Assembly: GCA_902610175.1 (NCBI GenBank)
Contig: CACLUR010000005.1
Span: forward strand, 1-64,000
Reading direction: 5' to 3'
DNA from: an uncultured Alphaproteobacteria bacterium
GTDB taxonomy: Bacteria; Pseudomonadota; Alphaproteobacteria; HIMB59
Length of the DNA: 64,000 nucleotides
The notes below the pieces were generated by a model. The model saw only the letters and a list, made by a program, of their open reading frames with translations. It made no database searches and was not told the DNA's origin. A program made the position numbers and the translations under genes. Positions 1 to 64,000 of the stretch are shown in pieces (position 1 is the stretch's first letter; every line of letters starts with the position of its first letter).

Positions 1-8
1 CTAAAAAG

Positions 9-1235
9 TTAATTAATAAACTCTGATTTTATATTCGGGATAAATCTTACCAATTGAATTCTTTTTTTTGTAATTGATTGTATTTTCTTTTTTATCTCAG
101 AATAATGATTCCAAGGAAATATAATTATTATATCTATATTTTTATTTATATTTCGTCCAAATTTAATAATTTTAATATCTGTGCCAGGGATATATTTACC
201 TATTTTTGCTGCAGTTTCGTCATAAATATACTTTATTGAGTTAAAATTTAATTCACAATAATTTATTAAAGTACAAGCTTTGGCTGCAGCTCCAAATCCA
301 TAAATTTTTTTATTTTGATTTTGTTTATGAAATTTTAGAATTTCTTTTTTTAATTTATTAACTCTTTTATTAAAAATTGTGTATGTATTTTTTTTTGTTA
401 ATTTACTCTCAATTTCTTCTTTAATTAAATTATTAACTTTTTTTCTAATTTTAACTTTATTTTCATTTTTAGCTATATGTACTCTTAAGCTTCCCCCGTG
501 AGTATTTATTTTATCTACATCAATAATTTTCAAATTATATTCTTTAAATATTTTTTTTAAGCTTGATAGAGAGAAATAATAGAAATGTTCGTGATAAATT
601 GTATCAAATTGATTGTATTTAATAAGATTTTTTAAATGGGGTACTTCAATACAAATAATACAATTATTTGTCATTAGATTTATCATAGATTTAATAAAGT
701 TATGTATTTTTGGCACATGCGCAAAAACATTATTAGCAATAATTAAATCTGCTTTATTATTTTTCTTTAAAATTTCTTTTGAGGATTTTGTATTTAAATA
801 AGAATTAATTGTCTTAATTCCTTTTTTGTTAGCTACCTTAGCAATATTTTTAGCAGGCTCAATACCATAATAGTTTATTTTTTTATTTTTTATATGTTGT
901 AATAAATATCCATCATTAGATGCAATTTCTACAATTGTTGATTTATCATTTATCTTGTAAGTTTTTATTAATTTATCAATATTTTCTTTTGCTAAACTAA
1001 CAAAATTTTTTGAGTATGATGAAAAATATTGATACTGTGAAAAAATATTCTCGCCTTTTAGCTTTGTGCTATGTTGAACTAAATAACAATTAGTGCAAAA
1101 AAATAAATGTAACATATGTTTAGTTAATTTTAATGGATGATTAGTATATGAGTTTGCTAATGGTGTTTTACCAATATTAATTACTTCTTGACTAAGTTGA
1201 TAATTACAAAAATTACATAAATTTTTTGATTTCAT
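9..1235 (-). CDS. NDP-sugar C-methyltransferase (TylC3/NovU type)
   Basis: Probable SAM-dependent C-methyltransferase acting on a nucleotide-activated 4-keto-6-deoxysugar in the cytoplasm. The 408 residues match the three-part family layout. An N-terminal zinc-binding region has Cys7/Cys10 and Cys47/Cys50. The Rossmann methyltransferase core has a relaxed motif I (VEIASNDGY, about 102-110). A C-terminal sugar-binding domain includes GFGAAAKA. The family signature YHEH is at 214-217, followed by THGGSLR at 245-251. Its start overlaps the end of rfbB by 23 nt, so the two are probably co-translated. The RfbB product, dTDP-4-keto-6-deoxyglucose, is the class of substrate used by such enzymes, so a branched deoxysugar is a plausible product; the methylated carbon cannot be told from sequence. 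The reading frame closes just inside the window edge. Confidence 0.85.
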   Translation of the reverse strand: MKSKNLCNFCNYQLSQEVINIGKTPLANSYTNHPLKLTKHMLHLFFCTNCYLVQHSTKLKGENIFSQYQYFSSYSKNFVSLAKENIDKLIKTYKINDKSTIVEIASNDGYLLQHIKNKKINYYGIEPAKNIAKVANKKGIKTINSYLNTKSSKEILKKNNKADLIIANNVFAHVPKIHNFIKSMINLMTNNCIICIEVPHLKNLIKYNQFDTIYHEHFYYFSLSSLKKIFKEYNLKIIDVDKINTHGGSLRVHIAKNENKVKIRKKVNNLIKEEIESKLTKKNTYTIFNKRVNKLKKEILKFHKQNQNKKIYGFGAAAKACTLINYCELNFNSIKYIYDETAAKIGKYIPGTDIKIIKFGRNINKNIDIIIIFPWNHYSEIKKKIQSITKKRIQLVRFIPNIKSEFIN

Positions 1236-2229
1236 TTATATTTTCAAGATACCAATCTATAGTACTTAGTAAATTTCTGTCAAAATTTCTAGTATTAATT
1301 TTGATTCCTAATTTGTTTATTTTTTTTAAATTAACATCATACTTAATATCATGTCCCAAACGATCCTCAACATATTCAGTAGCATCATTAAAATTAATAT
1401 TTGTCTTAAATTTTTTGTTAAATGCAAGGATAAGCCTCTTAATTAATGAATTATTGCTTATACAATTATTTCCTCCAATGTTATAAGAATTTCCATGTGA
1501 CCCTTTTTTGTAGATTTCAAAAATTGACATTGCATTATCTTTGACATAAATCCAATCCCTCATATTTAGACCTTTTCCATAAATAGGTATCTTTTTTCCA
1601 GATATTAAATTGTATATGGCTTTTGGGATTAATTTTTCAGGTAACTGACCAGGGCCAAAATTATTAGAGCTATTTGTGATGATTGTTTTTAGTCCAAATG
1701 TTTTATTGAAAGATCTAATTAATAACTCCGCTGATGCTTTTGAAGCTGAATAAGGTGAATTAGGGAAAAATTTATCAGTTTCTAAAAATTTTTTTTTTGA
1801 ATTATGGGGTATAGATCCAAATACTTCATCGGTTGATATTTGAAAAAACAGTCCATTGTCTAACATTTTATTTTTTTTCCAAAATAAATAACTTGTTTGT
1901 AAAAGATTTAGAGTGCCTAAAATATTGGTGTTACAAAATTTTTCAGGATTTAAAATAGAATTATCTACATGACTTTCAGCTGCAAAGTTAAAAACTAAAT
2001 CAATATTGTGATATCGAAATAAATCTTTGAGTTTTTTTTTATTTGAAATATCAAAATTATAAAAAAAATAATTTTTCAACTTATTAAGATTGTAGGAGTT
2101 AATAATAAAAAAATTATGTGTAATTTTATCAATATTAATTATATTAGCTTTGGTTTTAGTACTTAAATAATTTATAAAATTAGACCCAATAAAGCCTAAC
2201 CCTCCAGTAATTAAAATATTTTTATGCAT
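1213..2229 (-). CDS. rfbB: dTDP-glucose 4,6-dehydratase
   Basis: Second step of dTDP-deoxysugar synthesis: dTDP-glucose to dTDP-4-keto-6-deoxyglucose, using bound NAD. It is an extended short-chain dehydrogenase of 338 residues, close to family size. The nucleotide-binding glycines are G9, G12 and G15. The dehydratase signature TDE is at 133-135, which supplies the Asp-Glu acid/base pair, and the YxxxK pair is Y160/K164. The start codon overlaps the end of rfbD by one base, and the 3' end overlaps the downstream methyltransferase. All four dTDP-rhamnose genes are present in a row here, so rhamnose or a related 6-deoxyhexose is the expected product. The gene is as AT-rich as the rest of the polysaccharide locus. 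Confidence 0.93.
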   Translation of the reverse strand: MHKNILITGGLGFIGSNFINYLSTKTKANIINIDKITHNFFIINSYNLNKLKNYFFYNFDISNKKKLKDLFRYHNIDLVFNFAAESHVDNSILNPEKFCNTNILGTLNLLQTSYLFWKKNKMLDNGLFFQISTDEVFGSIPHNSKKKFLETDKFFPNSPYSASKASAELLIRSFNKTFGLKTIITNSSNNFGPGQLPEKLIPKAIYNLISGKKIPIYGKGLNMRDWIYVKDNAMSIFEIYKKGSHGNSYNIGGNNCISNNSLIKRLILAFNKKFKTNINFNDATEYVEDRLGHDIKYDVNLKKINKLGIKINTRNFDRNLLSTIDWYLENINEIKKFM

Positions 2230-3056
2230 TAAATAATTTTATTTAGCTCTTTTTTCCAAAAAATTTTCTTAATTTTATACTTTTTGAATGTTGAGTCACA
2301 ATTCAAGATACTTATTTTTGGTCTTTCAACTATATCAAATTTTAAAATATTATTTATTTTTTTTTTATATTTCTTTTTATTTTTCTTATTGTAGATTTCA
2401 ATTATTTTTAAGGTAAATTTATCTCTAGAGATTGCTGGAAAATTTCTAAAATGAAGAATTTCTTTAGTTTTAATATTTTGGTTTATAATTTTATTTATAA
2501 AAAAGGATAAGCTATCACTTGAAGTAGGGCATCCAATCTCATTATTTATGAATAAATTTTCATTTTTTTTTATTTTATCTATAATTTTATCAACAAAATT
2601 ATTTTTATATTTACTAAATAGCCAAGATGTTCTAACTATAGAATAGTTGTTTGATTTAAATTTAATGACTTCTTCTCCATAATTTTTACTTAAACCATAA
2701 ATATTTATTGGATTTTTTTTCTGATTTTCAAAATTTTCATTTAAATTGTTAAAGACATAATCTGTTGATATGTGAAATAATTTGACTTTATGTTTGTTTA
2801 ATATTTCACATAAATTTATTAATGAAAAACAATTGATATCGAAACATTTAATCACGTTTTTTTCAGATAGGGGTAAATTTGTATATGCTGCAAAATTTAT
2901 AAAATTTTTTATTTTATACTTCTTAATTATTTTTTCTATTTTAAGGATATCTATTAAATTCAATTTTTCTTTTGCAAAATATAAATTATTTTTTTCTCCA
3001 AAATTTTTAGTATAAGTTTTTCCTAATCCCCCATTACAACCGACAAATAAATTCAT
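2229..3056 (-). CDS. rfbD: dTDP-4-dehydrorhamnose reductase
   Basis: Last step of dTDP-L-rhamnose synthesis, NAD(P)H-dependent reduction of the 4-keto group. The 275-residue protein is a compact SDR of the RmlD family. It has an N-terminal nucleotide-binding region (VGCNGGLG), the segment NFAAYTNLP, the STDYVF strand and the catalytic YGLSK (YxxxK), followed by RTSWLFS as in RmlD. It sits between rfbC and rfbB with single-base overlaps on both sides, typical of translational coupling. The first glycine-rich motif differs slightly from the usual GxxGQLG (NGGLGK), a modest divergence. Family assignment is firm; the exact stereochemical product is inferred from the operon. Confidence 0.9.
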   Translation of the reverse strand: MNLFVGCNGGLGKTYTKNFGEKNNLYFAKEKLNLIDILKIEKIIKKYKIKNFINFAAYTNLPLSEKNVIKCFDINCFSLINLCEILNKHKVKLFHISTDYVFNNLNENFENQKKNPINIYGLSKNYGEEVIKFKSNNYSIVRTSWLFSKYKNNFVDKIIDKIKKNENLFINNEIGCPTSSDSLSFFINKIINQNIKTKEILHFRNFPAISRDKFTLKIIEIYNKKNKKKYKKKINNILKFDIVERPKISILNCDSTFKKYKIKKIFWKKELNKII

Positions 3057-3586
3057 TATTTATTTTCAATAAAAAAAGGAAGTTTTTTGTCTTTTTTTGA
3101 AACAATCATTCTTTCATAACTATTTTTTATTTTTTTAAAAACTGGATCATAAATGTTTATTCCTGTTTGAAATTTTGGTTTATACTCACCTTTAATCAAA
3201 TAAATTACTTCATTATTTTCATCTTTTGCATAAAAACCATGGGCACAACCTTTGGGTATGTAAACAAACTTGTTATCATTTTTTTTTAAATTCAATTTAA
3301 TAATCGAATTATATGTTTTTGAAGATTTTCTTAGATCAAAGATATAGTCATCTATTTTCCCTTGTAGAACCGAAACTATTTTTTCTTGAGGAAATTTTAA
3401 TTGAATATGAAATCCTCTAAAAACATTTTTTTTTGACTTAGAAATTATTAATTGATCTGGGCTAAATTTATAATTGTTTTTAATCTTAAAATTGAAATTT
3501 AAAATATTGGTTTTACCTCTTATGTCGTTATAACTATCAGAATAAAAATAAAAACAATCCTTTATTTTAGTTTTAAATATTTTCAT
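3056..3586 (-). CDS. rfbC: dTDP-4-dehydrorhamnose 3,5-epimerase
   Basis: Epimerises dTDP-4-keto-6-deoxyglucose at C3 and C5 ahead of RfbD. It is a cupin-fold protein of 176 residues, the usual family size. Visible landmarks are FRGFHIQ with the active-site His60, QEKIV with Lys69, the FDLR strand, PKGCAHGF, and the GEYKP segment that carries the catalytic tyrosine region. The 5' end overlaps rfbA by 14 nt and the 3' end touches rfbD. The usual RGLHYQ motif reads RGFHIQ here, which keeps the histidine. Identification rests on motifs plus position among rfbA, rfbD and rfbB. Confidence 0.9.
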   Translation of the reverse strand: MKIFKTKIKDCFYFYSDSYNDIRGKTNILNFNFKIKNNYKFSPDQLIISKSKKNVFRGFHIQLKFPQEKIVSVLQGKIDDYIFDLRKSSKTYNSIIKLNLKKNDNKFVYIPKGCAHGFYAKDENNEVIYLIKGEYKPKFQTGINIYDPVFKKIKNSYERMIVSKKDKKLPFFIENK

Positions 3587-4463
3587 TTATTAAATTTTGA
3601 AGATAATTTTTGTATTCAGAGTTAGGTATTTCATGAATTAATTGAAGAAATTTATTTTTGTTGATAAGGTTTTTTCTATAGCAAATCTCTTCTAAGCACA
3701 TAATTTTTAATCCTTGTCTTTTTTCAATCATTCTTACATACTCACTTACATCTAATAATCTAATAGGAGAACCGGCATCATACCACACAAAACCTCTTGG
3801 CAATTCTGAGTACATTAATTTATTCTCTTTTAAATATAAATTTAATAAATCAATAATTTCTAATTCTCCTCTTTTTGAAAATTTTATATCTTTAATTTTC
3901 TTTATTGCTGAATTATCAAAAAAATAAATGCCGGTTATTGCTTTTTTTGATTTAGTTTTTTTGGGTTTTTCAATTAATTTAAAGGGTTTACGGTTTGACT
4001 TAGTCTCAATAATTCCATAATCCCAAGTATTCTCTACATTATATGTAAAAATATGAGCTCCTTCATATGAGTTAAATTTATCCTCAAAGTATTTTGACAT
4101 GTTACTACCATAAAAAAAGTTATCACCTAATATTAAACAAATTTTATTGTATTTAGATATTTGTTTTGATTCTATTTTGAATATTTCAGGAATACCATTT
4201 GGTTTTTTTTGGACGGTATAGTTAATTTTAATTCCAAATGAAGACCCATTTCCATATCTTTTTTTTAGGCTAATAATAGTTTTAGAATCGCTTAATATTA
4301 ATATATTTCTAATTCCAATTAATATCATTGTAGAAATTGAGTAATCTAACATTGGTTTGTCATAAATGGGTAAAAGGTGTTTATTGATATAATTTGATAA
4401 TGGATATAATCTTGATCCTGTACCGCCAGCAAGTATTATTCCTAAATTTGATGAACTAAACAT
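3573..4463 (-). CDS. rfbA: Glucose-1-phosphate thymidylyltransferase
   Basis: First step of dTDP-sugar synthesis: dTTP plus glucose-1-phosphate gives dTDP-glucose. The 296-residue protein has the nucleotidyltransferase signature LAGGTGSRLYP at residues 11-21, then HLLPIYDKPM, ILGDNFFYG with the metal-binding Asp, and EKPKK further on. These are all standard for RfbA/RmlA. It is the first gene of the minus-strand rfbACDB-methyltransferase run. Only 3 bases separate its start codon from the divergent flippase start at 4467, so any promoter for this operon must lie inside the flippase coding sequence. Confidence 0.94.
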   Translation of the reverse strand: MFSSSNLGIILAGGTGSRLYPLSNYINKHLLPIYDKPMLDYSISTMILIGIRNILILSDSKTIISLKKRYGNGSSFGIKINYTVQKKPNGIPEIFKIESKQISKYNKICLILGDNFFYGSNMSKYFEDKFNSYEGAHIFTYNVENTWDYGIIETKSNRKPFKLIEKPKKTKSKKAITGIYFFDNSAIKKIKDIKFSKRGELEIIDLLNLYLKENKLMYSELPRGFVWYDAGSPIRLLDVSEYVRMIEKRQGLKIMCLEEICYRKNLINKNKFLQLIHEIPNSEYKNYLQNLINENI

Positions 4464-4466
4464 AAT

Positions 4467-5740
4467 ATGAAACTTAAATCATTCTTAGATAAATATAAAA
4501 TAGATAGTTTTAGCTTAAACACACTTATCTTTTTTACAATCATAAATTCAGGCAATGTATTTAGTTATATTTTTCAGTTCTCATTGGCAAGATTCACTTC
4601 TATAGAAAATTTCGGACTTTATAATTCAGTAAGTTCTATATTGATGTATTTTTCTGCAATCGTTTCAACGCTCCCATATTTTGTGACAAAAACTTTAAGT
4701 TACAAGAATGGTAAAATAATAATCTGGAATTATTTCTTTCTAATTTTTATGATTATTAATTTATTAATAATAATCTTTCATTTTTTTATTTTAGATTTTC
4801 TAGGATTTAAAGATGAAGGTTATTTTTTCTATATATATTCGATTATTAATTTATCAACTCTATTATCATTTTTAACAGGCTTTCTTCAATATAATAAAAA
4901 CTATAATAAATTTAGTATTGTTATATCGCTTCAAATGTTTTTTAGATTTATCGTTTTGCTAGTATTTTTTTATTTTTTAAAAAATATTGAAGTACATCAT
5001 GCTTTATTATCTAATTTAATTCCCTTATTTATTATTTTAATTATTACAATTTATTTTTCATATAAATTTTTACCAAATGATTTTGGGTTAATTTTTTTAT
5101 AAATAATTTTATCTTATCAATATCAAAAATTAATTTTTCATTTATTAAAAGTTTTTTTAATGATTTTTTACCTATTTACCTCACTAATCTTTTAATTATA
5201 TTTATTTTAGCAAGTGATATTTTATTAATTAAACTTAAATTTGATTTAAATACAGTTGGTATTTTTTCTGCATCTGCAATTATGGCAAAAATTATTTTTT
5301 ATTTACCTGCTGCCTTATCGATCATTAGTTATTCAGAAAATATTAAAAATATTGAAATCCGAAAACTTGGGATAATTATTTTATTATTGAATTCTGTTTG
5401 TTTAACCGTGTTTTTAATTTATTTATTTTTTGGTGATATTATCTTAGCCTTCTCTTTTGGAGATGATTATTCTATCTCTCATTCATATTTGATAATAAAT
5501 TCACTTTGTTATTTATTTTTATCAAATATCGTATTGATAAATTATGTTTTAGTATCGCAAAATATTAAAATTCAGATCTTTTTTATTTCTATAATATTTT
5601 TTTCTTCTTATTTGTGGTGTTATTATTATATTAATGACATTTTAACAATTTTAAAAATACTGTTAATTACAAATATAGCTGCCTTAATAATTGTTACTTT
5701 CCAGTTTTATAAGTTTTATAATGTATCTAAATACTCTTAG
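4467..5740 (+). pseudogene. Wzx-like polysaccharide flippase, frameshifted
   Basis: A polytopic inner-membrane protein that would flip lipid-linked oligosaccharide to the periplasm (MATE/MVF-type Wzx fold). The first part reads from 4467 to a stop at 5100-5102. The second part is open in a different frame from 5081 to the stop at 5740. Adding a single T to the T7 run at 5092-5098 joins them into one continuous protein of about 424 residues, the normal size for Wzx, with hydrophobic segments throughout and no gap. The fragment beginning at the internal ATG 5282 is therefore not a separate gene. The break lies within a 34-bp sequence repeated at 5886. It could be a true mutation, a slippage-corrected gene or an assembly error. 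The 3' end overlaps the convergent decarboxylase gene by 14 bp. Family assignment is by topology and context, without a diagnostic motif. Confidence 0.72.
5078..5111 (+). repeat. 34-bp direct repeat, copy 1
   Basis: These 34 bases are identical, base for base, to 5886-5919. The flanks differ at once on both sides: A versus T before, T versus G after. Copy 1 spans the point where the flippase reading frame breaks and includes the T7 run. Confidence 0.9.
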
Positions 5741-6668
5741 ATTTGTTTCTAAAATAATCTATTGTGATATCTATACCTTTTTCCAACTGAATTTTAGGTT
5801 CCCAGCCAAAAATTTTTTTTACAGATGATAAGTCTGGTTGTCTTATTTTAGGATCATTTATAGGCATTTGTTTATGTATTATTTTTGATTTTGGGTTAAT
5901 TTTTTTATAAATAATTTTAGCTATATCCATTATTGAAAATTCTCTATTATTTCCAATGTTAAGCGGTTTATCGATTAATTCTTTTTTAAAAGCAATAAGT
6001 GATATTATATTAATTAAATCTTCAATATAGCAAAAAGATCTTGTTTGATCACCTTTACCATAAATAGTTATATCTTCATTATTAAGAGCTTGATTAATAA
6101 AATTTGAAATCACTCTACCATCTTTTTTATCCATGTAGGGCCCATAAGTATTAAATATTCTCCCTATTCGAGCATCAACATTTAATTTATTCATATACTC
6201 GTATATTAAGGTTTCTGCTATTCTCTTTCCTTCATCATAACATGACCTAGGTCCAAAGATATTTGTATTACCATAATAAGTTTCTTTTTGTGGATGTTCT
6301 AGAGGATCGCCATAAATTTCACTTGTAGACGCATGAAAAATTCTAGCTTTTTTTGATTTAGCAAGATCTAAAAGATTTTTTAATCCTAAATAACAAGTGT
6401 CAAGAGTTTTAAAAGAATGTTCTTGATATTTTGGGGGAGAGGCTGGGCATGCGAGGTTAAAAATCAAATCAACATCAATATTTATTTTATTACATATATC
6501 CTCTTCAATATATTTGAAGTTTTTGTAATTAGATAAACCAGATATATTTTCTTTGGAACCGGTAATATTATTATCTAGACAAATTATTTGATAATTAGTG
6601 TTTTGAACCAATAACCTTGCAAGATTAGATCCTATGAAGCCTGTTCCTCCTGTGATAAGTATATTCAT
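5727..6668 (-). CDS. UDP-glucuronate decarboxylase (UDP-xylose synthase)
   Basis: Extended SDR that converts UDP-glucuronate to UDP-xylose, supplying a pentose for the surface polymer. The start is placed at 6668 (MNILITGG). The frame stays open further upstream, but only by reading through the tRNA-Leu gene. The 313 residues show G7/G10/G13, the UXS-typical LACPASP at 72-78, TSEIYG at 115-120, GPRSCYDEGKR with Y144/K148, and RSFCYIEDL. These distinguish it from plain epimerases. No UDP-glucose dehydrogenase is in the window, so the substrate must come from elsewhere. Its 3' end overlaps the flippase by 14 bp and carries copy 2 of the 34-bp repeat. Confidence 0.85.
   Translation of the reverse strand: MNILITGGTGFIGSNLARLLVQNTNYQIICLDNNITGSKENISGLSNYKNFKYIEEDICNKINIDVDLIFNLACPASPPKYQEHSFKTLDTCYLGLKNLLDLAKSKKARIFHASTSEIYGDPLEHPQKETYYGNTNIFGPRSCYDEGKRIAETLIYEYMNKLNVDARIGRIFNTYGPYMDKKDGRVISNFINQALNNEDITIYGKGDQTRSFCYIEDLINIISLIAFKKELIDKPLNIGNNREFSIMDIAKIIYKKINPKSKIIHKQMPINDPKIRQPDLSSVKKIFGWEPKIQLEKGIDITIDYFRNKSKSI
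5886..5919 (+). repeat. 34-bp direct repeat, copy 2
   Basis: Identical to 5078-5111. This copy lies in the 3' half of the UDP-glucuronate decarboxylase gene, which is read on the opposite strand. There it codes for ordinary family sequence (around IIYKKINPKSKI), so it looks native in this location. Confidence 0.9.
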
Positions 6669-6674
6669 TTTCAA

Positions 6675-6762
6675 TGGTAGCCTCGGGCGGACTCGAACCG
6701 CCACGGGAATAAATCCCACTGGATTTTAAGTCCAGACTGTCTACCAATTCCAGCACGAGGCC
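6675..6762 (-). tRNA. tRNA-Leu (anticodon UAA)
   Basis: The minus strand folds as a class II tRNA. The acceptor GGCCUCG pairs with CGAGGCU (a G-U pair at the end). The anticodon stem CUGGA/UCCAG encloses loop CUUAAAA, giving anticodon UAA for the UUA codon. There is a long variable arm GGGAUUUAUUCCC and a T arm GGCGG-UUCGAGU-CCGCC, and the 3' CCA is encoded. It lies inside the polysaccharide locus, six bases ahead of the decarboxylase start codon on the same strand, so the two may be co-transcribed. Confidence 0.95.
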
Positions 6763-6837
6763 TCAGGGTCAATAATTTATGCTTAAAGTATTAGATTTTC
6801 AATCAAATTTTGATAAAAGATTTATAACATATATAGA

Positions 6838-7500
6838 ATGCACAAACTAATTAGAAAAGAATATATTAATGAAAATTTATTTAAGATTTTTTTTGACAAA
6901 AAAGATCTTAAATTTTTTCCAGGTCAGCACTTTAGCTTATCAATTCCAAATAAATCTATTAACAGAGAGTATTCATCTTATACATCTTCAAATGATAAAG
7001 AGTTAGGCTTCCTCATAAGAAGGGTAGAGGGAGGAATAATGTCAAATTTATTAGATAAAATGGAGGTTGGAGATGAATTAAATATATATGGTCCCTATGG
7101 TTCTTTTGTATTAAAAGATGAATATATTGAAAATAAACAAATTATTTTTATAGCATCCGGGACAGGTATAGCTCCATTTGTATCCATGAAAGAAACATAC
7201 AATTTAGATAACTACAAATTATTTGTAGGTATCAGAGAAACAAGAGATTTAGCTGACGCAGAGAAGTTTGATGAAAGCAAATCATATTATTGTATTTCAA
7301 GAGAAGATAATATTTCTAAAAACAATCATTATAAAGGGAGAATTAACAACCAACTAGAAAAAATTGAATATATTAAGGATTATGAAAATTCTATTTATAT
7401 GATTTGTGGAAATTCATATATGATTAGTGATGTCTATGATATACTAGTTAAAGAAAAAAAAATTAACCCAAATAATATTATTACAGAATCTTTTTTTTAA
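6838..7500 (+). CDS. Ferredoxin/flavodoxin-NADP reductase-like flavoprotein
   Basis: A 220-residue FAD/NAD(P)H oxidoreductase of the FNR superfamily with no iron-sulfur domain. Visible are the FAD-binding REYS at 43-46 (RxYS), the phosphate-binding IRRVEGGIMSN loop (60-70), YGPYGSF, the NAD(P) motif GTGIAPF at 108-114, and YMICGN near 188-192. The last residues, with Glu217, resemble the C-terminal FNR tail. Its stop codon overlaps the start of the radical SAM gene by one base (TAATG), so the two are almost certainly translated together. The likely role is to pass electrons from NAD(P)H toward that enzyme, directly or through a flavodoxin or ferredoxin encoded elsewhere. Physiological partner and substrate are unproven. 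A CDP-dideoxysugar reductase role is less likely, since those proteins carry a 2Fe-2S domain that is absent here. Confidence 0.8.
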   Translation: MHKLIRKEYINENLFKIFFDKKDLKFFPGQHFSLSIPNKSINREYSSYTSSNDKELGFLIRRVEGGIMSNLLDKMEVGDELNIYGPYGSFVLKDEYIENKQIIFIASGTGIAPFVSMKETYNLDNYKLFVGIRETRDLADAEKFDESKSYYCISREDNISKNNHYKGRINNQLEKIEYIKDYENSIYMICGNSYMISDVYDILVKEKKINPNNIITESFF

Positions 7501-9005
7501 TGAAAATTTCAATATCTTATCCACCTATAATAAATCATTTAGGTCAAAAAGCCATGGTTTCTCAAAATAGAAATGTCCAGTATTTTAAAAAACCTACTTA
7601 CCTATTACCTGTTGTTCAAGCACAAGCTGCTACTAAATTAAAGAAAAATGGTTTTGATGTAATATGGGATGATGGTAATGCAGAATTAAAAACTTTTGAT
7701 AAATGGTATTTAGATTTAATTAAAATCAAACCTGACTTGATTTTTATGGAGGGTACTACTCCAGTTATGCATTTTTTATGGGATCTATCAAAAAAAATAA
7801 AAAAAGAATTACCAAATACTATCTTAGTAATTGGAGGCTATCATGCAATGAGACAACCTCAGGAAACTTTATTAAAGTCAGATTTTGATATAGTTTTAAA
7901 AAGCACTAATTTAGATTTTGTACTTTTAGAACTTTGTAATGAATTAAAGATTAATAATTTGAGTCTTAATAAAATTGAAACCAAAGGTATAACTTATCGA
8001 AAACAAGACACCTTGGATGAAATTATTGATAATGGTGCTTTCAAAATGGTTGAAAATCTCGATTCATCTGAAATTGTAGATAGAAATCTTGTTAAATGGA
8101 AAAATTATGCATATGAGAATGGTAATTTTCTTCAAACACCTGGTACTTATTCTTCAAGTGTAATTAGAGATTGTATGTTTGGTAAATGCACCTTTTGTAG
8201 ATATAACGGTCCTGAATTATCCTTTTCAAAAATGTCAATTACAAAGAGTGTTGACGAGTATGAGGATTTAATAATTAATCATGGAGTAAAAGAGATATTT
8301 GATGACTCGGGCGTATGGTTTAGAGGTAAAGATGCAATTGATTTTGCAAAAGAAATTATAAGAAGGGGCTTACACAGGAAAGGTTGTTATTTTGGTTTTA
8401 ACACAAGATTTGAGTATCTTGATGAGGAAACTATAAAATGGTTAGCTAAAGCGAATTTTCGTTTTATTTTGATTGGGCTAGAGTCTGGCTCAAATTATAC
8501 TCTTAATAAATTAAATAAGGGATATTCGATGAGAGAAATTAGAATGAATTTAGAATTAATGACAAAATATGGTTTGCATCCTCACCTGACTATAATGGTT
8601 GGATACTATTGGGAAACTAAAGAAATGTTGGATGAAACTGTAAATGTTGTAAAAGATTTTATGTTTAAAGGTTTGGCAAGAACATTGCAAGTTACTATCT
8701 GCACTCCAGTTGATTACACTCCTTATCATATTGAATGTGTTGAAAAGAAAAAACTAATTGTTGATAATTATAATGATTTTGACATGAGTAAAGTAATTGT
8801 TAAGACTCCAATTGATCATTCTTACTACTATAAAGCAATTAAAGAAATGTACTCAATTGCATTTCACCCTAAATTTATAATAAGACAAATTATATTTTTA
8901 TTTAATTTTAAGAAAAGAGACTGGCAATTTTTATTTACCTATAGCATTAGAGCTATAAGAAGAGTAAACCAACATATTTTTAATCTAACAAACAAAGCTA
9001 GTTAA
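7500..9005 (+). CDS. B12-binding-type radical SAM enzyme
   Basis: Radical SAM protein of 501 residues in the three-part layout of the cobalamin-binding class. Residues 1-150 form an N-terminal Rossmann region resembling a B12-binding domain (PPI...GFDV...KPDLIFMEG...LVIGGYHA). A radical SAM barrel follows with its cluster cysteines at 225, 230 and 233, then EIFDDSG, RFILIGLESGS and a C-terminal helical part. The cluster spacing is CX4CX2C rather than the textbook CX3CX2C; longer spacings are known in B12-type members. No DxHxxG cobalamin motif is visible, so B12 binding is inferred from fold. Such enzymes methylate or rearrange unactivated carbons. Here it is coupled to a flavin reductase and followed by a glycosyltransferase, so a sugar or polyprenyl-linked glycan may be the target. 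The substrate is unknown. Confidence 0.82.
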   Translation: MKISISYPPIINHLGQKAMVSQNRNVQYFKKPTYLLPVVQAQAATKLKKNGFDVIWDDGNAELKTFDKWYLDLIKIKPDLIFMEGTTPVMHFLWDLSKKIKKELPNTILVIGGYHAMRQPQETLLKSDFDIVLKSTNLDFVLLELCNELKINNLSLNKIETKGITYRKQDTLDEIIDNGAFKMVENLDSSEIVDRNLVKWKNYAYENGNFLQTPGTYSSSVIRDCMFGKCTFCRYNGPELSFSKMSITKSVDEYEDLIINHGVKEIFDDSGVWFRGKDAIDFAKEIIRRGLHRKGCYFGFNTRFEYLDEETIKWLAKANFRFILIGLESGSNYTLNKLNKGYSMREIRMNLELMTKYGLHPHLTIMVGYYWETKEMLDETVNVVKDFMFKGLARTLQVTICTPVDYTPYHIECVEKKKLIVDNYNDFDMSKVIVKTPIDHSYYYKAIKEMYSIAFHPKFIIRQIIFLFNFKKRDWQFLFTYSIRAIRRVNQHIFNLTNKAS

Positions 9006-9011
9006 AAATTA

Positions 9012-10052
9012 ATGATAATAGTTCATGATTTTTTTTCCCAAAATGGAGGTGGAGAAAATCTCATGTCATCATTAGCTAAAGAGTTAAATATAAAAATATT
9101 AACATCTTATAATGTAAAAAAAAAACATAAATTAATTAAACAATCCAGAATTAATTTTTTATTAAAAAGAAGTAAATTATTTGTGTACTTATTTTTCAGG
9201 TACTTTTTTAGAATTAATGTAGATGACATAATAATTTTTAGCGGAAATCATTGTTGTTTTTCAATTTCAAACTGTAAAGCTAAAAAAAAAATTCTTTACG
9301 CACATTCATTACCAAAATCACTGTTCTCAGACTTATATATGGACCATAAAAGAAGCTTTTTTAGTGAATTCTTAAAAAATAATCATATAAAACATTATAT
9401 TAGAAATTTACAAAGCTTAGACAAGATCATATTTAACTCAAATAAAACTAAACTTAAATTCCTTCATGTTTTTAAAGATTTAGAAAAAAATGTTGAAACA
9501 GAAGTTTTGTATCCTTTTAGTGATTTAGAATTTAGAGAAAAAAAGTTAACAAATATAAAAAAAAGTAAATATTTTGTTATTAACTCTAGACATCAACATT
9601 ATAAAAATATAAACCATATTTTGTCTTTATTACTTCCTTTCCTAAAAAAAAATAAGGATGTCAAAATATTTATTACACAAGAGGGAAAACTCACAGAAAA
9701 TTTAATGATATCTCATAATCAATTAAAGCAAATTAACTTTACTGGATATCTAAAATTAAGAGATTACCAGTCACTTTTATTAAATTCTGCTGGTATAATT
9801 TTCCCGTCTAGAGATGAAGACTTCGGTATAGCAGCTCTAGATGCTTACAACTTAAGCATCCCTGTAATTGTTCAAAAAAACTGTGGTTTCTCTGAAATAC
9901 TTCCTGATGACTATTCCTATTTTTATAATGACATGAATTTAAACGATATTATGACTAGATTAATATCTGACAACGAAATTAAAACTGTATTTTATAAAAA
10001 TAAATTGGACTACAAAAAAATATTCCTTCAAAGAATAAGTGATCTATCCTAA
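9012..10052 (+). CDS. Glycosyltransferase, GT4-like (GT-B fold)
   Basis: Retaining GT-B glycosyltransferase of 346 residues that would add a sugar to the lipid-linked glycan at the inner face of the membrane. The N-terminal acceptor-side motif QNGGGENLM is at 10-18. The C-terminal nucleotide-sugar domain has INFTGYLKLRDYQSLL (241-256), then FPSRDEDFG and ALDAYNLSIPVIV (264-287). The usual EX7E pair reads Glu269...Asp277, a conservative change. It starts six bases after the radical SAM gene and is followed three bases later by the initiating transferase, consistent with one transcript. It is the only clear glycosyltransferase in the locus besides the initiating enzyme. Donor and linkage cannot be read from sequence. 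Confidence 0.82.
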   Translation: MIIVHDFFSQNGGGENLMSSLAKELNIKILTSYNVKKKHKLIKQSRINFLLKRSKLFVYLFFRYFFRINVDDIIIFSGNHCCFSISNCKAKKKILYAHSLPKSLFSDLYMDHKRSFFSEFLKNNHIKHYIRNLQSLDKIIFNSNKTKLKFLHVFKDLEKNVETEVLYPFSDLEFREKKLTNIKKSKYFVINSRHQHYKNINHILSLLLPFLKKNKDVKIFITQEGKLTENLMISHNQLKQINFTGYLKLRDYQSLLLNSAGIIFPSRDEDFGIAALDAYNLSIPVIVQKNCGFSEILPDDYSYFYNDMNLNDIMTRLISDNEIKTVFYKNKLDYKKIFLQRISDLS

Positions 10053-10055
10053 TTA

Positions 10056-11024
10056 ATGAATAACATTCATTTTTATTTTTTATTATCAACCGTTTTATTT
10101 AGTATCTTTTTTTTAATTAATTTAAAAAATTTTGCCCTACATTTACACTTAATAGATAATGCAATTAATAAAATTCATCAAATTGATACACCAAAATTTG
10201 GTTTTTTTTTATCTATTATAATATTAATTAATATTCTATTTTTATTTTTTTTTTTCGAAATTTCTTATAACCATATTTGTATTACTATTTACATTTTTAT
10301 TTTTTCTGTTATTGGCTATTTAGATGATAGATATGATCTATCAGTAAAAAAAAGATTTTTATTTTCATTAATTGCTACTTCAATCTTTTTTCTTATTAAT
10401 CCGAATAACTACTATGTTAGCTTTTTATTTAATTCATATATAAATTATTTATTATTAATTTTTTTTACTCTGGGCTTTATACATCTTGTTAATATTTCAG
10501 ATGGAATAAATGGTTATGTACCAAGTTTATTCTTGTACTCATGTTTATATTATCTATTTAAAGGCTATCCACATTTAGACTTTTTCTTTCAAATATTAAT
10601 TCTTATTTCAATTGCATCAATTTCAATTTTTGTAATTCCTAACTTTCTGGGTTTGTGTTTTCTTGGAAATAGTGGCTCTTATTTTATTTCAATTTTAATT
10701 TCACTTTTTTATATGGATCTTTATTCAAATAATGTATTGGAATATTCTGATATCCTCTTAATATTTTTTATCCCATTGATTGATGGTTTGAGAGTTACTG
10801 TTAAGCGTATTATCAATGGAACCAGTCCATTCAAAGGAGATTTTACACATATTCATCACCTTGTAAGAAAAAAAAAATTTTTAAAATATTTATTTTTTTT
10901 ACAAGTATTTTCCCCTTCATTTATTAATTTCTTTTTTAGGGACTTTACTATACTTATAGCTATCTGTTCTGCTATAATTTTTTCTTTTTTTTATATTCAC
11001 TTAAGTAGTAAAGTAAAAAACTGA
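10056..11024 (+). CDS. WecA/MraY-family polyprenyl-phosphate sugar-1-phosphate transferase
   Basis: Multi-pass membrane enzyme (322 residues) that transfers a sugar-1-phosphate, usually a HexNAc-1-P, to undecaprenyl phosphate and so starts repeat-unit synthesis. Family landmarks in order: DTPKFG (44-49), GYLDD with Asp90/Asp91 binding Mg, NISDGINGY (146-154), FLGNSGSYF with GNSGS at 204-208, PLIDGLRV, and HIHH at 265-268. The usual FxGDxGS aspartate is Asn here. HIHH is typical of WecA/WbpL-type enzymes rather than MraY, as is its place among polysaccharide genes. About ten hydrophobic segments are seen. It lies three bases after the glycosyltransferase. Confidence 0.85.
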   Translation: MNNIHFYFLLSTVLFSIFFLINLKNFALHLHLIDNAINKIHQIDTPKFGFFLSIIILINILFLFFFFEISYNHICITIYIFIFSVIGYLDDRYDLSVKKRFLFSLIATSIFFLINPNNYYVSFLFNSYINYLLLIFFTLGFIHLVNISDGINGYVPSLFLYSCLYYLFKGYPHLDFFFQILILISIASISIFVIPNFLGLCFLGNSGSYFISILISLFYMDLYSNNVLEYSDILLIFFIPLIDGLRVTVKRIINGTSPFKGDFTHIHHLVRKKKFLKYLFFLQVFSPSFINFFFRDFTILIAICSAIIFSFFYIHLSSKVKN

Positions 11025-11059
11025 ATAATTATTATTTTGATTAAATATATTCTTATTAT

Positions 11060-12286
11060 ATGGATAAAATAAAATTTCTAAAAAATTATGATTTATTAAA
11101 TATATTAATCATTACTTACTTATTGAGTTATATCGCTGGTCCAGCAATAATCAATATATATTTAACAATAATTTCAATTTATTGTTTATTTTATTTTTAT
11201 CAAAATAAAGAAAAATTGATTTTTTTACAGAAAGATAAATCATTTATTTTTTTCTCAATCTTTATTTTATATATATTTTTAAAAGATATTTTCCTGTATA
11301 AATTTAATCCTGAATTACTCTCTTTTGTAAGAGTATATATAATATTTTCTTTTATCTGCTTTTATTCATTAAATAAAAACGTGAAAATTGATATTAAGTA
11401 TAAATATATTGTATTAATCTTATTAATATTCAACATAGACTCAATTTTTCAATATATCTTTAAATTTAATTTAGTTGGATTTCAAATATTTAATCATAAT
11501 AGACTTACAAGTTTTTTTGATAACGAACCTATTGTTGGAAGTTTTATTATGAAATTATTTTTTCCACTATTAACTCTTTATATATATAAAATAAAAAAGG
11601 ATCTATTAACTTTTGTAGTCTTATTATTTTCTATAGTTGTAATACTAATATCTGGAGAAAGAATGCCATTTCTTCAACTAATTTTCGGAATATTTATATT
11701 CACATTATTTTCTCTTAAATTTTCAAAAAAAATAATTTTATTTTTCACAACATGTATTTTTTTAATAATTTCAATTTTTATTATAAGTCCATCAGCTTTT
11801 GATAGATACAAAGACACATTTAATGGAATAAATTCTCTATATAATGACATAAAAGAGGAAAAAAATCTTGAATCCCAAATAATATCTAAACATGGTGTCT
11901 ACGATTATTATCAAAATTTTAATTCAGCAATTATTTTATGGAAAAAAAATTATCTATTTGGCAATGGATATAGGTACTACAAAAATAATTGTAATAAAGA
12001 ATTAGAGACATCTGATATATGGGGATGCTCTACACACCCTCATAATATTTATTTAGAAATTTTGTCCGATTATGGACTTATAGGCCTCTCAATTTACTTA
12101 ATTTTTTTATATAAATTACTCGTTAATTTTTTGAAATCAGATAATAAAAAATATTATGGTATTTTTTTAACTATCTTGGTAACGTCCGTGCCATTTGTAA
12201 CTTCACCGAGTATTTTTTCAAGTCACTATGGGTCAATTTATTTTTTTTACTTCTTTCTATTAAGATATTATACAGTATTAAAATAA
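11060..12286 (+). CDS. O-antigen polymerase/ligase-like membrane protein (Wzy/WaaL superfamily)
   Basis: A 408-residue polytopic membrane protein with about ten hydrophobic helices and one large periplasmic loop, about residues 250-335. The loop holds YYQNFNSAIILWKKN, LFGNGYRYY and the characteristic HPHNIYLEILSDYGLIG. This is the Wzy_C/O-antigen ligase pattern, as is the earlier SGERMPFLQ. It either polymerises repeat units or joins the finished chain to lipid A-core; sequence does not separate the two. It is the last plus-strand gene of the polysaccharide locus. The following 114 bp, before the convergent block, contain a possible weak terminator. Confidence 0.78.
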   Translation: MDKIKFLKNYDLLNILIITYLLSYIAGPAIINIYLTIISIYCLFYFYQNKEKLIFLQKDKSFIFFSIFILYIFLKDIFLYKFNPELLSFVRVYIIFSFICFYSLNKNVKIDIKYKYIVLILLIFNIDSIFQYIFKFNLVGFQIFNHNRLTSFFDNEPIVGSFIMKLFFPLLTLYIYKIKKDLLTFVVLLFSIVVILISGERMPFLQLIFGIFIFTLFSLKFSKKIILFFTTCIFLIISIFIISPSAFDRYKDTFNGINSLYNDIKEEKNLESQIISKHGVYDYYQNFNSAIILWKKNYLFGNGYRYYKNNCNKELETSDIWGCSTHPHNIYLEILSDYGLIGLSIYLIFLYKLLVNFLKSDNKKYYGIFLTILVTSVPFVTSPSIFSSHYGSIYFFYFFLLRYYTVLK

Positions 12287-12313
12287 AGAGGAAATTTCAT
12301 TTAGGATCATTAA

Positions 12314-12359
12314 AATTTATAAATTATTTTATTTATTACATTATAAATTCAAATTTTTT
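12314..12359 (+). terminator. Possible bidirectional terminator, AU-only hairpin
   Basis: A perfect 9-bp inverted repeat (AATTTATAA at 12314-12322, TTATAAATT at 12341-12349) with an 18-base loop is followed by T6 at 12354-12359. It lies in the only sizeable convergent gap of the window (12287-12400). The stem has no G-C pair, so it is weak and could be chance in such AT-rich DNA. Confidence 0.3.
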
Positions 12360-12400
12360 AATTAATTAAGATAATTTAATAAAATATTGTTTATATTACC

Positions 12401-13507
12401 TTAATTATTTAAATAGTCTAAACTATCTAAAAAAATTGTATCTAATTTTTTTTTATTAAAAAAAACTTCAGAAAATAAATTATAATTTTTAAATTCTAAT
12501 GAATAATTTGGAGTAAATATATTCTTATTTTTTTTACTTAATATATCTATGTATGCTGTGGGTAATTCATTCTCAATACTTTTGACTTCATTTAAAGATA
12601 AAGGACTTAATTGAATGTTAAAATCTTTGAAAGCTTTTATTCTTACTTTCTCATTAATTAAATAGCACAAAAATCCCGAACTTTGTGAATTGTTTAAATA
12701 TGCACTAAACCCATAAAAAGATATTGGATTAACTTCTAAATTATCTTCAAATATCCCTTTTTCTTGATTCCAAATATATTTACTTTTTGGAAAAAGTTGA
12801 AATTTATTATAATCAGTATTTTTGTTCAACAAAATACCATCGCTAAACAATGTATAAACGTTTTCAGAGTTTTCAAAAGAGTTATAGACCTCCAAAAAAT
12901 TATTATTCAAAATATTTTTATTGATATTTTTATATATGCTTTTGAATAAATTTGTAGTCAACTCAAATGATGAACTATTAATATCAATGGATGGTTCCTC
13001 CAAGTGATAAATTAGTAAATTTATAATTTCTTCGTTTGTAAGAAAACTCATTCCTAATGTATATTTAACAGGATTGTAAATTTCTATTAATTCTTCAAAT
13101 GTTAAACTCTCAATTTCATTTTTGCTTAATAAAATAAATGTATCTAAATCTAAAGGAAATATATTTCCCAAAATCTCAATATCATTATTTTTATAAAAAT
13201 TTTGTAATCTGTCAGGTATTATTATTTTATTTGAGCTTAATTTTTTTAAATCCCCAAATTCTCCAAATATTATGTCAAATTCATCTGCATTATTGTCAAC
13301 TAAATTGATATCAAATAATACTTCGTTGTTTGATGAGTATTCACCTAATGCATAATATAAATAATATTTATAATCTATGTAATTATTTTCAATTAGACCT
13401 ATTTTTAGATCTTTCTTTGTTAAACATTCTTTAGATAAAGTATTTTTAGAGAAAAAAAATAATAAAATAAAAATTAATAAACTTTTGAAAATTAATAAAA
13501 ATTTCAC
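12401..13507 (-). CDS. Secreted protein of unknown function, possibly solute-binding-like
   Basis: I do not recognise this 368-residue protein with certainty. It begins with a clear export signal: a Lys start, a hydrophobic run to about residue 22, then SKNTLSKEC. The mature part has short beta-strand/helix alternation such as DLKIGLIEN, EFDIIFGEFGDL and PLDLDTFILLSKN, loosely like periplasmic binding proteins of ABC transporters. No permease or ATPase gene adjoins it. It sits five bases after nadK on the same strand, at the end of the DUF3553-moaA-nadK run. Only two cysteines are visible, Cys27 and one late in the chain (GFLCYL), which could form a disulfide. Secretion is well supported; the binding-protein idea is a guess. 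Confidence 0.55.
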   Translation of the reverse strand: MKFLLIFKSLLIFILLFFFSKNTLSKECLTKKDLKIGLIENNYIDYKYYLYYALGEYSSNNEVLFDINLVDNNADEFDIIFGEFGDLKKLSSNKIIIPDRLQNFYKNNDIEILGNIFPLDLDTFILLSKNEIESLTFEELIEIYNPVKYTLGMSFLTNEEIINLLIYHLEEPSIDINSSSFELTTNLFKSIYKNINKNILNNNFLEVYNSFENSENVYTLFSDGILLNKNTDYNKFQLFPKSKYIWNQEKGIFEDNLEVNPISFYGFSAYLNNSQSSGFLCYLINEKVRIKAFKDFNIQLSPLSLNEVKSIENELPTAYIDILSKKNKNIFTPNYSLEFKNYNLFSEVFFNKKKLDTIFLDSLDYLNN

Positions 13508-13512
13508 TTAAA

Positions 13513-14274
13513 TTAATTAGATTTAAACATTTCTTTATAAACACGCTCTTCAATTTTATGATCATTATCAAATAATAAAGGTATTTCCATACCCTCGGAC
13601 ATCTCTATTTCAACAGATATAACATCTTTAGCTTCAATATGATCAGCATGAACTACTATTGGTCTTTTAGAAGGATTATTATTAATAATTTTAATCTTTG
13701 CATTATCTTTTAATAGACCTCCACGCCAATGTCTTGGGCTATATGCACTTACAGCAGTTAGAGCTACAACATTACTTCCAAGTGGAATAATTGGTCCAGA
13801 GGCAGAGTAATTATACCCTGTGCTACCTGCAGCTGTTGACAGTATTACACCATCACAAACAAGCTCTTCTATTCTTACTTCGTTGTCTATCATAATTTGA
13901 ATTTTTGCAGCTTGATACTTTTCTCTACGAATACTGATCTCATTAATAGCAATAGCTTTAATTTCTTGACCTGTAGGATTTAAAGTTTTCATTACTAAAG
14001 GTCTTAATTTTGTTAATTGAGCATTATGTAGCCGTTCCTCTAATCCATCAAGTTTGTAATCATTCATCAAGAATCCAACAGATCCAAAATTCATGCCGTA
14101 AATTGGTTTGTTAAGTTTCATATAATTATGAAGAGATTTTAATATAAAACCATCCCCTCCAAGCGCTACAATGAAATCTGCCTCTTCAGGCTCGCAATTA
14201 CCATATTTTTTTTTAAGCTTCTCTTGAGCCTCAATATTTTTTTCAAGAGGAAAAGAAACAAAACATATTTTCAT
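13513..14274 (-). CDS. nadK: NAD kinase
   Basis: ATP-dependent phosphorylation of NAD to NADP, the only known de novo route to NADP. The 253 residues show the kinase signature GGDG at 39-42 within ALGGDGFILKSLH, then NFGSVGFLMN, the NE pair at 111-112 (AINEISI), and the TAAGSTGYNYSASGP segment. These are the conserved motifs of the family. The start at 14274 is supported by a strong Shine-Dalgarno GGAGG seven bases upstream, which lies inside the last codons of moaA. The product serves NADPH-requiring enzymes, including the isocitrate dehydrogenase encoded here. Confidence 0.95.
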   Translation of the reverse strand: MKICFVSFPLEKNIEAQEKLKKKYGNCEPEEADFIVALGGDGFILKSLHNYMKLNKPIYGMNFGSVGFLMNDYKLDGLEERLHNAQLTKLRPLVMKTLNPTGQEIKAIAINEISIRREKYQAAKIQIMIDNEVRIEELVCDGVILSTAAGSTGYNYSASGPIIPLGSNVVALTAVSAYSPRHWRGGLLKDNAKIKIINNNPSKRPIVVHADHIEAKDVISVEIEMSEGMEIPLLFDNDHKIEERVYKEMFKSN

Positions 14275-14277
14275 TTA

Positions 14278-15273
14278 TTAACCTCCGGTCTCATTCATAT
14301 AACGATTAACATATCCCTCAAAATTATCTTTTTGAATTTCAAAGTTATGTGCTTTTGGTTTGATTAACATGGCATATTCTATTAAGGCAATAATATCATT
14401 TTTTGTTTGATTTCTTAGGGCAAATTTTAAATCTACAAAATCATTCTGTCCTAAACACATATATAATTTACCAGTGCATGTAAGTCTTACCCTATTGCAA
14501 GTATCACAGAAGTTATGAGAAATAGCAGATATAATACCAATTTTTGATTTATGGTCTGAATACTCATAGTATCTTGAAGGTCCGTTAGTTCGGTATTTAG
14601 AGGGAATTAAATTTAATTTATTTACTAAATCTTCCTCAAATTTCTTCATTGATAAATATTGATTAAATCTCTTTTCACCAATATCACCTATGGGCATTAT
14701 TTCAATTAACGAAATATCAAAATGGTTTCTTTTACACCAATCTAAAATATCAAATATTTCTTTGTCATTGAAATTTTGAGTTAAAACAGTATTAATTTTT
14801 ATCTTTATACCTTCTTGTTTAGCTACCTCTATCCCATTTATAACTTTTCTAAGATCTCCCCATTTTGTTATTTTCTTAAAACTCTCAGCATTTAAGCTAT
14901 CAAGGGAAACATTTATCCTTTCAACACCATTCTTTCTAAGGATAGATGCGTATCTTGATAAATTCGTACCATTTGTAGTTAAGGTATGCTCTAAAATTTT
15001 ACCTTGATTTTTTAAATTGTTTAAATGTTCTATAATTGAAACGATGTTTTTTCTAACAAGTGGCTCACCCCCTGTTAATCGAAATTTTTTTACACCCAAC
15101 TCATTAAAAATATCTGTAAGTTTAATAATTTCTTCGATTGATAAAACCTCTTGTCTAGGTAAGAATGTTACATCCTCAGCCATACAGTATGTACACCTCA
15201 AGTCACATCTATCTGTGACAGATATCCTCAAGTAATCAATTTTTCTCTTAAAATTATCAGTCAGCATTTTCAT
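14278..15273 (-). CDS. moaA: GTP 3',8-cyclase (molybdenum cofactor synthesis)
   Basis: Radical SAM enzyme for the first step of molybdopterin synthesis, GTP to 3',8-cyclo-GTP. The 331 residues carry the N-terminal cluster DRCDLRCTYC with Cys23, Cys27 and Cys30, and TGGEPL. The second, substrate-binding cluster is in CDTCNRVRLTCTGKL. The chain ends in the Gly-Gly pair required for activity. Its 5' end overlaps the DUF3553 gene by 17 bp. No other mo-cofactor gene is in the window, so the rest of the pathway must lie elsewhere. An alternative start is the second Met (MLTDNF), two codons in. Confidence 0.95.
   Translation of the reverse strand: MKMLTDNFKRKIDYLRISVTDRCDLRCTYCMAEDVTFLPRQEVLSIEEIIKLTDIFNELGVKKFRLTGGEPLVRKNIVSIIEHLNNLKNQGKILEHTLTTNGTNLSRYASILRKNGVERINVSLDSLNAESFKKITKWGDLRKVINGIEVAKQEGIKIKINTVLTQNFNDKEIFDILDWCKRNHFDISLIEIMPIGDIGEKRFNQYLSMKKFEEDLVNKLNLIPSKYRTNGPSRYYEYSDHKSKIGIISAISHNFCDTCNRVRLTCTGKLYMCLGQNDFVDLKFALRNQTKNDIIALIEYAMLIKPKAHNFEIQKDNFEGYVNRYMNETGG
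14282..14286 (-). promoter_or_regulatory. Shine-Dalgarno of nadK inside moaA
   Basis: GGAGG on the minus strand, seven bases before the nadK ATG. It is formed by the two glycine codons (GGA GGT) that end moaA, so one sequence serves both as the MoaA C-terminus and as the ribosome site for nadK. Most gene starts in this window have no comparable site. Confidence 0.8.
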
Positions 15274-15448
15274 GTATCTTTAAATCAACCACATTTAAAT
15301 CTATAACTTTTTTTCCTACGTTCTCAAAGTTAATAGTGATTTTACTATTTATACAAGATTGAACTTGCCCGAGACCCCAATCAGGTTGAGATGGGCATTC
15401 TACAATAGTACCTGGTATAAAATCGCTAAAATTAAAGTTATTTTCCAT
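15257..15448 (-). CDS. DUF3553 small protein
   Basis: A 63-residue protein of the DUF3553 family, widespread in alphaproteobacteria. The recognisable pattern is FIPGTIVECPSQPDWGLGQ, followed by QVQS and an INFENVGKKVID stretch, which suggests a small beta-barrel fold. The function is not established. It is the first gene of the minus-strand moaA-nadK run and overlaps moaA by 17 bp. Its start lies 51 bp from the divergent recA start. Confidence 0.75.
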   Translation of the reverse strand: MENNFNFSDFIPGTIVECPSQPDWGLGQVQSCINSKITINFENVGKKVIDLNVVDLKIHENAD

Positions 15449-15499
15449 TATTACACTTGTTAAGTAGAAACAAATATTTACTATTTAATATAGAATCAT

Positions 15500-16561
15500 A
15501 TGGACAAAAAAGAAAATTTAAACAAACTTAAATCTGTCATCAGTAACATTGAAAAATCATATGGAAAAGGCTCCATAATGATGCTTGGAAAGAAAGATAT
15601 CGATGCAAATATAGATGTTTACTCAACTGGCTCTCTTGGTCTAGATATAGCTCTAGGAATAGGTGGTTTACCGAAAGGAAGAGTCATAGAAGTTTATGGC
15701 CCGGAAAGTTCAGGTAAAACAACTCTAACATTACATATAATTGCGGAAGCCCAAAAAGTTGGAGGAACATGCGCTTTTATTGATGCTGAACATGCTTTAG
15801 ACCCAGGTTATGCAAAAAAACTTGGAGTGAATATTGATGAGTTATTGATATCTCAACCTGATACTGGCGAACAGGCTTTAGAAATCTCAGATACTCTCGT
15901 AAAATCTGAAGGTATAGATTTATTAGTTATAGACTCTGTGGCAGCTTTAGTTCCAAGAGCAGAGTTAGAGGGTGAAATGGGCGACTCTTTACCCGGACTT
16001 CAGGCAAGGCTAATGAGCCAAGCACTTAGAAAACTAACTAGCTCTATCTCAAAGACAAATACTATGGTTGTTTTTATTAATCAACTAAGAATGAAAATAG
16101 GAGTAATGTTTGGAAGCCCTGAAGTCACCACTGGAGGTAATGCTTTGAAGTTTTACTCTTCCGTAAGACTAGATATTAGAAGGATTGGCGCAATAAAAGA
16201 TAAAGATAATATTATTGGAAACCAAACAAGAGTGAAGGTTGTTAAAAATAAAATGGCTCCTCCTTTTAAAATGGTTGAATTTGACATTATGTATGGTGAA
16301 GGAATTTCTAAAATTGGCGAAATCATAGATTTAGGTGTTCAAGCTGATATTATAGATAAGTCTGGAGCGTGGTATTCTTACAAAGATGAAAAAATTGGCC
16401 AAGGTAGAGAAAATACAAAACAGTTTTTAAAGGATAATCCTGAATTATTGAATGAAATAGAAAGTAGAATTAGATCAAATTCTGACACTGTTGAAGAACT
16501 TATGATTGATCCACCCCCTTCTACAACAGAAGAAACCGTCGAAAAAAACTCCAAAGAATAA
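15500..16561 (+). CDS. recA: Recombinase A
   Basis: ATP-dependent strand exchange in homologous recombination and co-protease activity in the SOS response. The 353 residues include Walker A GPESSGKT at 67-74, the Walker [11 protein letters not shown], the MSQALRKL region of loop L1 and the [13 protein letters not shown] loop L2. The C-terminal tail is acidic and Pro/Thr-rich. Composition is noticeably less AT-rich than the polysaccharide genes. The 51-bp upstream gap to the divergent DUF3553 gene holds no copy of the alphaproteobacterial LexA site (GTTC-N7-GTTC), so LexA control is not evident. Confidence 0.98.
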
Positions 16562-16593
16562 TATTAAATTTCAGTTAAATTAATCTATATTCC

Positions 16594-19263
16594 ATGAATA
16601 TGAACTCTAATGAAGTCCGAAATGCGTTTATTGATTATTTTAAAAATAATGATCATAGGCATGTCAAATCTGGATCTTTAGTGCCGGAAAATGACCCCTC
16701 CCTAATGTTTGCTAATTCAGGAATGGTTCAATTTAAAAATGTTTTCACAGGTATGGAACAGTTAGACTTCATAAGAGCTACGACCTCTCAAAAATGTGTT
16801 CGGGCAGGAGGAAAACATAATGATTTAGAGAATGTTGGATTCACAACTCGACATCATACTTTCTTCGAGATGTTAGGAAATTTTTCTTTTGGTGATTATT
16901 TCAAAGAGCAAGCAATTCTATATGCTTGGAACTTAATAACTAAAGAATTTAAAATAAATAAAGATAAATTATTAGTTACCATATATCATGATGATGAAGT
17001 TGCAGAAAAATTTTGGAAAAAGATAGCTAATTTACCCGATAGTAAAATAATTAAAATTTCAAGTTCTGATAATTTTTGGTCAATGGGTGACACAGGACCT
17101 TGCGGACCATGCTCGGAGATATTTTATGATCATGGCGATAAATATTTTGGTGGTCCCCCAGGTTCGGTTGACGAAGATGGTGATCGTTTCATTGAGATAT
17201 GGAATTTAGTTTTTATGCAGTATGAGCAGGTAGACAAAAATACTAGACTTGATTTACCTAAACCATGTGTAGACACTGGGATGGGTTTAGAAAGAATAAC
17301 AGCGTTATTAAATGGTAGTAATGACAATTATAGTTCTGATTTATTTTCAAATATTATTGATGTAACTCAAGAGTTTATACAAAAAAAAATATCTGAACAA
17401 AATAAATCTAGTTTTAGAGTCATAGCAGATCACTTACGGGCTTCCTCTTTTTTAATAGCTGATGGGGTTTTACCTTCAAATGAGGGGAGAGGGTATGTAT
17501 TAAGGCGAATATTAAGAAGGGGAATAAGGCATGCTTATACATTAGGCTCCTCAGAACCATTATTTCATAAAATTTTTGATGAATTGCAAAACTTAATGGG
17601 CGATTTCTTCCAAGAACTTAACACTGGAGCTGAGGCTATTAAGGAAACTCTCTACAATGAGGAGATTAAATTTAGAGAAACTTTAAGTAAAGGCTTAGAG
17701 ATACTCGGACAAGAAATACCTAATATTAAAAATAATAAATTAGATGGCAAGATCGCATTTAAATTATATGACACCTTTGGATTTCCCCTTGATTTAACAC
17801 AAGATTATCTTAAATCAAAGAAAATCGATGTTGATGTAGAGTCTTTTGATGCATCAATGAAGCTACAAAAAGAGGAAGCTAGATCTTCATGGAAGGGCAG
17901 CGGTGATGGAAATACTGAAAAGCTATGGTTTGATATTGCAAGAAAAACGAAACCAACAGTATTTAAAGGATACGATGAAACTATTTTAAAGGCAAATGTA
18001 ACTGCTTTAGTCTTAGACTCAGAAGTAGTTGACGAATTAAGTGATCAAATAAAAAAATCAGCAATTATCACAGATGAGTCATGTTTTTATGCAGAGTCCG
18101 GTGGGCAAGTTGGAGATAAAGGCATAATTTCCACTGAAAATGCAGAATTTAAAGTGACAGATACTAGAAAAACTCCTCAAGGCATTTTTATCCATTTTGG
18201 TAATGTAATTTCAGGCAATTTTAAAATAGGAAATGAAGTTAAACTCAAAATAGATAGTAGTTTAAGGGAATTAATTAAAAAAAATCATTCTGCTACACAT
18301 TTGCTTCATGCAGCATTAAGGAATAACTTAGGACTACATGTAGCTCAGCGCGGATCTTTAGTTAATGAAAATAAATTACGTTTTGATTTCAGTCATAATA
18401 AACAAATATCATCAAAGCAAATAGATACTATTCAAAAAGAGGTAACAAATATAATTTCTAATACTTGTGAAACACAAATTGATATTAAGTCTCAAGAAGA
18501 GGCAATAAAACTAGGGGCTATGGCTTTGTTTGGAGAAAAATATGGTGAAGAGGTAAGAGTTGTTACACTGGGAGAAGATAATAATAAACCTTATTCAATT
18601 GAGCTATGTGGGGGAACGCATGTATCAAATGTTAAGGATATAGAGAAATTTTATATTATAAGTGAAGAGTCTGTCTCATCAGGAGTAAGGAGAATAGAGG
18701 CTTGCACTGGTAATAAGGTAGATGAATTTATTAGTAATAAACTAAAAGAGGATCAATTACTTGAAAAAAAACTTGATGATAAAATCATTAGCTTAATCTC
18801 ACAAATAAACAAATTAAATGGAAAAATAAGTTTTAGTGAGGAAAATAAAAACCTTTATATAAAGAAGTTGGAAAATTATTTAGATAATTTAAAAAATAAA
18901 TCAATACTCTCAAATGAGGAAAATAATAAAATAGAAGAAACAAATATAAATGGAATTAATTTTGTGTCTCAATTAATAGAAAACTTGCCTCCCAAAGAAC
19001 TCAGATCAATTTTTGATAAATTTAAGTTAGAAAAATCTAAATCTATTTTGGCTTGTATTACCACAAATGAAGATAAGGTATCCATTATAGTTGGGTTAAC
19101 TAATGATTTAATAGATACTTATGATGCCAGAGTACTAATAAAAAGTACTTTTGATATACTCGGATCAAAAGGTGGTGGGGGAAGAATTGACTTCGCTCAA
19201 GCTGGTGGCAACAAAAATGATCAATTAAATCAAGCTTTTTTAAGTATTAAAAATCAGATTTAA
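16594..19263 (+). CDS. alaS: Alanyl-tRNA synthetase
   Basis: Charges tRNA-Ala. At 889 residues it has the full bacterial architecture: catalytic core (with [15 protein letters not shown], motif 2), tRNA-recognition region, editing domain with zinc ligands His565, His569, Cys672 and His676 (HSATH and CGGTH), and a C-terminal domain ending in the GGGGR element. The start may be the second ATG at 16600 ([14 protein letters not shown]), which fits the family start. A TATATT at 16586-16591 lies eight bases ahead of it. The 3' end overlaps convergent icd by 4 bp, the stop codons sharing sequence. Confidence 0.97.
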
Positions 19264-20471
19264 TTTAATTTAGTTTGAAGATTTTTATCAAGACAATTTA
19301 AAAAATCTTCAGTATTCATCCACGGCGAATTTTTGTCTACAAGTATTGCTAAGTCCTTAGTCATTTGACCAGACTCAACAGTTTCAATACAGGTTTCTTC
19401 AAGTGCCTTTGAAAACTTAATAAGTTCATCGTTGCCATCGAACTCACCTCTAAAATTTAAACCTTGTGTCCAAGCAAATATTGATGCTATAGGATTTGTT
19501 GAAGTTTTTTCTCCTTTTTGATGTAGTCTATAATGTCTAGTTACAGTTCCATGAGCAGCCTCAGCTTCAATTGTTTTCCCATCGGGTGTCATTAAAACAC
19601 TAGACATCATACCCAAAGAACCAAACCCCTGTGCAACTGCATCTGACTGAACGTCTCCGTCATAATTCTTGCAAGCCCAAATAAAGTTACCTGACCATTT
19701 CATTGAAGACGCAACTAAATCATCAATAAGACGGTGTTCGTAAACTATTTGGTTATTTTCAAAATCAGTTTTAAATTCTTTCTGAAAAATTTCATTAAAT
19801 ATCTCTTTAAATCTTCCGTCGTATTTTTTTAAAATAGTATCTTTTGTTGAGAGGTATACAGGCCATTTTAATTTTAAACCATAATTAAAACAAGCTCTTG
19901 CAAAACCTCTAATTGACTCGTCTACATTATACATAGAGAGGGCAACACCCTGATTTTGAAATTGAAAAACCTCTTTTTCCTCTACTTTTCCCTCTTCATC
20001 AACATATTTCATAAAGAGTTTCCCTGGTTTGTCGATCTTCATTTCTGTAGCCTTATATTGATCACCAAACGCATGCCTACCAACAACAATAGGGGCATCC
20101 CATGTCCTTACAATTCTTGGAATATTTTTACATATAATTGGTTGTCTAAAAACAGTTCCATCTAAAATATTTCTTATAGTTCCATTTGGAGAACGCCACA
20201 TTTTTTTTAGCTTAAATTCCGATACTCTATTATCGTCAGGAGTGATCGTTGCACATTTTATACCAACACCAAATTTTTTAATTGCTTTAGCAGCCTCAAC
20301 TGTAATTTCATCATTTGTTTGATCTCTATTTTGTACAGATAAGTCGTAATATTTTAGATCTATATCAAGATATGGAAGAATGAGCTTTTGTTTAATAAAA
20401 TCCCATATAATCCTAGTCATTTCATCGCCATCTAATTCGACCACAGGATTTTTTACTGAAACTTTTGCCAT
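19260..20471 (-). CDS. icd: Isocitrate dehydrogenase, NADP-dependent (eukaryote-like type)
   Basis: TCA-cycle oxidation of isocitrate to 2-oxoglutarate with NADP. The 403-residue protein starts near [11 protein letters not shown] and continues with [19 protein letters not shown], the substrate-binding FRQPI and the DGDVQSD metal site, then [11 protein letters not shown]. This is the homodimeric IDH1/2-like subfamily found in eukaryotes and alphaproteobacteria, distinct from the E. coli type. It stands alone on the minus strand between convergent alaS (4-bp overlap) and divergent psd (94-bp gap). Confidence 0.97.
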
Positions 20472-20527
20472 TTATATAGAGATATTGATTGTATAACAGA
20501 TTAAATTAATAAAAAAAATCTATTTTA

Positions 20528-20556
20528 TTGATCAAATTATACAATTCAGATATTAA
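20528..20556 (+). promoter_or_regulatory. Candidate promoter of psd
   Basis: -35 TTGATC (20528-20533), spacer 17, -10 TATTAA (20551-20556). Transcription would start about 3 bases before the psd ATG at 20566, giving an almost leaderless message. No ribosome-binding site is seen. Pattern match only. Confidence 0.45.
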
Positions 20557-20565
20557 TTCCATCTT

Positions 20566-21228
20566 ATGTACTTCAGGTTTCATAAAGAAATTTCAGCTGC
20601 GCTGATTATACTATTTTTATTAGTAATTTTTTTTTATTTTATATATAAACCTTTATTTCTAATTTTTTTAATATTACTAATTTTTACATTCTATTTTTTT
20701 AGAGATCCTGAAAGAGTCGTTCCATTAGGTGATGATATTTTAGTTAGCCCAGCAGATGGATTAATTACAAATATTAGTGAGTACAAAGAGGGAAAAAAAA
20801 GTTATACCAAAGTTTCAATTTTTTTGAGTGTGTTTAATGTTCATATCCAAAGATTGCCTCTTTCAGGTCAAATTACAAAAATTGATTATATTGAGGGTAA
20901 ATTTATCAATGCAACTTTAGATAAAGCAAGTGAAGAAAATGAAAGATTAAGATTAACTCTTAAATCTGGATCTAACTTTATATACATAACACAAATTGCT
21001 GGTTTAATTGCCAGAAGAATAATTTGTTATCTTAAAACTAATGAGAGAGTAAACCAAGGTGAAAGATATGGAATTATCAAGTTTGGAAGCAGAGTAGATA
21101 TTGAATTTCCCAATTCATATAATTTAATGGTAAGCATTGGTCAGCAATGTATCGGTGGTGAAACTATCATTGCAAGAGATTTTAAAAACAACAAAAATAT
21201 ACAATCTAGAGAATATAAAAAGATTTAG
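20566..21228 (+). CDS. psd: Phosphatidylserine decarboxylase (short PSD-A type)
   Basis: Makes phosphatidylethanolamine from phosphatidylserine at the inner membrane. The 220-residue proenzyme has two N-terminal hydrophobic segments (about 10-45), SPADG with Asp64, the substrate motif NVHIQR with His93 (91-96), and the self-cleavage site Gly174-Ser175 in KFGSRVDI. Serine becomes the pyruvoyl cofactor. Length and motif fit the short archaeal/alphaproteobacterial form. It is followed after eight bases by pssA, which makes its substrate, so the pair forms the complete PE branch. Confidence 0.92.
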   Translation: MYFRFHKEISAALIILFLLVIFFYFIYKPLFLIFLILLIFTFYFFRDPERVVPLGDDILVSPADGLITNISEYKEGKKSYTKVSIFLSVFNVHIQRLPLSGQITKIDYIEGKFINATLDKASEENERLRLTLKSGSNFIYITQIAGLIARRIICYLKTNERVNQGERYGIIKFGSRVDIEFPNSYNLMVSIGQQCIGGETIIARDFKNNKNIQSREYKKI

Positions 21229-21236
21229 ACATTTAG

Positions 21237-21959
21237 ATGACCGAACATCCGCTCACTAAATTTATTCCTAATTTAATTACATTAATGTCACTTATTGCAG
21301 GTATTTCCTCAATAAAATTCTCTATTCAAAGTAATTATAAAATTGCTGTGCTTATGATAATGCTAGCAGCCTTCTTCGATTTCTTTGATGGATGGATGGC
21401 TAGAAAATTAAAAAAATCATCCCAATTTGGAGCTGAATTAGACTCTTTATCAGATTTTATTAGTTTTGGATTAGCTCCATCTTTGCTTATAAATTTAAGT
21501 TTTACAAATGAGCTAGGAAGAATTGGATGGGTTATAAGTCTTTTTTACATTATTTGTGCAGCTCTTAGACTTGCTCGTTTCAATATTGAAAATATGAGAG
21601 AGCAAAGCAAAGTATTTTATGGCATACCCTCACCAGCTGCCGCAGGTATTATAATGATTCCGCTTTATTTAAATTTTATTGAACAAATACAATTTACTAT
21701 CAACTATCCTATTGTAAGTGCCTTATTAACTATATTTGCGGGTGCTATGATGATTAGTAGAGTTCCGACTCCCTCTGTGAAAAATCTAAAGGTAAAAACT
21801 CTATATTTTAGACTTATGATTATATTTACAGTTATTATATTAATATTTTTAATTAGTTATTTTTGGCAAACAACTCTTTTAGTTGCTCTTATTTATTTAT
21901 TATTTTCTTTATTGAGTTTGTTTACCTATTTTACCAAATTTTTTAGAGGAGTTAGTTAA
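21237..21959 (+). CDS. pssA: CDP-diacylglycerol-serine O-phosphatidyltransferase
   Basis: Makes phosphatidylserine from CDP-diacylglycerol and serine. It is an integral membrane protein of 240 residues with about six to eight hydrophobic segments. The CDP-alcohol phosphatidyltransferase signature DG-x2-AR-x8-G-x3-D-x3-D is complete: Asp51, Gly52, Ala55, Arg56, Gly65, Asp69 and Asp73. It is the second gene after psd. The last 51 bases overlap, on the opposite strand, the end of the RND transporter gene, the longest convergent overlap in the window. Confidence 0.95.
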   Translation: MTEHPLTKFIPNLITLMSLIAGISSIKFSIQSNYKIAVLMIMLAAFFDFFDGWMARKLKKSSQFGAELDSLSDFISFGLAPSLLINLSFTNELGRIGWVISLFYIICAALRLARFNIENMREQSKVFYGIPSPAAAGIIMIPLYLNFIEQIQFTINYPIVSALLTIFAGAMMISRVPTPSVKNLKVKTLYFRLMIIFTVIILIFLISYFWQTTLLVALIYLLFSLLSLFTYFTKFFRGVS

Positions 21960-24900
21960 GTATTTTGATTTAAGCATCAAAGCTGATGGAGTTACAAGTA
22001 AAGTCAATAAAGTAGAAAAAAGAAGTCCAAAAACAATTGCCCTCGATAAATCTACCCACCACTGTGTGTCAGGGGAGTTATAACTATATTCAAAGTTTAC
22101 AAAATCAATATTTAATTTTAAAGCCATGGGAAGCAAACCAAGGACCGTAGTAGTTGTCGTCAATAAAACAGGTCTTAGTCTTTGTGCACCTGTCATTAAA
22201 ATGGCATCTCTAGCATCATTTGTCTTTTTTATTAATCTATCGAAGGTATCAATTAAAACTATATTGTTGTTTACAACTATGCCTGCTAACGAGATAACAC
22301 CTATCCCACTCATGACTATTCCAAATGGTTGTTTCGTAATTAAGAGCCCTAATACAACACCCACCGTTGACATAATTACAGCAAATAAAATTAATAAGGT
22401 GCTACTAAAACTATTAAATTGGGTCAAAAGAATTAAACCCATTAAAAATACAGCTATCAAAAAAGCTTTTTGTAGGAAAGCTTTAGACTTCTGCTGACTT
22501 TCATCCTCTCCCTTAAATTCTATTTTTACTCTAGGGTCAATATTTGCTGAATTAAATTCAGGTATATCTAAACCAAAGTTATTTGAAATATTGAATTTTT
22601 CAATTCCAAGCCAATGTTTTATAAGTCTGACATAAGCATCAGTTTGATAAAATCTAGTTACATCTGATTTAATTGTTTCAATTCTATTCTGATCTACTCT
22701 AGTCAAATTTCCTGTCTCTTGATTGGTTTCAATTTTAGTAAAATTTGAAATTGGTACATAGCCTGCAGATGTTGGTATTTTAATACTGTCTAATTGATCG
22801 ATCGTTCTCTGTTCTTTTGGCAATCGAAGGTAAATGGGTATAGATTCATCACTATCATCAGGTCTAAATTCACTCAATTTTAGCCCACTTGTAAGAAGTT
22901 TTATGGTGTTACCTATTATTGAAATACTAGCACCATATTTTGCAGCCTCTTCTCTATCAACATAAAGCTCATATTCAATACTAGGAGAGGGTAGAGAAGT
23001 TTCTAAATCCTTTAAACCAGATATGCTAGATAAATATTTTTCAATTCTCTTAAGTTCTTGAACTGTGATTTTAGGATCAGAAGAAGTTAAATTGATTTCA
23101 ATGGGCTTCCCTCTAGGAGGACCTGCTCTTAAAGTTCTTGTTTCAACTTTAATCCCAGGAATAGATGAAGTTTCTTGTCTTATTTCAGAAATTATTGTTT
23201 CTGCTTTTCTTCTTTTATCCCAATCTTTGAATTCTATATCTATAAATCCTATAATATCAGGCGAGCTCTCTTGTCTATTTTCTACATTCCCAGATGTTGT
23301 ATAGACAGACTCAAATTCATTATTCTTTTTTTGTAAGTTTAATACCTGTGACTCTACTTTTGCAACTAGTCTATCTTTTTCTAAAACTGAGAGATTGCCT
23401 GTAGCATAAATAATTACTTTGGTATTCTCTGCTTCAACTGAAGGAAAAAAAGTAACTCCCTTACCAAACTTTCCATATGCACCATAGATACCAACTAGCA
23501 GTATGAAGGATAGAACAACTATTTTTATAGGATTATTTATACAGAGCCTCAAAATAAGAAGGTAAATCTTAGTAAAAAAACTTACTTTTTCTAAATCAGT
23601 TAAGTCTTCGTCATCATCAGCATTTATTCTAGGGATAATCATTTTCTGAAAAAAACCCTTATTTTTAATATACCTAAAAACAAAAAACAAAATGACGCCA
23701 ATTGAAATTGTTGTTATGGCTTTTGCACCCATATTTATGTAGCTATCAAATTCTAGTTGAGATAAAAAATTAAATGCAACAAAATTTACAATACCAAATA
23801 AAATTAAAGGTATAATAAAGAAGAAAAAAAGATTTTTAATTTTATAGGCCTGAGTTCCAATTATAGGAATAACTATTAATGCCATAGCTAAACTAGAACC
23901 TAAAACAGATATTACTGTTATAGGTATATACTTCATAAAACCACCAGTTGTGCCTGGCCAAAATAAAAGAGGAATAAATGCTGCTATAGTAGTAAAAGTA
24001 GAAGCCATGATAGGAAGGGACATTCTTGATGCAGCCTTTATATATGACTCTGCTAGCCCCATACCCTCTTGTATTTTTCTTTGGGCATATTCAACTACAA
24101 CCACAGCACCATCAACAAGTAGCCCAACTGAGAGAATCAACCCAAACAAAACAACCATATTGATTGTAAAGCCTAATGAATAGAGGATTAAAATAGATGA
24201 TAAAAAAGAACCCGGTACGGCTAAACCTACAAGTAAACTTGACCTTATACCAAGAAAGATAACAACCACACTCATAACAAGTATTATTGAAAAAATTACA
24301 TTATTTTGGAGATCTCCTAGCATACTTTTAATATTTACAGACTCATCACCAGAAAAAGTTATATTGACCTTTGAAGGAAGAATTTTTTGCTCTTCCTTTA
24401 CCAACTGTTTTACTTGATCAACAGTCTCTACGATGTTTGCCCCAATTCTTTTTGATATTTCCAGAGTGAATGCAGACTCATTATTTAAGCGAGCAAATTT
24501 TTCTGGATCTTTAAAAGTTCTTTTAAGTTGAGCAATATCTTTAAATTTAATCGTCTTTTTATCATTAACTTTTATTGGTGTATTAAAAACATCATTTAGA
24601 CTTTCATATAAACCAGGAATTTTAATTACAAACCTTCCATCTCCTGTATCAAGATTTCCAGCAGAAACTATTTGGTTATTAGATCTTACAAAATTTAATA
24701 TTTCATTTAAGTTTAATCCATAAGCTTCAATTTTATTCTGGTCAATAACAATGTCTAATTGCTCTTCTCTTTCACCACCAATATTTACCTCTAAAACATT
24801 TGGTAAAGATTGAATTTTATCTTTTAGGTCGTTAGAAATCTTCTTCAGTAAAAACTCAGACATATCCCCACTAATTGATACCACTAAGATAGGAAATAAG

Positions 24901-25301
24901 CTTATATTGACTTCACTTACCTTTGGCTCATCTGCATCATCAGGTAGATCTGATTTTGCTCTGTCAACTTGTTCTCTAGTGTCTAAAAGTGCTTGATCAG
25001 GATCAAACCCAGCATCAAACTCTAATAATACATTTCCACCTCCTTGATAAGAAGTGCTGGTCATTTCTTTTTTTCCTTCGATATTTGAAACTTCATCTTC
25101 AACAGGTTTTATTAGAAGTTTTTCAGAGTCCTCTGGGGATATTCCTGTTAAACCAAGAGATACATATATATAAGGCAAACTTACATCTGGGGATGACTCT
25201 TTAGGGATATTATTAAACACAAGTGATCCACTAACTATAACAAATAGGAAAATGGAGATTGTAGTTCTGTAGTATTGACTTGCTAAGTTAACCAAGCTCA
25301 T
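21909..25301 (-). CDS. RND-family efflux transporter permease
   Basis: Inner-membrane proton-driven transporter of the AcrB superfamily. At 1130 residues it is slightly longer than AcrB. It shows the duplicated layout: TM1, a large periplasmic loop (DTREQVDRAKSDLP), TM2-6, a cytoplasmic linker, TM7 (KIVVLSFILLVG), a second loop (ETRTLRAGPPRGKPIEI) and TM8-12 (GAQRLRPVLLTTTTTVLGLLP). The TM4 proton-relay motif reads LLVDGAVVVVEY, keeping the first Asp of AcrB but with Gly for the second. In TM10 the AcrB lysine region reads VVNNNIVL. Both changes suggest a subfamily with a different coupling network. It is preceded two bases upstream by its adaptor; no TolC-like gene adjoins. The substrate is unknown. 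Confidence 0.9.
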   Translation of the reverse strand: MSLVNLASQYYRTTISIFLFVIVSGSLVFNNIPKESSPDVSLPYIYVSLGLTGISPEDSEKLLIKPVEDEVSNIEGKKEMTSTSYQGGGNVLLEFDAGFDPDQALLDTREQVDRAKSDLPDDADEPKVSEVNISLFPILVVSISGDMSEFLLKKISNDLKDKIQSLPNVLEVNIGGEREEQLDIVIDQNKIEAYGLNLNEILNFVRSNNQIVSAGNLDTGDGRFVIKIPGLYESLNDVFNTPIKVNDKKTIKFKDIAQLKRTFKDPEKFARLNNESAFTLEISKRIGANIVETVDQVKQLVKEEQKILPSKVNITFSGDESVNIKSMLGDLQNNVIFSIILVMSVVVIFLGIRSSLLVGLAVPGSFLSSILILYSLGFTINMVVLFGLILSVGLLVDGAVVVVEYAQRKIQEGMGLAESYIKAASRMSLPIMASTFTTIAAFIPLLFWPGTTGGFMKYIPITVISVLGSSLAMALIVIPIIGTQAYKIKNLFFFFIIPLILFGIVNFVAFNFLSQLEFDSYINMGAKAITTISIGVILFFVFRYIKNKGFFQKMIIPRINADDDEDLTDLEKVSFFTKIYLLILRLCINNPIKIVVLSFILLVGIYGAYGKFGKGVTFFPSVEAENTKVIIYATGNLSVLEKDRLVAKVESQVLNLQKKNNEFESVYTTSGNVENRQESSPDIIGFIDIEFKDWDKRRKAETIISEIRQETSSIPGIKVETRTLRAGPPRGKPIEINLTSSDPKITVQELKRIEKYLSSISGLKDLETSLPSPSIEYELYVDREEAAKYGASISIIGNTIKLLTSGLKLSEFRPDDSDESIPIYLRLPKEQRTIDQLDSIKIPTSAGYVPISNFTKIETNQETGNLTRVDQNRIETIKSDVTRFYQTDAYVRLIKHWLGIEKFNISNNFGLDIPEFNSANIDPRVKIEFKGEDESQQKSKAFLQKAFLIAVFLMGLILLTQFNSFSSTLLILFAVIMSTVGVVLGLLITKQPFGIVMSGIGVISLAGIVVNNNIVLIDTFDRLIKKTNDARDAILMTGAQRLRPVLLTTTTTVLGLLPMALKLNIDFVNFEYSYNSPDTQWWVDLSRAIVFGLLFSTLLTLLVTPSALMLKSKYLTNSSKKFGKIGKQTQ

Positions 25302-25303
25302 GA

Positions 25304-26209
25304 TTAATTAAAATTAACTTTTTCTCCCGAAGAAACATATTGCTGTCCTACAATTATAATTTTTTCTTTTTGACTTAAGCCAGAGACCAACATGTAATCA
25401 GAGGTATCTTCTATAACGTTTATTTTTTTAAATTGTACTGTATTGTCAGACCCTATGACTTTTACACCTAACTCTCCTGAGTTTCCTAAAGCAAGGATTG
25501 AGGGAGAAATTTTATGCGCAAGAACATTTCCTTTAACTATAGAAATTATTGATGATAATCCATCTTTATACCTAAGATCTTTATTTTCAACTTTTACAAC
25601 AATTTCAAAAGTTTTTGTCTCCGGATCCGAAATAGGAGAAATGTAATCAATTGTGCCATTAACTTTTTCACCAAGTATTGTCACCTCAACTTCATTTTCT
25701 AGGGATATATCTAGAATCTCATTTTCATTAATGTAACCAAATATTTTTAACGAGCTTAAATCTATAATTTCGTAGACTTTTTCTCCAGGCATTACAAGCT
25801 CTCCAGCAATCTTATGACCATCTAAAAGCATTCCACCAAAAGGTGCAAAAAGAGCATATTTGTCAAATTCACTTTGGGACAATAAATTTAATTTATATAA
25901 ATCAGCGTTCGTTTTATAATCGTCTAATTCAACTATATGCTGACCTTTTTTTATTTTAGATCCTGCTTTGACCAACACTTTTTCTATTGTGGTCATCACC
26001 TCACTCTTAACTTCAATTCTCCTTAAAGCTTCAGTAGTTGAGCTAAAAACAATACTATCTTTTATCGTTTGTGCAGAGGAGTCTATAACCTCAACAGAAA
26101 ATAATTTTTCATCTGTTTCTTCTTTGCTTCCCCACTCTGATGAGTAACATATAGAGTTTATAAGTGTTATGATTGATACAATAATTATTTTTTTTATGTT
26201 GGGTAACAT
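25304..26209 (-). CDS. RND periplasmic adaptor, minimal form
   Basis: HlyD/AcrA-type membrane fusion protein that links the pump to the periplasm. The start is set at 26209 because an export signal begins there (MLPNIKKIIIVSIITLINS). The frame is open to 26251 without a better ribosome site. Of 301 residues, lipoyl half-motif 1 spans about 64-97 and half-motif 2 about 119-150 (APFGGMLLDG). Beta-barrel and membrane-proximal domains follow. Only about 20 residues (98-118) join the lipoyl halves, where the family usually has a helical hairpin of many tens of residues. It lies two bases ahead of the transporter gene. Such a short adaptor may not reach an outer-membrane channel. Confidence 0.83.
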   Translation of the reverse strand: MLPNIKKIIIVSIITLINSICYSSEWGSKEETDEKLFSVEVIDSSAQTIKDSIVFSSTTEALRRIEVKSEVMTTIEKVLVKAGSKIKKGQHIVELDDYKTNADLYKLNLLSQSEFDKYALFAPFGGMLLDGHKIAGELVMPGEKVYEIIDLSSLKIFGYINENEILDISLENEVEVTILGEKVNGTIDYISPISDPETKTFEIVVKVENKDLRYKDGLSSIISIVKGNVLAHKISPSILALGNSGELGVKVIGSDNTVQFKKINVIEDTSDYMLVSGLSQKEKIIIVGQQYVSSGEKVNFN

Positions 26210-26273
26210 GAATTTGTTTAAACCTACTAGAATATATGTAAACGAATACATATCAGATTATGAGTAAAATTAA

Positions 26274-26873
26274 ATGAAACAGTGGTATAAAACTAGAAAA
26301 AAAGACCCTTTTTACATAAAAGCAAAGAAAAATGATATTATTTCCAGAGCTTATTACAAATTAGAAGAAATAGATAAAAAACACAATTTATTCAAAAATG
26401 ATAAAAAAATATTAGATGTTGGATGTTCACCAGGTGGCTGGACACAATATATTTTGAATAAACACCCAAAAAACAAAATAGTAGGTATTGATATACTACC
26501 AACTGTTAAGCAGATTGAGGGCAAATTCAAATTTTATATGATGGACTTAAATCAGTATCAGTTAATTGATGAATTATTTACATTAAATAAATACACTTTT
26601 GACTCAATAATTTCAGATATCGCGCCAAACACAAGTGGAAACCAATTTTTAGATCAAACTAATAGTTATGATTTGAGTATGCTTTCAGCAAAATTTATTC
26701 AAAAATATTTAAACAAAGGTGGTAATTTTTTAGTAAAAAACTTTCAAGGAGAGGATACAGAAAAGTTATTTAAGTTTGTTAAAACTTATTTTGACAAAAC
26801 ACAATATATTAAACCAGCTGCATCAGATAAAAAATCTAAAGAAATTTACATCTTAGGTTTGTTAAAAAAATAA
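26274..26873 (+). CDS. rlmE: 23S rRNA (uridine-2'-O) methyltransferase
   Basis: Methylates the 2'-OH of U2552 in the ribosomal A loop (RrmJ/FtsJ). The 199 residues carry the complete KDKE tetrad: Lys29 (RAYYKL), Asp115 (SDIAPN), Lys155 (VKNFQG) and Glu190 (SKEIY). SAM motif I is DVGCSPGGW (48-56). It is divergent from the RND adaptor, and its 3' end overlaps the convergent DUF2794-like gene by 28 bp. In many bacteria it pairs with ftsH; here it does not. Confidence 0.95.
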   Translation: MKQWYKTRKKDPFYIKAKKNDIISRAYYKLEEIDKKHNLFKNDKKILDVGCSPGGWTQYILNKHPKNKIVGIDILPTVKQIEGKFKFYMMDLNQYQLIDELFTLNKYTFDSIISDIAPNTSGNQFLDQTNSYDLSMLSAKFIQKYLNKGGNFLVKNFQGEDTEKLFKFVKTYFDKTQYIKPAASDKKSKEIYILGLLKK

Positions 26874-27172
26874 TTTTTTAACCATACATTCAATGAATTC
26901 AGAGTAGAAAAATTTTTCTTTTTATCTTTATATGTAACTTCAAAAATTTCTTTATCGAATTTTTTAGAGTAAATAATTTTGATAATTGGAAAAGAAAAAT
27001 TTGATTTGTAAAAAGTAATTTTTGTTTTTTTGTAATTTGAGTCCTGAGTTTGGATTGAATAATTTCTCCATATATTTTTTGATAAACCATAAGAGTAAGT
27101 ATTAAGAATATATTGGAATGTTTTCTTTGGGATTGTGTCGATATAATTTTTATTTATGTTTAGAATTTTCAA
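26846..27172 (-). CDS. DUF2794-like small protein
   Basis: A 108-residue cytoplasmic protein with no signal or membrane segment. The spacing of FQYILNTYSYG, IWRNYSI, ITFYKS and FPIIKIIYSKK follows the pattern I know for alphaproteobacterial DUF2794 proteins (ILxxYGxxVxxGEWRDYAI...). The family has no known function. The assignment is from remembered pattern, not a search, and may be wrong. It lies between rlmE (28-bp 3' overlap) and the thioredoxin-fold gene, whose start is only 15 bp from its own. Confidence 0.5.
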   Translation of the reverse strand: MKILNINKNYIDTIPKKTFQYILNTYSYGLSKNIWRNYSIQTQDSNYKKTKITFYKSNFSFPIIKIIYSKKFDKEIFEVTYKDKKKNFSTLNSLNVWLKNYFFNKPKM

Positions 27173-27187
27173 TATATATTATGTTAA

Positions 27188-27736
27188 ATGGTACTTTTAA
27201 ATTCTTCAAGTTGTAATTTCGATTGGCAACCTACTAATTTTCAATTTATCAACTTAAAAGGTGAAAAAGGGTCCTTTTATGATTCTTTTGACACGAATGG
27301 TCTTTTAGTAATGTTTATTTGTAATCATTGCCCGTATGTTAGATCTATAGAAACTAAGATTGCTACTGAAACCCAAAGACTCAAAATTTTAAATGTTAAT
27401 TCTATTGCTTTTATGTCAAACGATCAAAATTCGTATGAAGAGGACCACAATAAATTTCTTTTAGAACAAATATTAAGAGCTAAATTTGAATTCGAATATA
27501 TTGTTGATGCCACGCAATCAATAGCTAAAACATTTGATGCTCAATGCACTCCTGAGTTCTATTATTTCAGCAATGATAAAAAACTTAAGTATAGAGGTAG
27601 GTTAGACTCCAATGGCAAAGATTCTTCTATGGGCAAACCAGAGCTTTATTCTGCTGTTGAAGAAGTTATTGCTAAAGGATATTGTTCAAGCCAACAATAT
27701 CCAAGTATGGGTTGCTCAATAAAATGGAAAAATTAA
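27188..27736 (+). CDS. Thioredoxin-fold (AhpC/TSA-like) redox protein
   Basis: A 182-residue protein of the thioredoxin superfamily, peroxiredoxin-like branch. The active-site motif CNHCPYV has Cys45 and Cys48. It is preceded by a strand (GLLVMFI), and CTPEFYYF supplies the cis-Pro loop. These are typical of the 'thioredoxin family protein' often seen in marine and other proteobacteria. No export signal is visible, so it is probably cytoplasmic. Two extra cysteines near the C-terminus (GYC, GCS) could take part in disulfide exchange. The gene overlaps the next, yfgM-like, gene by 13 bp. The substrate is unknown. Confidence 0.75.
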   Translation: MVLLNSSSCNFDWQPTNFQFINLKGEKGSFYDSFDTNGLLVMFICNHCPYVRSIETKIATETQRLKILNVNSIAFMSNDQNSYEEDHNKFLLEQILRAKFEFEYIVDATQSIAKTFDAQCTPEFYYFSNDKKLKYRGRLDSNGKDSSMGKPELYSAVEEVIAKGYCSSQQYPSMGCSIKWKN

Positions 27737-28209
27737 TTACTAAAAGAAATCTATCTTTATTTGGAATTATATCTTTTTTATTGGTTATTGCTCTTTATTT
27801 CATTTTACAAAATAATTCTAAAGATGATGAAAAATTATTCGATATTTTTTTGGCAGAGCTTTATAATGAGCAAAATTCAAATTTAGATGAAAAACTCTAT
27901 TATTTATCAAGTTTAGATAATCCTAAAGTTTCATTTTTTAGTGATTTGAAATTAACCTCAATTGAAAATTTAGATCGATATAACAAAATTGATAAGGATA
28001 TAATATTATTGAAAAAGGCTTTAATTGACCTAGATAAAGAATTGATAAAATCTTTATCATTAGATAATAATTTTACTTTTAACGAAATTGCTAAAATATA
28101 CTTCTATAATTTAGATATTAATAACTTCGAATTTAGTGAGTCAGATAAAGATAATTTAAATAATTTTTTTATCAAAGCTGTTGATAGATTATCTAATGAA
28201 AAAAATTAA
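27724..28209 (+). CDS. YfgM-like membrane-anchored periplasmic protein
   Basis: A 161-residue protein starting at the ATG at 27724 (MEKLITKRNL), inside the end of the previous gene. The frame extends further upstream, but this start places a single membrane anchor at about residues 11-28. The remainder is helical and acidic/lysine-rich, consistent with the TPR-like domain of YfgM. The strongest evidence is position: yfgM-bamB-der is a conserved order in proteobacteria, and bamB and der follow here with overlaps. YfgM works with the Sec translocon and periplasmic chaperones in E. coli. The sequence is too diverged to be certain. Confidence 0.55.
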   Translation: MEKLITKRNLSLFGIISFLLVIALYFILQNNSKDDEKLFDIFLAELYNEQNSNLDEKLYYLSSLDNPKVSFFSDLKLTSIENLDRYNKIDKDIILLKKALIDLDKELIKSLSLDNNFTFNEIAKIYFYNLDINNFEFSESDKDNLNNFFIKAVDRLSNEKN

Positions 28210-29377
28210 ATTTTTAATTTTACTTCTAGCTCTACCTTCTTGTAATCAATATTTGGGTACTGTTGAACCTGATTATACTCCAACAAATGAGGTAACTGAG
28301 ATTTTTTCAGATCTTCAAAATGATGATTATATCTCAGAGGTTGAGTTTGGTGATATAATTTTTCCTAAATCTGTTGACCCCTCTTTAGCTATCAAAGATT
28401 TTGAAATAGAAAAAGTTATTAGTATTAATAAAAACTCTACAGTTAATTTTCTAAAAGAAAAGATCATTGTAAGCAAAAATAAAACTATTTACTTAATTGA
28501 CATGAATGCCCAAAACAAATTTGAATATGAATTAAATCTTAACAAAGATGAAGAAACCATAAGCATTTTTGAATTTAATGAAGACATTTATATATTAACT
28601 AATAGATCTCGATTATTTACTATTGATGGTCAAAACATATTTGAGTTAGCAGACTATGATATTTTTTTAAACACAGCCCCAATTGTTTTAGAAAAAAATT
28701 TAATATTACTTAGTGTTTTTGGAGATATTTACGATATAGAATTAGATGATTTTTCAATATCTAAAAAAGATAATTTCATATTAAAACCAGGTATATCAAT
28801 TAAGTCAAACATATTTGAAGACAATAAAAATTTATATGCTCTCTTTAATTCAGGAACTCTATTAACTTTTGACAAAAATAATTTTGATTATTATAGCAAC
28901 TATATATTAGAGGATCTGAATATTCTTACATCATTAGATAGATTTAGCGAATTAATAGATACTCCTTTTAGTTACAATGAGAATTTATATTTTTTAGATC
29001 GTTCTGGAAAAATTTCAGTATATAATCCTATTTCATCAGAGATACTTTGGGAACTAAATCTTAATGAAACTATAATAAGTTACCTTTTTTCAAATGATGG
29101 CTATTTAATTCTGATGACCTCTAATCAAATTCTTATCATATCTAATAAAGGAAAAATTATAAATTCATACTTACACAATAAGAAGTCGCCGATAGCAATT
29201 TTTAATATTCAAGAAAATATTTATTTAATTCTAGAGGAAGGTATAAGTAAATATAATTTGAAAGACAAAAGAGAGGATAGTTTTTACAAAAATAAATTTA
29301 CAATAAATTTAGAGATTTATTTTCAAGGGCAAAATATATATTTAAAAGATAACAAAAGTATTTTTTTAATTAAGTGA
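28196..29377 (+). CDS. bamB: Outer membrane assembly lipoprotein BamB
   Basis: Lipoprotein part of the BAM complex that inserts beta-barrel proteins such as LptD. The start is chosen at 28196, where a lipoprotein signal begins (MKKIKFLILLLALPSC) with lipidated Cys16. The frame is open slightly upstream, but that would hide the signal. The 393-residue protein shows repeating beta-propeller blades, with repeats such as KTIYLIDMNAQ, SRLFTIDGQN, GKISVYNPISSEILWELN and NQILIISNKGKII. It overlaps the yfgM-like gene by 14 bp, and its TGA overlaps the der GTG start. Confidence 0.85.
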   Translation: MKKIKFLILLLALPSCNQYLGTVEPDYTPTNEVTEIFSDLQNDDYISEVEFGDIIFPKSVDPSLAIKDFEIEKVISINKNSTVNFLKEKIIVSKNKTIYLIDMNAQNKFEYELNLNKDEETISIFEFNEDIYILTNRSRLFTIDGQNIFELADYDIFLNTAPIVLEKNLILLSVFGDIYDIELDDFSISKKDNFILKPGISIKSNIFEDNKNLYALFNSGTLLTFDKNNFDYYSNYILEDLNILTSLDRFSELIDTPFSYNENLYFLDRSGKISVYNPISSEILWELNLNETIISYLFSNDGYLILMTSNQILIISNKGKIINSYLHNKKSPIAIFNIQENIYLILEEGISKYNLKDKREDSFYKNKFTINLEIYFQGQNIYLKDNKSIFLIK

Positions 29378-30627
29378 ATAATTATTTTATTATTGGTAAA
29401 GTAAATGAGGGAAAATCTTTCCTTTTTAACCTTTTTTCAAAAAATCATAAAACTATATCTAATCCCAAAGCTAATACTACAATTGACGTAATTAGGAAAA
29501 ATATATTATCAGAAAACTTTGAATATAATATTTACGATACGCCAGGATTCTATAAATTTAGTGATTTCACAGATCTTCTAAATAAAATTTCAACTCTAAG
29601 ATTAGATAATATTAACTTTATTTATTTAATCTCATCTTTCACTAATGAGGATTTAAAAATATGTAAAAAATTATACTCTAAAAATTACAATATTTTGCTT
29701 TTTTCATTTAAAAAAATTGATGAAAAAGACTACGTATCAAATCTATTTAATAAAACCTTTACAAACAACTCTGATAACTTTTCAATATTAAAAAAATATC
29801 TCTCTAATAAGAATAAAAAACAGGGCTTTAAAGTTAAAAATGTTAATAAGAAAATAATAACAATCTTTGGCAAAGAAAATACAGGTAAATCTACACTCTT
29901 TAATAAAATCATGAATATATCCTTATCTAAGACGTCACCTAACCTTCATACTACTCGTGACTCAGTAAATTGGGATATTCATTATAATAATCAAATATTA
30001 GAATTTATTGATACTGCTGGTTTTATTAGAAGTAGATCTAATAGAAAAAATCTTGATTTTGAAAAACTTTCTCTGGAGCAATCTGAATACTTTATAAAAA
30101 AATCTTCGTTAATCGTACTGCTATTAGACGCTAATTCTGAGTCAAGATTAGACCTATCATTAATAGGCTCTTTGTCTAAAAGAAATAAACCTTTTTTAGT
30201 ACTAGTTAATAAAATTGATTTAATAGATAATAAAACTTTATATCAAAATAAGTTTCTTAGTTATCTTTCATCAAATCATAATTATTATTCCTCTTTGAAT
30301 ATATATTTTATTTCTGCATTAAAATCATCAAAATCAAAAATACTTCAAATAGTAAGTAATCAATTAAACAACAAGTTTTTTTTTAAAACTTCTTATCTAA
30401 ATAAAATAATCAAATCGATTAATGGTGAGTTAGGGAAAATACAAAAAAATTCCAGAGAATTTAAAATCTACTTTATTACTGCTTTTACAGTTAATCAAAA
30501 AAATTACTTCAAAATTTCATGTAATTTTCAAAAAAAAAATATCAAACCTCATATTAAGAGTTATTTATCAAAAATATTAATAAGGGAATTAAATCTTAAA
30601 GGAGTAAATTTTAATTTAATATTTTAA
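29374..30627 (+). CDS. der: Ribosome-assembly GTPase Der (EngA), divergent N-domain
   Basis: Tandem-GTPase protein needed for 50S ribosome maturation. GTG start overlapping the bamB stop. Of 417 residues (somewhat short for the family), G domain 1 spans about 1-125 with P-loop GKVNEGKS (8-15) and DTPG (55-58). At the guanine-specificity position it reads KKID (113-116) instead of NKxD. G domain 2 (from about 160) is canonical: GKENTGKST at 166-174, TRDS, DTAGF and NKID. A C-terminal KH-like domain follows. The order bamB-der is conserved. The N-domain may have lost guanine specificity. The 3' end overlaps the convergent SDR-like gene by 17 bp. Confidence 0.92.
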   Translation: MNNYFIIGKVNEGKSFLFNLFSKNHKTISNPKANTTIDVIRKNILSENFEYNIYDTPGFYKFSDFTDLLNKISTLRLDNINFIYLISSFTNEDLKICKKLYSKNYNILLFSFKKIDEKDYVSNLFNKTFTNNSDNFSILKKYLSNKNKKQGFKVKNVNKKIITIFGKENTGKSTLFNKIMNISLSKTSPNLHTTRDSVNWDIHYNNQILEFIDTAGFIRSRSNRKNLDFEKLSLEQSEYFIKKSSLIVLLLDANSESRLDLSLIGSLSKRNKPFLVLVNKIDLIDNKTLYQNKFLSYLSSNHNYYSSLNIYFISALKSSKSKILQIVSNQLNNKFFFKTSYLNKIIKSINGELGKIQKNSREFKIYFITAFTVNQKNYFKISCNFQKKNIKPHIKSYLSKILIRELNLKGVNFNLIF

Positions 30628-31096
30628 TATTTATATTAATCGATTTAATTAGATCTACTTTTAATGTTTCTAAATATCTTATTAATGACATTTTAAAATT
30701 GTTAAAGTGAACTTTGTAATGATTATCTTTTTCGAAAGATAAAATAAATTGAAATTCATTTTGAAGTAAAGGCACAATTAAATTTATAAAATAGATAATA
30801 TTCATTAACTCTTGGTAATTTTTTTTAATATGATTGTAATCGTATTGATAAGAAATCATATTTAAATCAATACTCCTATAGACAATAATCAATTCATCAA
30901 TTTTTGAAAATTGACTTTTTATAATTTCATTTGCTTTAATTAAATCCTCTAAAGAGTTAAAATTTGTCTGAAGTAGTGTATGATCATGATTTATATTTTC
31001 GAGCTTTTTTTTTGCCAAGATTATTTTATTTGAATTTTCAGATAAAATTGTTTGATCTTCACCATTTAAAATAATAAAGACTTGGTTATGAGGCAA
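30611..31096 (-). CDS. Degenerate short-chain-dehydrogenase-like protein
   Basis: A 161-residue protein directly after purF (adjacent, with no intergenic base). It follows the layout of an SDR but lacks the working parts. The first strand (QVFIILNG, 5-12) is not followed by a GxxxGxG loop. The NNAG position reads VYRS (72-75). The active-site region FNNFK (131-135) keeps Lys but has Phe for the catalytic Tyr, then continues SLIRYLETLKVDL, as SDRs do. In many alphaproteobacteria an SDR gene follows purF, which supports this origin. It probably cannot bind NAD(P) or act as a dehydrogenase, yet it retains an intact frame. The homology is my own alignment by eye. Confidence 0.5.
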   Translation of the reverse strand: MPHNQVFIILNGEDQTILSENSNKIILAKKKLENINHDHTLLQTNFNSLEDLIKANEIIKSQFSKIDELIIVYRSIDLNMISYQYDYNHIKKNYQELMNIIYFINLIVPLLQNEFQFILSFEKDNHYKVHFNNFKMSLIRYLETLKVDLIKSININIKILN

Positions 31097-32548
31097 TTAA
31101 ATATTTGATCCTGAGCTTAGTAGAGAAAGTTGAGTAATTTTATTGTCACCTAATTGGTCAATTAATTTGATTGGATAATCACCTGTAAAGTAATGATCTG
31201 TTAATTGAGGTCTATTATTATCTCTTTTAAGATAACCTAGAGCTATATATAACCCGTTTAAAGTTAAAAATTTTAAACTTTTTGCTTTTACATAATTACA
31301 TATTTCTTCAACACTTTTATTTGCTGCTAATAATTCCTTTTTTGTTGGCATATCAACTCCGTAAAAATCTGGAAATTTAATTTCAGGACAGGCTATTCTT
31401 AAATGAACTTCTTTAGCACCTGCATCATATAGCATCTTAACAATTTTATGTGAAGTTGTACCACGTACTAAAGAGTCATCTACTAATATAATTTTTTTAT
31501 TTGCAATAGAACTTCTGTTAGCATTTAATTTTAATTTAACACCCAAGCTCCTTATTTGTTGGCCAGGCTCTATGAAAGTTCTACCAACATAATGATTCCT
31601 AATTAATCCCAAATCAAAATTAATTTTCTTTTCCTGACTATACCCTATTGCAGCTGCATTTCCTGAGTCTGGAACAGGTACAACTAACTCTGCATCTAAA
31701 TCATCCTCTTTTGCTAACTCTCTTCCTAAATTTTTTCTATATTCATAAGCTGTTTTACCTCTTAAAATACTATCTGGTCTTGCAAAATATATATATTCAA
31801 ATACACAAGGCCGAGATTTATGATTACCAAATGGTTTTAGACTATGTAATTCATTATTTTCGATATACACAATTTCACCGTTGTCAACTTCTCTAACAAA
31901 TTCCGCACCTATGATATCAAGAGCACAAGTTTCAGATGCTAAGACATAGGAATTATTTATCGTGCCTATCACTAAAGGCCTGATCCCATATATATCTCTT
32001 GCACCAATAAGAACGTCTTTAGTAAGCATTACCAATGCATAGCCACCCTGAATTTGTGAGATTGCCTCAATAATTTTATCAATATTTTTTTCTTTTTTTG
32101 ACCTTGCTATTAGCTGAACAATCGTTTCGGAGTCTGAAGTTGTGTAAAAAATTGCCCCTTCTTTGACCAGTTCTTTTCTCAATGTAATGGCATTAGTAAA
32201 ATTACCATTATGAGAGACTCCTATACCACCAGCATTCGTGTCTGCAAAAAAGGGTTGAACATTTCTTAATATTTTACCACCAGTTGTGCTATATCTGTTA
32301 TGCCCAATTGCATAATTACCAGGTAATTTCTTAATTGTATCCTCATTATTAAAATTATCTCCTACAAGTCCAAATCTTTTTTCAGAATAATAATTTTTAC
32401 CATCATATGAGACTATTCCACAGCCCTCTTGCCCTCTATGTTGAAGTGCGTGTAAACCCAATGCTGTCAAAGCTGAAGCATCATTAATATTTGAAATGCC
32501 AAAAACACCACATTCTTCTCTTACCTTAGTAGAGTTTTTCTTTATCAT
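31097..32548 (-). CDS. purF: Amidophosphoribosyltransferase
   Basis: First committed step of purine synthesis, PRPP plus glutamine to phosphoribosylamine. The start at 32548 gives a 12-residue propeptide before the catalytic Cys13 (REE-CGVFG), as expected for a self-processed enzyme. The frame is open upstream, but only within cvpA. The 483 residues include the N-terminal glutaminase (HNGNFTN, TTSDSE), the PRPP site IILVDDSLVRGTTS, and CPEIKFPDFYG in the C-terminal part. It overlaps cvpA by 23 bp, the classical cvpA-purF pairing. Confidence 0.96.
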   Translation of the reverse strand: MIKKNSTKVREECGVFGISNINDASALTALGLHALQHRGQEGCGIVSYDGKNYYSEKRFGLVGDNFNNEDTIKKLPGNYAIGHNRYSTTGGKILRNVQPFFADTNAGGIGVSHNGNFTNAITLRKELVKEGAIFYTTSDSETIVQLIARSKKEKNIDKIIEAISQIQGGYALVMLTKDVLIGARDIYGIRPLVIGTINNSYVLASETCALDIIGAEFVREVDNGEIVYIENNELHSLKPFGNHKSRPCVFEYIYFARPDSILRGKTAYEYRKNLGRELAKEDDLDAELVVPVPDSGNAAAIGYSQEKKINFDLGLIRNHYVGRTFIEPGQQIRSLGVKLKLNANRSSIANKKIILVDDSLVRGTTSHKIVKMLYDAGAKEVHLRIACPEIKFPDFYGVDMPTKKELLAANKSVEEICNYVKAKSLKFLTLNGLYIALGYLKRDNNRPQLTDHYFTGDYPIKLIDQLGDNKITQLSLLSSGSNI

Positions 32549-33089
32549 TCTTTTCTTCTTTATTAAATGAGTCTTTTTTAATTTTGTTCTCAGTCTTTGG
32601 CTCTTTATACATAAGGTTTTCATAAATTGAAATATTTAATTTCATGATTCTATTTTTATCATCAATGTAATTATTAAAAAAAGCAATATAGGAAAAATAA
32701 AAGAGGACTGAAAATAAAATTATCCCGTAAATTGATCCAATTATTGAGTCTAAAATTTTGAATTCTAATTGCGTAGGAGATTTTAAATTTAGAGCTTTTT
32801 CTAGAATTGAGTAAATAATGTATGTTATCAAAAAAAGAGTAACAAAAGATACAATCTCTAAAAAGATTTCATTTTTATTTTGTAATAAAAACAAGTATTC
32901 AATATCTAACTTTTGTAAAGAAAAATTTAGTGCTCTTTTATGAAAAATAAAAGGTAGAGATATAGATAAAATGATTTTAAGACTGTAGCTGATAGATTTA
33001 GTGGCACCTTTGATACCAAAAAAAACTACAAATATAATAAGAAGTATTAGATACGAATAATCAATGTAATTAAAACCCGAAAAATCCAT
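32526..33089 (-). CDS. cvpA: CvpA-family membrane protein
   Basis: A 187-residue inner-membrane protein with four hydrophobic segments and a short charged C-terminal tail (KKDSFNKEEKNDKE). It starts with DFSGFNYIDYSYLI, typical for CvpA. In E. coli it is required for colicin V production and in others for bile or envelope stress; its molecular role is not settled. It lies between mlaF (one-base overlap) and purF (23-bp overlap). The cvpA-purF order is conserved across proteobacteria. Confidence 0.88.
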   Translation of the reverse strand: MDFSGFNYIDYSYLILLIIFVVFFGIKGATKSISYSLKIILSISLPFIFHKRALNFSLQKLDIEYLFLLQNKNEIFLEIVSFVTLFLITYIIYSILEKALNLKSPTQLEFKILDSIIGSIYGIILFSVLFYFSYIAFFNNYIDDKNRIMKLNISIYENLMYKEPKTENKIKKDSFNKEEKNDKEKLY

Positions 33090-33793
33090 TATGATTTTAG
33101 ATTTGCTCCCATAATGAATGATTTAAATATTTTATTTTTTGTTTTTAAAATTTTTTTACAATCTCCTTTATCTTGAATAATACCTTTATCAATAAAAAAA
33201 TAGTAATCTCCCGTTTTGATTGCACTTTTGATATCGTGAGTTATTGTTACAGCTGTCATTTTTCTATTTTTTATGACTTTTAAAATCAATTCGTTAATTT
33301 TATCACTATTTATAGGGTCTAGACCTGTAGTGGGTTCATCAAGAAAAATCACTTTGGGATTCTTATAAAGTGCTCTGGCTAATGCTGCTCTTTTCTTCAT
33401 ACCTCCAGATATCTCTGAGGGATATTTATTGTATATAGATCTGTCTAAACCTACATCGCTCATAAGAGAGATAACCTTTTTTTCAAATTTTGTTTTATTA
33501 TTAATAAAATCAGTAAAAGCTATATTTTCAGATACTTTTAAACTATCAAATAGAGCACCATATTGAAATAACATACTAAACTTATCAGTATCAACTTCTG
33601 ACTTCCCATCATATAAAATGGATCCACTATCGTAATTAAATAATTTATAAATAGTTTTTATCAATACAGATTTTCCACAACCAGATTGACCCAGAATTAC
33701 GGTAGATTTATTTTTCTCTATAGTCAGACTTATATCTTTTAAAATAAATTCTTCACTAAATTTTTTTTTTAAATTTTTTACTTCTATTTTCAT
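33089..33793 (-). CDS. mlaF: ABC transporter ATPase MlaF-like
   Basis: ATP-binding subunit of the Mla phospholipid transport system at the inner membrane. The 234 residues include Walker A GQSGCGKS (35-42), the Q-loop segment FQYGALFDSL typical of MlaF/Ttg2A, signature ISGGMKKR (SGG 129-131), Walker B VIFLDE (148-153) and the switch His in THD. It touches mlaE upstream and cvpA downstream by one base each. No MlaD (MCE) gene is found nearby, so the complex must draw it from elsewhere or work without it. Confidence 0.9.
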   Translation of the reverse strand: MKIEVKNLKKKFSEEFILKDISLTIEKNKSTVILGQSGCGKSVLIKTIYKLFNYDSGSILYDGKSEVDTDKFSMLFQYGALFDSLKVSENIAFTDFINNKTKFEKKVISLMSDVGLDRSIYNKYPSEISGGMKKRAALARALYKNPKVIFLDEPTTGLDPINSDKINELILKVIKNRKMTAVTITHDIKSAIKTGDYYFFIDKGIIQDKGDCKKILKTKNKIFKSFIMGANLKS

Positions 33794-34560
33794 TAAAAGA
33801 ATAATTCTGTGAGAAAATAATTTGAAGACAGAATAAGAATTGAAGAAATTACAACAGCATTTGTTGTAGCTGAACCAACACCAAATGCACCCTTATCAGA
33901 AAATAGTCCACAATAACAACTTACAATAGATATAATAAATCCAAATGCAAATGCTTTAAAAATTCCTGATAAATAATCACCTAAACTCAAAAAATCAATT
34001 GTGTTTAATAAGTATAAGTTTTCATTAAATCCAAGTTTGTATACTGATACTATGTATCCACCCATTACTCCAATGAAATCCACTATTGTTACAAATATAG
34101 GTAAAGCAAATGTTAATGATAAAACTCTGGGCGTCACAAGATAATTATAATAATTTGTATTCAGAGTCTTTAGGGCATCGATTTGCTCTGTGACCCTCAT
34201 GGTAGCTATTTCTGCAGCGATTGAGGATCCAACTCTTGCTGAGACCATTAGACCTGTTAATACAGGCCCTAATTCTCTTGTTAAAGTTATTACAACTATG
34301 TTGGGTATAGCAGACTCTGCTGAAAATCTTGAAAAACCAGTATAAGATTGTAGAGCAAGTACCATTCCTGAAAAAATTCCAGTTAATGCTATAATGGGTA
34401 AAGTTGAAATAAATATGTTAATAAAGTAGTTTAAATTATTTCTTAAAAAGAATTTTGGTTTAAATAAATATTTACAAAAGAAAAGTATAAATAATATGAA
34501 TTTTCCTAAATTAGATAATAGTTTTATTATTAGTTCACCAATATTTTCAATAAATTTCAT
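33793..34560 (-). CDS. mlaE: ABC transporter permease MlaE-like
   Basis: Membrane subunit of the Mla lipid transporter. The 255 residues contain the MlaE signature region FSGMVLALQ, then SAIPNIVVITLTRELGPVLTGLMVSARVGSS in pieces, and EIATMRVTEQIDAL with the conserved Glu-rich coupling segment. There are about five to six hydrophobic segments. The last codons overlap the start of mlaF by one base. In this lineage the pair is inserted between dnaB and cvpA, where I would expect alr and radA in many alphaproteobacteria. Confidence 0.92.
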   Translation of the reverse strand: MKFIENIGELIIKLLSNLGKFILFILFFCKYLFKPKFFLRNNLNYFINIFISTLPIIALTGIFSGMVLALQSYTGFSRFSAESAIPNIVVITLTRELGPVLTGLMVSARVGSSIAAEIATMRVTEQIDALKTLNTNYYNYLVTPRVLSLTFALPIFVTIVDFIGVMGGYIVSVYKLGFNENLYLLNTIDFLSLGDYLSGIFKAFAFGFIISIVSCYCGLFSDKGAFGVGSATTNAVVISSILILSSNYFLTELFF

Positions 34561-34568
34561 TTAAAATC

Positions 34569-35990
34569 TTAATTTGAAGCATTTTTATCTATTCCCAAGA
34601 ATTTGGTATATTTATCGTCAAAGTATAACTCAATCTTACCAGTAGGACCATTTCTTTGTTTTGCAACAATTAATTCTGCTTTATTAAAGACCTCCTCATT
34701 TCTATCTTTCCAAGTGTCATGTTTTTTTTGATATGACTCTTGAGTTTCATCAGCGCCCCTTATTGGTTCGTTTCTTTGTAAGTAGTAACTTTCTCTGTAA
34801 ATAAACATTACAACATCCGCGTCTTGTTCTATGCTTCCTGACTCTCTTAAATCAGATAGTAAAGGTCTTTTATCATCTCTATTTTCAACCTGACGAGAAA
34901 GTTGAGAAAGTGAAATTACAGGTAAATCAAATTCTTTAGCTAACTGTTTTAAATTTCTAGTTATTTCAGATAATTCATTTACACGATTGTCTCTACTGCC
35001 CTCTGGTTTTATTAATTGTAGGTAATCAATTAAAACTAATTTTATATTATAATTATTTTTGTATCTTCGAAGCTTAGACCTTAATTCTGAAACAGTTAAA
35101 TTTGGACTATCGTCAAAATAAAAATTTAAATTATTTATTTCTTGATATGTATTTTGAAGTTCAAGAGAGTCTTTTTCATTAAGCTCACCTTTACGAAGTT
35201 TATCGCTTGGTATTCTTGATTGTTCAGCTAATATTCTCAAACCTATTTGCTCAGCAGACATCTCTAAAGAGAACATTACAACAGAACCTTTTTCCTTTTC
35301 TTTAGAAAAATATTTTGTAGCATTAAAGGCTATGTTAGTTGCAAGTGCAGTTTTACCCATGGAAGGTCTACCTGCAAGAATAATTAGGTCAGAATTTTGT
35401 AAGCCTCCTAGCATATTATCTAAATCTTCAAAACCTGATACAACACCAGAATATTTACCTTTTTTTTTGAATGCTTTTTCGACTAGTTGAAGAGATGATT
35501 TTGTAACTGTAGCAAAGTTTTTAAATTCATAATTATCTTTTTTGAAATTAGTCAAGTCAAATAATTTTTTTTCTAGATCCATAAAAATATCTCTAATATT
35601 GTTAGCTGTTTCGAAAGTTGTTGACTCGTTATTTTTATTTTGTGTAATTTTGAATAGTTCTCTTCGCATATATAACTCCTGAAGAGTCTCTAAATAACCA
35701 GAAAAAACATCTTTTGAAAAAACAATTTGATCTATTTGTAGAGAGAGTTCTTTATGTGTTTTGGTTTGAATATCTGGGATATAATTTTTAATTGTGTCGA
35801 TAGAAATGTTTTTCTGTGATTTGTGAAAATCATTTAAAATATTAAAAATTTTTAAGTTTTCTGCATTAGCAAATAGAGAACTGTCTAAGTGTTCAAAGTG
35901 AGTATCAAGCAAATCTGGGTGTTTAAGTAAATAAGCAATAACTATAATTTCAATATCATTATCTTTTAAACTATCAAAAGTTTTTTGCAT
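34569..35990 (-). CDS. dnaB: Replicative DNA helicase DnaB
   Basis: Hexameric helicase that unwinds the replication fork. The 473-residue protein has an N-terminal helical domain, a linker, and a RecA-like C-domain. The C-domain has Walker A AGRPSMGKTALA, MFSLEMSAEQ, Walker B VLIDYLQL, and SLSQLSRQVE followed by DLRESGSIEQDADVV with the arginine finger region. Length is normal and no intein is present. It follows rplI by 41 bases and ends eight bases before mlaE. Confidence 0.97.
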   Translation of the reverse strand: MQKTFDSLKDNDIEIIVIAYLLKHPDLLDTHFEHLDSSLFANAENLKIFNILNDFHKSQKNISIDTIKNYIPDIQTKTHKELSLQIDQIVFSKDVFSGYLETLQELYMRRELFKITQNKNNESTTFETANNIRDIFMDLEKKLFDLTNFKKDNYEFKNFATVTKSSLQLVEKAFKKKGKYSGVVSGFEDLDNMLGGLQNSDLIILAGRPSMGKTALATNIAFNATKYFSKEKEKGSVVMFSLEMSAEQIGLRILAEQSRIPSDKLRKGELNEKDSLELQNTYQEINNLNFYFDDSPNLTVSELRSKLRRYKNNYNIKLVLIDYLQLIKPEGSRDNRVNELSEITRNLKQLAKEFDLPVISLSQLSRQVENRDDKRPLLSDLRESGSIEQDADVVMFIYRESYYLQRNEPIRGADETQESYQKKHDTWKDRNEEVFNKAELIVAKQRNGPTGKIELYFDDKYTKFLGIDKNASN

Positions 35991-36030
35991 AATAATATTA
36001 AGTTATTAATATATTTAAAAAAAGATAGTC

Positions 36031-36489
36031 TTAGGTAGAAGTTTTAGGGGATAAGATCTCAATATCGAGTGAACAATTGACCTCAGGATGCAAGTCTATA
36101 TCTACAGAGTATTCGCCTGTAGTTTTAATTTTATTGCCAAGTTTGATTGACTTCTTTTGAATATTAACTTCGTTTTCACTCAGAAAGACAAATATATCAG
36201 ACACACTTAAAGATCCGTATAACTCCCCATTTTCTTTAGCTGCTATCTCCTTTGTGAACTTTAATTCATCAATTTTCGAAGCAATTTTTTTTGCATTAGT
36301 CTTATTTTCATCATCTTTTTTAATAAGACTCTCTTCTAACGATTTAATTTCTTCAATATTTTGTTTTGTTGCAAATTTAGCTTTACCAGTTGGAATTAGG
36401 TAGTTCCTAGCGTAACCATCTTTTACAGATACAACAGATCCAATTTCCCAATTTTTTTTGAATTTTTCTAAAACAACGACTTTAGTCAT
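36031..36489 (-). CDS. rplI: 50S ribosomal protein L9
   Basis: A 152-residue ribosomal protein that binds domain V of 23S rRNA. The N-domain shows VVVLEKFKKNWEIGSVVSVKDGYARNYLIP in pieces (GYARNYLIP is the family hallmark), followed by the long connecting helix and the C-domain with KENGELYGSLSVSDI. Third gene of the rpsF-rpsR-rplI set, four bases after rpsR. No Shine-Dalgarno is visible ahead of the start. Confidence 0.96.
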   Translation of the reverse strand: MTKVVVLEKFKKNWEIGSVVSVKDGYARNYLIPTGKAKFATKQNIEEIKSLEESLIKKDDENKTNAKKIASKIDELKFTKEIAAKENGELYGSLSVSDIFVFLSENEVNIQKKSIKLGNKIKTTGEYSVDIDLHPEVNCSLDIEILSPKTST

Positions 36490-36493
36490 ATAG

Positions 36494-36682
36494 CTACATT
36501 AACGATAAAAATCTTGCCTGTTTAATTGCCTTTGTAATTCTAGTGTGAACAGCTCTAGACATATTTGTCACTCTTTGTGGAATTATTTTTCCATTCTCAT
36601 TTGTAAATTTTTTTAGGATATGTGTATATTTATAGTCAAGTTTCATTAATTCATCATTTGTAATATTTAAGTTTTTTTTCAT
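36494..36682 (-). CDS. rpsR: 30S ribosomal protein S18, minimal form
   Basis: Small-subunit protein that forms a pair with S6. At 62 residues it is shorter than the usual 70-80. The core DYKYTHILKKF, ENGKIIPQRVTN and ITKAIKQARFLSL is present. The N-terminal Arg/Cys-rich stretch is reduced, and the chain stops at LSLM where others continue with a PYT-type tail. It overlaps rpsF by one base. The identity is secure from the core and the operon. Confidence 0.93.
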   Translation of the reverse strand: MKKNLNITNDELMKLDYKYTHILKKFTNENGKIIPQRVTNMSRAVHTRITKAIKQARFLSLM

Positions 36683-37011
36683 TAGTTATCTTTATTTATT
36701 TGAGGAGTAATTTCTTCTAAACCATTATCTGACTTTGTAATAAGAAAACGAAGGCAATCTGTGTTAAACTTTAAAAAACCATCAAGTTTGTTTGGAAAAT
36801 CCGGTTTTGAGTCAAATCTCATAAATTTAAATGATCCTTTTGAATAGTTATTAATAGATGTTTTTAAATTTTTTATTCCCCAGTCCTCTTTATAACCAAT
36901 AGTGACATTATTATCAGAAAAAAAATGATCAATAGATGAATTAAGACTCTTTAACTGGTCGTTAGCAAGATCAGGTTTTACTATAATTGTTGTTTCGTAT
37001 ATGTTAGTCAT
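36682..37011 (-). CDS. rpsF: 30S ribosomal protein S6
   Basis: A 109-residue ribosomal protein of the platform. It starts with NIYETTIIVKPDL, the family signature (YETxxIxxP), and contains EDWGIKNLKTSINNYSKGSF, matching the S6 GkrkLAYpI region in relaxed form. First gene of the long minus-strand run rpsF-rpsR-rplI-dnaB-mlaE-mlaF-cvpA-purF. Its start is 32 bp from the divergent fabD start, so the two promoters overlap. Confidence 0.94.
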   Translation of the reverse strand: MTNIYETTIIVKPDLANDQLKSLNSSIDHFFSDNNVTIGYKEDWGIKNLKTSINNYSKGSFKFMRFDSKPDFPNKLDGFLKFNTDCLRFLITKSDNGLEEITPQINKDN

Positions 37012-37031
37012 GTAAAAAGAGTGTCTACAGA

Positions 37032-37037
37032 TATAAT
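37032..37037 (+). promoter_or_regulatory. Candidate -10 element of fabD
   Basis: Perfect TATAAT ending six bases before the fabD ATG at 37044. Transcription would begin at or next to the A of the start codon, so the message would be leaderless. No convincing -35 is seen. The reverse strand of the same AT-rich core could serve the divergent rpsF operon. Confidence 0.45.
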
Positions 37038-37043
37038 TTAGCT

Positions 37044-37952
37044 ATGTCAAATAAAAATCTTTCTTTGCTTTTTACAGGTCAAGGCTCACAATATGCCGAA
37101 ATGGGCCTTGATTTTATTCAAAAATATGACTGGGTGAAAGAGAGATACTCCATTAGCTCTAAAATTCTTGGTTATGATTTACTTGATGCTCAAAGTAATC
37201 CTAATTTTTTAAATTTAACTCAATATAGCCAACCAATGATCTTTGTATTTAGTTCAATTATAATCGATCTTTGTAAGAACTATTTCAATAAAAATTTCTC
37301 AAAAATTATATTAGCAGGTCATTCTTTGGGAGAATACTGTGCTTTGTATTTTGCAGAGTCTTTAGATTTTGAAGAAATGCTTAGAGTAGTTATTTATCGT
37401 GCTGAATCAATGTCAATTGTCTCAGACCCCAATAAATATGCTATGTATGCTATTTTAAAAAAAGATGATTTCAAAATAGATGAAAAGTTATTTGGAGACG
37501 GTGTTTACCTAGCTAATCTTAATTCAAATAGACAAGTTGTTATATGTGGATTAAGAGATAAATTAATAGAATTTAAAGAACAAAATCCAATTGGAAAGTT
37601 TATACCATTAAATGTTTCAGCACCGTTTCATTCAGATTTGATGGTAAAAAGTGCTGAGATTTTTAGTGAAAAAATTAAAAATAATATATTCAAAAAAGTT
37701 GAATTTGATTTAATTTCTAACCATAAGCTTGTTAATTATAAAAATATATCAGAAAAAGATTATACTAAGCAGCTATCACTTCAAATACACTCTCCAGTAT
37801 TATGGTCTGATACTATTGAAAATATTTTGAAAGAAGAGGTCGATACATTCATAGAAATTGGACCCAAAAAAACTTTATTAAATTTCTTACCAAGAGATTT
37901 TCAAGGTGATAAATTGTCGATTAGTAGTATTAAGGATATAGAAAATGTTTAA
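37044..37952 (+). CDS. fabD: Malonyl-CoA-acyl carrier protein transacylase
   Basis: Loads malonyl groups onto ACP for fatty acid elongation. The 302 residues start with LLFTGQGSQYAEMG, and the nucleophile Ser94 is in AGHSLGEYCA. The catalytic His is in APFHSDLM (about residue 197), and EIGPKKTL near the C-terminus is family-typical. First gene of fabD-fabG-acpP-fabF-gmk. It overlaps fabG by 8 bp. Confidence 0.96.
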   Translation: MSNKNLSLLFTGQGSQYAEMGLDFIQKYDWVKERYSISSKILGYDLLDAQSNPNFLNLTQYSQPMIFVFSSIIIDLCKNYFNKNFSKIILAGHSLGEYCALYFAESLDFEEMLRVVIYRAESMSIVSDPNKYAMYAILKKDDFKIDEKLFGDGVYLANLNSNRQVVICGLRDKLIEFKEQNPIGKFIPLNVSAPFHSDLMVKSAEIFSEKIKNNIFKKVEFDLISNHKLVNYKNISEKDYTKQLSLQIHSPVLWSDTIENILKEEVDTFIEIGPKKTLLNFLPRDFQGDKLSISSIKDIENV

Positions 37953-38655
37953 TGATAAAAAATTATTTTTAACAGGTGGTACTGGCTCTATAGGAAGTTC
38001 TATATGCAGTTATTTTAATAACAATGGTTGTAAAGAGATATATTCAACAACCACAAATATAGATAAAGTAAGATCTGATCAGGATTTTATAAAATTCAAA
38101 GAATTAAATTTAAATAATATAGAAACATGTAATTTAGATGATCTCTTTGATTTTGATATTGATTTTCTAGTTTTAAATGCAGGCTTAAATAAAGATAATA
38201 TTTTTTTAAGAATGTCACCTAATGAATGGAATAGTGTTATAAATGTAAATTTAAACTCATCTTTTTACTTATTAAAACACTTTGTCAAAAAAATGGTAAA
38301 AAAAAGGTATGGAAGAGTAGTATTTATTTCATCAGTTGTGGCATATACTGGAAATCCAGGCCAAGTAAACTACACAGCATCAAAATCAGCGATTTCAGGA
38401 ATGGTAAAATCTCTCGCTTTGGAATTATCAAGCAGAAACATAACAGTTAATAGTGTGGCACCCGGTTTTATAAAGTCAAATATGACCGATAAACTTAACG
38501 ATGTCCAAAAAAATGCTATTTTAGATAAGATACCAATGAAAAAACTGGGGGATTCCATTGATATAGCAAAAGCAGTGGGTTTTTTATGCTCAGAAAACGC
38601 TGATTATATTACAGGCCAGACCCTGCATGTTAATGGCGGGTTGGCATTAATTTAA
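37945..38655 (+). CDS. fabG: 3-oxoacyl-ACP reductase
   Basis: NADPH-dependent reduction of 3-oxoacyl-ACP. The 236-residue SDR has TGGTGSIG (10-17), NAG (78-80), Ser130, and the catalytic Y143/K147 in NYTASKSAI. VAPGFIKSNMT and TGQTLHVNGGL at the C-terminus are FabG hallmarks. It overlaps fabD by 8 bp, and 63 bp containing a probable promoter separate it from acpP. Confidence 0.95.
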   Translation: MFNDKKLFLTGGTGSIGSSICSYFNNNGCKEIYSTTTNIDKVRSDQDFIKFKELNLNNIETCNLDDLFDFDIDFLVLNAGLNKDNIFLRMSPNEWNSVINVNLNSSFYLLKHFVKKMVKKRYGRVVFISSVVAYTGNPGQVNYTASKSAISGMVKSLALELSSRNITVNSVAPGFIKSNMTDKLNDVQKNAILDKIPMKKLGDSIDIAKAVGFLCSENADYITGQTLHVNGGLALI

Positions 38656-38671
38656 TTATTTGAATATTAAC

Positions 38672-38677
38672 TATAAT
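38672..38677 (+). promoter_or_regulatory. Candidate -10 element of acpP
   Basis: Perfect TATAAT in the 63-bp gap after fabG. No strong -35 stands at the proper distance. A start near 38684 would leave a leader of about 35 bases that carries the acpP ribosome site. Confidence 0.35.
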
Positions 38678-38704
38678 GTGGTACGAACTTTTAAATTTAT
38701 TACT

Positions 38705-38710
38705 AAGAGG
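38705..38710 (+). promoter_or_regulatory. Shine-Dalgarno of acpP
   Basis: AAGAGG eight bases before the acpP ATG. A clear ribosome site is rare in this window and fits a highly expressed protein. Confidence 0.7.
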
Positions 38711-38718
38711 TTTTTAAA

Positions 38719-38955
38719 ATGAGCGATATAGAAGAAAGAGTAAAAAAAATTGTAGTAGAGCATTTAGGAGTAGAAGAAGGTAAGATTCAAAGTGACTCAA
38801 AATTTATCGATGACTTGGGTGCTGACAGCTTAGACACTGTTGAGCTTGTGATGGCATTCGAGGAAGAATTCGGATGTGAAATACCAGATGATGCTGCCGA
38901 AAAAATTGTAACATTAAAAGATGCAGTTACATATTTGTCAGCTAATTCAAATTAA
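38719..38955 (+). CDS. acpP: Acyl carrier protein
   Basis: A 78-residue acidic four-helix protein that carries growing acyl chains. The phosphopantetheine attachment site is Ser37 in [12 protein letters not shown]. The length and the pattern LGVEEGKI...[11 protein letters not shown]...[10 protein letters not shown] are standard. Preceded by a clear Shine-Dalgarno and a possible promoter of its own, and followed 18 bp later by fabF. Confidence 0.98.
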
Positions 38956-38973
38956 TATAAGCAACTTTAACAA

Positions 38974-40206
38974 TTGAGGCGAGTAGTAGTAACTGGACTT
39001 GGCACAATAAATCCTTTAGGTAATAGTGTAAATACATCGTGGGAAAATCTTATCGACTCTAAAAGTGGTATTTCAAAAATTACTAAATTTAATGTTGATA
39101 CTTATCCATGCAAAATCGCAGGTTCTATTGAAGACTCTCAAATCAATGATGAAATAGTCAGCCTCAGAGAACAAAGAAAAATAGATAGATTCATTACATT
39201 AGGTCTAATAGCAGCTAATGAGGCAATTGTTGACTCAGGTTTCATATCTGATGAGAAGAGCTCTTTAAGATCTGGAGTTATGGTTGGTTCCGGAATAGGT
39301 GGTCTGGATACAATTTATAAAAATTCATCTGTTCTAGACAACCAAGGAATAAGAAAAATTTCTCCTTTTTTTATACCATCATCTTTAATAAATTTATTAT
39401 CTGGTCACATCTCAATCAAATATAACCTTAAAGGCCCTAACAGTTCACCTGTTACTGCATGCGCAACAGGAACTCACGCAATAGGTGACTCTTTTACATT
39501 AATAAAAAATAATAAGGCAGATTTTATGGTATGTGGAGGTGCTGAAGCAGCTATTTGTCCCTTAGGTATATCTGGATTTTCTGCAGCAAGAGCTTTATGT
39601 GATACTTTTAACGAGCAACCAGTAAAAGGCTCGAGGCCATGGGATAGAGACAGATCAGGTTTTGTCATGGGTGAAGGTGCAGGTATTTTGGTTTTAGAGG
39701 AATTAGAACACGCAAAAAAAAGAAACGCTAAAATATATGGAGAAGTAAAAGGATATGGAATGTCCGGTGATGCATTTCATATTACTAAACCCTCCGAGGA
39801 CGGTAATGGAGGCTATAGAGCGATGGAAATGGCGTTAAATGAGTCTCAACTAAATCCTGATGAAATTGATTATGTTAATGCTCATGGCACTTCAACTCAG
39901 GTTGGCGATATGATAGAACTTTCAGCTGTAGAAAAATTATTTGAAACTAATAATAATTTATTTATGAGCTCAAATAAATCAGCGATTGGTCATCTACTGG
40001 GTGCTGCTGGAGCAGTTGAGGCAGTATTTTCATTCATGTCTATGCAAACAAAAACTCTACCACCAACTTTAAATTTAGATAATCCTGATACTAATACTAA
40101 TATTAATCTCATACCTAATGAGTCAATTTTAAAACCAACTAAAAACATAATTTCTAATTCTTTTGGTTTTGGTGGTACAAATGCAAGTTTAATCTTTGGT
40201 CTTTAA
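38974..40206 (+). CDS. fabF: 3-oxoacyl-ACP synthase II
   Basis: Condensing enzyme for chain elongation (KAS II). It starts with TTG at 38974 (RRVVVTGLG, the family start); no ATG lies nearby. The 410 residues carry the Cys-His-His triad: Cys163 in TACATGTH, His304 in NAHGTST, His340 in SAIGHLLGAAG. The 3' end overlaps gmk by 11 bp. In many relatives mltG and a YicC gene lie between fabF and gmk; both are absent here. Confidence 0.97.
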   Translation: MRRVVVTGLGTINPLGNSVNTSWENLIDSKSGISKITKFNVDTYPCKIAGSIEDSQINDEIVSLREQRKIDRFITLGLIAANEAIVDSGFISDEKSSLRSGVMVGSGIGGLDTIYKNSSVLDNQGIRKISPFFIPSSLINLLSGHISIKYNLKGPNSSPVTACATGTHAIGDSFTLIKNNKADFMVCGGAEAAICPLGISGFSAARALCDTFNEQPVKGSRPWDRDRSGFVMGEGAGILVLEELEHAKKRNAKIYGEVKGYGMSGDAFHITKPSEDGNGGYRAMEMALNESQLNPDEIDYVNAHGTSTQVGDMIELSAVEKLFETNNNLFMSSNKSAIGHLLGAAGAVEAVFSFMSMQTKTLPPTLNLDNPDTNTNINLIPNESILKPTKNIISNSFGFGGTNASLIFGL

Positions 40207-40816
40207 AAGCAAAAATTTTTGTATTGTTTTATCATCACCTTCTGGTGCTGGAAAAACTTCTATATCAAAAATGCTACTCACAAAAGATGGGTCATTATCA
40301 TTGTCTATATCTTGTACAACAAGGCCAAAGAGAAAAGGAGAGGTTAATAAAAAAGATTATATTTTTCTTACAGAGAACGAGTTTAACAAATCTTTAAAAA
40401 AAAATAAATTTTTAGAGTCAGCCAATGTTTTTGGCTATAAATATGGAACACTAAAAGAAACAGTAAATAGTTTTTTCAATAAAAAAAAAGACGTAATATT
40501 TGATATTGATTGGCAAGGTTATCAGCAATTAAAACAGAGTAATATGGATGTTGTAGGTATATTTATACTACCGCCTAGTAAAAAGGAGTTGATTAGTAGG
40601 CTTAAAATTAGAGGAAGAGATACTCAAGATGAAATGAAAAAAAGAATGGACTTAGTTCAAGATGAGATTTCTCACTTTCCAGAATATGATTATGCAGTTG
40701 TGAATAAGGATTTAAATGAATGTGTTGATAAAATTAAAAAAATTATTGAAGCAGAAAGATTAAAAAAATTTAGACAATTAAATCTTACAGAATTCGTTAA
40801 CAAATTTAGGAGTTAG
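40196..40816 (+). CDS. gmk: Guanylate kinase
   Basis: Phosphorylates GMP to GDP. TTG start inside the end of fabF; the reading from there gives a normal 206-residue protein. P-loop SPSGAGKT at 14-21, followed by SCTTRPKRKGEVNKKDYIFL in pieces (TTRPKRxGExxxxDY is the GMP-binding signature), DIDWQG, and RLKIRGRD. The 3' end overlaps convergent rsmA by 11 bp. Confidence 0.96.
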   Translation: MVFKSKNFCIVLSSPSGAGKTSISKMLLTKDGSLSLSISCTTRPKRKGEVNKKDYIFLTENEFNKSLKKNKFLESANVFGYKYGTLKETVNSFFNKKKDVIFDIDWQGYQQLKQSNMDVVGIFILPPSKKELISRLKIRGRDTQDEMKKRMDLVQDEISHFPEYDYAVVNKDLNECVDKIKKIIEAERLKKFRQLNLTEFVNKFRS

Positions 40817-41543
40817 TCTCTCTAAAGATTTTTATCAATTCATTTAATTTGAGGCTCTCCGCCCTTATATCTGAGTTAAATTCACTCTTAATTTTGAGTT
40901 TTTTTAAAAGAGTTTTCAAAGATTTTCTTTTATGAGAAAATAAGTATCTCTTAAATTTAATAAAATCCTCTATTTCATTTTTTCTAATTAAACTTTTATT
41001 CAATTTTTCAAATTTTAAAATACTTGAGTTGACTTTGGGTATTGGCTTGAAACAATTTTTACTAACATGAAATTTTATATCTATTTTATAAAAACAATTT
41101 ATTATTGAGTTAATAGCATTTAGTTTTTTATCTGTTAATTTGATAGCAAATTCTTTTTGGAACATTAATATCATTTGTTTAGGAATAATATTCATTAATG
41201 CTAATTTAACTAGCACTTGGGATGAAATGTTATACGGCAGATTAGACACTACCAAGTCATAATTTTTTTTTAAATCGTACTTTAAAATATTAGCATTAAT
41301 AATATTTACAAACTTATAAACACAAAATGTTTTATTTAGCTCATCAACTAAATCTTTATCAATTTCAATTAAGTCTAAATTTTTAGGTTTTTTGTTAATT
41401 ATTTTTTTAGTTAAACTTCCATTTCCTGGGCCAATTTCTAAAATATTAAGTTTATCTTGATTAATTAAATTTATAATTTTGTTGACGATATTTTTATCAA
41501 TTAAAAAATTTTGGCCATATTTTTTTTTTAATTTAACATGCAT
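40806..41543 (-). CDS. rsmA: 16S rRNA dimethyladenosine transferase (KsgA)
   Basis: Dimethylates two adjacent adenosines near the 3' end of 16S rRNA. The 245-residue enzyme has the N-terminal YGQNFLIDKNI (9-19), SAM motif ILEIGPGNGSLT (34-45), and the catalytic NLPYNISS. The C-domain includes KPIPKVNSSIL. Last gene of the lptF-lptG-lptD-surA-pdxA-rsmA run, overlapping pdxA by 16 bp. The C-domain is a little shorter than in E. coli. Confidence 0.95.
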   Translation of the reverse strand: MHVKLKKKYGQNFLIDKNIVNKIINLINQDKLNILEIGPGNGSLTKKIINKKPKNLDLIEIDKDLVDELNKTFCVYKFVNIINANILKYDLKKNYDLVVSNLPYNISSQVLVKLALMNIIPKQMILMFQKEFAIKLTDKKLNAINSIINCFYKIDIKFHVSKNCFKPIPKVNSSILKFEKLNKSLIRKNEIEDFIKFKRYLFSHKRKSLKTLLKKLKIKSEFNSDIRAESLKLNELIKIFRETNS

Positions 41544-42454
41544 GCCAAATACGAAGAGTTATTAGATAGATTTTTAAATATAATATCTTCAGCTGTACCA
41601 TGAGCTGGACTTAATCTACGATAACTCAATCCTAATGTTAAATTAAAACCCTTCTTATTAACTATTTTATAAGGTATCAAAGCTTGGTCGTGATAAGTGG
41701 ATATATATAGAGTATTTTTTTTATAATTATTAAACGCACTATCCGCAGGATAGGGTCCAGATATCTTTTTAAAACTTTTACTTATTAAATGATTTAAAAT
41801 TTTATCCTCAATGCCAATAGTATTATCCTCGCCACAATGTGGGTTATAGCATAAGAATTTAATTTCTTTAAAATTCAAATCATATCTTCTTAATTTTAAA
41901 AAGCTCATGATAAGATCTAATTTTTTTTTAATTACTATTTCATTCAAATTTTTACTTACATTTTTTAAGTTTATATGAGTGGTTAAAGGAATTACTGAAA
42001 AATTCTCTCCATACATTAACATTGTAGTTTCACAATTATTTAATTTTCCCAAATATTCTGTCAAACCAATAAATTTAAAGTTTTTTTTCATAATAGATTT
42101 ATTGATAGGCATTGTTATCAAGTCATATTTTGTATAACAAGATAATTTGTTGGCCAAATTAATTTGATTAAGCAAATTTTTATATTTATCTCTGTAAATA
42201 TCTTCAATGTTAAAAATATTCACATAATTTTTTTTATAGTTATAAAAATTTATAGGATCAAATATTTCATTAATTTTAATTTTCGATTTAATTCTCTTAA
42301 CGTATTTTTCTAATTCTAATTTATTACCAACTAATAAGTATTGTAACTTTTCCTTTAAAAAAGAATGAGACTTAAGGATAATTTCAATATTAACAGAGTT
42401 AGTATCTCCTAAGAAAACGTATTTTTTTTTTTTACTACTGTTTATCATAAACAA
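41528..42454 (-). CDS. pdxA: 4-hydroxythreonine-4-phosphate dehydrogenase, diverged
   Basis: NAD-dependent enzyme of the DXP-dependent pyridoxal phosphate pathway. The 308 residues are divergent at the N-terminus but keep the family landmarks: MPINKS, a metal-binding His in the LTTHINL segment, YNPHCGEDNTIGIED, GPYPADSAF, the metal His in TYHDQALIPYK and HGTAEDI. The position between surA and rsmA is conserved. It overlaps surA by 20 bp. No pdxJ is in the window. Confidence 0.87.
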   Translation of the reverse strand: MFMINSSKKKKYVFLGDTNSVNIEIILKSHSFLKEKLQYLLVGNKLELEKYVKRIKSKIKINEIFDPINFYNYKKNYVNIFNIEDIYRDKYKNLLNQINLANKLSCYTKYDLITMPINKSIMKKNFKFIGLTEYLGKLNNCETTMLMYGENFSVIPLTTHINLKNVSKNLNEIVIKKKLDLIMSFLKLRRYDLNFKEIKFLCYNPHCGEDNTIGIEDKILNHLISKSFKKISGPYPADSAFNNYKKNTLYISTYHDQALIPYKIVNKKGFNLTLGLSYRRLSPAHGTAEDIIFKNLSNNSSYLACMLN

Positions 42455-43109
42455 ATTTTTTAAAGTCTTCTTTTGTGATCAAATCAATATAACTTAAAAT
42501 ACTTTTTTCTAAAATTTCAATATTTCGTTTATCAATACATACATTATATTTTACATCATTAATCAAAGCTTGATATTTTCTTGTTTCTTTTTTTAAATTT
42601 TCAAAGAAATTATTTAAGAAGCTTTTATTATTTTTTAAATCTTCAAGTTTTTCAATTGTAAAACAATCGTCAGTACTTATTGGAAGTTCAATTTTATCAA
42701 AAGATTTAAAAATATTATTTAAATCATTTATATCAAAACTGTAAACATAATATTCATTTATAAATTCATTTTTGATTTTAAAGTATCTAATGAAATCTCT
42801 TAATATAATAATATTCATTTTTTCTTCGCCATATTCTTTTACTAAAACTTCATCAACTTTTTTTAAAAAATTTGGATTATTTATTTTAAAATGTTCGATT
42901 ATATTCTTTAAAATTACAATGTTTTTTATTGCAGTTGGGTTATTTAGGTTTTCACCGAAATTTTCAAAGTATAATTGTTTATATAAATTCAGATCAATAT
43001 CCGAAATAATTATATCATCCTTGTCATAAATTATGTTTGAATTTAAATTTAATGGTAATAAAAAAAATACAGATATAAATATAATTTTTTTTAAAAGTCT
43101 ATAAACCAT
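42435..43109 (-). CDS. SurA-like periplasmic protein without PPIase domain
   Basis: Exported protein of 224 residues beginning at 43109 (MVYRLLKKIIFISVFFLL, a signal peptide ending near NLNS). After the signal, IIYDKDDIIISDIDLNLYKQLYF resembles the N-terminal strand-helix of SurA (DxIIxxxDIxxR). The rest is helical with no parvulin-type PPIase motif. The assignment rests mainly on position between lptD and pdxA, where surA normally lies. It would act as a chaperone for outer-membrane proteins if it is SurA. It overlaps lptD by 11 bp and pdxA by 20 bp. Confidence 0.6.
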   Translation of the reverse strand: MVYRLLKKIIFISVFFLLPLNLNSNIIYDKDDIIISDIDLNLYKQLYFENFGENLNNPTAIKNIVILKNIIEHFKINNPNFLKKVDEVLVKEYGEEKMNIIILRDFIRYFKIKNEFINEYYVYSFDINDLNNIFKSFDKIELPISTDDCFTIEKLEDLKNNKSFLNNFFENLKKETRKYQALINDVKYNVCIDKRNIEILEKSILSYIDLITKEDFKKFVYDKQ

Positions 43110-45243
43110 AATCAAATGTTCCTGGCTCCTGAAAAAAAAGATCCGTTGTTTGTTGGTACCCAAAAAAACCAAGATAATCCATATAAAAACTTACACTAAT
43201 CAACTCTTCAGGACTTGTATTATAATTATCGTTATAACGTCTATTTGAATATTGAATTTTCAATTCCGAACATTCGTCATGAATCTTTACACCAAATGAA
43301 TCATAATATGGGCTGAAGTTGTTTTTAAGGTCAATTCCTGATTCGTATGACAATTTAAAATTATTATTTATTTCTTTTTCAAAACCGAGCCCTAAATATT
43401 CTGTATCATTAGATTTTTCTGTAAAGGCGTCTTTACTAGTTTCATGATAATTAACTGAAATATTAAATGGATCATCTGTATATACACTAAAATTAACCTC
43501 TTTGCTTTTTAAAGTAGACCTATCAAGTCTCGTGTCTAAGTTTAATTTTAATTTTTTGATTTCAGTTTTAGCCTCAACAGCAATATCTGATAAAAAAGAG
43601 CTTTGATTTAATTTATTACTAAAATTATTATTTTTTTTAAAGTCATATGATTGACTTGTATTTATACTAATTTTCTGATTCTTTATATCGAATGCACTTT
43701 CAAAACCATAGACTATCCTAGATGTGTTATCTCTCAAATCTGTTCCAAAAAACCTATTATCAGAATAAGAATTTTGATAATTGAATGTAATTGTGTTACT
43801 GTCCTCATTTATTGTATTATCAGAACTGTTAATATCTTGGTTGATAATAAACTTAAATCTAGGTTTAATTATTTCATTTAAATTAAAAAAATAATCACTA
43901 GATAAAATTATGTGATTAAATGTATCATTTCTATTTAATGAATTATCATGCTCAAAAGTATAATCATTAAATCCATTTAATAACGATATTTTGTTATACA
44001 CATTAGTTTTATTAAATTTGTTGTTGAAAGTAATATAATTATTAATTTTAAATTTATTATTTTCAGATGCTAAATTATCTTGAGATTCATCTCTTTTAAT
44101 TACTGAAAAGTTAAATTCATTATAGTTAGAAATATTTTTATTAAATTTAATATTATTTTGATAATTAACTTTGGGAGTAAATGGTATCAGAGAAACATTA
44201 GTTGAGTCAAAGGCTTCTACAGTTGACACTTCAACACTAAAATAATCATCTTTTAAAAGTAAATCATAATTGTCTAATCTTAAATAGACATTCTCGAATT
44301 TTACAGGCTCTTCATTAAGAGATCTCGTTGTAGAAATACTATTAGTTATAACACCCTCAAAATAAACTATTTTATTTTTATCAAGTACTTGCCTAAAATC
44401 TAAACTAGCTGAAGTATTTATATTAGCGTCATTTGCATACTTTAAGTTGTCTATAGTGAGAACATAAGTACCTCCTGAAGTTTTGCTATTTAATATTGTG
44501 TTTAAAGAGTAATTATTTATAAAATCTAAGTTTTCAGAGAAAATAAATTTAGGTGTTATTTTAATATCTATATTTTCTTTCATGGGTAGATAATATGGTG
44601 TATAAAGCCCACTATTTCCCCCAATAGTGAATTCTAGAGTAGGTGTCAAAAAACCTTTTTGTCTTGGAGCTTTCGCTCCATAATGTGAAAAATAAGGGAG
44701 ATAAAATAATTTATAGTCCGCTATTTGTAAAAAAGAATCAAAATGAACAAACTTATCTTTTTCAATATTGTATTTAGTTTCATCAATTCTTAGTGACCAA
44801 GTAGGGCAACCAAAATAACCATCTAGTTCACATGGTGTAAGAAAATTATTGTAAAAGGATACAATATTATCTGATCTCTTTGATTTAACAGAGTCAATTT
44901 TTAAATCATTATTATATATATAGCTAACATCTATTGCCGAAAAATTATTTAATTTAGTATCACCAATCAAATTTTTACCACTTAGTATATTTAGATCTTG
45001 ATACAAGTAAAAATTACCAAATACCTCAACTTTATCATTTCCATAGTCAATAATTCCTCTATCAACCAGGATATTAGTATCATTAATGTTTATCTTTGAA
45101 TTCTCTGCAAGTTCAATTATGTTTTCAACTTCATCATATGTTATATTAGTTGTATTAATGTATGTATCATTGTCTGCGCCAAGAGAAATTAATTGTTTAA
45201 AAAAAAAAATAATTATAAATACAACTAAAAATAATCTACTCAT
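43099..45243 (-). CDS. lptD: LPS-assembly protein LptD
   Basis: Outer-membrane beta-barrel that places lipopolysaccharide in the outer leaflet. The 714 residues comprise an export signal, an OstA/LptA-like N-domain (about 30-140: ITYDEVENIIELAENSKI, DTNILVDRGIIDY), and then the barrel. The barrel contains PCELDGYFGCPTWSLRI and YLPYFSHYGAKAPRQKGFLTP as in the family. Few cysteines are visible besides those of PCEL/FGCP. It overlaps lptG by 8 bp. Presence of lptD, lptF and lptG means a true LPS outer membrane. Confidence 0.92.
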   Translation of the reverse strand: MSRLFLVVFIIIFFFKQLISLGADNDTYINTTNITYDEVENIIELAENSKININDTNILVDRGIIDYGNDKVEVFGNFYLYQDLNILSGKNLIGDTKLNNFSAIDVSYIYNNDLKIDSVKSKRSDNIVSFYNNFLTPCELDGYFGCPTWSLRIDETKYNIEKDKFVHFDSFLQIADYKLFYLPYFSHYGAKAPRQKGFLTPTLEFTIGGNSGLYTPYYLPMKENIDIKITPKFIFSENLDFINNYSLNTILNSKTSGGTYVLTIDNLKYANDANINTSASLDFRQVLDKNKIVYFEGVITNSISTTRSLNEEPVKFENVYLRLDNYDLLLKDDYFSVEVSTVEAFDSTNVSLIPFTPKVNYQNNIKFNKNISNYNEFNFSVIKRDESQDNLASENNKFKINNYITFNNKFNKTNVYNKISLLNGFNDYTFEHDNSLNRNDTFNHIILSSDYFFNLNEIIKPRFKFIINQDINSSDNTINEDSNTITFNYQNSYSDNRFFGTDLRDNTSRIVYGFESAFDIKNQKISINTSQSYDFKKNNNFSNKLNQSSFLSDIAVEAKTEIKKLKLNLDTRLDRSTLKSKEVNFSVYTDDPFNISVNYHETSKDAFTEKSNDTEYLGLGFEKEINNNFKLSYESGIDLKNNFSPYYDSFGVKIHDECSELKIQYSNRRYNDNYNTSPEELISVSFYMDYLGFFGYQQTTDLFFQEPGTFDYGL

Positions 45244-46192
45244 TTGCGTAGGACTTTAAGAAAAGTATTGTAACTAGTATACTTGCTAATATCTCGAATA
45301 CTTGTTTGTAAGAGCTGAAAGAATTATTAAAGATTAAAAAGGCATACATAAGCATAGAAAAACCAATCAAAATTGGAATTTTAAAGCTTTGTTTTGTACT
45401 TAAATAATTTACGCTGAAAAAATTTAAAAAAATATAGCTTAATATTAAAAATAAAAAGATTAGAAAGTTTAGTAATTTTAAATCTAGTCGAATATCATTA
45501 TTTAAAGAGATATCTTTTACTAGAGTGCTTTGTAGCATCAAATCAGCTAGATTAATTTTGATTTTTTTTTTCGTTTCATGATCCTTAATTATATTAGTGT
45601 TATATTGTGTGTAACTATTTAAAATGACAGTATTTTTTGAATATGTTATTTCAGCACTATAATCTGCGCTATTAATTTCTCTGTTATCAATATTATAAGA
45701 GCGGTATTCAGTATTTTCTAAATTATTTAAGTCAAGATTTTTGAAAATAGTATAAGTTTTTTTATTTCCAACTTTATTAATAAGTATTTTTGCTTTTGAA
45801 ACATTATTAGATTGTAATAAATTTAATTTATTATCCTCTAAAAAAAGAGCCATATTTTTTTTATTAATTTCAAAAATACTAAAAATCAACACAATTGGAA
45901 TAATGACAATCATTAATTTCTTAATATTAAGATAACTTTTAATGATAATGATTTCATTTCTTGATTTTAAAAAAGTTGAAAATAAAATTATTGATAATAG
46001 AAATACAAATAAAGGAACATATGTCAAAATTTGAAAAGAATTTAGGACACTTAATTTTAATATAGTAAAGAATACGTAATCCTCTCCTAAATTACTTATG
46101 AGTGAGAATATGAAAAATACTATAAAACTTGAAAATAAGCATATCGCAAAAGAAAGAGCATATTTTAAATAAAGAAGACTAATTATTTTCAT
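45236..46192 (-). CDS. lptG: LPS export permease LptG
   Basis: YjgP/YjgQ-family permease subunit of the LptB2FG transporter. The 318 residues have three N-terminal hydrophobic segments (SFAICLFSSFIVFFIFS; SFQILTYVPLFVFLLSIILFS; LMIVIIPIVLIFS), a periplasmic beta-rich domain, and three C-terminal segments. The FLKSRNEIIIIKSY region is the coupling helix seen in this family. It follows the paralogous gene with a 14-bp overlap and precedes lptD. Assignment as LptG rather than LptF is by order. Confidence 0.87.
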   Translation of the reverse strand: MKIISLLYLKYALSFAICLFSSFIVFFIFSLISNLGEDYVFFTILKLSVLNSFQILTYVPLFVFLLSIILFSTFLKSRNEIIIIKSYLNIKKLMIVIIPIVLIFSIFEINKKNMALFLEDNKLNLLQSNNVSKAKILINKVGNKKTYTIFKNLDLNNLENTEYRSYNIDNREINSADYSAEITYSKNTVILNSYTQYNTNIIKDHETKKKIKINLADLMLQSTLVKDISLNNDIRLDLKLLNFLIFLFLILSYIFLNFFSVNYLSTKQSFKIPILIGFSMLMYAFLIFNNSFSSYKQVFEILASILVTILFLKSYANE

Positions 46193-47216
46193 TCAACTTA
46201 AACACAAAGTAGCTAAAACAGAATAATACAAATATATTTATAGAATAATAATAATATAAGTTCATGTGATTATTGTTATTTAAAAGAAATACTAAGTAAG
46301 AATTTATAACCTGCATCACTAGTACACAAAGAAACAATATTAAATAATATTTTAATATGCTTTTTTTTGGTATATAGAAAAAAAATATCTTATATGAGAT
46401 TAGTATTACTAATAAGGTAAGAATGCATTGATAAATTCGATTATGTCCATGATAATAAAGTTCCTTGTCTTCAATATTTAATAATTCTAACGTATTAAAA
46501 TGTTCTTTATCCATCATTAATATTTCCATTTCTTCATTTTCAATACTGTAAATAAACTTATTAAAAGTTGTCTTACTTTTTTCCACTGCATTTAATATTA
46601 CTCTTTCACCATCATTAAAAATTAAATTATAATTTTTTTTATCAATTTCAATTTCAGCATTTTTTGCAATTATAAATTGTCCATCTCCGTAAATAATTGC
46701 TTCAACATTGTTAAATTTATTATTTTTTAATTCCTCAAAGAAAATACTTACCTCTTCTTCAATATGAAACTCATTAACAGACGGTACGCCTAATTTTAGA
46801 TTATTTCTAATTTCTAACTCTTTCACCTTATATTTATGATATAGATTAACTGAGAAGTATTCGTTATTTAATATGTAAATCAGCATTATTACTGCCGACA
46901 ATAAAATAGATAATGAAAAAGTATTTTTTGAAGATACGTATTGTTTCAATATGAGTATCTCGTTACTACTGTTAAATTTATAATTTAAAAAAAAACTAGC
47001 CATAATTAATAAGAATGGCATCAAAGGACTAATAAAACTAGGCAAGACTAAAATAGTTGTGTTTATAACTTCAAATATCTGTGTTGTGATGGAATGTTGT
47101 AACTCCAAAATTCTTAATATCTGTGAAAACCAAATCAATCCGATAAAGATTATTACATTTATTGAAATATATTTGAAATAATTGAAAATTATGTATGATC
47201 TAGTCCCACCAAGCAT
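46179..47216 (-). CDS. lptF: LPS export permease LptF
   Basis: Paralogue of LptG, 345 residues, same topology: three TM helices, a jellyroll-type periplasmic domain (about 130-260), three TM helices. SSNEILILKQY matches the coupling-helix segment and FISPLMPFLLIMASFF the second TM. First gene of the run. Its ATG (complement of 47214-47216) overlaps the divergent pepA ATG (47215-47217) by two bases. A promoter-like TTGATT-17-TAAATT lies within pepA, eight bases upstream. Confidence 0.87.
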   Translation of the reverse strand: MLGGTRSYIIFNYFKYISINVIIFIGLIWFSQILRILELQHSITTQIFEVINTTILVLPSFISPLMPFLLIMASFFLNYKFNSSNEILILKQYVSSKNTFSLSILLSAVIMLIYILNNEYFSVNLYHKYKVKELEIRNNLKLGVPSVNEFHIEEEVSIFFEELKNNKFNNVEAIIYGDGQFIIAKNAEIEIDKKNYNLIFNDGERVILNAVEKSKTTFNKFIYSIENEEMEILMMDKEHFNTLELLNIEDKELYYHGHNRIYQCILTLLVILISYKIFFFYIPKKSILKYYLILFLCVLVMQVINSYLVFLLNNNNHMNLYYYYSINIFVLFCFSYFVFKLNENN

Positions 47217-48594
47217 GAAAGCACAATTTAACTTAATAAATTTACCTAATCAAAGTATTAAATTATCAGCAAGTCTTTTTGATAAAGGTTCTAATAAGAA
47301 AAACCTTTCTAGTTATACTTATGACAAAATAGTCTTATTTAAATACTCTATAAATCTTAAAAATTCGCAAATTAATCTAGATATTTATAATGAAAGCTCT
47401 AAAAAAAATCATTTTACAAAAATGGTTTTAGGATCATTTCTTTATCAAACAGCTATAAAATATTCAGTATCAGAAATAAATATTGATACAAAAAACAAAT
47501 CAGCTTTAGACTATTTGGTATTTGGTTTTTTGCAAAAAGATTTTATTTATTCAGTATACAAAAATAATTCAAAAAAAAATTTATATAAAACTAGTTATAA
47601 ACTCTCAAAAAAATACTTAAGTTTGTTAAATTCAATTAATTTTCTTAAAGAATTAGTCACTGAGCCTAGTAATATTATTTACCCAATTTCATTTGTCAAA
47701 AGAACTTTAAAACAATTAGATAAAAAAAATTTAAATATAAAAATACTTGATAAAGAAAAAATTAAAAAAATTGGTTTAAATTGTTTACTAGCAGTAAGTC
47801 AGGGTAGTAACAGAGAGCCAAGGGTAATGGAAATTTCAAAAAAAAATTCAGAGAAAAATGTTGATATTTTATTTGTTGGAAAAGGTGTTTGTTTCGATAG
47901 CGGAGGTATTTCAATTAAACCTAGTGGTGGCATGGAGGATATGAAATGGGATATGGCAGGCTCAGCTGTCGCTGTCTCAATAATTAAATATCTTAGTGAA
48001 ATTAAAACTAACTTTTCTTATGCAGGTATTGTCGGATTAGTTGAAAATATGCCAAGTGGCACTGCTTATAAACCTGGAGATATTATAAAATCATATAAAG
48101 GTATCAATGTTGAAGTTCTTAATACAGATGCAGAAGGCAGACTTGTATTAGCAGATGTAATTACATATGGATGTGAAAAATATAAACCGAAGATAGTAAT
48201 TGATTTTGCTACCTTAACTGGCGCGATCATGGTTGCACTAGGTCAACATTACGCAGGTTTATTTTGTAACGACGATAAACTAGCAGATACACTTTATCAA
48301 TCTGGTTTAGATACAAATGAAAAAGTTTGGAGAATGCCTCTTCATGACGATTTCGATAAAGAACTTAACTCACCATTTGTTGATTTGAAAAATATTGGTG
48401 CAGGAAGATATGGTGGCTCAGTAACCGCGGCGCAATTCTTACAAAGGTTTGTTCCTAAGGATACAAAATGGGCTCATCTTGATATAGCTGGTACCACATG
48501 GAAAAATGCTGGAGATATTATGAACAATAAAGGTTCCACCGGTTTCGGCTTGACATTGATTGCAGATTTTATAAGTAAGTATTTCAAAAATTAG
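47215..48594 (+). CDS. pepA: Leucyl aminopeptidase (M17)
   Basis: Cytosolic dizinc/dimanganese aminopeptidase. The start is taken at 47215 ([12 protein letters not shown]), which fits family N-termini; earlier ATGs at 47182 and 47191 lie inside lptF. The 459 residues contain [19 protein letters not shown] (from about 222) with the metal-binding Lys and Asp, and [12 protein letters not shown] from 303 with Asp305, Glu307 and Arg309. Its promoter must lie in the lptF coding sequence. In related genomes holC often follows; here ndk follows after eight bases. Confidence 0.95.
47225..47253 (-). promoter_or_regulatory. Candidate promoter of the lptF operon, inside pepA
   Basis: On the minus strand: -35 TTGATT (47248-47253), spacer 17, -10 TAAATT (47225-47230), eight bases before the lptF ATG. 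It lies wholly in the first codons of pepA, as it must, because the two start codons overlap. The message would be almost leaderless. Confidence 0.4.
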
Positions 48595-48597
48595 GAG
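48593..48597 (+). promoter_or_regulatory. Shine-Dalgarno of ndk
   Basis: AGGAG five bases before the ndk ATG, overlapping the pepA stop codon. One of the few clear ribosome sites in the window. Confidence 0.75.
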
Positions 48598-48602
48598 CAG
48601 AT

Positions 48603-49016
48603 ATGCAAAAAACATTTTCGATAATCAAACCAGATGCTGTAAAAAGAAATTTAATTGGTCATATCAATCAAATGATTGAAAGTGCTGATTTGAAAATTTT
48701 AGCTTCAAAAAAAATATATTTGACCAAAAATCAAGCACAAATTTTTTATGAAGTACATAAAGAAAGACCTTTTTTTAGTAGTTTAGTTGAGTACATGACA
48801 TCTGGCCCTGTACAAGTACAAGTTTTAGAGGGAGAAGACGCTGTAATAAAATATCGTAAAATTATGGGTGCTACTAACCCAGATGAAGCTGAAGAAGGAA
48901 CTATAAGAAAACAATACGCCGAGTCTATTGAAGCAAACTCAGTTCATGGAAGTGACTCTGAGGAAAATGCAAAAATTGAAATCAGTTTCTTTTTTTCAGG
49001 ATCCGAACTAATTTAG
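48603..49016 (+). CDS. ndk: Nucleoside diphosphate kinase
   Basis: Equalises nucleoside triphosphate pools through a phosphohistidine. The 137 residues begin with [18 protein letters not shown]. The active-site His115 is in [12 protein letters not shown], the invariant signature. Length is typical. It is preceded by a clear ribosome site and ends with a 9-bp overlap with convergent purN. Confidence 0.98.
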
Positions 49017-49553
49017 TAAATAATTAACAAGTTGTTTGTATACATATTGATGCTCTAAACTCTTATGTTTTTTCGTAAGCTCTAACTCATTTTTTGTGTT
49101 AATTTTTTTGGTTTTATTTGAGATTATTTTACCACAGTCTAATTCTGTTGAAACCTTATGAATGGTAAAACCATAGTATTTTTCATTATTTATTAACATT
49201 CTTTTTTGTGTCATAAGTCCTTTATAATTAGGAAGGATGGAGGGATGTAAATTTACAACATCAAAGTTATTTATAATTCTATTTTCAATAACTTTCATAT
49301 AACCAACTGAAAAAATAATATCTGTATTATTGAAATTTTTTTTTTGTAATGTTCTTTGGTATTCTTTAACTAAAACATCTTTATAAAACTTACCCACATA
49401 AGATTTAATTTTTGTTGAGATATTATTATTACTGATAATAGTTATGACTTTAAAATCTTTATTTTTATGATTTTTTTTTAATATTTTTAGAAGATTAGAA
49501 CCACTCCCTGATATTAAAAAGGATACTTTTTTATGATTATTTAATTTCACCAA
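49008..49553 (-). CDS. purN: Phosphoribosylglycinamide formyltransferase
   Basis: Formyltetrahydrofolate-dependent third step of purine synthesis. The 181-residue enzyme has SGSGSN (15-20) for phosphate binding, the catalytic set Asn101, His103 and Asp139 (VNLHPSILP and ELDCGKI). A lysine/glutamine-rich C-terminal helix follows. It follows purM with a 17-bp overlap. Sequence is divergent and short relative to E. coli, but all catalytic residues are there. Confidence 0.93.
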
Positions 49554-50487
49554 CTAGACTAAACAAGTTTCTTTTAATAAATCTCATATAATGCTTTTTA
49601 TTAATTACAAATATCATACCTATTCCACAATTAAATATTTCCATTAATTCGAGGTTAGAAATGTTTATGTTATCTTTAATAAAATCGTACTCTTTAGGTA
49701 GCTTAATTATATTTAAATCAAATTTTGTACCCTTAGGTACACTGCGTTTGAAATTTGAATAAACACCACCTCCAGTAATATGGGAGAGTGTTTTTATATA
49801 CTTTAAATCATAATAATTAATATACCTATGGTAAAGACGTGTAGGTCTCATTATAAGTTTAGAAAGCTTTTGTTTATTAAATTTTGCCCTTTTAATATTA
49901 ATTTTATTTTTACTAATAATTTTTCTAATAAGAGAAAATCCATTTGAGTGAAATCCATTTGATTTTATTCCAAATATAAGATCCCCTCTTTTTACATTTA
50001 AAGTTTTATATCTCTCTTTTATTCCTACTAAAAAACCAGCGATATCAAAATGATTACCCTTATATAAAGATGGCATTTCAGCAGTTTCACCACCAACAAG
50101 TGAGCAATTAATTTTTTTGCAAGCACCTGTGATACTTCTCAATATTTCAGTATATTGTTTTGACTTGACTGAACTGCAGGCAAAGTAGTCTAAAAAAAAT
50201 AGTGGTTTTGCCTTGTTGCAAAGCAAATCATTTGAGCACATTGCAACCAAATCTTGTCCAATTCCTTTGTAATCATTGAGCTCAGCAGCCAATATAGCCT
50301 TAGTTCCAACTCCATCCGTAGCGGCACAAAGCGTAACATCCTTATTAACTCTATATTCTGCACTAAAACCTAATTTATTTCCTAAAACTTTATCATTGTG
50401 AGAGCTTTTGATAAATTTTAGTGCCTGACTAATAAGTTTGTCAGTTTTTATTACATCAACACCCGATTTTTTGTATAGTTTGCTCAA
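49537..50487 (-). CDS. purM: Phosphoribosylformylglycinamidine cyclo-ligase
   Basis: ATP-dependent ring closure giving aminoimidazole ribotide. It begins with TTG at 50487 (SKLYKKSGVDV, the family start). The 316 residues include ATDGVGTKAILA, VAMCSNDLLCNKAKPLFFLDY in pieces, VGGETAEMP, KSNGFHSNGFSL and HITGGGVYSN. The start shares a base with the ATG of the divergent gene at 50487. A TATAAA (50495-50500, minus strand) stands seven bases ahead of the TTG. Confidence 0.95.
   Translation of the reverse strand: MSKLYKKSGVDVIKTDKLISQALKFIKSSHNDKVLGNKLGFSAEYRVNKDVTLCAATDGVGTKAILAAELNDYKGIGQDLVAMCSNDLLCNKAKPLFFLDYFACSSVKSKQYTEILRSITGACKKINCSLVGGETAEMPSLYKGNHFDIAGFLVGIKERYKTLNVKRGDLIFGIKSNGFHSNGFSLIRKIISKNKINIKRAKFNKQKLSKLIMRPTRLYHRYINYYDLKYIKTLSHITGGGVYSNFKRSVPKGTKFDLNIIKLPKEYDFIKDNINISNLELMEIFNCGIGMIFVINKKHYMRFIKRNLFSLVGEIK
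50474..50479 (+). promoter_or_regulatory. Candidate -10 element for the 50487-53504 run
   Basis: TATAGT ending seven bases before the ATG at 50487, inside the first codons of divergent purM. No good -35 is visible. It would give a leaderless message. Confidence 0.3.
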
Positions 50488-51122
50488 TGAAATATTTATA
50501 TCTAATTAGTATATTCCTTGCATATAATTTAAAAAACTTATCAGCTTATCAAGAAATTACTATTCAAAAAGACAGCAATCTTCAAAATTATCAAGAATTA
50601 CTTTTCAGAATAAATAATTCAATTACTGAGGAAGACATTATACCTTCAATTGAAAAAAATATTTATAATATTAATTTTAGTAATACTCAAATATCTCTTA
50701 ATATTGATATAGATAATTTATCTAAAGATTTATATGCAAAAAATATCAATCATAATTTATTTTTTTTAAATTGTTCATTACAAGAAAAGTTTTTTAAATT
50801 CAATAATAAATATGAAAATTGTCCAAATTTTATTATTCAAAACTTTGAAAAAGATTCTTACATATACTTAAATTTTAATAAAAATTATTTTCGATTACAC
50901 AAGTTCTCAAAAAATATAAATTTAAAATCATTATGGTTTAAACTTTTGGATAAAAATAAAAGCTCTTATCAATTATCTATCGATCCATCAAATTATAAAA
51001 AATTAAAATACTTTACTGGTTTAGAGCCTAAGATATTATCTTATGAACAAAACAAATTACTATTAGATTTCGAAAATATCTATGATGATAAACAGATTAA
51101 TTTTTTGGTAAACTTTTTTTAG
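50487..51122 (+). CDS. Exported protein at the DUF2066 position
   Basis: A 211-residue protein with an N-terminal signal peptide (LYLISIFLAYNLKNLSA) and no further membrane helix, so probably periplasmic. I see no certain family motif. In gamma- and alphaproteobacteria a DUF2066 protein commonly lies between purM and hda, which is exactly the place of this gene. Strand-rich segments (ISLNIDIDNL, YIYLNFNKNYF) would fit. It may be a diverged DUF2066 member of unknown function. It ends one base into the hda start. Confidence 0.5.
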   Translation: MKYLYLISIFLAYNLKNLSAYQEITIQKDSNLQNYQELLFRINNSITEEDIIPSIEKNIYNINFSNTQISLNIDIDNLSKDLYAKNINHNLFFLNCSLQEKFFKFNNKYENCPNFIIQNFEKDSYIYLNFNKNYFRLHKFSKNINLKSLWFKLLDKNKSSYQLSIDPSNYKKLKYFTGLEPKILSYEQNKLLLDFENIYDDKQINFLVNFF

Positions 51123-51742
51123 TGCAAACATTTTTAAATTTAGACAGCTCTGATGAGGAAATTATACTTTCTTCAGAAAATGACTTAGTAATTCAATCGC
51201 TTAAGAAAAGAGTAAAATACCTTATTATTTATGGACCTAGAAAATCTGGTAAAACCTCGATTGCAAATAATTTTTCTAAGGTTTTTGAAACTAATTTGAT
51301 AAATAAATTACCTAAAGATTTACATATAAAGAAAGAAACTTATTTAGACTTAAATAGTTTACCTGCAAAAGATGAGAATTTTTTTCACTTTTTACAGCAC
51401 TTTATATCAAATAATATTCCATTAACTATATTTACCTCTGACAGTTCTATTGAAAATCTATATGACAAAATTTATTTACCAGATATTGAGTCAAGGTTAA
51501 GACAATTTAATTTATGCAATATACAAAACCCCAATAAAGACCTTCTTTTAAAATTAATAAAAAAATATTTGTTTTTAAAGTCTATTACTGTTCCAGAACA
51601 GATCATTATTGAAGTAATGAATCATATTGAAAGAACATATCTAGCAGCATTTGACGCAGCAAAAACTATTAATCATTTGCTTTATGAGAATAACCATAAT
51701 ATTAATTTGTCACTTATTAGAAAGTATTATGAACAGTTATAG
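51122..51742 (+). CDS. hda: DnaA-related regulatory protein Hda
   Basis: AAA+ protein that, with the beta clamp, promotes hydrolysis of DnaA-ATP and limits re-initiation. GTG start. The 206 residues open with QTFLNL (2-7), matching the clamp-binding pattern QxxLxL seen in Hda. P-loop GPRKSGKT follows at 38-45, then a relaxed Walker B (TYLDLN), and DIESRLRQF with sensor-type Arg. It lacks a DNA-binding domain, unlike DnaA. It overlaps aspS by 14 bp. Context with purM and the DUF2066-position gene is conserved. Confidence 0.82.
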   Translation: MQTFLNLDSSDEEIILSSENDLVIQSLKKRVKYLIIYGPRKSGKTSIANNFSKVFETNLINKLPKDLHIKKETYLDLNSLPAKDENFFHFLQHFISNNIPLTIFTSDSSIENLYDKIYLPDIESRLRQFNLCNIQNPNKDLLLKLIKKYLFLKSITVPEQIIIEVMNHIERTYLAAFDAAKTINHLLYENNHNINLSLIRKYYEQL

Positions 51743-53504
51743 AGATTATTATTTAAAAGATATTGATAATAAACTAGTAGATAAAAAAATTACGGTCTCT
51801 GGATGGGTTAATAGATCAAGAGATCATGGAAATTTATTATTTATAGATTTAAGAGACTCAACCTCTCTTTTACAATGTGTTGTAGATAATACATCTGTTA
51901 ATTTTTCTGAATTGTCTAAAATAAAAAACGAGGATGTAATTAAAATTTCTGGTCTAATAACCAAAAGAAGTGAGGAAACTATTAATGCAAATTTAGATTC
52001 AGGCGAAGTTGAATTAAAAATAGAAAGTTTCGAAATATTAAGCCGATGCTCTAAAACTCTCCCACTTGAGGTAAATTCTGATAGTGATTATGGTGAAGAA
52101 GTAAGGTTAAAATATAGATATTTAGACCTTAGAAGATCCAAAATGCAACGTAACATTAAGCTAAGAAATCAAATTATAAATTATGTAAGAGATTTTATGA
52201 ATAAAGAGGGTTTCATGGAATTAGCAACTCCAATTCTAACAGCTCCTTCTCCAGAAGGTGCTAGAGATTACCTGGTACCTTCCAGATTACATAAAGGATC
52301 CTTTTATGCTTTGCCTCAAGCACCTCAGCAATTTAAGCAACTTTATATGGCTTCTGGTTTTGATAAATATTTTCAAATAGCTCCATGTTTCAGAGATGAA
52401 GATAGTAGGGCTGATAGATCCCCTGGTGAATTTTATCAAATTGATATGGAAATGAGTTTTGCCACACAAGAGGATGTTTTAGATGTTATCAGTCGTTTAC
52501 TATTTAATACTTTTGATAGATTTAAACTTAAAGATAAATTAATAAATAAACTTCCATTCCCAACTTTTACTTTCAAAGATAGTTTAGAATATTTTGGATG
52601 CGATAAACCAGATTTAAGAAATCCTCTGAGATTAGCTAATGTAACAAATTATTTTGAGGGCTCAGGTCTTCAAATTTTTGAAAATTTAATTAAAAAGGGC
52701 GCTATTGTTAATTGTATTCAAGCTCTCAATTCTGAGGGTAAGCCAAGAAGTTTTTATGATAACCTTAATAAATGGGCTCAAGAACAAGGAAAAAAGGGTC
52801 TTGGATATATTAACTTTGAAAATTCACTACCAAAAGGCCCATTAGCTAAAAATTTTAATCAAGAAAAGTTAAACCAAATGATTAAAGATAATAATTTTAA
52901 TTTAAATGATGGATTACTTTTTGTGTGTGATTTACCAGATGAGTCATATGAGTTCTCATCAAAGGTTATTTCAAAAGTAGGAGAGGATTTAAATTTAATT
53001 GATAAAAATAAATATGAATTTTGCTGGATTGTTGACTACCCTATGTATGAAAAAGATGTTTTAACTGGCAAGATTGACTTTAGTCACAATCCTTTTTCTA
53101 TGCCTCAAGGAGGAATGGAAGCATTGACGAAAGATGACCCCTTGAGTGTTTTAGCGTATCAATATGACATCGTATGTAATGGAATAGAATTGTCATCTGG
53201 AGCCATAAGAAACCATAGACCAGATATCATGAAAAAAGCTTTTGAAATTGCTGGATATGGCGAAAGTGAGATTAAATCAAAATTTAGTGCTTTGTTTGAT
53301 GCTTTTCATTATGGAGTTCCCCCTCACGGAGGATGTGCACCGGGTCTAGACAGAATAATTATGTTACTTAGTGAAAATGAAAATATCAGAGAAGTAATTG
53401 CTTTCCCTTTTAACCAGAGAGCTCAAGACTTAATGATGAACGCTCCAGTTAAAATAGAGGATAAACAATTAAAAGAGTTGAATTTAAAAAAAGTTAGCGA
53501 TTAG
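51729..53504 (+). CDS. aspS: Aspartyl-tRNA synthetase
   Basis: Charges tRNA-Asp, and probably also tRNA-Asn, since gatCAB is encoded downstream. The start is set at 51729 (MNSYRDYYLKDID); the open frame upstream is shadow sequence within hda. The 591 residues have the OB-fold anticodon domain (VSGWVNRSRDHG), class II motif 2 (CFRDEDSRADRSPGEFYQ in pieces), the bacterial GAD insertion, and motif 3 (PPHGGCAPGLDRIIML). The 3' end overlaps convergent topA by 11 bp. Confidence 0.96.
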   Translation: MNSYRDYYLKDIDNKLVDKKITVSGWVNRSRDHGNLLFIDLRDSTSLLQCVVDNTSVNFSELSKIKNEDVIKISGLITKRSEETINANLDSGEVELKIESFEILSRCSKTLPLEVNSDSDYGEEVRLKYRYLDLRRSKMQRNIKLRNQIINYVRDFMNKEGFMELATPILTAPSPEGARDYLVPSRLHKGSFYALPQAPQQFKQLYMASGFDKYFQIAPCFRDEDSRADRSPGEFYQIDMEMSFATQEDVLDVISRLLFNTFDRFKLKDKLINKLPFPTFTFKDSLEYFGCDKPDLRNPLRLANVTNYFEGSGLQIFENLIKKGAIVNCIQALNSEGKPRSFYDNLNKWAQEQGKKGLGYINFENSLPKGPLAKNFNQEKLNQMIKDNNFNLNDGLLFVCDLPDESYEFSSKVISKVGEDLNLIDKNKYEFCWIVDYPMYEKDVLTGKIDFSHNPFSMPQGGMEALTKDDPLSVLAYQYDIVCNGIELSSGAIRNHRPDIMKKAFEIAGYGESEIKSKFSALFDAFHYGVPPHGGCAPGLDRIIMLLSENENIREVIAFPFNQRAQDLMMNAPVKIEDKQLKELNLKKVSD

Positions 53505-56007
53505 CTTTAAGTATTTTTTCTACATCCTCAATTGTTAAATTTTCTCCATCATATTCTGGAGGAATTTTGTAATTCATTATGCCTATTTTAAAATAAAATT
53601 TTCCTGACTTCCCTTTATAAAGATTTGCTCTTTGTTTCCTTCTCTTTAGAACTCCTATTTCTCTTACTTTGTTGGTAGGTTTATTTTTTTTAATAGTTAT
53701 CAATTCCACTGCTTGATCTAAATCAATTTCCAAGACATCATATTTTCTTCCCAAAGAAGCAAAAATATCTTGGTATTTAACATAAGGTCCATACGCTCCT
53801 ATGTTTGCTATTACCGGATCTTCACTATTTGGAAAATTTCCAAGTGTAATTGGTAGCTTAATTAACTGACTAGCAATATTCATACCAATTGTATTTTGAT
53901 CATAGCTTTTAGGAAGAGTCACTCTTTTAGGCTTATCTTCATCAGTGTCTTTTCCTAATTGTAGATAATAGCCATAAGGACCCAAGTGAACTGCTATTTC
54001 TTTTTTAGAGTCAGCTTCTATACCTAGGGTTCTTGGAAAAGTGATGATTTCATCTCCCTCACGATTTTTTGGATTTACCTCTTTAACGAATGCACCTATA
54101 GAAATTGTAAATTTACATTCAGGGTAATTTGAACAGCCAATAAATCCTCCCATTTTTCCAACTTTCACACCTAAATTGCCTTCACAATTTTCTGTGTTTG
54201 CCCAAGAGGAACATTTGATATCAATGTCTCCTCCAATTTTTTTAAAAATAACTGGTGATAATTCTTCATTTATCACATCAATTACTTCTCTATTAGGCTT
54301 ACCCATAACCTCATTTATGAAAAACTCAAAATCTTTCCAAAAATTTAAAACAATATTTTTCCATTCTGCTTTATCAGCAGCGACATCATCAAGCTGATTT
54401 TCTAAATCAGCTGTAAATTTATATTCAAGAAATTTTTTAAAATAATTACATAAAAATACATTTACTACTCTACCGCGATCATTAAGTATAAATGATTTTC
54501 CACTTTTTAAAACATAACCCCTATTAACAATTGTTTGAATTATAGAGGCATAGGTTGAAGGTCTTCCAATTTCTAACTCTTCTAATTTCTTTACTAAACT
54601 GGCATCAGTATATCTAGATGGAGGAGAAGTATATGACTCTAATGTTTCAACTTCACTTACGATATATTTATCATTTTCTTTTATATTTTCTAATAGTGAA
54701 ATAATCTGTTCTTCATCATCCTCTTGTAGGTTATAAACTTTCTTATATCCATCAAAAATTAATTTACCAAGCGTTGCCTTTAGAGTTATGTTTTTTTCTT
54801 CACAATCTATTTGAAGTGTATTTTGGTTCGTTTCAGCACTTGTCATTTGAGATGCTAATGTTCTTTTCCATATTAAATCATAAAGTTTAAATTGTTCTTC
54901 ACTTAAATAATCTTTTATACTTTCAGGCTTTATTGAAATATCTGTTGGCCTAATTGCCTCGTGCGCTTCCTGTGCGTTCTTTTTTCTAGACTTATACTCA
55001 ATAGGCTTATCTGGTAAATATTTATCACCATATTGCTCACTTATATTTTTTCTTATTGTATCAATTGAGTCTTTAGAAAGTGTTATGCTATCTGTTCTCA
55101 TATAAGTGATTAAAGCAATAGTTTCCTTATTTATATCTATGCCCATATATAAACCTTGAGCGATAGTCATAGTTTGACTGGCACTAAAATTAAGTTGACT
55201 ATTTGCTGTTTGTTGCAGGGTTGAAGTATTAAAAGGTGCTTTTGGTTTTCGAGATATTGTCTTTTCATCAATTTTTCTGATGAAAAATTTGTTGTTATTT
55301 AAATAATTTTTAGCCTTTTCAGCTAAAGCCTCATTTTTAAAGAAGAGCTTGTCTACTTTTTGCCCATCTAGACTTGTAATGGATGTATCAAGTTTTGCAC
55401 CGTTAATTTCCCCGTGTACATTTATTTTATAGAATTTCTCTGGCTCAAATTGTTCTATCTCAATTTCTTTTTCATAAATGAGTCTTACTGCTACAGATTG
55501 CACTCTTCCTGCAGATCTACTACCAGGCATTTTCCTCCAGAGAACAGGAGATAAACTATATCCCGCTAAATAATCTAAACTTCTTCGGGCTAAATATGCA
55601 GAAACTAGATTGTCATCAACTTTCCTAGACTCTTTAAAACTATTTATTACTGCATTTTTAGTTATTTCATTAAATGTAATTCTCTCAAATTTATTTTTAT
55701 CTATTTTTTTTTCTAAAGATTTAACTAAGTGCCATGTAATCGCTTCACCTTCTCTGTCTGGATCAGTTGCAAGGTAAATTTTTTCATAACCTTCTGCTTT
55801 TTTCTCTATACTGTCCAACATTTTCATTCCTGCAGTTGTTGTTTCCCAATTCAACTCAACATCACTGTAGTCTTCAGTCACTTTAACACCATCTTTTTTT
55901 GCTAAATCTCTAAAATGACCAACCGTAGCTATGACTTCAAAATCATTTCCAAGATATTTATTAATCGTCTTAGCTTTTGCGGGTGACTCTACAACAAGTA
56001 AGTTCAT
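53494..56007 (-). CDS. topA: DNA topoisomerase I
   Basis: Type IA topoisomerase that relaxes negative supercoils. The 837 residues begin with LLVVESPAKAKTINKYLG (Toprim), with DPDREGEAI, and carry the active-site Tyr in ITYMRTDS. One four-cysteine zinc-type element is seen (KCSSWANTENC then FIGCSNYPECKF). Two to three C-terminal repeats follow (LGPYGYYLQLG, IGAYGPYVKY, KSGKFYFKIG). It heads a minus-strand block, but with plsY/pyrB/ruvX upstream of it in the same direction. Confidence 0.96.
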   Translation of the reverse strand: MNLLVVESPAKAKTINKYLGNDFEVIATVGHFRDLAKKDGVKVTEDYSDVELNWETTTAGMKMLDSIEKKAEGYEKIYLATDPDREGEAITWHLVKSLEKKIDKNKFERITFNEITKNAVINSFKESRKVDDNLVSAYLARRSLDYLAGYSLSPVLWRKMPGSRSAGRVQSVAVRLIYEKEIEIEQFEPEKFYKINVHGEINGAKLDTSITSLDGQKVDKLFFKNEALAEKAKNYLNNNKFFIRKIDEKTISRKPKAPFNTSTLQQTANSQLNFSASQTMTIAQGLYMGIDINKETIALITYMRTDSITLSKDSIDTIRKNISEQYGDKYLPDKPIEYKSRKKNAQEAHEAIRPTDISIKPESIKDYLSEEQFKLYDLIWKRTLASQMTSAETNQNTLQIDCEEKNITLKATLGKLIFDGYKKVYNLQEDDEEQIISLLENIKENDKYIVSEVETLESYTSPPSRYTDASLVKKLEELEIGRPSTYASIIQTIVNRGYVLKSGKSFILNDRGRVVNVFLCNYFKKFLEYKFTADLENQLDDVAADKAEWKNIVLNFWKDFEFFINEVMGKPNREVIDVINEELSPVIFKKIGGDIDIKCSSWANTENCEGNLGVKVGKMGGFIGCSNYPECKFTISIGAFVKEVNPKNREGDEIITFPRTLGIEADSKKEIAVHLGPYGYYLQLGKDTDEDKPKRVTLPKSYDQNTIGMNIASQLIKLPITLGNFPNSEDPVIANIGAYGPYVKYQDIFASLGRKYDVLEIDLDQAVELITIKKNKPTNKVREIGVLKRRKQRANLYKGKSGKFYFKIGIMNYKIPPEYDGENLTIEDVEKILKANR

Positions 56008-56009
56008 GA

Positions 56010-56594
56010 CTATAAATTTATTTTATTTTCTTCGCCTTTAATTAATCTTTTAATATTTGAACCGTGTTTTAAAAATATTAAAAGAAAAATAATAAAAACT
56101 ATTCCTTTTTCTAAGTTGCCATAAATAAAAATTAATTGGTAAATTGTCAAAAGAAATATTGATAAAAGGGCTCCTAAAGAAGAAAGTTTAGTAATTTTGA
56201 CTGTAAAAAACCACAGGATCATTGCTAAAATCGTTGGAATAGGAGTTAAAAATAAATTTGCACCAAAAAAGCACGCAACACCTTTTCCACCTTTAAAATA
56301 AAGCCAAATTGGAAAAATATGTCCAATTATAGAAAAAAGAAAAATTAAATATTTATATTTCAGGTAGTGTTCTGGAAATAAATAATAAATTATTAAAAAT
56401 GCACAAATTGGTTTAATTCCATCTAATAACAGAACAACAATACCAGCTTTTTTTGATACACTTCTGTATACATTGGTTGCACCTATATTACCTGATCCTG
56501 TCTTGGTTATGTCTTTGTTTGTTAAAAATTTGGTTATTAATTTCCCAAAAGGTATGGATCCCATCAAATAGGCAAACGTTAATATTAGAAACAT
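56010..56594 (-). CDS. plsY: Acyl-phosphate:glycerol-3-phosphate acyltransferase
   Basis: Membrane enzyme that makes lysophosphatidic acid, the first phospholipid intermediate. The start at 56594 (MFLILTFAYLMGSIPFG) overlaps the pyrB stop (ATGA arrangement); the frame opens eight codons further, into pyrB. The 194 residues have motif 1 GSIPFGKLI, GSGNIGATNVYR with the conserved Ser/Asn, HIFPIWLYFKGGKGVA, and several TM segments. It is two bases ahead of topA. Acyl-phosphate would come from plsX elsewhere. Confidence 0.94.
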   Translation of the reverse strand: MFLILTFAYLMGSIPFGKLITKFLTNKDITKTGSGNIGATNVYRSVSKKAGIVVLLLDGIKPICAFLIIYYLFPEHYLKYKYLIFLFSIIGHIFPIWLYFKGGKGVACFFGANLFLTPIPTILAMILWFFTVKITKLSSLGALLSIFLLTIYQLIFIYGNLEKGIVFIIFLLIFLKHGSNIKRLIKGEENKINL

Positions 56595-57487
56595 CACTTT
56601 AATATATAATGTAAACAAGCCATTCTGAGGTAAACACCCATCTCAACTTGTTTTAAGATCAGTGATTTAGGATAATTATCTAAAACTTCATCACTAATCT
56701 CAATGTTTCTATTTACTGGGCCAGGGTGCATCAAATAGGGCTTATTTAATAGATGGTTATTTTGTAAACAAAATTCTTTTTTAAAAGATTTCATCATATT
56801 CTTTGCACCTTTTGGAATTCTCTCTTTTTGCACTCTCAACATCATCAAGACATCTAGCTTTTCTAGATAATTCAGATTTTTATGAAATTTAATTTTACCA
56901 TTTATTTTAATCAATTCTTTTCTGTTTAAAAAATATGTAGGTGCAATTATATGAATTTGATAGCCCATTTTTGAAAGAAGTTTGATATTTGAGTGAGCTA
57001 CTCTGCTATGTTTAATATCTCCACAAATACCAATTTTTATTTTTTTCTTTTTAAAAATTTCTTTTATTACACAATAATCAAGTAGCGCCTGTGTGGGATG
57101 CTCATTAGTTCCATCTCCAGCATTGATTACAGGAACATTACTTTTTTTTGCTATGTTCATTGGTGAAAAATTATTTTTATCTCTGATGACTAAAGCATCT
57201 GGTTTCATACTCATCAAAGTATCCATGGTGTCATTAAACGTTTCACCTTTAGACAAAGAACTTTTTTCAAAATTTATGTTGACTGAATTGTATCCCAAAT
57301 TTTTTGCTGCAAGCTCAAAACTTATTGTAGTTCTTGTAGAGGGCTCTAAAAATAGATTAAAAATATTTTTTGTTTTATTTCCTGCAATTCTTTTTTTTGA
57401 TTTTTTAAATTTTATAGCTAACTCAGCAATAGAGTGAATATCCTTAGCTGATAGATCGTCTATAGAAGTGATCTTTCTATTTTTCAC
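56594..57487 (-). CDS. pyrB: Aspartate carbamoyltransferase catalytic subunit
   Basis: Second step of pyrimidine synthesis. The 297 residues include the carbamoyl-phosphate loop FLEPSTRTTISFE, GTNEHPTQALLD, GDIKHSRVAHSN, MLRVQKER, and HPGPVNRN near the end. No regulatory subunit gene adjoins. In many relatives pyrC follows pyrB; here plsY follows at once, with overlapping stop and start. It overlaps ruvX by 11 bp. Confidence 0.95.
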   Translation of the reverse strand: MKNRKITSIDDLSAKDIHSIAELAIKFKKSKKRIAGNKTKNIFNLFLEPSTRTTISFELAAKNLGYNSVNINFEKSSLSKGETFNDTMDTLMSMKPDALVIRDKNNFSPMNIAKKSNVPVINAGDGTNEHPTQALLDYCVIKEIFKKKKIKIGICGDIKHSRVAHSNIKLLSKMGYQIHIIAPTYFLNRKELIKINGKIKFHKNLNYLEKLDVLMMLRVQKERIPKGAKNMMKSFKKEFCLQNNHLLNKPYLMHPGPVNRNIEISDEVLDNYPKSLILKQVEMGVYLRMACLHYILK

Positions 57488-57923
57488 TAGAGGAGTTTCT
57501 ATACAAACTTAGGAAATCATCAAGTATTAAACATGCGCTTTTTTCATGAATATGTGTGTTTTCTGATTTTTTCCTTGATTTATAGGGATTACTAGACAGT
57601 CTCTCATCGATAAACAAAATTGGACAAGAGATAATTTTCTCTAATTTTTCGGCAAATTTTTCAACTTTATTTACCATTTCAGATAAAGAACCATCAAGAT
57701 GGTAAGGTTTACCAATCACGACTCCATGAACATTTTCATTTGTTATTATTTCTATAATTTTTTCGAATAATAATGTTTCGGTAAAAGTTCCATAAGGAAC
57801 AGAAATGATATTTGATGGATCGCTGATAGCCATTCCAATGTGTTTTAGACCATAATCTATAGCAATAAATTTCTTGGTATAATTATTGCTTACAAGAAAA
57901 TCTGATATAGTATCGACGACCAT
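57477..57923 (-). CDS. ruvX: Holliday junction resolvase-like protein RuvX (YqgF)
   Basis: RNase H-fold nuclease implicated in processing the 5' end of pre-16S rRNA and possibly in recombination. The start at 57923 (MVVDTISDFLVS) leaves one base between this ATG and the gatC ATG. An ATG at 57935 would add four residues and overlap gatC. The 148 residues carry AIDYGLKHIGMAISDP, with the catalytic Asp, VVIGKPYHLDGS, and FIDERLSS. These are the three conserved YqgF motifs. Confidence 0.9.
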   Translation of the reverse strand: MVVDTISDFLVSNNYTKKFIAIDYGLKHIGMAISDPSNIISVPYGTFTETLLFEKIIEIITNENVHGVVIGKPYHLDGSLSEMVNKVEKFAEKLEKIISCPILFIDERLSSNPYKSRKKSENTHIHEKSACLILDDFLSLYRNSSSEK

Positions 57924-57924
57924 T

Positions 57925-58206
57925 ATGAGTGACATTGATATTAAAAGAATTTCTTATTTAGCAAAGCTAAAATTACCCTCAGAAAAAGAGGAATTTTACT
58001 CTATTTCCTTAAAAGATATAATTAAATGGGTAGATAATCTTAAAAAGGTTGACACAAGTAAAACAGAACCTTTGCATAATGTAACTGAAAAAACCGTATC
58101 AATTAGAAATGATGAGGTAAGTAAAAGTAATTCTGTTGATGATGTATTAAGTAATGCTCCAGAGAGAGCACAAAATTTTTTCAAAGTGCCTAAAGTGGTT
58201 GAGTAA
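57925..58206 (+). CDS. gatC: Asp-tRNA(Asn)/Glu-tRNA(Gln) amidotransferase subunit C
   Basis: Small subunit that holds GatA and GatB together. The start at 57925 (MSDIDIKRISYLAKL) fits the family; the upstream extension lies in ruvX. The 93 residues show the pattern IxxIxxLAKLKL, then a helical segment (IIKWVDNLKKVDTS) and the late LSNAPERAQNFFKVPKVVE (A-P-x-x-F-xVPxV in GatC). gatA starts directly after the stop codon. Confidence 0.93.
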   Translation: MSDIDIKRISYLAKLKLPSEKEEFYSISLKDIIKWVDNLKKVDTSKTEPLHNVTEKTVSIRNDEVSKSNSVDDVLSNAPERAQNFFKVPKVVE

Positions 58207-59649
58207 GTGAAGAATTCAATTAGCCAAATTAAAAAAGCTCTTATTGAAAAAAAAATGAGTGTAGGTGAACTTTATGACGAATATTTAGCAAAAGCTAAAT
58301 CTGGTAATAACAACAGCTTTAACTTAGTGATTGACAGGGAAAACAATATTTCATCAATTAACGACTCTCAAAACAGATATGACAATGGCAATCCTTTACC
58401 TTTAGATGGTATTCCTTTAGGTATAAAAGATTTATTCTGTACTAAAGGAATAAGAACAACAGCATCATCTAAAATTCTGAGTAATTTCATCCCTAATTAT
58501 GAGTCTTTTGTGACTCAGCAACTTTTAAATGATGGTTCAATTTTTATTGGCAAAAATAATTGTGATGAATTTGCGATGGGCTCTTCAAATGAAACTAGTT
58601 ATTTTGGTCCTGTAATTAATCCTTGGAAGAATAAAAATTCTCAAAAAGATAATCTAGTTCCAGGCGGCTCCTCAGGGGGATCAGCAGCAGCTGTGGCAGA
58701 GGGCTCATGTGTAGCGTCAATGGGTACAGATACTGGTGGCTCAATCAGACAGCCAGCTAGCTTATGCGGAATAGTTGGTTTAAAGCCCACGTTTGGCTCA
58801 TGTTCAAGATGGGGAATTGTAGCTTTTGCCTCTAGTTTAGATCAAGCAGGACCTTTGACAAACTGTGTAGAGGATGCGGCTTATGTTTTAAATTCAATAA
58901 ACAAACATGATTTCAATGACTCTACCAGTTCAAATCATCAAAGAGAGGACTATTTAGTTGATATCAACAACAGCTTTGAAAAAAAAATTAAAATTGGAAT
59001 TCCCTCTGATTATCTTGAAGATGTCAGTGACGACATTTTAAATCAAATTGATAATACAAAAAAAGCACTCTCCAAACATGGTATAGAATTTGTTGATGTA
59101 AAATTTAAGACTACCGAATACGCACTTTCAACTTATTATATTTTAGCACCAGCTGAAGCTTCGTCAAATTTAGCAAGGTATGATGGAATACGCTACGGAG
59201 TTAGAGAAGACGGTGAAAGTCTTGATGATATTTATCTAAATTCCAGAACAAAGGGATTTGGTGATGAAGTTACCAGAAGAATACTTATAGGCGCTTATGT
59301 ATTGTCAGCTGGTTATTACGATGCTTACTACAGACAAGCTCAAAAAGTTAGAAGATTGATTAAAAATGATTTTCAAAGAATTTTAAACGAAGTTGACTTT
59401 ATACTAACACCCACAACACCAAATGAGGCTTTTAAAATTGGTGATAAACTTGATCCTATATCTATGTATAAAAATGATATTTATACTGTTCCCACAAGTC
59501 TTGCTGGCCTTCCTGGCATATCTATTCCATCTGGTTTAAGTAAAAATGGTCTACCTTTGGGAGTTCAATTTATTGGAAATTATTTTGAAGAAAAATCACT
59601 TTTACAATTAGCAGCGCTTGCAGAAAAGGAATTAAGTTTCAATGAGTAA
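58207..59649 (+). CDS. gatA: Amidotransferase subunit A
   Basis: Glutaminase subunit that releases ammonia for transamidation of misacylated tRNA. GTG start immediately after the gatC stop. The 480 residues have the amidase signature with the Ser-cis-Ser-Lys set: Lys74 (GIKDLF), Ser155 (PGGSSGGS), and nucleophile Ser179 (GTDTGGSIRQP). Length is standard. It overlaps gatB by 8 bp. Confidence 0.97.
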   Translation: MKNSISQIKKALIEKKMSVGELYDEYLAKAKSGNNNSFNLVIDRENNISSINDSQNRYDNGNPLPLDGIPLGIKDLFCTKGIRTTASSKILSNFIPNYESFVTQQLLNDGSIFIGKNNCDEFAMGSSNETSYFGPVINPWKNKNSQKDNLVPGGSSGGSAAAVAEGSCVASMGTDTGGSIRQPASLCGIVGLKPTFGSCSRWGIVAFASSLDQAGPLTNCVEDAAYVLNSINKHDFNDSTSSNHQREDYLVDINNSFEKKIKIGIPSDYLEDVSDDILNQIDNTKKALSKHGIEFVDVKFKTTEYALSTYYILAPAEASSNLARYDGIRYGVREDGESLDDIYLNSRTKGFGDEVTRRILIGAYVLSAGYYDAYYRQAQKVRRLIKNDFQRILNEVDFILTPTTPNEAFKIGDKLDPISMYKNDIYTVPTSLAGLPGISIPSGLSKNGLPLGVQFIGNYFEEKSLLQLAALAEKELSFNE

Positions 59650-61078
59650 TAATTGGGAAATGGTTATAGGTCTTGAAGTACACGCCCAACTTAAAACTTC
59701 ATCTAAATTATTTTCCTCCTCACCAAATCAATTTGGATCTGAGCCAAATGAGAATGTAAATTTTATTGACTCAGGAATGCCTGGAATGCTTCCAGTTATG
59801 AACTTTGGTTGTATTGAAATGGCAATAAAAACAGGATATGCATTAAATTTTAAGATTAACAAGCATTCTGTGTTCGAAAGAAAAAATTATTTCTATCCTG
59901 ATTTACCTCAAGGTTACCAAATTAGTCAATTTGAATTCCCCATTCTTAGCGAGGGTTATATAAATATTGAAAGTGGTGATAATCAAAAAAAAATTAGAAT
60001 TGAGAGAGCCCATTTAGAGCAAGATGCTGGCAAGAGTATTCATGATATTGATCCAAAATATAGCTTTATTGATCTTAATAGAGTAGGCACACCGTTATTA
60101 GAAATAGTTTCGTATCCTGATTTATCATCTGCAGATGAGGTAATAAACTACATATCTTCTTTAAGACAATTACTAATGTATATAGATGTGTGTGATGGAA
60201 ATATGCAGGAAGGTTCTTTAAGAGCTGATGTAAATTTATCTGTTCGCAAAAAGGGCCAAGAACTCGGCACTAGATGTGAAATAAAAAATTTAAATTCATT
60301 TAAATTCATAAAACAAGCTATTGAATATGAATTTCAAAGACAAATTAATATAATTGATAGTGGTGGAGAAATTGAACAGAATACCATGCTGTTTGATACA
60401 AGCACTGGGGAAACAAGAGCAATGAGAAGTAAAGAATTCTCACATGATTATCGTTATTTTCCTGATCCCGATTTATTACCTGTAAATTTAAGCCAAGAGC
60501 AAATAGATAAAATAAAACCCTTAGTAGGAGAGCTTCCCCAAGATAAGTTAAATAAATACTTAGATAATTATAGTTTAGATAAAGACATAGCTAAAATCAT
60601 AATTGCTGAAAAACAAAACGCAAATTTATTTGAAAAAATGATTTCTGAGTCAACTGTAAAACCAAAATTAATAGCAGCTTGGCTAGTTGGAGATATATTT
60701 GCATTTATCAAAGAAAATAATTTAGAAGTAGATAGTCTAAATGATAAAACAAAAGATATTACTGATCTTTTGAGATTAATTTCTGATGATGTAATTTCAA
60801 ATAAAGCTGGTAAAGAAATTTTACCGAAAGTTTTAAATGGTGAAGGTAAGCCATCTGAACTTGTTAAGGAATTAGGACTTGAACAAGTGTCTGACTCTGG
60901 AGAATTGGAAAAAATAATTGATGAAGCTTTAGTTGGAGAAGAGGAGAACATTTTAAAATTTCAAGGCGGTTCTGATAGAGTTTTAGGATATTTTGTCGGT
61001 AAATGTCTAAAAGCTACAAAAGGTAAAGGTAATCCTAAATTGATAAATAAAATCCTTCTCGAAAGACTTAAAAAGTAA
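59642..61078 (+). CDS. gatB: Amidotransferase subunit B
   Basis: Binds the misacylated tRNA and transfers the amide. The 478 residues begin with WEMVIGLEVHAQLKT. They continue with the conserved RKNYFYPDLPQGYQISQ region, HLEQDAGKS, VDLNRVGTPLLEIV-type sequence (IDLNRVGTPLLEIV), DVNLSVR and TRCEIKNLNSF. A helical tail ends in GKGNPKLINKILLERL. Together with gatC and gatA it forms a complete enzyme. A 77-bp gap with a probable promoter separates it from tRNA-Ser. Confidence 0.97.
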   Translation: MSNNWEMVIGLEVHAQLKTSSKLFSSSPNQFGSEPNENVNFIDSGMPGMLPVMNFGCIEMAIKTGYALNFKINKHSVFERKNYFYPDLPQGYQISQFEFPILSEGYINIESGDNQKKIRIERAHLEQDAGKSIHDIDPKYSFIDLNRVGTPLLEIVSYPDLSSADEVINYISSLRQLLMYIDVCDGNMQEGSLRADVNLSVRKKGQELGTRCEIKNLNSFKFIKQAIEYEFQRQINIIDSGGEIEQNTMLFDTSTGETRAMRSKEFSHDYRYFPDPDLLPVNLSQEQIDKIKPLVGELPQDKLNKYLDNYSLDKDIAKIIIAEKQNANLFEKMISESTVKPKLIAAWLVGDIFAFIKENNLEVDSLNDKTKDITDLLRLISDDVISNKAGKEILPKVLNGEGKPSELVKELGLEQVSDSGELEKIIDEALVGEEENILKFQGGSDRVLGYFVGKCLKATKGKGNPKLINKILLERLKK

Positions 61079-61107
61079 CCGCATATACTTTTTTATTAAT
61101 TATAAGA

Positions 61108-61135
61108 ATGACAATTCTTTTTATTCGACTATATT
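61108..61135 (+). promoter_or_regulatory. Candidate promoter of tRNA-Ser
   Basis: -35 ATGACA (61108-61113), spacer 16, -10 TATATT (61130-61135), giving a start near 61142, about 14 bases before the tRNA. The gap between gatB and the tRNA shows nothing else of note. Confidence 0.4.
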
Positions 61136-61155
61136 TCGGCTATATATAAGCCTAT

Positions 61156-61247
61156 GGAGAGGTGGGTGAGTGGCTGAAACCAGCGGTTTGCTAAACCGCC
61201 GTACGACGCAAGTTGTACCGAGGGTTCGAATCCCTCTCTCTCCGCCA
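61156..61247 (+). tRNA. tRNA-Ser (anticodon GCU)
   Basis: Class II tRNA with acceptor GGAGAGG pairing with UCUCUCC, anticodon stem GCGGU/ACCGC around loop UUGCUAA (anticodon GCU, for AGC/AGU), a long variable arm (GUACGACGCAAGUUGUAC), T arm GAGGG-UUCGAAU-CCCUC, discriminator G and encoded CCA (61245-61247). Confidence 0.97.
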
Positions 61248-61292
61248 TAAAAAAAACATATATATTTGATATAAAAATAGTAAAAAATAATA

Positions 61293-62165
61293 ATGCTCAC
61301 AGGATCTATACCAGCAATAATAACTCCCTTTTCAAACGGTGATGTTGACTATGATAGTTTTGAAAAAATATTAAATTGGCAAATCAAAAATGGAATATCT
61401 GGGGTAACAGTTTGCGGAACCACAGGGGAGTCACCTACTTTATCACATGATGAGCATATGAAGTTAGTTGAGTTCTCAATAAAAGTTGCTTCAAAAAAAA
61501 TACCTGTGATTGCCGGCACAGGATCTAACTCCACTAAAGAGGCAATTGAATTTACCAAACACGCCTATAAAGCAGGAGCAAAGTACGGATTAGTTGTTAC
61601 ACCATATTATAATAAACCTAATCAATTAGGTTTGATTAACCATTTCAAAAAAATTGCAAAAGTTTCACCTTTAAAACAACTAATTTACAATATACCAGGA
61701 AGATCAATTGTAGACTTGTCTTTTGATAGCTTTAAGGAACTAAATAAAGTATCAAACATTGTCGGTATTAAAGACGCTTCCAATGATATGTCAAGACCTT
61801 TGATTATGAGAACTTTTATGAAAAAAGATTTTAATTATTTGTCTGGTGAAGATGGAACTATTGCTGGTTTTTTAGCTCAAGGCGGTCATGGCTGTATATC
61901 AGTTACAGCTAATGTAGCTCCTAAACTTACATCAATGCTCCACTATCATTGGAAAAAAAAGAATTATAAGGAATTTGATAAAGTAAATTTAAAGTTAGCT
62001 CCATTGTCAAAAATATTGTTTGCTGAACCTAATCCTACACCAGCTAAGTATGCCCTCTCTTTAATGGGTAAATGTAAAGCTGATGTAAGAGAACCTTTGT
62101 ATGAATTAAGCACTGATACAAAAAAACAAGTAAGAAAAATAATAAAAGATTTAAATTTTATTTAA
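61293..62165 (+). CDS. dapA: 4-hydroxy-tetrahydrodipicolinate synthase
   Basis: First step of lysine/diaminopimelate synthesis, condensing pyruvate with aspartate semialdehyde. The 290-residue TIM-barrel enzyme shows CGTTGESPTL with Thr43/Thr44, the catalytic Tyr132 in YNIPGRS, and the Schiff-base Lys160 in VGIKDAS. SGEDG and GGHGCISV follow as in the family. smpB starts with the base after its stop codon. Confidence 0.97.
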   Translation: MLTGSIPAIITPFSNGDVDYDSFEKILNWQIKNGISGVTVCGTTGESPTLSHDEHMKLVEFSIKVASKKIPVIAGTGSNSTKEAIEFTKHAYKAGAKYGLVVTPYYNKPNQLGLINHFKKIAKVSPLKQLIYNIPGRSIVDLSFDSFKELNKVSNIVGIKDASNDMSRPLIMRTFMKKDFNYLSGEDGTIAGFLAQGGHGCISVTANVAPKLTSMLHYHWKKKNYKEFDKVNLKLAPLSKILFAEPNPTPAKYALSLMGKCKADVREPLYELSTDTKKQVRKIIKDLNFI

Positions 62166-62603
62166 TTGTCTATTCAAAATCGTAGAGCAAAATTTGATTA
62201 TGAAATCAAAGAAACTTATGTTGCTGGAATAGTGCTTGAAAGTAATGAAGTTAAACCACTTCGAAGTGGAAAAGCCTCTATTCAGTCAAGTTTTATTAAC
62301 GAACAAAAAGGTGAAATTTATATCAATAATTTTGAAATAATTTCAAGAGGTAAAAATTTTGACATCAAAAAGAAGGCGAGATCAGTTAAAAAACTTTTAC
62401 TTAACAAAAGAGAGATAAAGAAGATCTTAGGAATGTTGACCACAAAAGGTTTTACAGCAGTTCCTATGGAGATTTTCTTTAATGAAAAAGGTTTAGCGAA
62501 AGTAAAATTTGGTGTTGGCGTTGGTAAAAAGAAATTTGATAAAAGGGAAACAATTAAGCAAAGAGAGTGGGATCGCAAAAGACAAAGAATTTTAAAAAAA
62601 TAA
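62166..62603 (+). CDS. smpB: SsrA (tmRNA)-binding protein
   Basis: Partner of tmRNA in rescuing stalled ribosomes. TTG start directly after the dapA stop. The 145 residues include [28 protein letters not shown]-type sequence ([14 protein letters not shown]), and the basic tail with [20 protein letters not shown], split here into motifs KFDKRE and REWDRKRQR. The tmRNA gene itself is not in the window. Confidence 0.95.
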
Positions 62604-62611
62604 TAATTTTC

Positions 62612-62640
62612 TTGTATTTTCACTTACTTTTTCATATAAA
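62612..62640 (+). promoter_or_regulatory. Candidate promoter of rpoZ
   Basis: -35 TTGTAT (62612-62617), spacer exactly 17, -10 TATAAA (62635-62640), six bases before the rpoZ ATG at 62647. Transcription would begin on or beside the A of the start codon, so the message should be leaderless. Confidence 0.55.
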
Positions 62641-62646
62641 CCTCAC

Positions 62647-62913
62647 ATGGCAAGAGTTACAGTAGAAGATTGTACTAAAAACGTTGATAGTCTATTTGAT
62701 TTAGTTTTACTGGCATCTCATAGAGCAAAGGTTCTTAATGCAGGTAATGAAGCCCAAGTTCCACTTGATAACGATAAAAGCACAGTTATAGCTCTTAGAG
62801 AAATTGCTGATGAAAAGATTAGTGTTGGAGATGTCAAAGAAGACATTATTAAGAGTTATCAATTAGTTCAAGAGAAAGAAGAAGAAAACGAAGATCATCT
62901 TCTTGAAGATTAA
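62647..62913 (+). CDS. rpoZ: RNA polymerase omega subunit
   Basis: Small RNA polymerase subunit that aids assembly and, in many proteobacteria, forms a ppGpp site. The 88 residues begin with [29 protein letters not shown] in pieces; the ARxTVEDC start and LASxRAxxL are the family signature, followed by VIALREIA. It is followed 29 bp later by rsh, the ppGpp enzyme, a conserved and functionally sensible neighbour. Confidence 0.97.
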
Positions 62914-62942
62914 AAGTTATATTTAGTTTATTATTTTAGCTG

Positions 62943-64000
62943 ATGTTTCAAACCAGCTACTTCAATAAGAGTTACAGCGAGTTTAAATCCGCATTAGAGT
63001 CATATGACAAAAATTTTAGAGAGGATCTATTTGTAAAAGCTATTGAGGTTGCTGAAAGTTCACATAAGGATCAATTTCGTGCCTCTGGAGACCCATATAT
63101 AATTCATCCATATGAAGTTTGTAAATCACTAATTGAATTAAAATTAGACACTGAAACTGTAATAACAGGTTTGTTGCATGATGTTATTGAAGATACAGAA
63201 TTTTCCAAAGATGAATTAAAAAAAAATTTTGGTGACTCAATATCTGGCCTTGTTGATGGTTTGACTAAAATTGATTTTTTAGAAGAAAAAAAAACAACAA
63301 GATCAGAAAAGGAGGCTGAAAATTTTAGAAAATTACTAATTTCTACTGCTAAAGATATAAGAGTTCTAATTATAAAATTAGCAGACAGACTTCATAATAT
63401 AAAAACTATTCATTATTTTAAAGATGTTGAAAAAAGAAAAAGAGTAAGCAATGAAACTTTATTAATTTATGCTCCACTTGCTCAGAGATTAGGATTTGAA
63501 AATTGGAAATCAATTTTAGAAAATATATCTTTCAAAAATTTACACCCAGATATTTTTAACAGGATCAATGACAAAATAGATAATACCTTCAAAAACTTAG
63601 AAGGTTCATTTATTGATCTGGAAAATTTAATGAGGGAGCAACTTTCCAAGTCTGATATTGATGCAGAAATTCATTATCGAAAAAAAAATCCTTATTCTAT
63701 TTGGAAAAAAATAAATAAGAAAAATACAGATTTAAATTCTATTTCTGATATTGCTGCGGTAAGGATCATTACTAAATCAACAAGAGATTGCTATAGAGTG
63801 CTGGGCATCATTCACCGAAACTTTTCAGCAAAAGTTGGAAGAACAAAAGATTATATATCAAGCCCAAAACCTAATGGATATAGATCAATACATTCTGATC
63901 TTATTTTTCAAAAAAAAATATTTGAAGTGCAAATAAGATCAAGAGCTATGCATATGATAGCAGAAAATGGTATTGCTGCACATTGGAGATATAAATATTT
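62943..64000 (+). CDS. (p)ppGpp synthetase/hydrolase Rsh (RelA/SpoT), partial
   Basis: Stringent-response enzyme, cut by the window end after about 352 codons. ATG at 62943. The N-terminal HD hydrolase domain has IIHPYEV with His55, GLLHDVIEDTE with His79-Asp80, and LADRLHN. The synthetase domain follows with ISDIAAVRII, SSPKPNGYRSIHSDL, EVQIRS and GIAAHWRYK. Both domains look intact, so it should be the single bifunctional Rsh typical of alphaproteobacteria. The TGS/ACT part lies outside the window. Confidence 0.95.
   Translation, partial: MFQTSYFNKSYSEFKSALESYDKNFREDLFVKAIEVAESSHKDQFRASGDPYIIHPYEVCKSLIELKLDTETVITGLLHDVIEDTEFSKDELKKNFGDSISGLVDGLTKIDFLEEKKTTRSEKEAENFRKLLISTAKDIRVLIIKLADRLHNIKTIHYFKDVEKRKRVSNETLLIYAPLAQRLGFENWKSILENISFKNLHPDIFNRINDKIDNTFKNLEGSFIDLENLMREQLSKSDIDAEIHYRKKNPYSIWKKINKKNTDLNSISDIAAVRIITKSTRDCYRVLGIIHRNFSAKVGRTKDYISSPKPNGYRSIHSDLIFQKKIFEVQIRSRAMHMIAENGIAAHWRYKY

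Follow-up and report, generated by a model that had tools for sequence, protein, structure and literature searches.

Most studies of radical SAM enzymes supply electrons from artificial or general donors, and Fpr together with flavodoxin is the usual donor in vitro. A precedent for a radical SAM enzyme and a reductase acting on a sugar is AprD4 with AprD3 (PMC5461906), and in the HpnI-HpnK-HpnJ route a glycosyltransferase adds a sugar that the radical SAM enzyme then reworks (PMC12583986). We analyzed a stretch of 64,000 nucleotides from an uncultured marine alphaproteobacterium of the SAR11 type (the window), in which a reductase gene stands directly before a radical SAM gene (Table 1). Like AprD4 and AprD3, the diol-dehydratase and NADPH reductase of apramycin biosynthesis, the pair would join a sugar-modifying radical SAM enzyme to an NAD(P)H reductase of its own, and AprD4 is both the best solved-fold match (6fd2) and the best PDB profile match of the window protein. 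However, the identity is ~13%, the window partner is of the FNR/Fpr type, and the genes lie in a surface-glycan context, with no antibiotic cluster. With HpnJ, which works with HpnI and HpnK in the formation of bacteriohopanetetrol cyclitol ether, the locus shares the superfamily and the pairing of a glycosyltransferase with a sugar-reworking radical SAM enzyme, but the window protein falls far under the HpnJ cut-off, HpnJ has a CX3CX2C motif, and the GT2 glycosyltransferase associated with the window family is MftF-like and so of a different GT2 family. BchE, the anaerobic Mg-protoporphyrin ester cyclase, has the same domain order and is the top NCBIfam match; however, its cut-off is missed, its motif is also CX3CX2C, and no tetrapyrrole genes were seen near the window radical SAM gene.

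The reductase and the radical SAM protein

The reductase matches FAD_binding_6 (2e-14) and NAD_binding_1 (4e-9) in Pfam and belongs to the FNR superfamily, with FAD and NAD(P) domains only and no 2Fe-2S domain. It carries the motifs REYS (FAD), GTGIAPF (NAD(P)) and a C-terminal TESFF; the R-x-Y-[ST] and GTGxxPF signatures, together with the predicted FNR fold, place it in the FNR/Fpr family. The leading structure matches of the predicted model (pLDDT 91) are GcoB, Fpr and FNR at TM 0.82-0.86, the leading Fpr matches being at 0.82-0.84 and E. coli Fpr, the flavodoxin/ferredoxin:NADP+ reductase, at 0.84 (1fdr). The protein is an FNR/Fpr-type NAD(P)H:acceptor oxidoreductase with putative electron transfer to its partner, and the label "flavin reductase" given in the original prediction is unsupported by this predicted fold. 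In contrast to E. coli Fpr, the window reductase is shorter (220 aa), is encoded beside one radical SAM subfamily, and occurs in genomes mostly without flavodoxin.

FNR/Fpr family members hand single electrons to protein partners, and Fpr and FNR are donors for iron-sulphur partners. This property bears on another role, modelled on AprD3 and AprD4, in which the radical SAM enzyme would yield a keto or unsaturated sugar and the reductase would complete the reduction of that product. We consider such a role improbable, because AprD3 has a different (SDR) fold, the window reductase is of the family that gives single electrons to proteins, and the FAD motif R-x-Y-S and the terminal E-x-F-F are conserved throughout the 14 aligned reductases.

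The second protein matches Radical_SAM (PF04055, 5.6e-15) with C225, C230 and C233 invariant, which places it in that superfamily, and its N-terminus is a B12-binding-like Rossmann domain that reaches 26.4 bits to PF02310 against a family cut-off of 32.1 (26-29 bits across scans). The CX4CX2C spacing of its cluster motif is found in 18/18 members of its own subfamily (A) and in 35 of the 38 members of a sister subfamily (B), the other three having a longer loop, while BchE, HpnJ and two other relatives have CX3CX2C. This spacing is not exclusive to the family, since queuine lyase has CX4CX2C as well. Against the named families, the window protein scored 116.5 bits for BchE (TIGR02026, cut-off 481), 85.6 for HpnJ (TIGR03471, cut-off 578) and 22.2 for AprD4 (NF033070, cut-off 500), the last being a match by fold only. 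The predicted model (pLDDT 78, below 50 around the cluster loop) fits AprD4 best (E 2e-17, TM 0.65/0.71), followed by MgmA, OxsB and TsrM; after AprD4, the PDB profile search gave queuine lyase, MgmA and OxsB, all four matches being weak. PvuII, the lone PDB match in a search with the single sequence, was discarded as spurious. The AprD4 match of the model is remote, and a fold shared across the superfamily leaves the type of reaction undefined. As judged by these scores, the protein is a member of neither the AprD4 nor the HpnJ family, and it represents a subfamily of its own within the BchE/HpnJ/AprD4-like superfamily. Its grouping with a known family of unrelated substrate, which the original prediction had named as the outcome that would speak against it, was not seen.

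Conservation of the gene pair

Among 84,980 species genomes, one scan detected 15 relatives of the radical SAM protein at 60-85% identity, with record titles naming Alphaproteobacteria/Pelagibacteraceae, Gottesmanbacteria, Microgenomates, Shapirobacteria, other Patescibacteria, SAR324, Lambdaproteobacteria, Oligoflexia and Nitrospinaceae. All 15 have a reductase orthologue (34-74% identity) directly upstream on the same strand, and profile searches added two more members with the reductase, one in Patescibacteria (G410) and one in the phylum of a SAR324 genome (G596). Together with the window, the reductase therefore directly precedes the radical SAM gene in 18/18 subfamily A loci from at least five phyla, a count that covers subfamily A and not all radical SAM proteins, since the peptide-pattern scan is biased to close relatives. 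When BchE, HpnJ and two further relatives served as outgroups in a tree, subfamily A formed one clade with a support of 100/100; the outgroup branches are very long (5.6-10), and this clade is the only result that we take from the tree.

The AT-rich, patchwork locus of the window is typical of shuffled glycan islands, and in such a variable polysaccharide region two functionally unrelated genes may be neighbors by chance. The neighborhood survey refutes this explanation, which we regard as having almost no chance of being true. The genes are adjacent in every subfamily A locus over at least five phyla, and their divergence co-varies (for the pairwise identities of the reductase and the radical SAM protein, r = 0.92, or 0.82 when SAR11 is left out; Mantel p = 2e-4). 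Moreover, reductase orthologues (286-340 bits) were found in 4 of the 40 genomes searched, exactly the four with subfamily A, other FNR-like proteins in these 40 genomes reaching at most 109 bits, and in the two SAR11 genomes searched the reductase of the pair was the sole match to the reductase profile. The idea of a dedicated redox partner was thus supported, and the two genes do not occur apart in most genomes.

The predicted overlap of stop and start was also seen, the two genes sharing one base (TAATG at 7498-7502) with both reading frames intact. However, "fused in translation" overstates this arrangement: the genes encode two separate proteins with no fusion, and the junction gap ranges from -4 to +123 nt among the relatives, so the relatives do not share a strict translational coupling. 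As judged from these junctions, tight coupling appears to be a SAR11 detail, and adjacency the conserved trait.

The pair is rare in the window's own order, where 2/162 genomes have it. No relatives of the radical SAM protein were found in the viral contigs or phage records searched, so within these collections the module is not carried by phages, and the plasmids searched held only distant BchE, HpnJ and unnamed radical SAM proteins at 23-25% identity. The GC content is 25% in the reductase gene and 28% in the radical SAM gene, compared with 19-24% in most surrounding glycan genes and 27% in the epimerase gene; the higher values of the pair fit separate import, without proving it. Three subfamily A loci (L017, L018 and L025) also adjoin unrelated genes, for example those for a PilT-family ATPase and an aminopeptidase. 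In two SAR324 loci, a predicted membrane protein of 148 aa directly follows the radical SAM gene (L015, 2560-3006; L021, 7900-8346), and the L015 protein had no match in Pfam or NCBIfam.

Sister subfamily B, with ~350-440 bits to the profile, occurs in at least 30 of the 380 sampled Patescibacteria and in a few others, and none of the 38 loci read has the reductase. The reductase is therefore not obligatory for the wider radical SAM family, which another electron donor can serve. The two subfamily B proteins that we scanned had HpnJ as the best NCBIfam match (153-161 bits, cut-off 578). Two patescibacterial genes of subfamily B (L083, 5983-8973; L084, 5986-8931; both on the minus strand) contain an in-frame insert of ~430 aa exactly before the third cluster cysteine; because the L083 insert matches Hint splicing and LAGLIDADG domains, these inserts are likely inteins within the SAM-cluster motif.

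Glycan genes around the radical SAM gene

The claimed placement in a polysaccharide locus held, with rml and epimerase genes upstream and a GT4-family glycosyltransferase, a WecA-like transferase and a Wzy_C protein downstream. The sugar C-methyltransferase gene beside rmlA-D represents an ordinary branched-sugar route already within the locus. For the epimerase we give the likely start, since the open reading frame called from GTG at 6719 runs into the tRNA-Leu gene. An island boundary set by this tRNA was rejected, as a repeat scan of positions 1-20000 gave no tRNA-Leu-end repeat.

Table 1. Features of the window around the reductase and radical SAM genes
Feature	Position	Strand	Remarks
Sugar C-methyltransferase gene (PF08421/PF13489/PF08484)	9-1235	-	Opposite strand to the pair; adjoins rmlA-D
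rmlB, rmlD, rmlC and rmlA-like dTDP-deoxysugar genes	1213-4463	-	
wzx-like flippase gene	4467-5740		Reads as two ORFs in different frames, apparent break near 5080-5102
37-nt direct repeat	5078-5114 / 5886-5922		97%; sits on the flippase break
NAD-dependent sugar-nucleotide epimerase/dehydratase gene	5727-6667	-	Likely start ~6667
tRNA-Leu	6675-6762	-	Between epimerase gene and the pair
Reductase gene	6838-7500	+	220 aa, intact ORF; stop TAA at 7498-7500
Radical SAM gene	7500-9005	+	501 aa, intact ORF; ATG at 7500
[4Fe-4S]/SAM cluster motif	8172-8198	+	C225-X4-C230-X2-C233 (CMFGKCTFC)
GT4-family glycosyltransferase gene	9012-10052	+	6 nt past the radical SAM stop
WecA-like polyprenyl-phosphate sugar-phosphate transferase gene	10056-11024	+	Glycos_transf_4; ECA_wecA 63 bits
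O-antigen ligase/polymerase-like gene	11060-12286	+	Wzy_C
moaA-like radical SAM gene	14278-15273		

By comparing the loci of both subfamilies, we found a recurrent neighbor of the radical SAM gene, a membrane GT2 with the motif WPGED[TS] that belongs to a single MftF-like family and stands close to the gene in 11/18 A loci and 32/38 B loci. The same GT2 occurs somewhere in 15 of the 16 genomes with the pair, the exception (G165) having only a weak GT2 match and a fragmentary locus. MftF, the mycofactocin glycosyltransferase (TIGR03965), is its closest named family, but the scores lie below the cut-off of 280 (up to 89.5 bits, with 89 for the GT2 of L018 and 59 for that of the window genome), and no mycofactocin genes were noticed beside the loci read. 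Across the SAR11 order, 5/162 genomes have an MftF-like GT2, both pair genomes included; three of the five reach E<1e-30 and belong to one genus, so these three are not independent. The SAR11 GT2s are more divergent (189-225 bits to the profile) and lie on another contig or tens of kb from the radical SAM gene. In one SAR11-order genome (G148, 79% complete), the MftF-like GT2 (G148:C3:1664-2641, L118) adjoins a DPM1-like GT2, and no reductase/radical SAM pair was found; either the assembly is incomplete or the GT2 is used there without the radical SAM enzyme.

The wider association of GT2 and radical SAM genes was found in about one-tenth of the Patescibacteria genomes sampled. Among the 38 B loci, 26 have a DPM1-like GT2 and 27 have large multi-spanning proteins; one of the latter is PMT-like in Pfam and adjoins a flippase. 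Since GT2, DPM1-like GT2, flippase and PMT-like neighbors recur, the glycan setting is a recurrent one, which strengthens the context first proposed from the window. Because the GT2 is near the radical SAM gene in both subfamilies and the reductase is present in A only, the association of GT2 and radical SAM genes is probably the older one, the reductase being tied to one clade.

These neighbors also bear on the nature of the substrate, which could be a membrane lipid or the polyprenyl carrier instead of a sugar, as for HpnR, Tes and the GDGT-modifying enzymes of the superfamily. The nearest named families do include hopanoid and tetrapyrrole enzymes (BchE, HpnJ, HpnR), and the hydrophobic C-terminal segments of the MftF-like GT2 suggest that its acceptor may be lipid-linked. 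However, the recurrent neighbors are glycan genes, not lipid genes, and the target of HpnJ itself is the sugar head group that HpnI and HpnK produce (PMC12583986), which leaves a lipid substrate as an unlikely choice.

Electron supply, cobalamin and the proposed reaction

In vitro, and possibly in vivo, flavodoxin, flavodoxin reductase and NADPH reduce the [4Fe-4S] cluster of such radical SAM enzymes (PMC8992657). Flavodoxin (PF00258) was absent in 9 of the 10 pair genomes, which are incomplete, and none was found in the window's genome. With flavodoxin mostly absent and the pair's reductase the sole match to its profile in two SAR11 genomes, a dedicated donor makes sense. Against this, the window also has a moaA-like radical SAM gene, and electrons for such other radical SAM proteins of the same genome must come from elsewhere.

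The original prediction took the protein as "B12-type" and suggested C-methylation. The N-terminal domain is indeed B12-binding-like, and a class B radical SAM methylase would bind methylcobalamin there, with the [4Fe-4S] cluster and the cobalamin both maintained in reduced form by the reductase. In cobalamin-dependent radical SAM methylases, each of the two cofactors has to be supplied with electrons (PMC8992657), and on this reading a dedicated reductase would make sense; the fold also matches MgmA, OxsB and TsrM. However, the domain lies under its family cut-off at 26-29 bits, and in the window's genome (94.6% complete) this protein is the only PF02310 match, itself below the cut-off. No TonB plug domain, and so no receptor of this type for B12 uptake across the outer membrane, was found in nine genomes with the pair, the window's included, all nine being incomplete. 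To our knowledge, Patescibacteria have no outer membrane, so the absence of TonB says nothing there, and we know of no B12 synthesis in SAR11 or Patescibacteria. The closest fold is that of AprD4, which is not known to use cobalamin, and an ordinary sugar C-methyltransferase is already present in the locus. We therefore doubt the methylase role; cobalamin-independent sugar chemistry fed by the enzyme's own reductase looks likelier than B12-dependent C-methylation. Thus the dedicated redox partner and the glycan context of the earlier reading are supported, and the fusion, the flavin reductase, the B12 cofactor and the C-methylation are unsupported or weakened.

According to the above analysis, we propose, with a probability of roughly 0.55, that the reductase and the radical SAM protein are one enzyme system with its own electron supply that acts on a sugar or sugar-lipid. 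The reductase would draw electrons from NAD(P)H via FAD and pass them singly to the [4Fe-4S] cluster, directly or via ferredoxin, and the reduced radical SAM enzyme would cleave SAM and abstract a hydrogen from its substrate. This substrate would probably be a sugar or the head sugar of a glycan intermediate linked to the membrane, like the products of the MftF-like GT2. The reaction, which is likely cobalamin-independent, would alter the carbon skeleton or a hydroxyl group of the sugar instead of methylating it, as in an AprD4-like dehydration/deoxygenation or an HpnJ-like ring rearrangement. More tentatively, the GT2, the dedicated FNR reductase and a cobalamin-free CX4CX2C radical SAM enzyme might form a three-part glycan-remodelling system that has moved between SAR11, Patescibacteria, SAR324, Oligoflexia-type bacteria and Nitrospinota, and that makes a radical change (deoxygenation or ring rearrangement) to a membrane-linked surface sugar.

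The reductase/radical SAM unit is undescribed in the open-licence literature searched, and our data suggest a hitherto undescribed route for remodelling a sugar or glycolipid of the cell surface. Across at least five phyla, a natural reductase has been inherited along with one radical SAM subfamily, which offers a defined, testable donor-acceptor pair, and, if the three-part system is real, it would be a dedicated electron path from NAD(P)H to a radical SAM enzyme, encoded with that enzyme in glycan biosynthesis. Few biosynthetic pathways are known in Patescibacteria, and if SAR11, SAR324 and Patescibacteria make a surface sugar or glycolipid of a new kind, this would matter for phage adsorption and for contact between cells.
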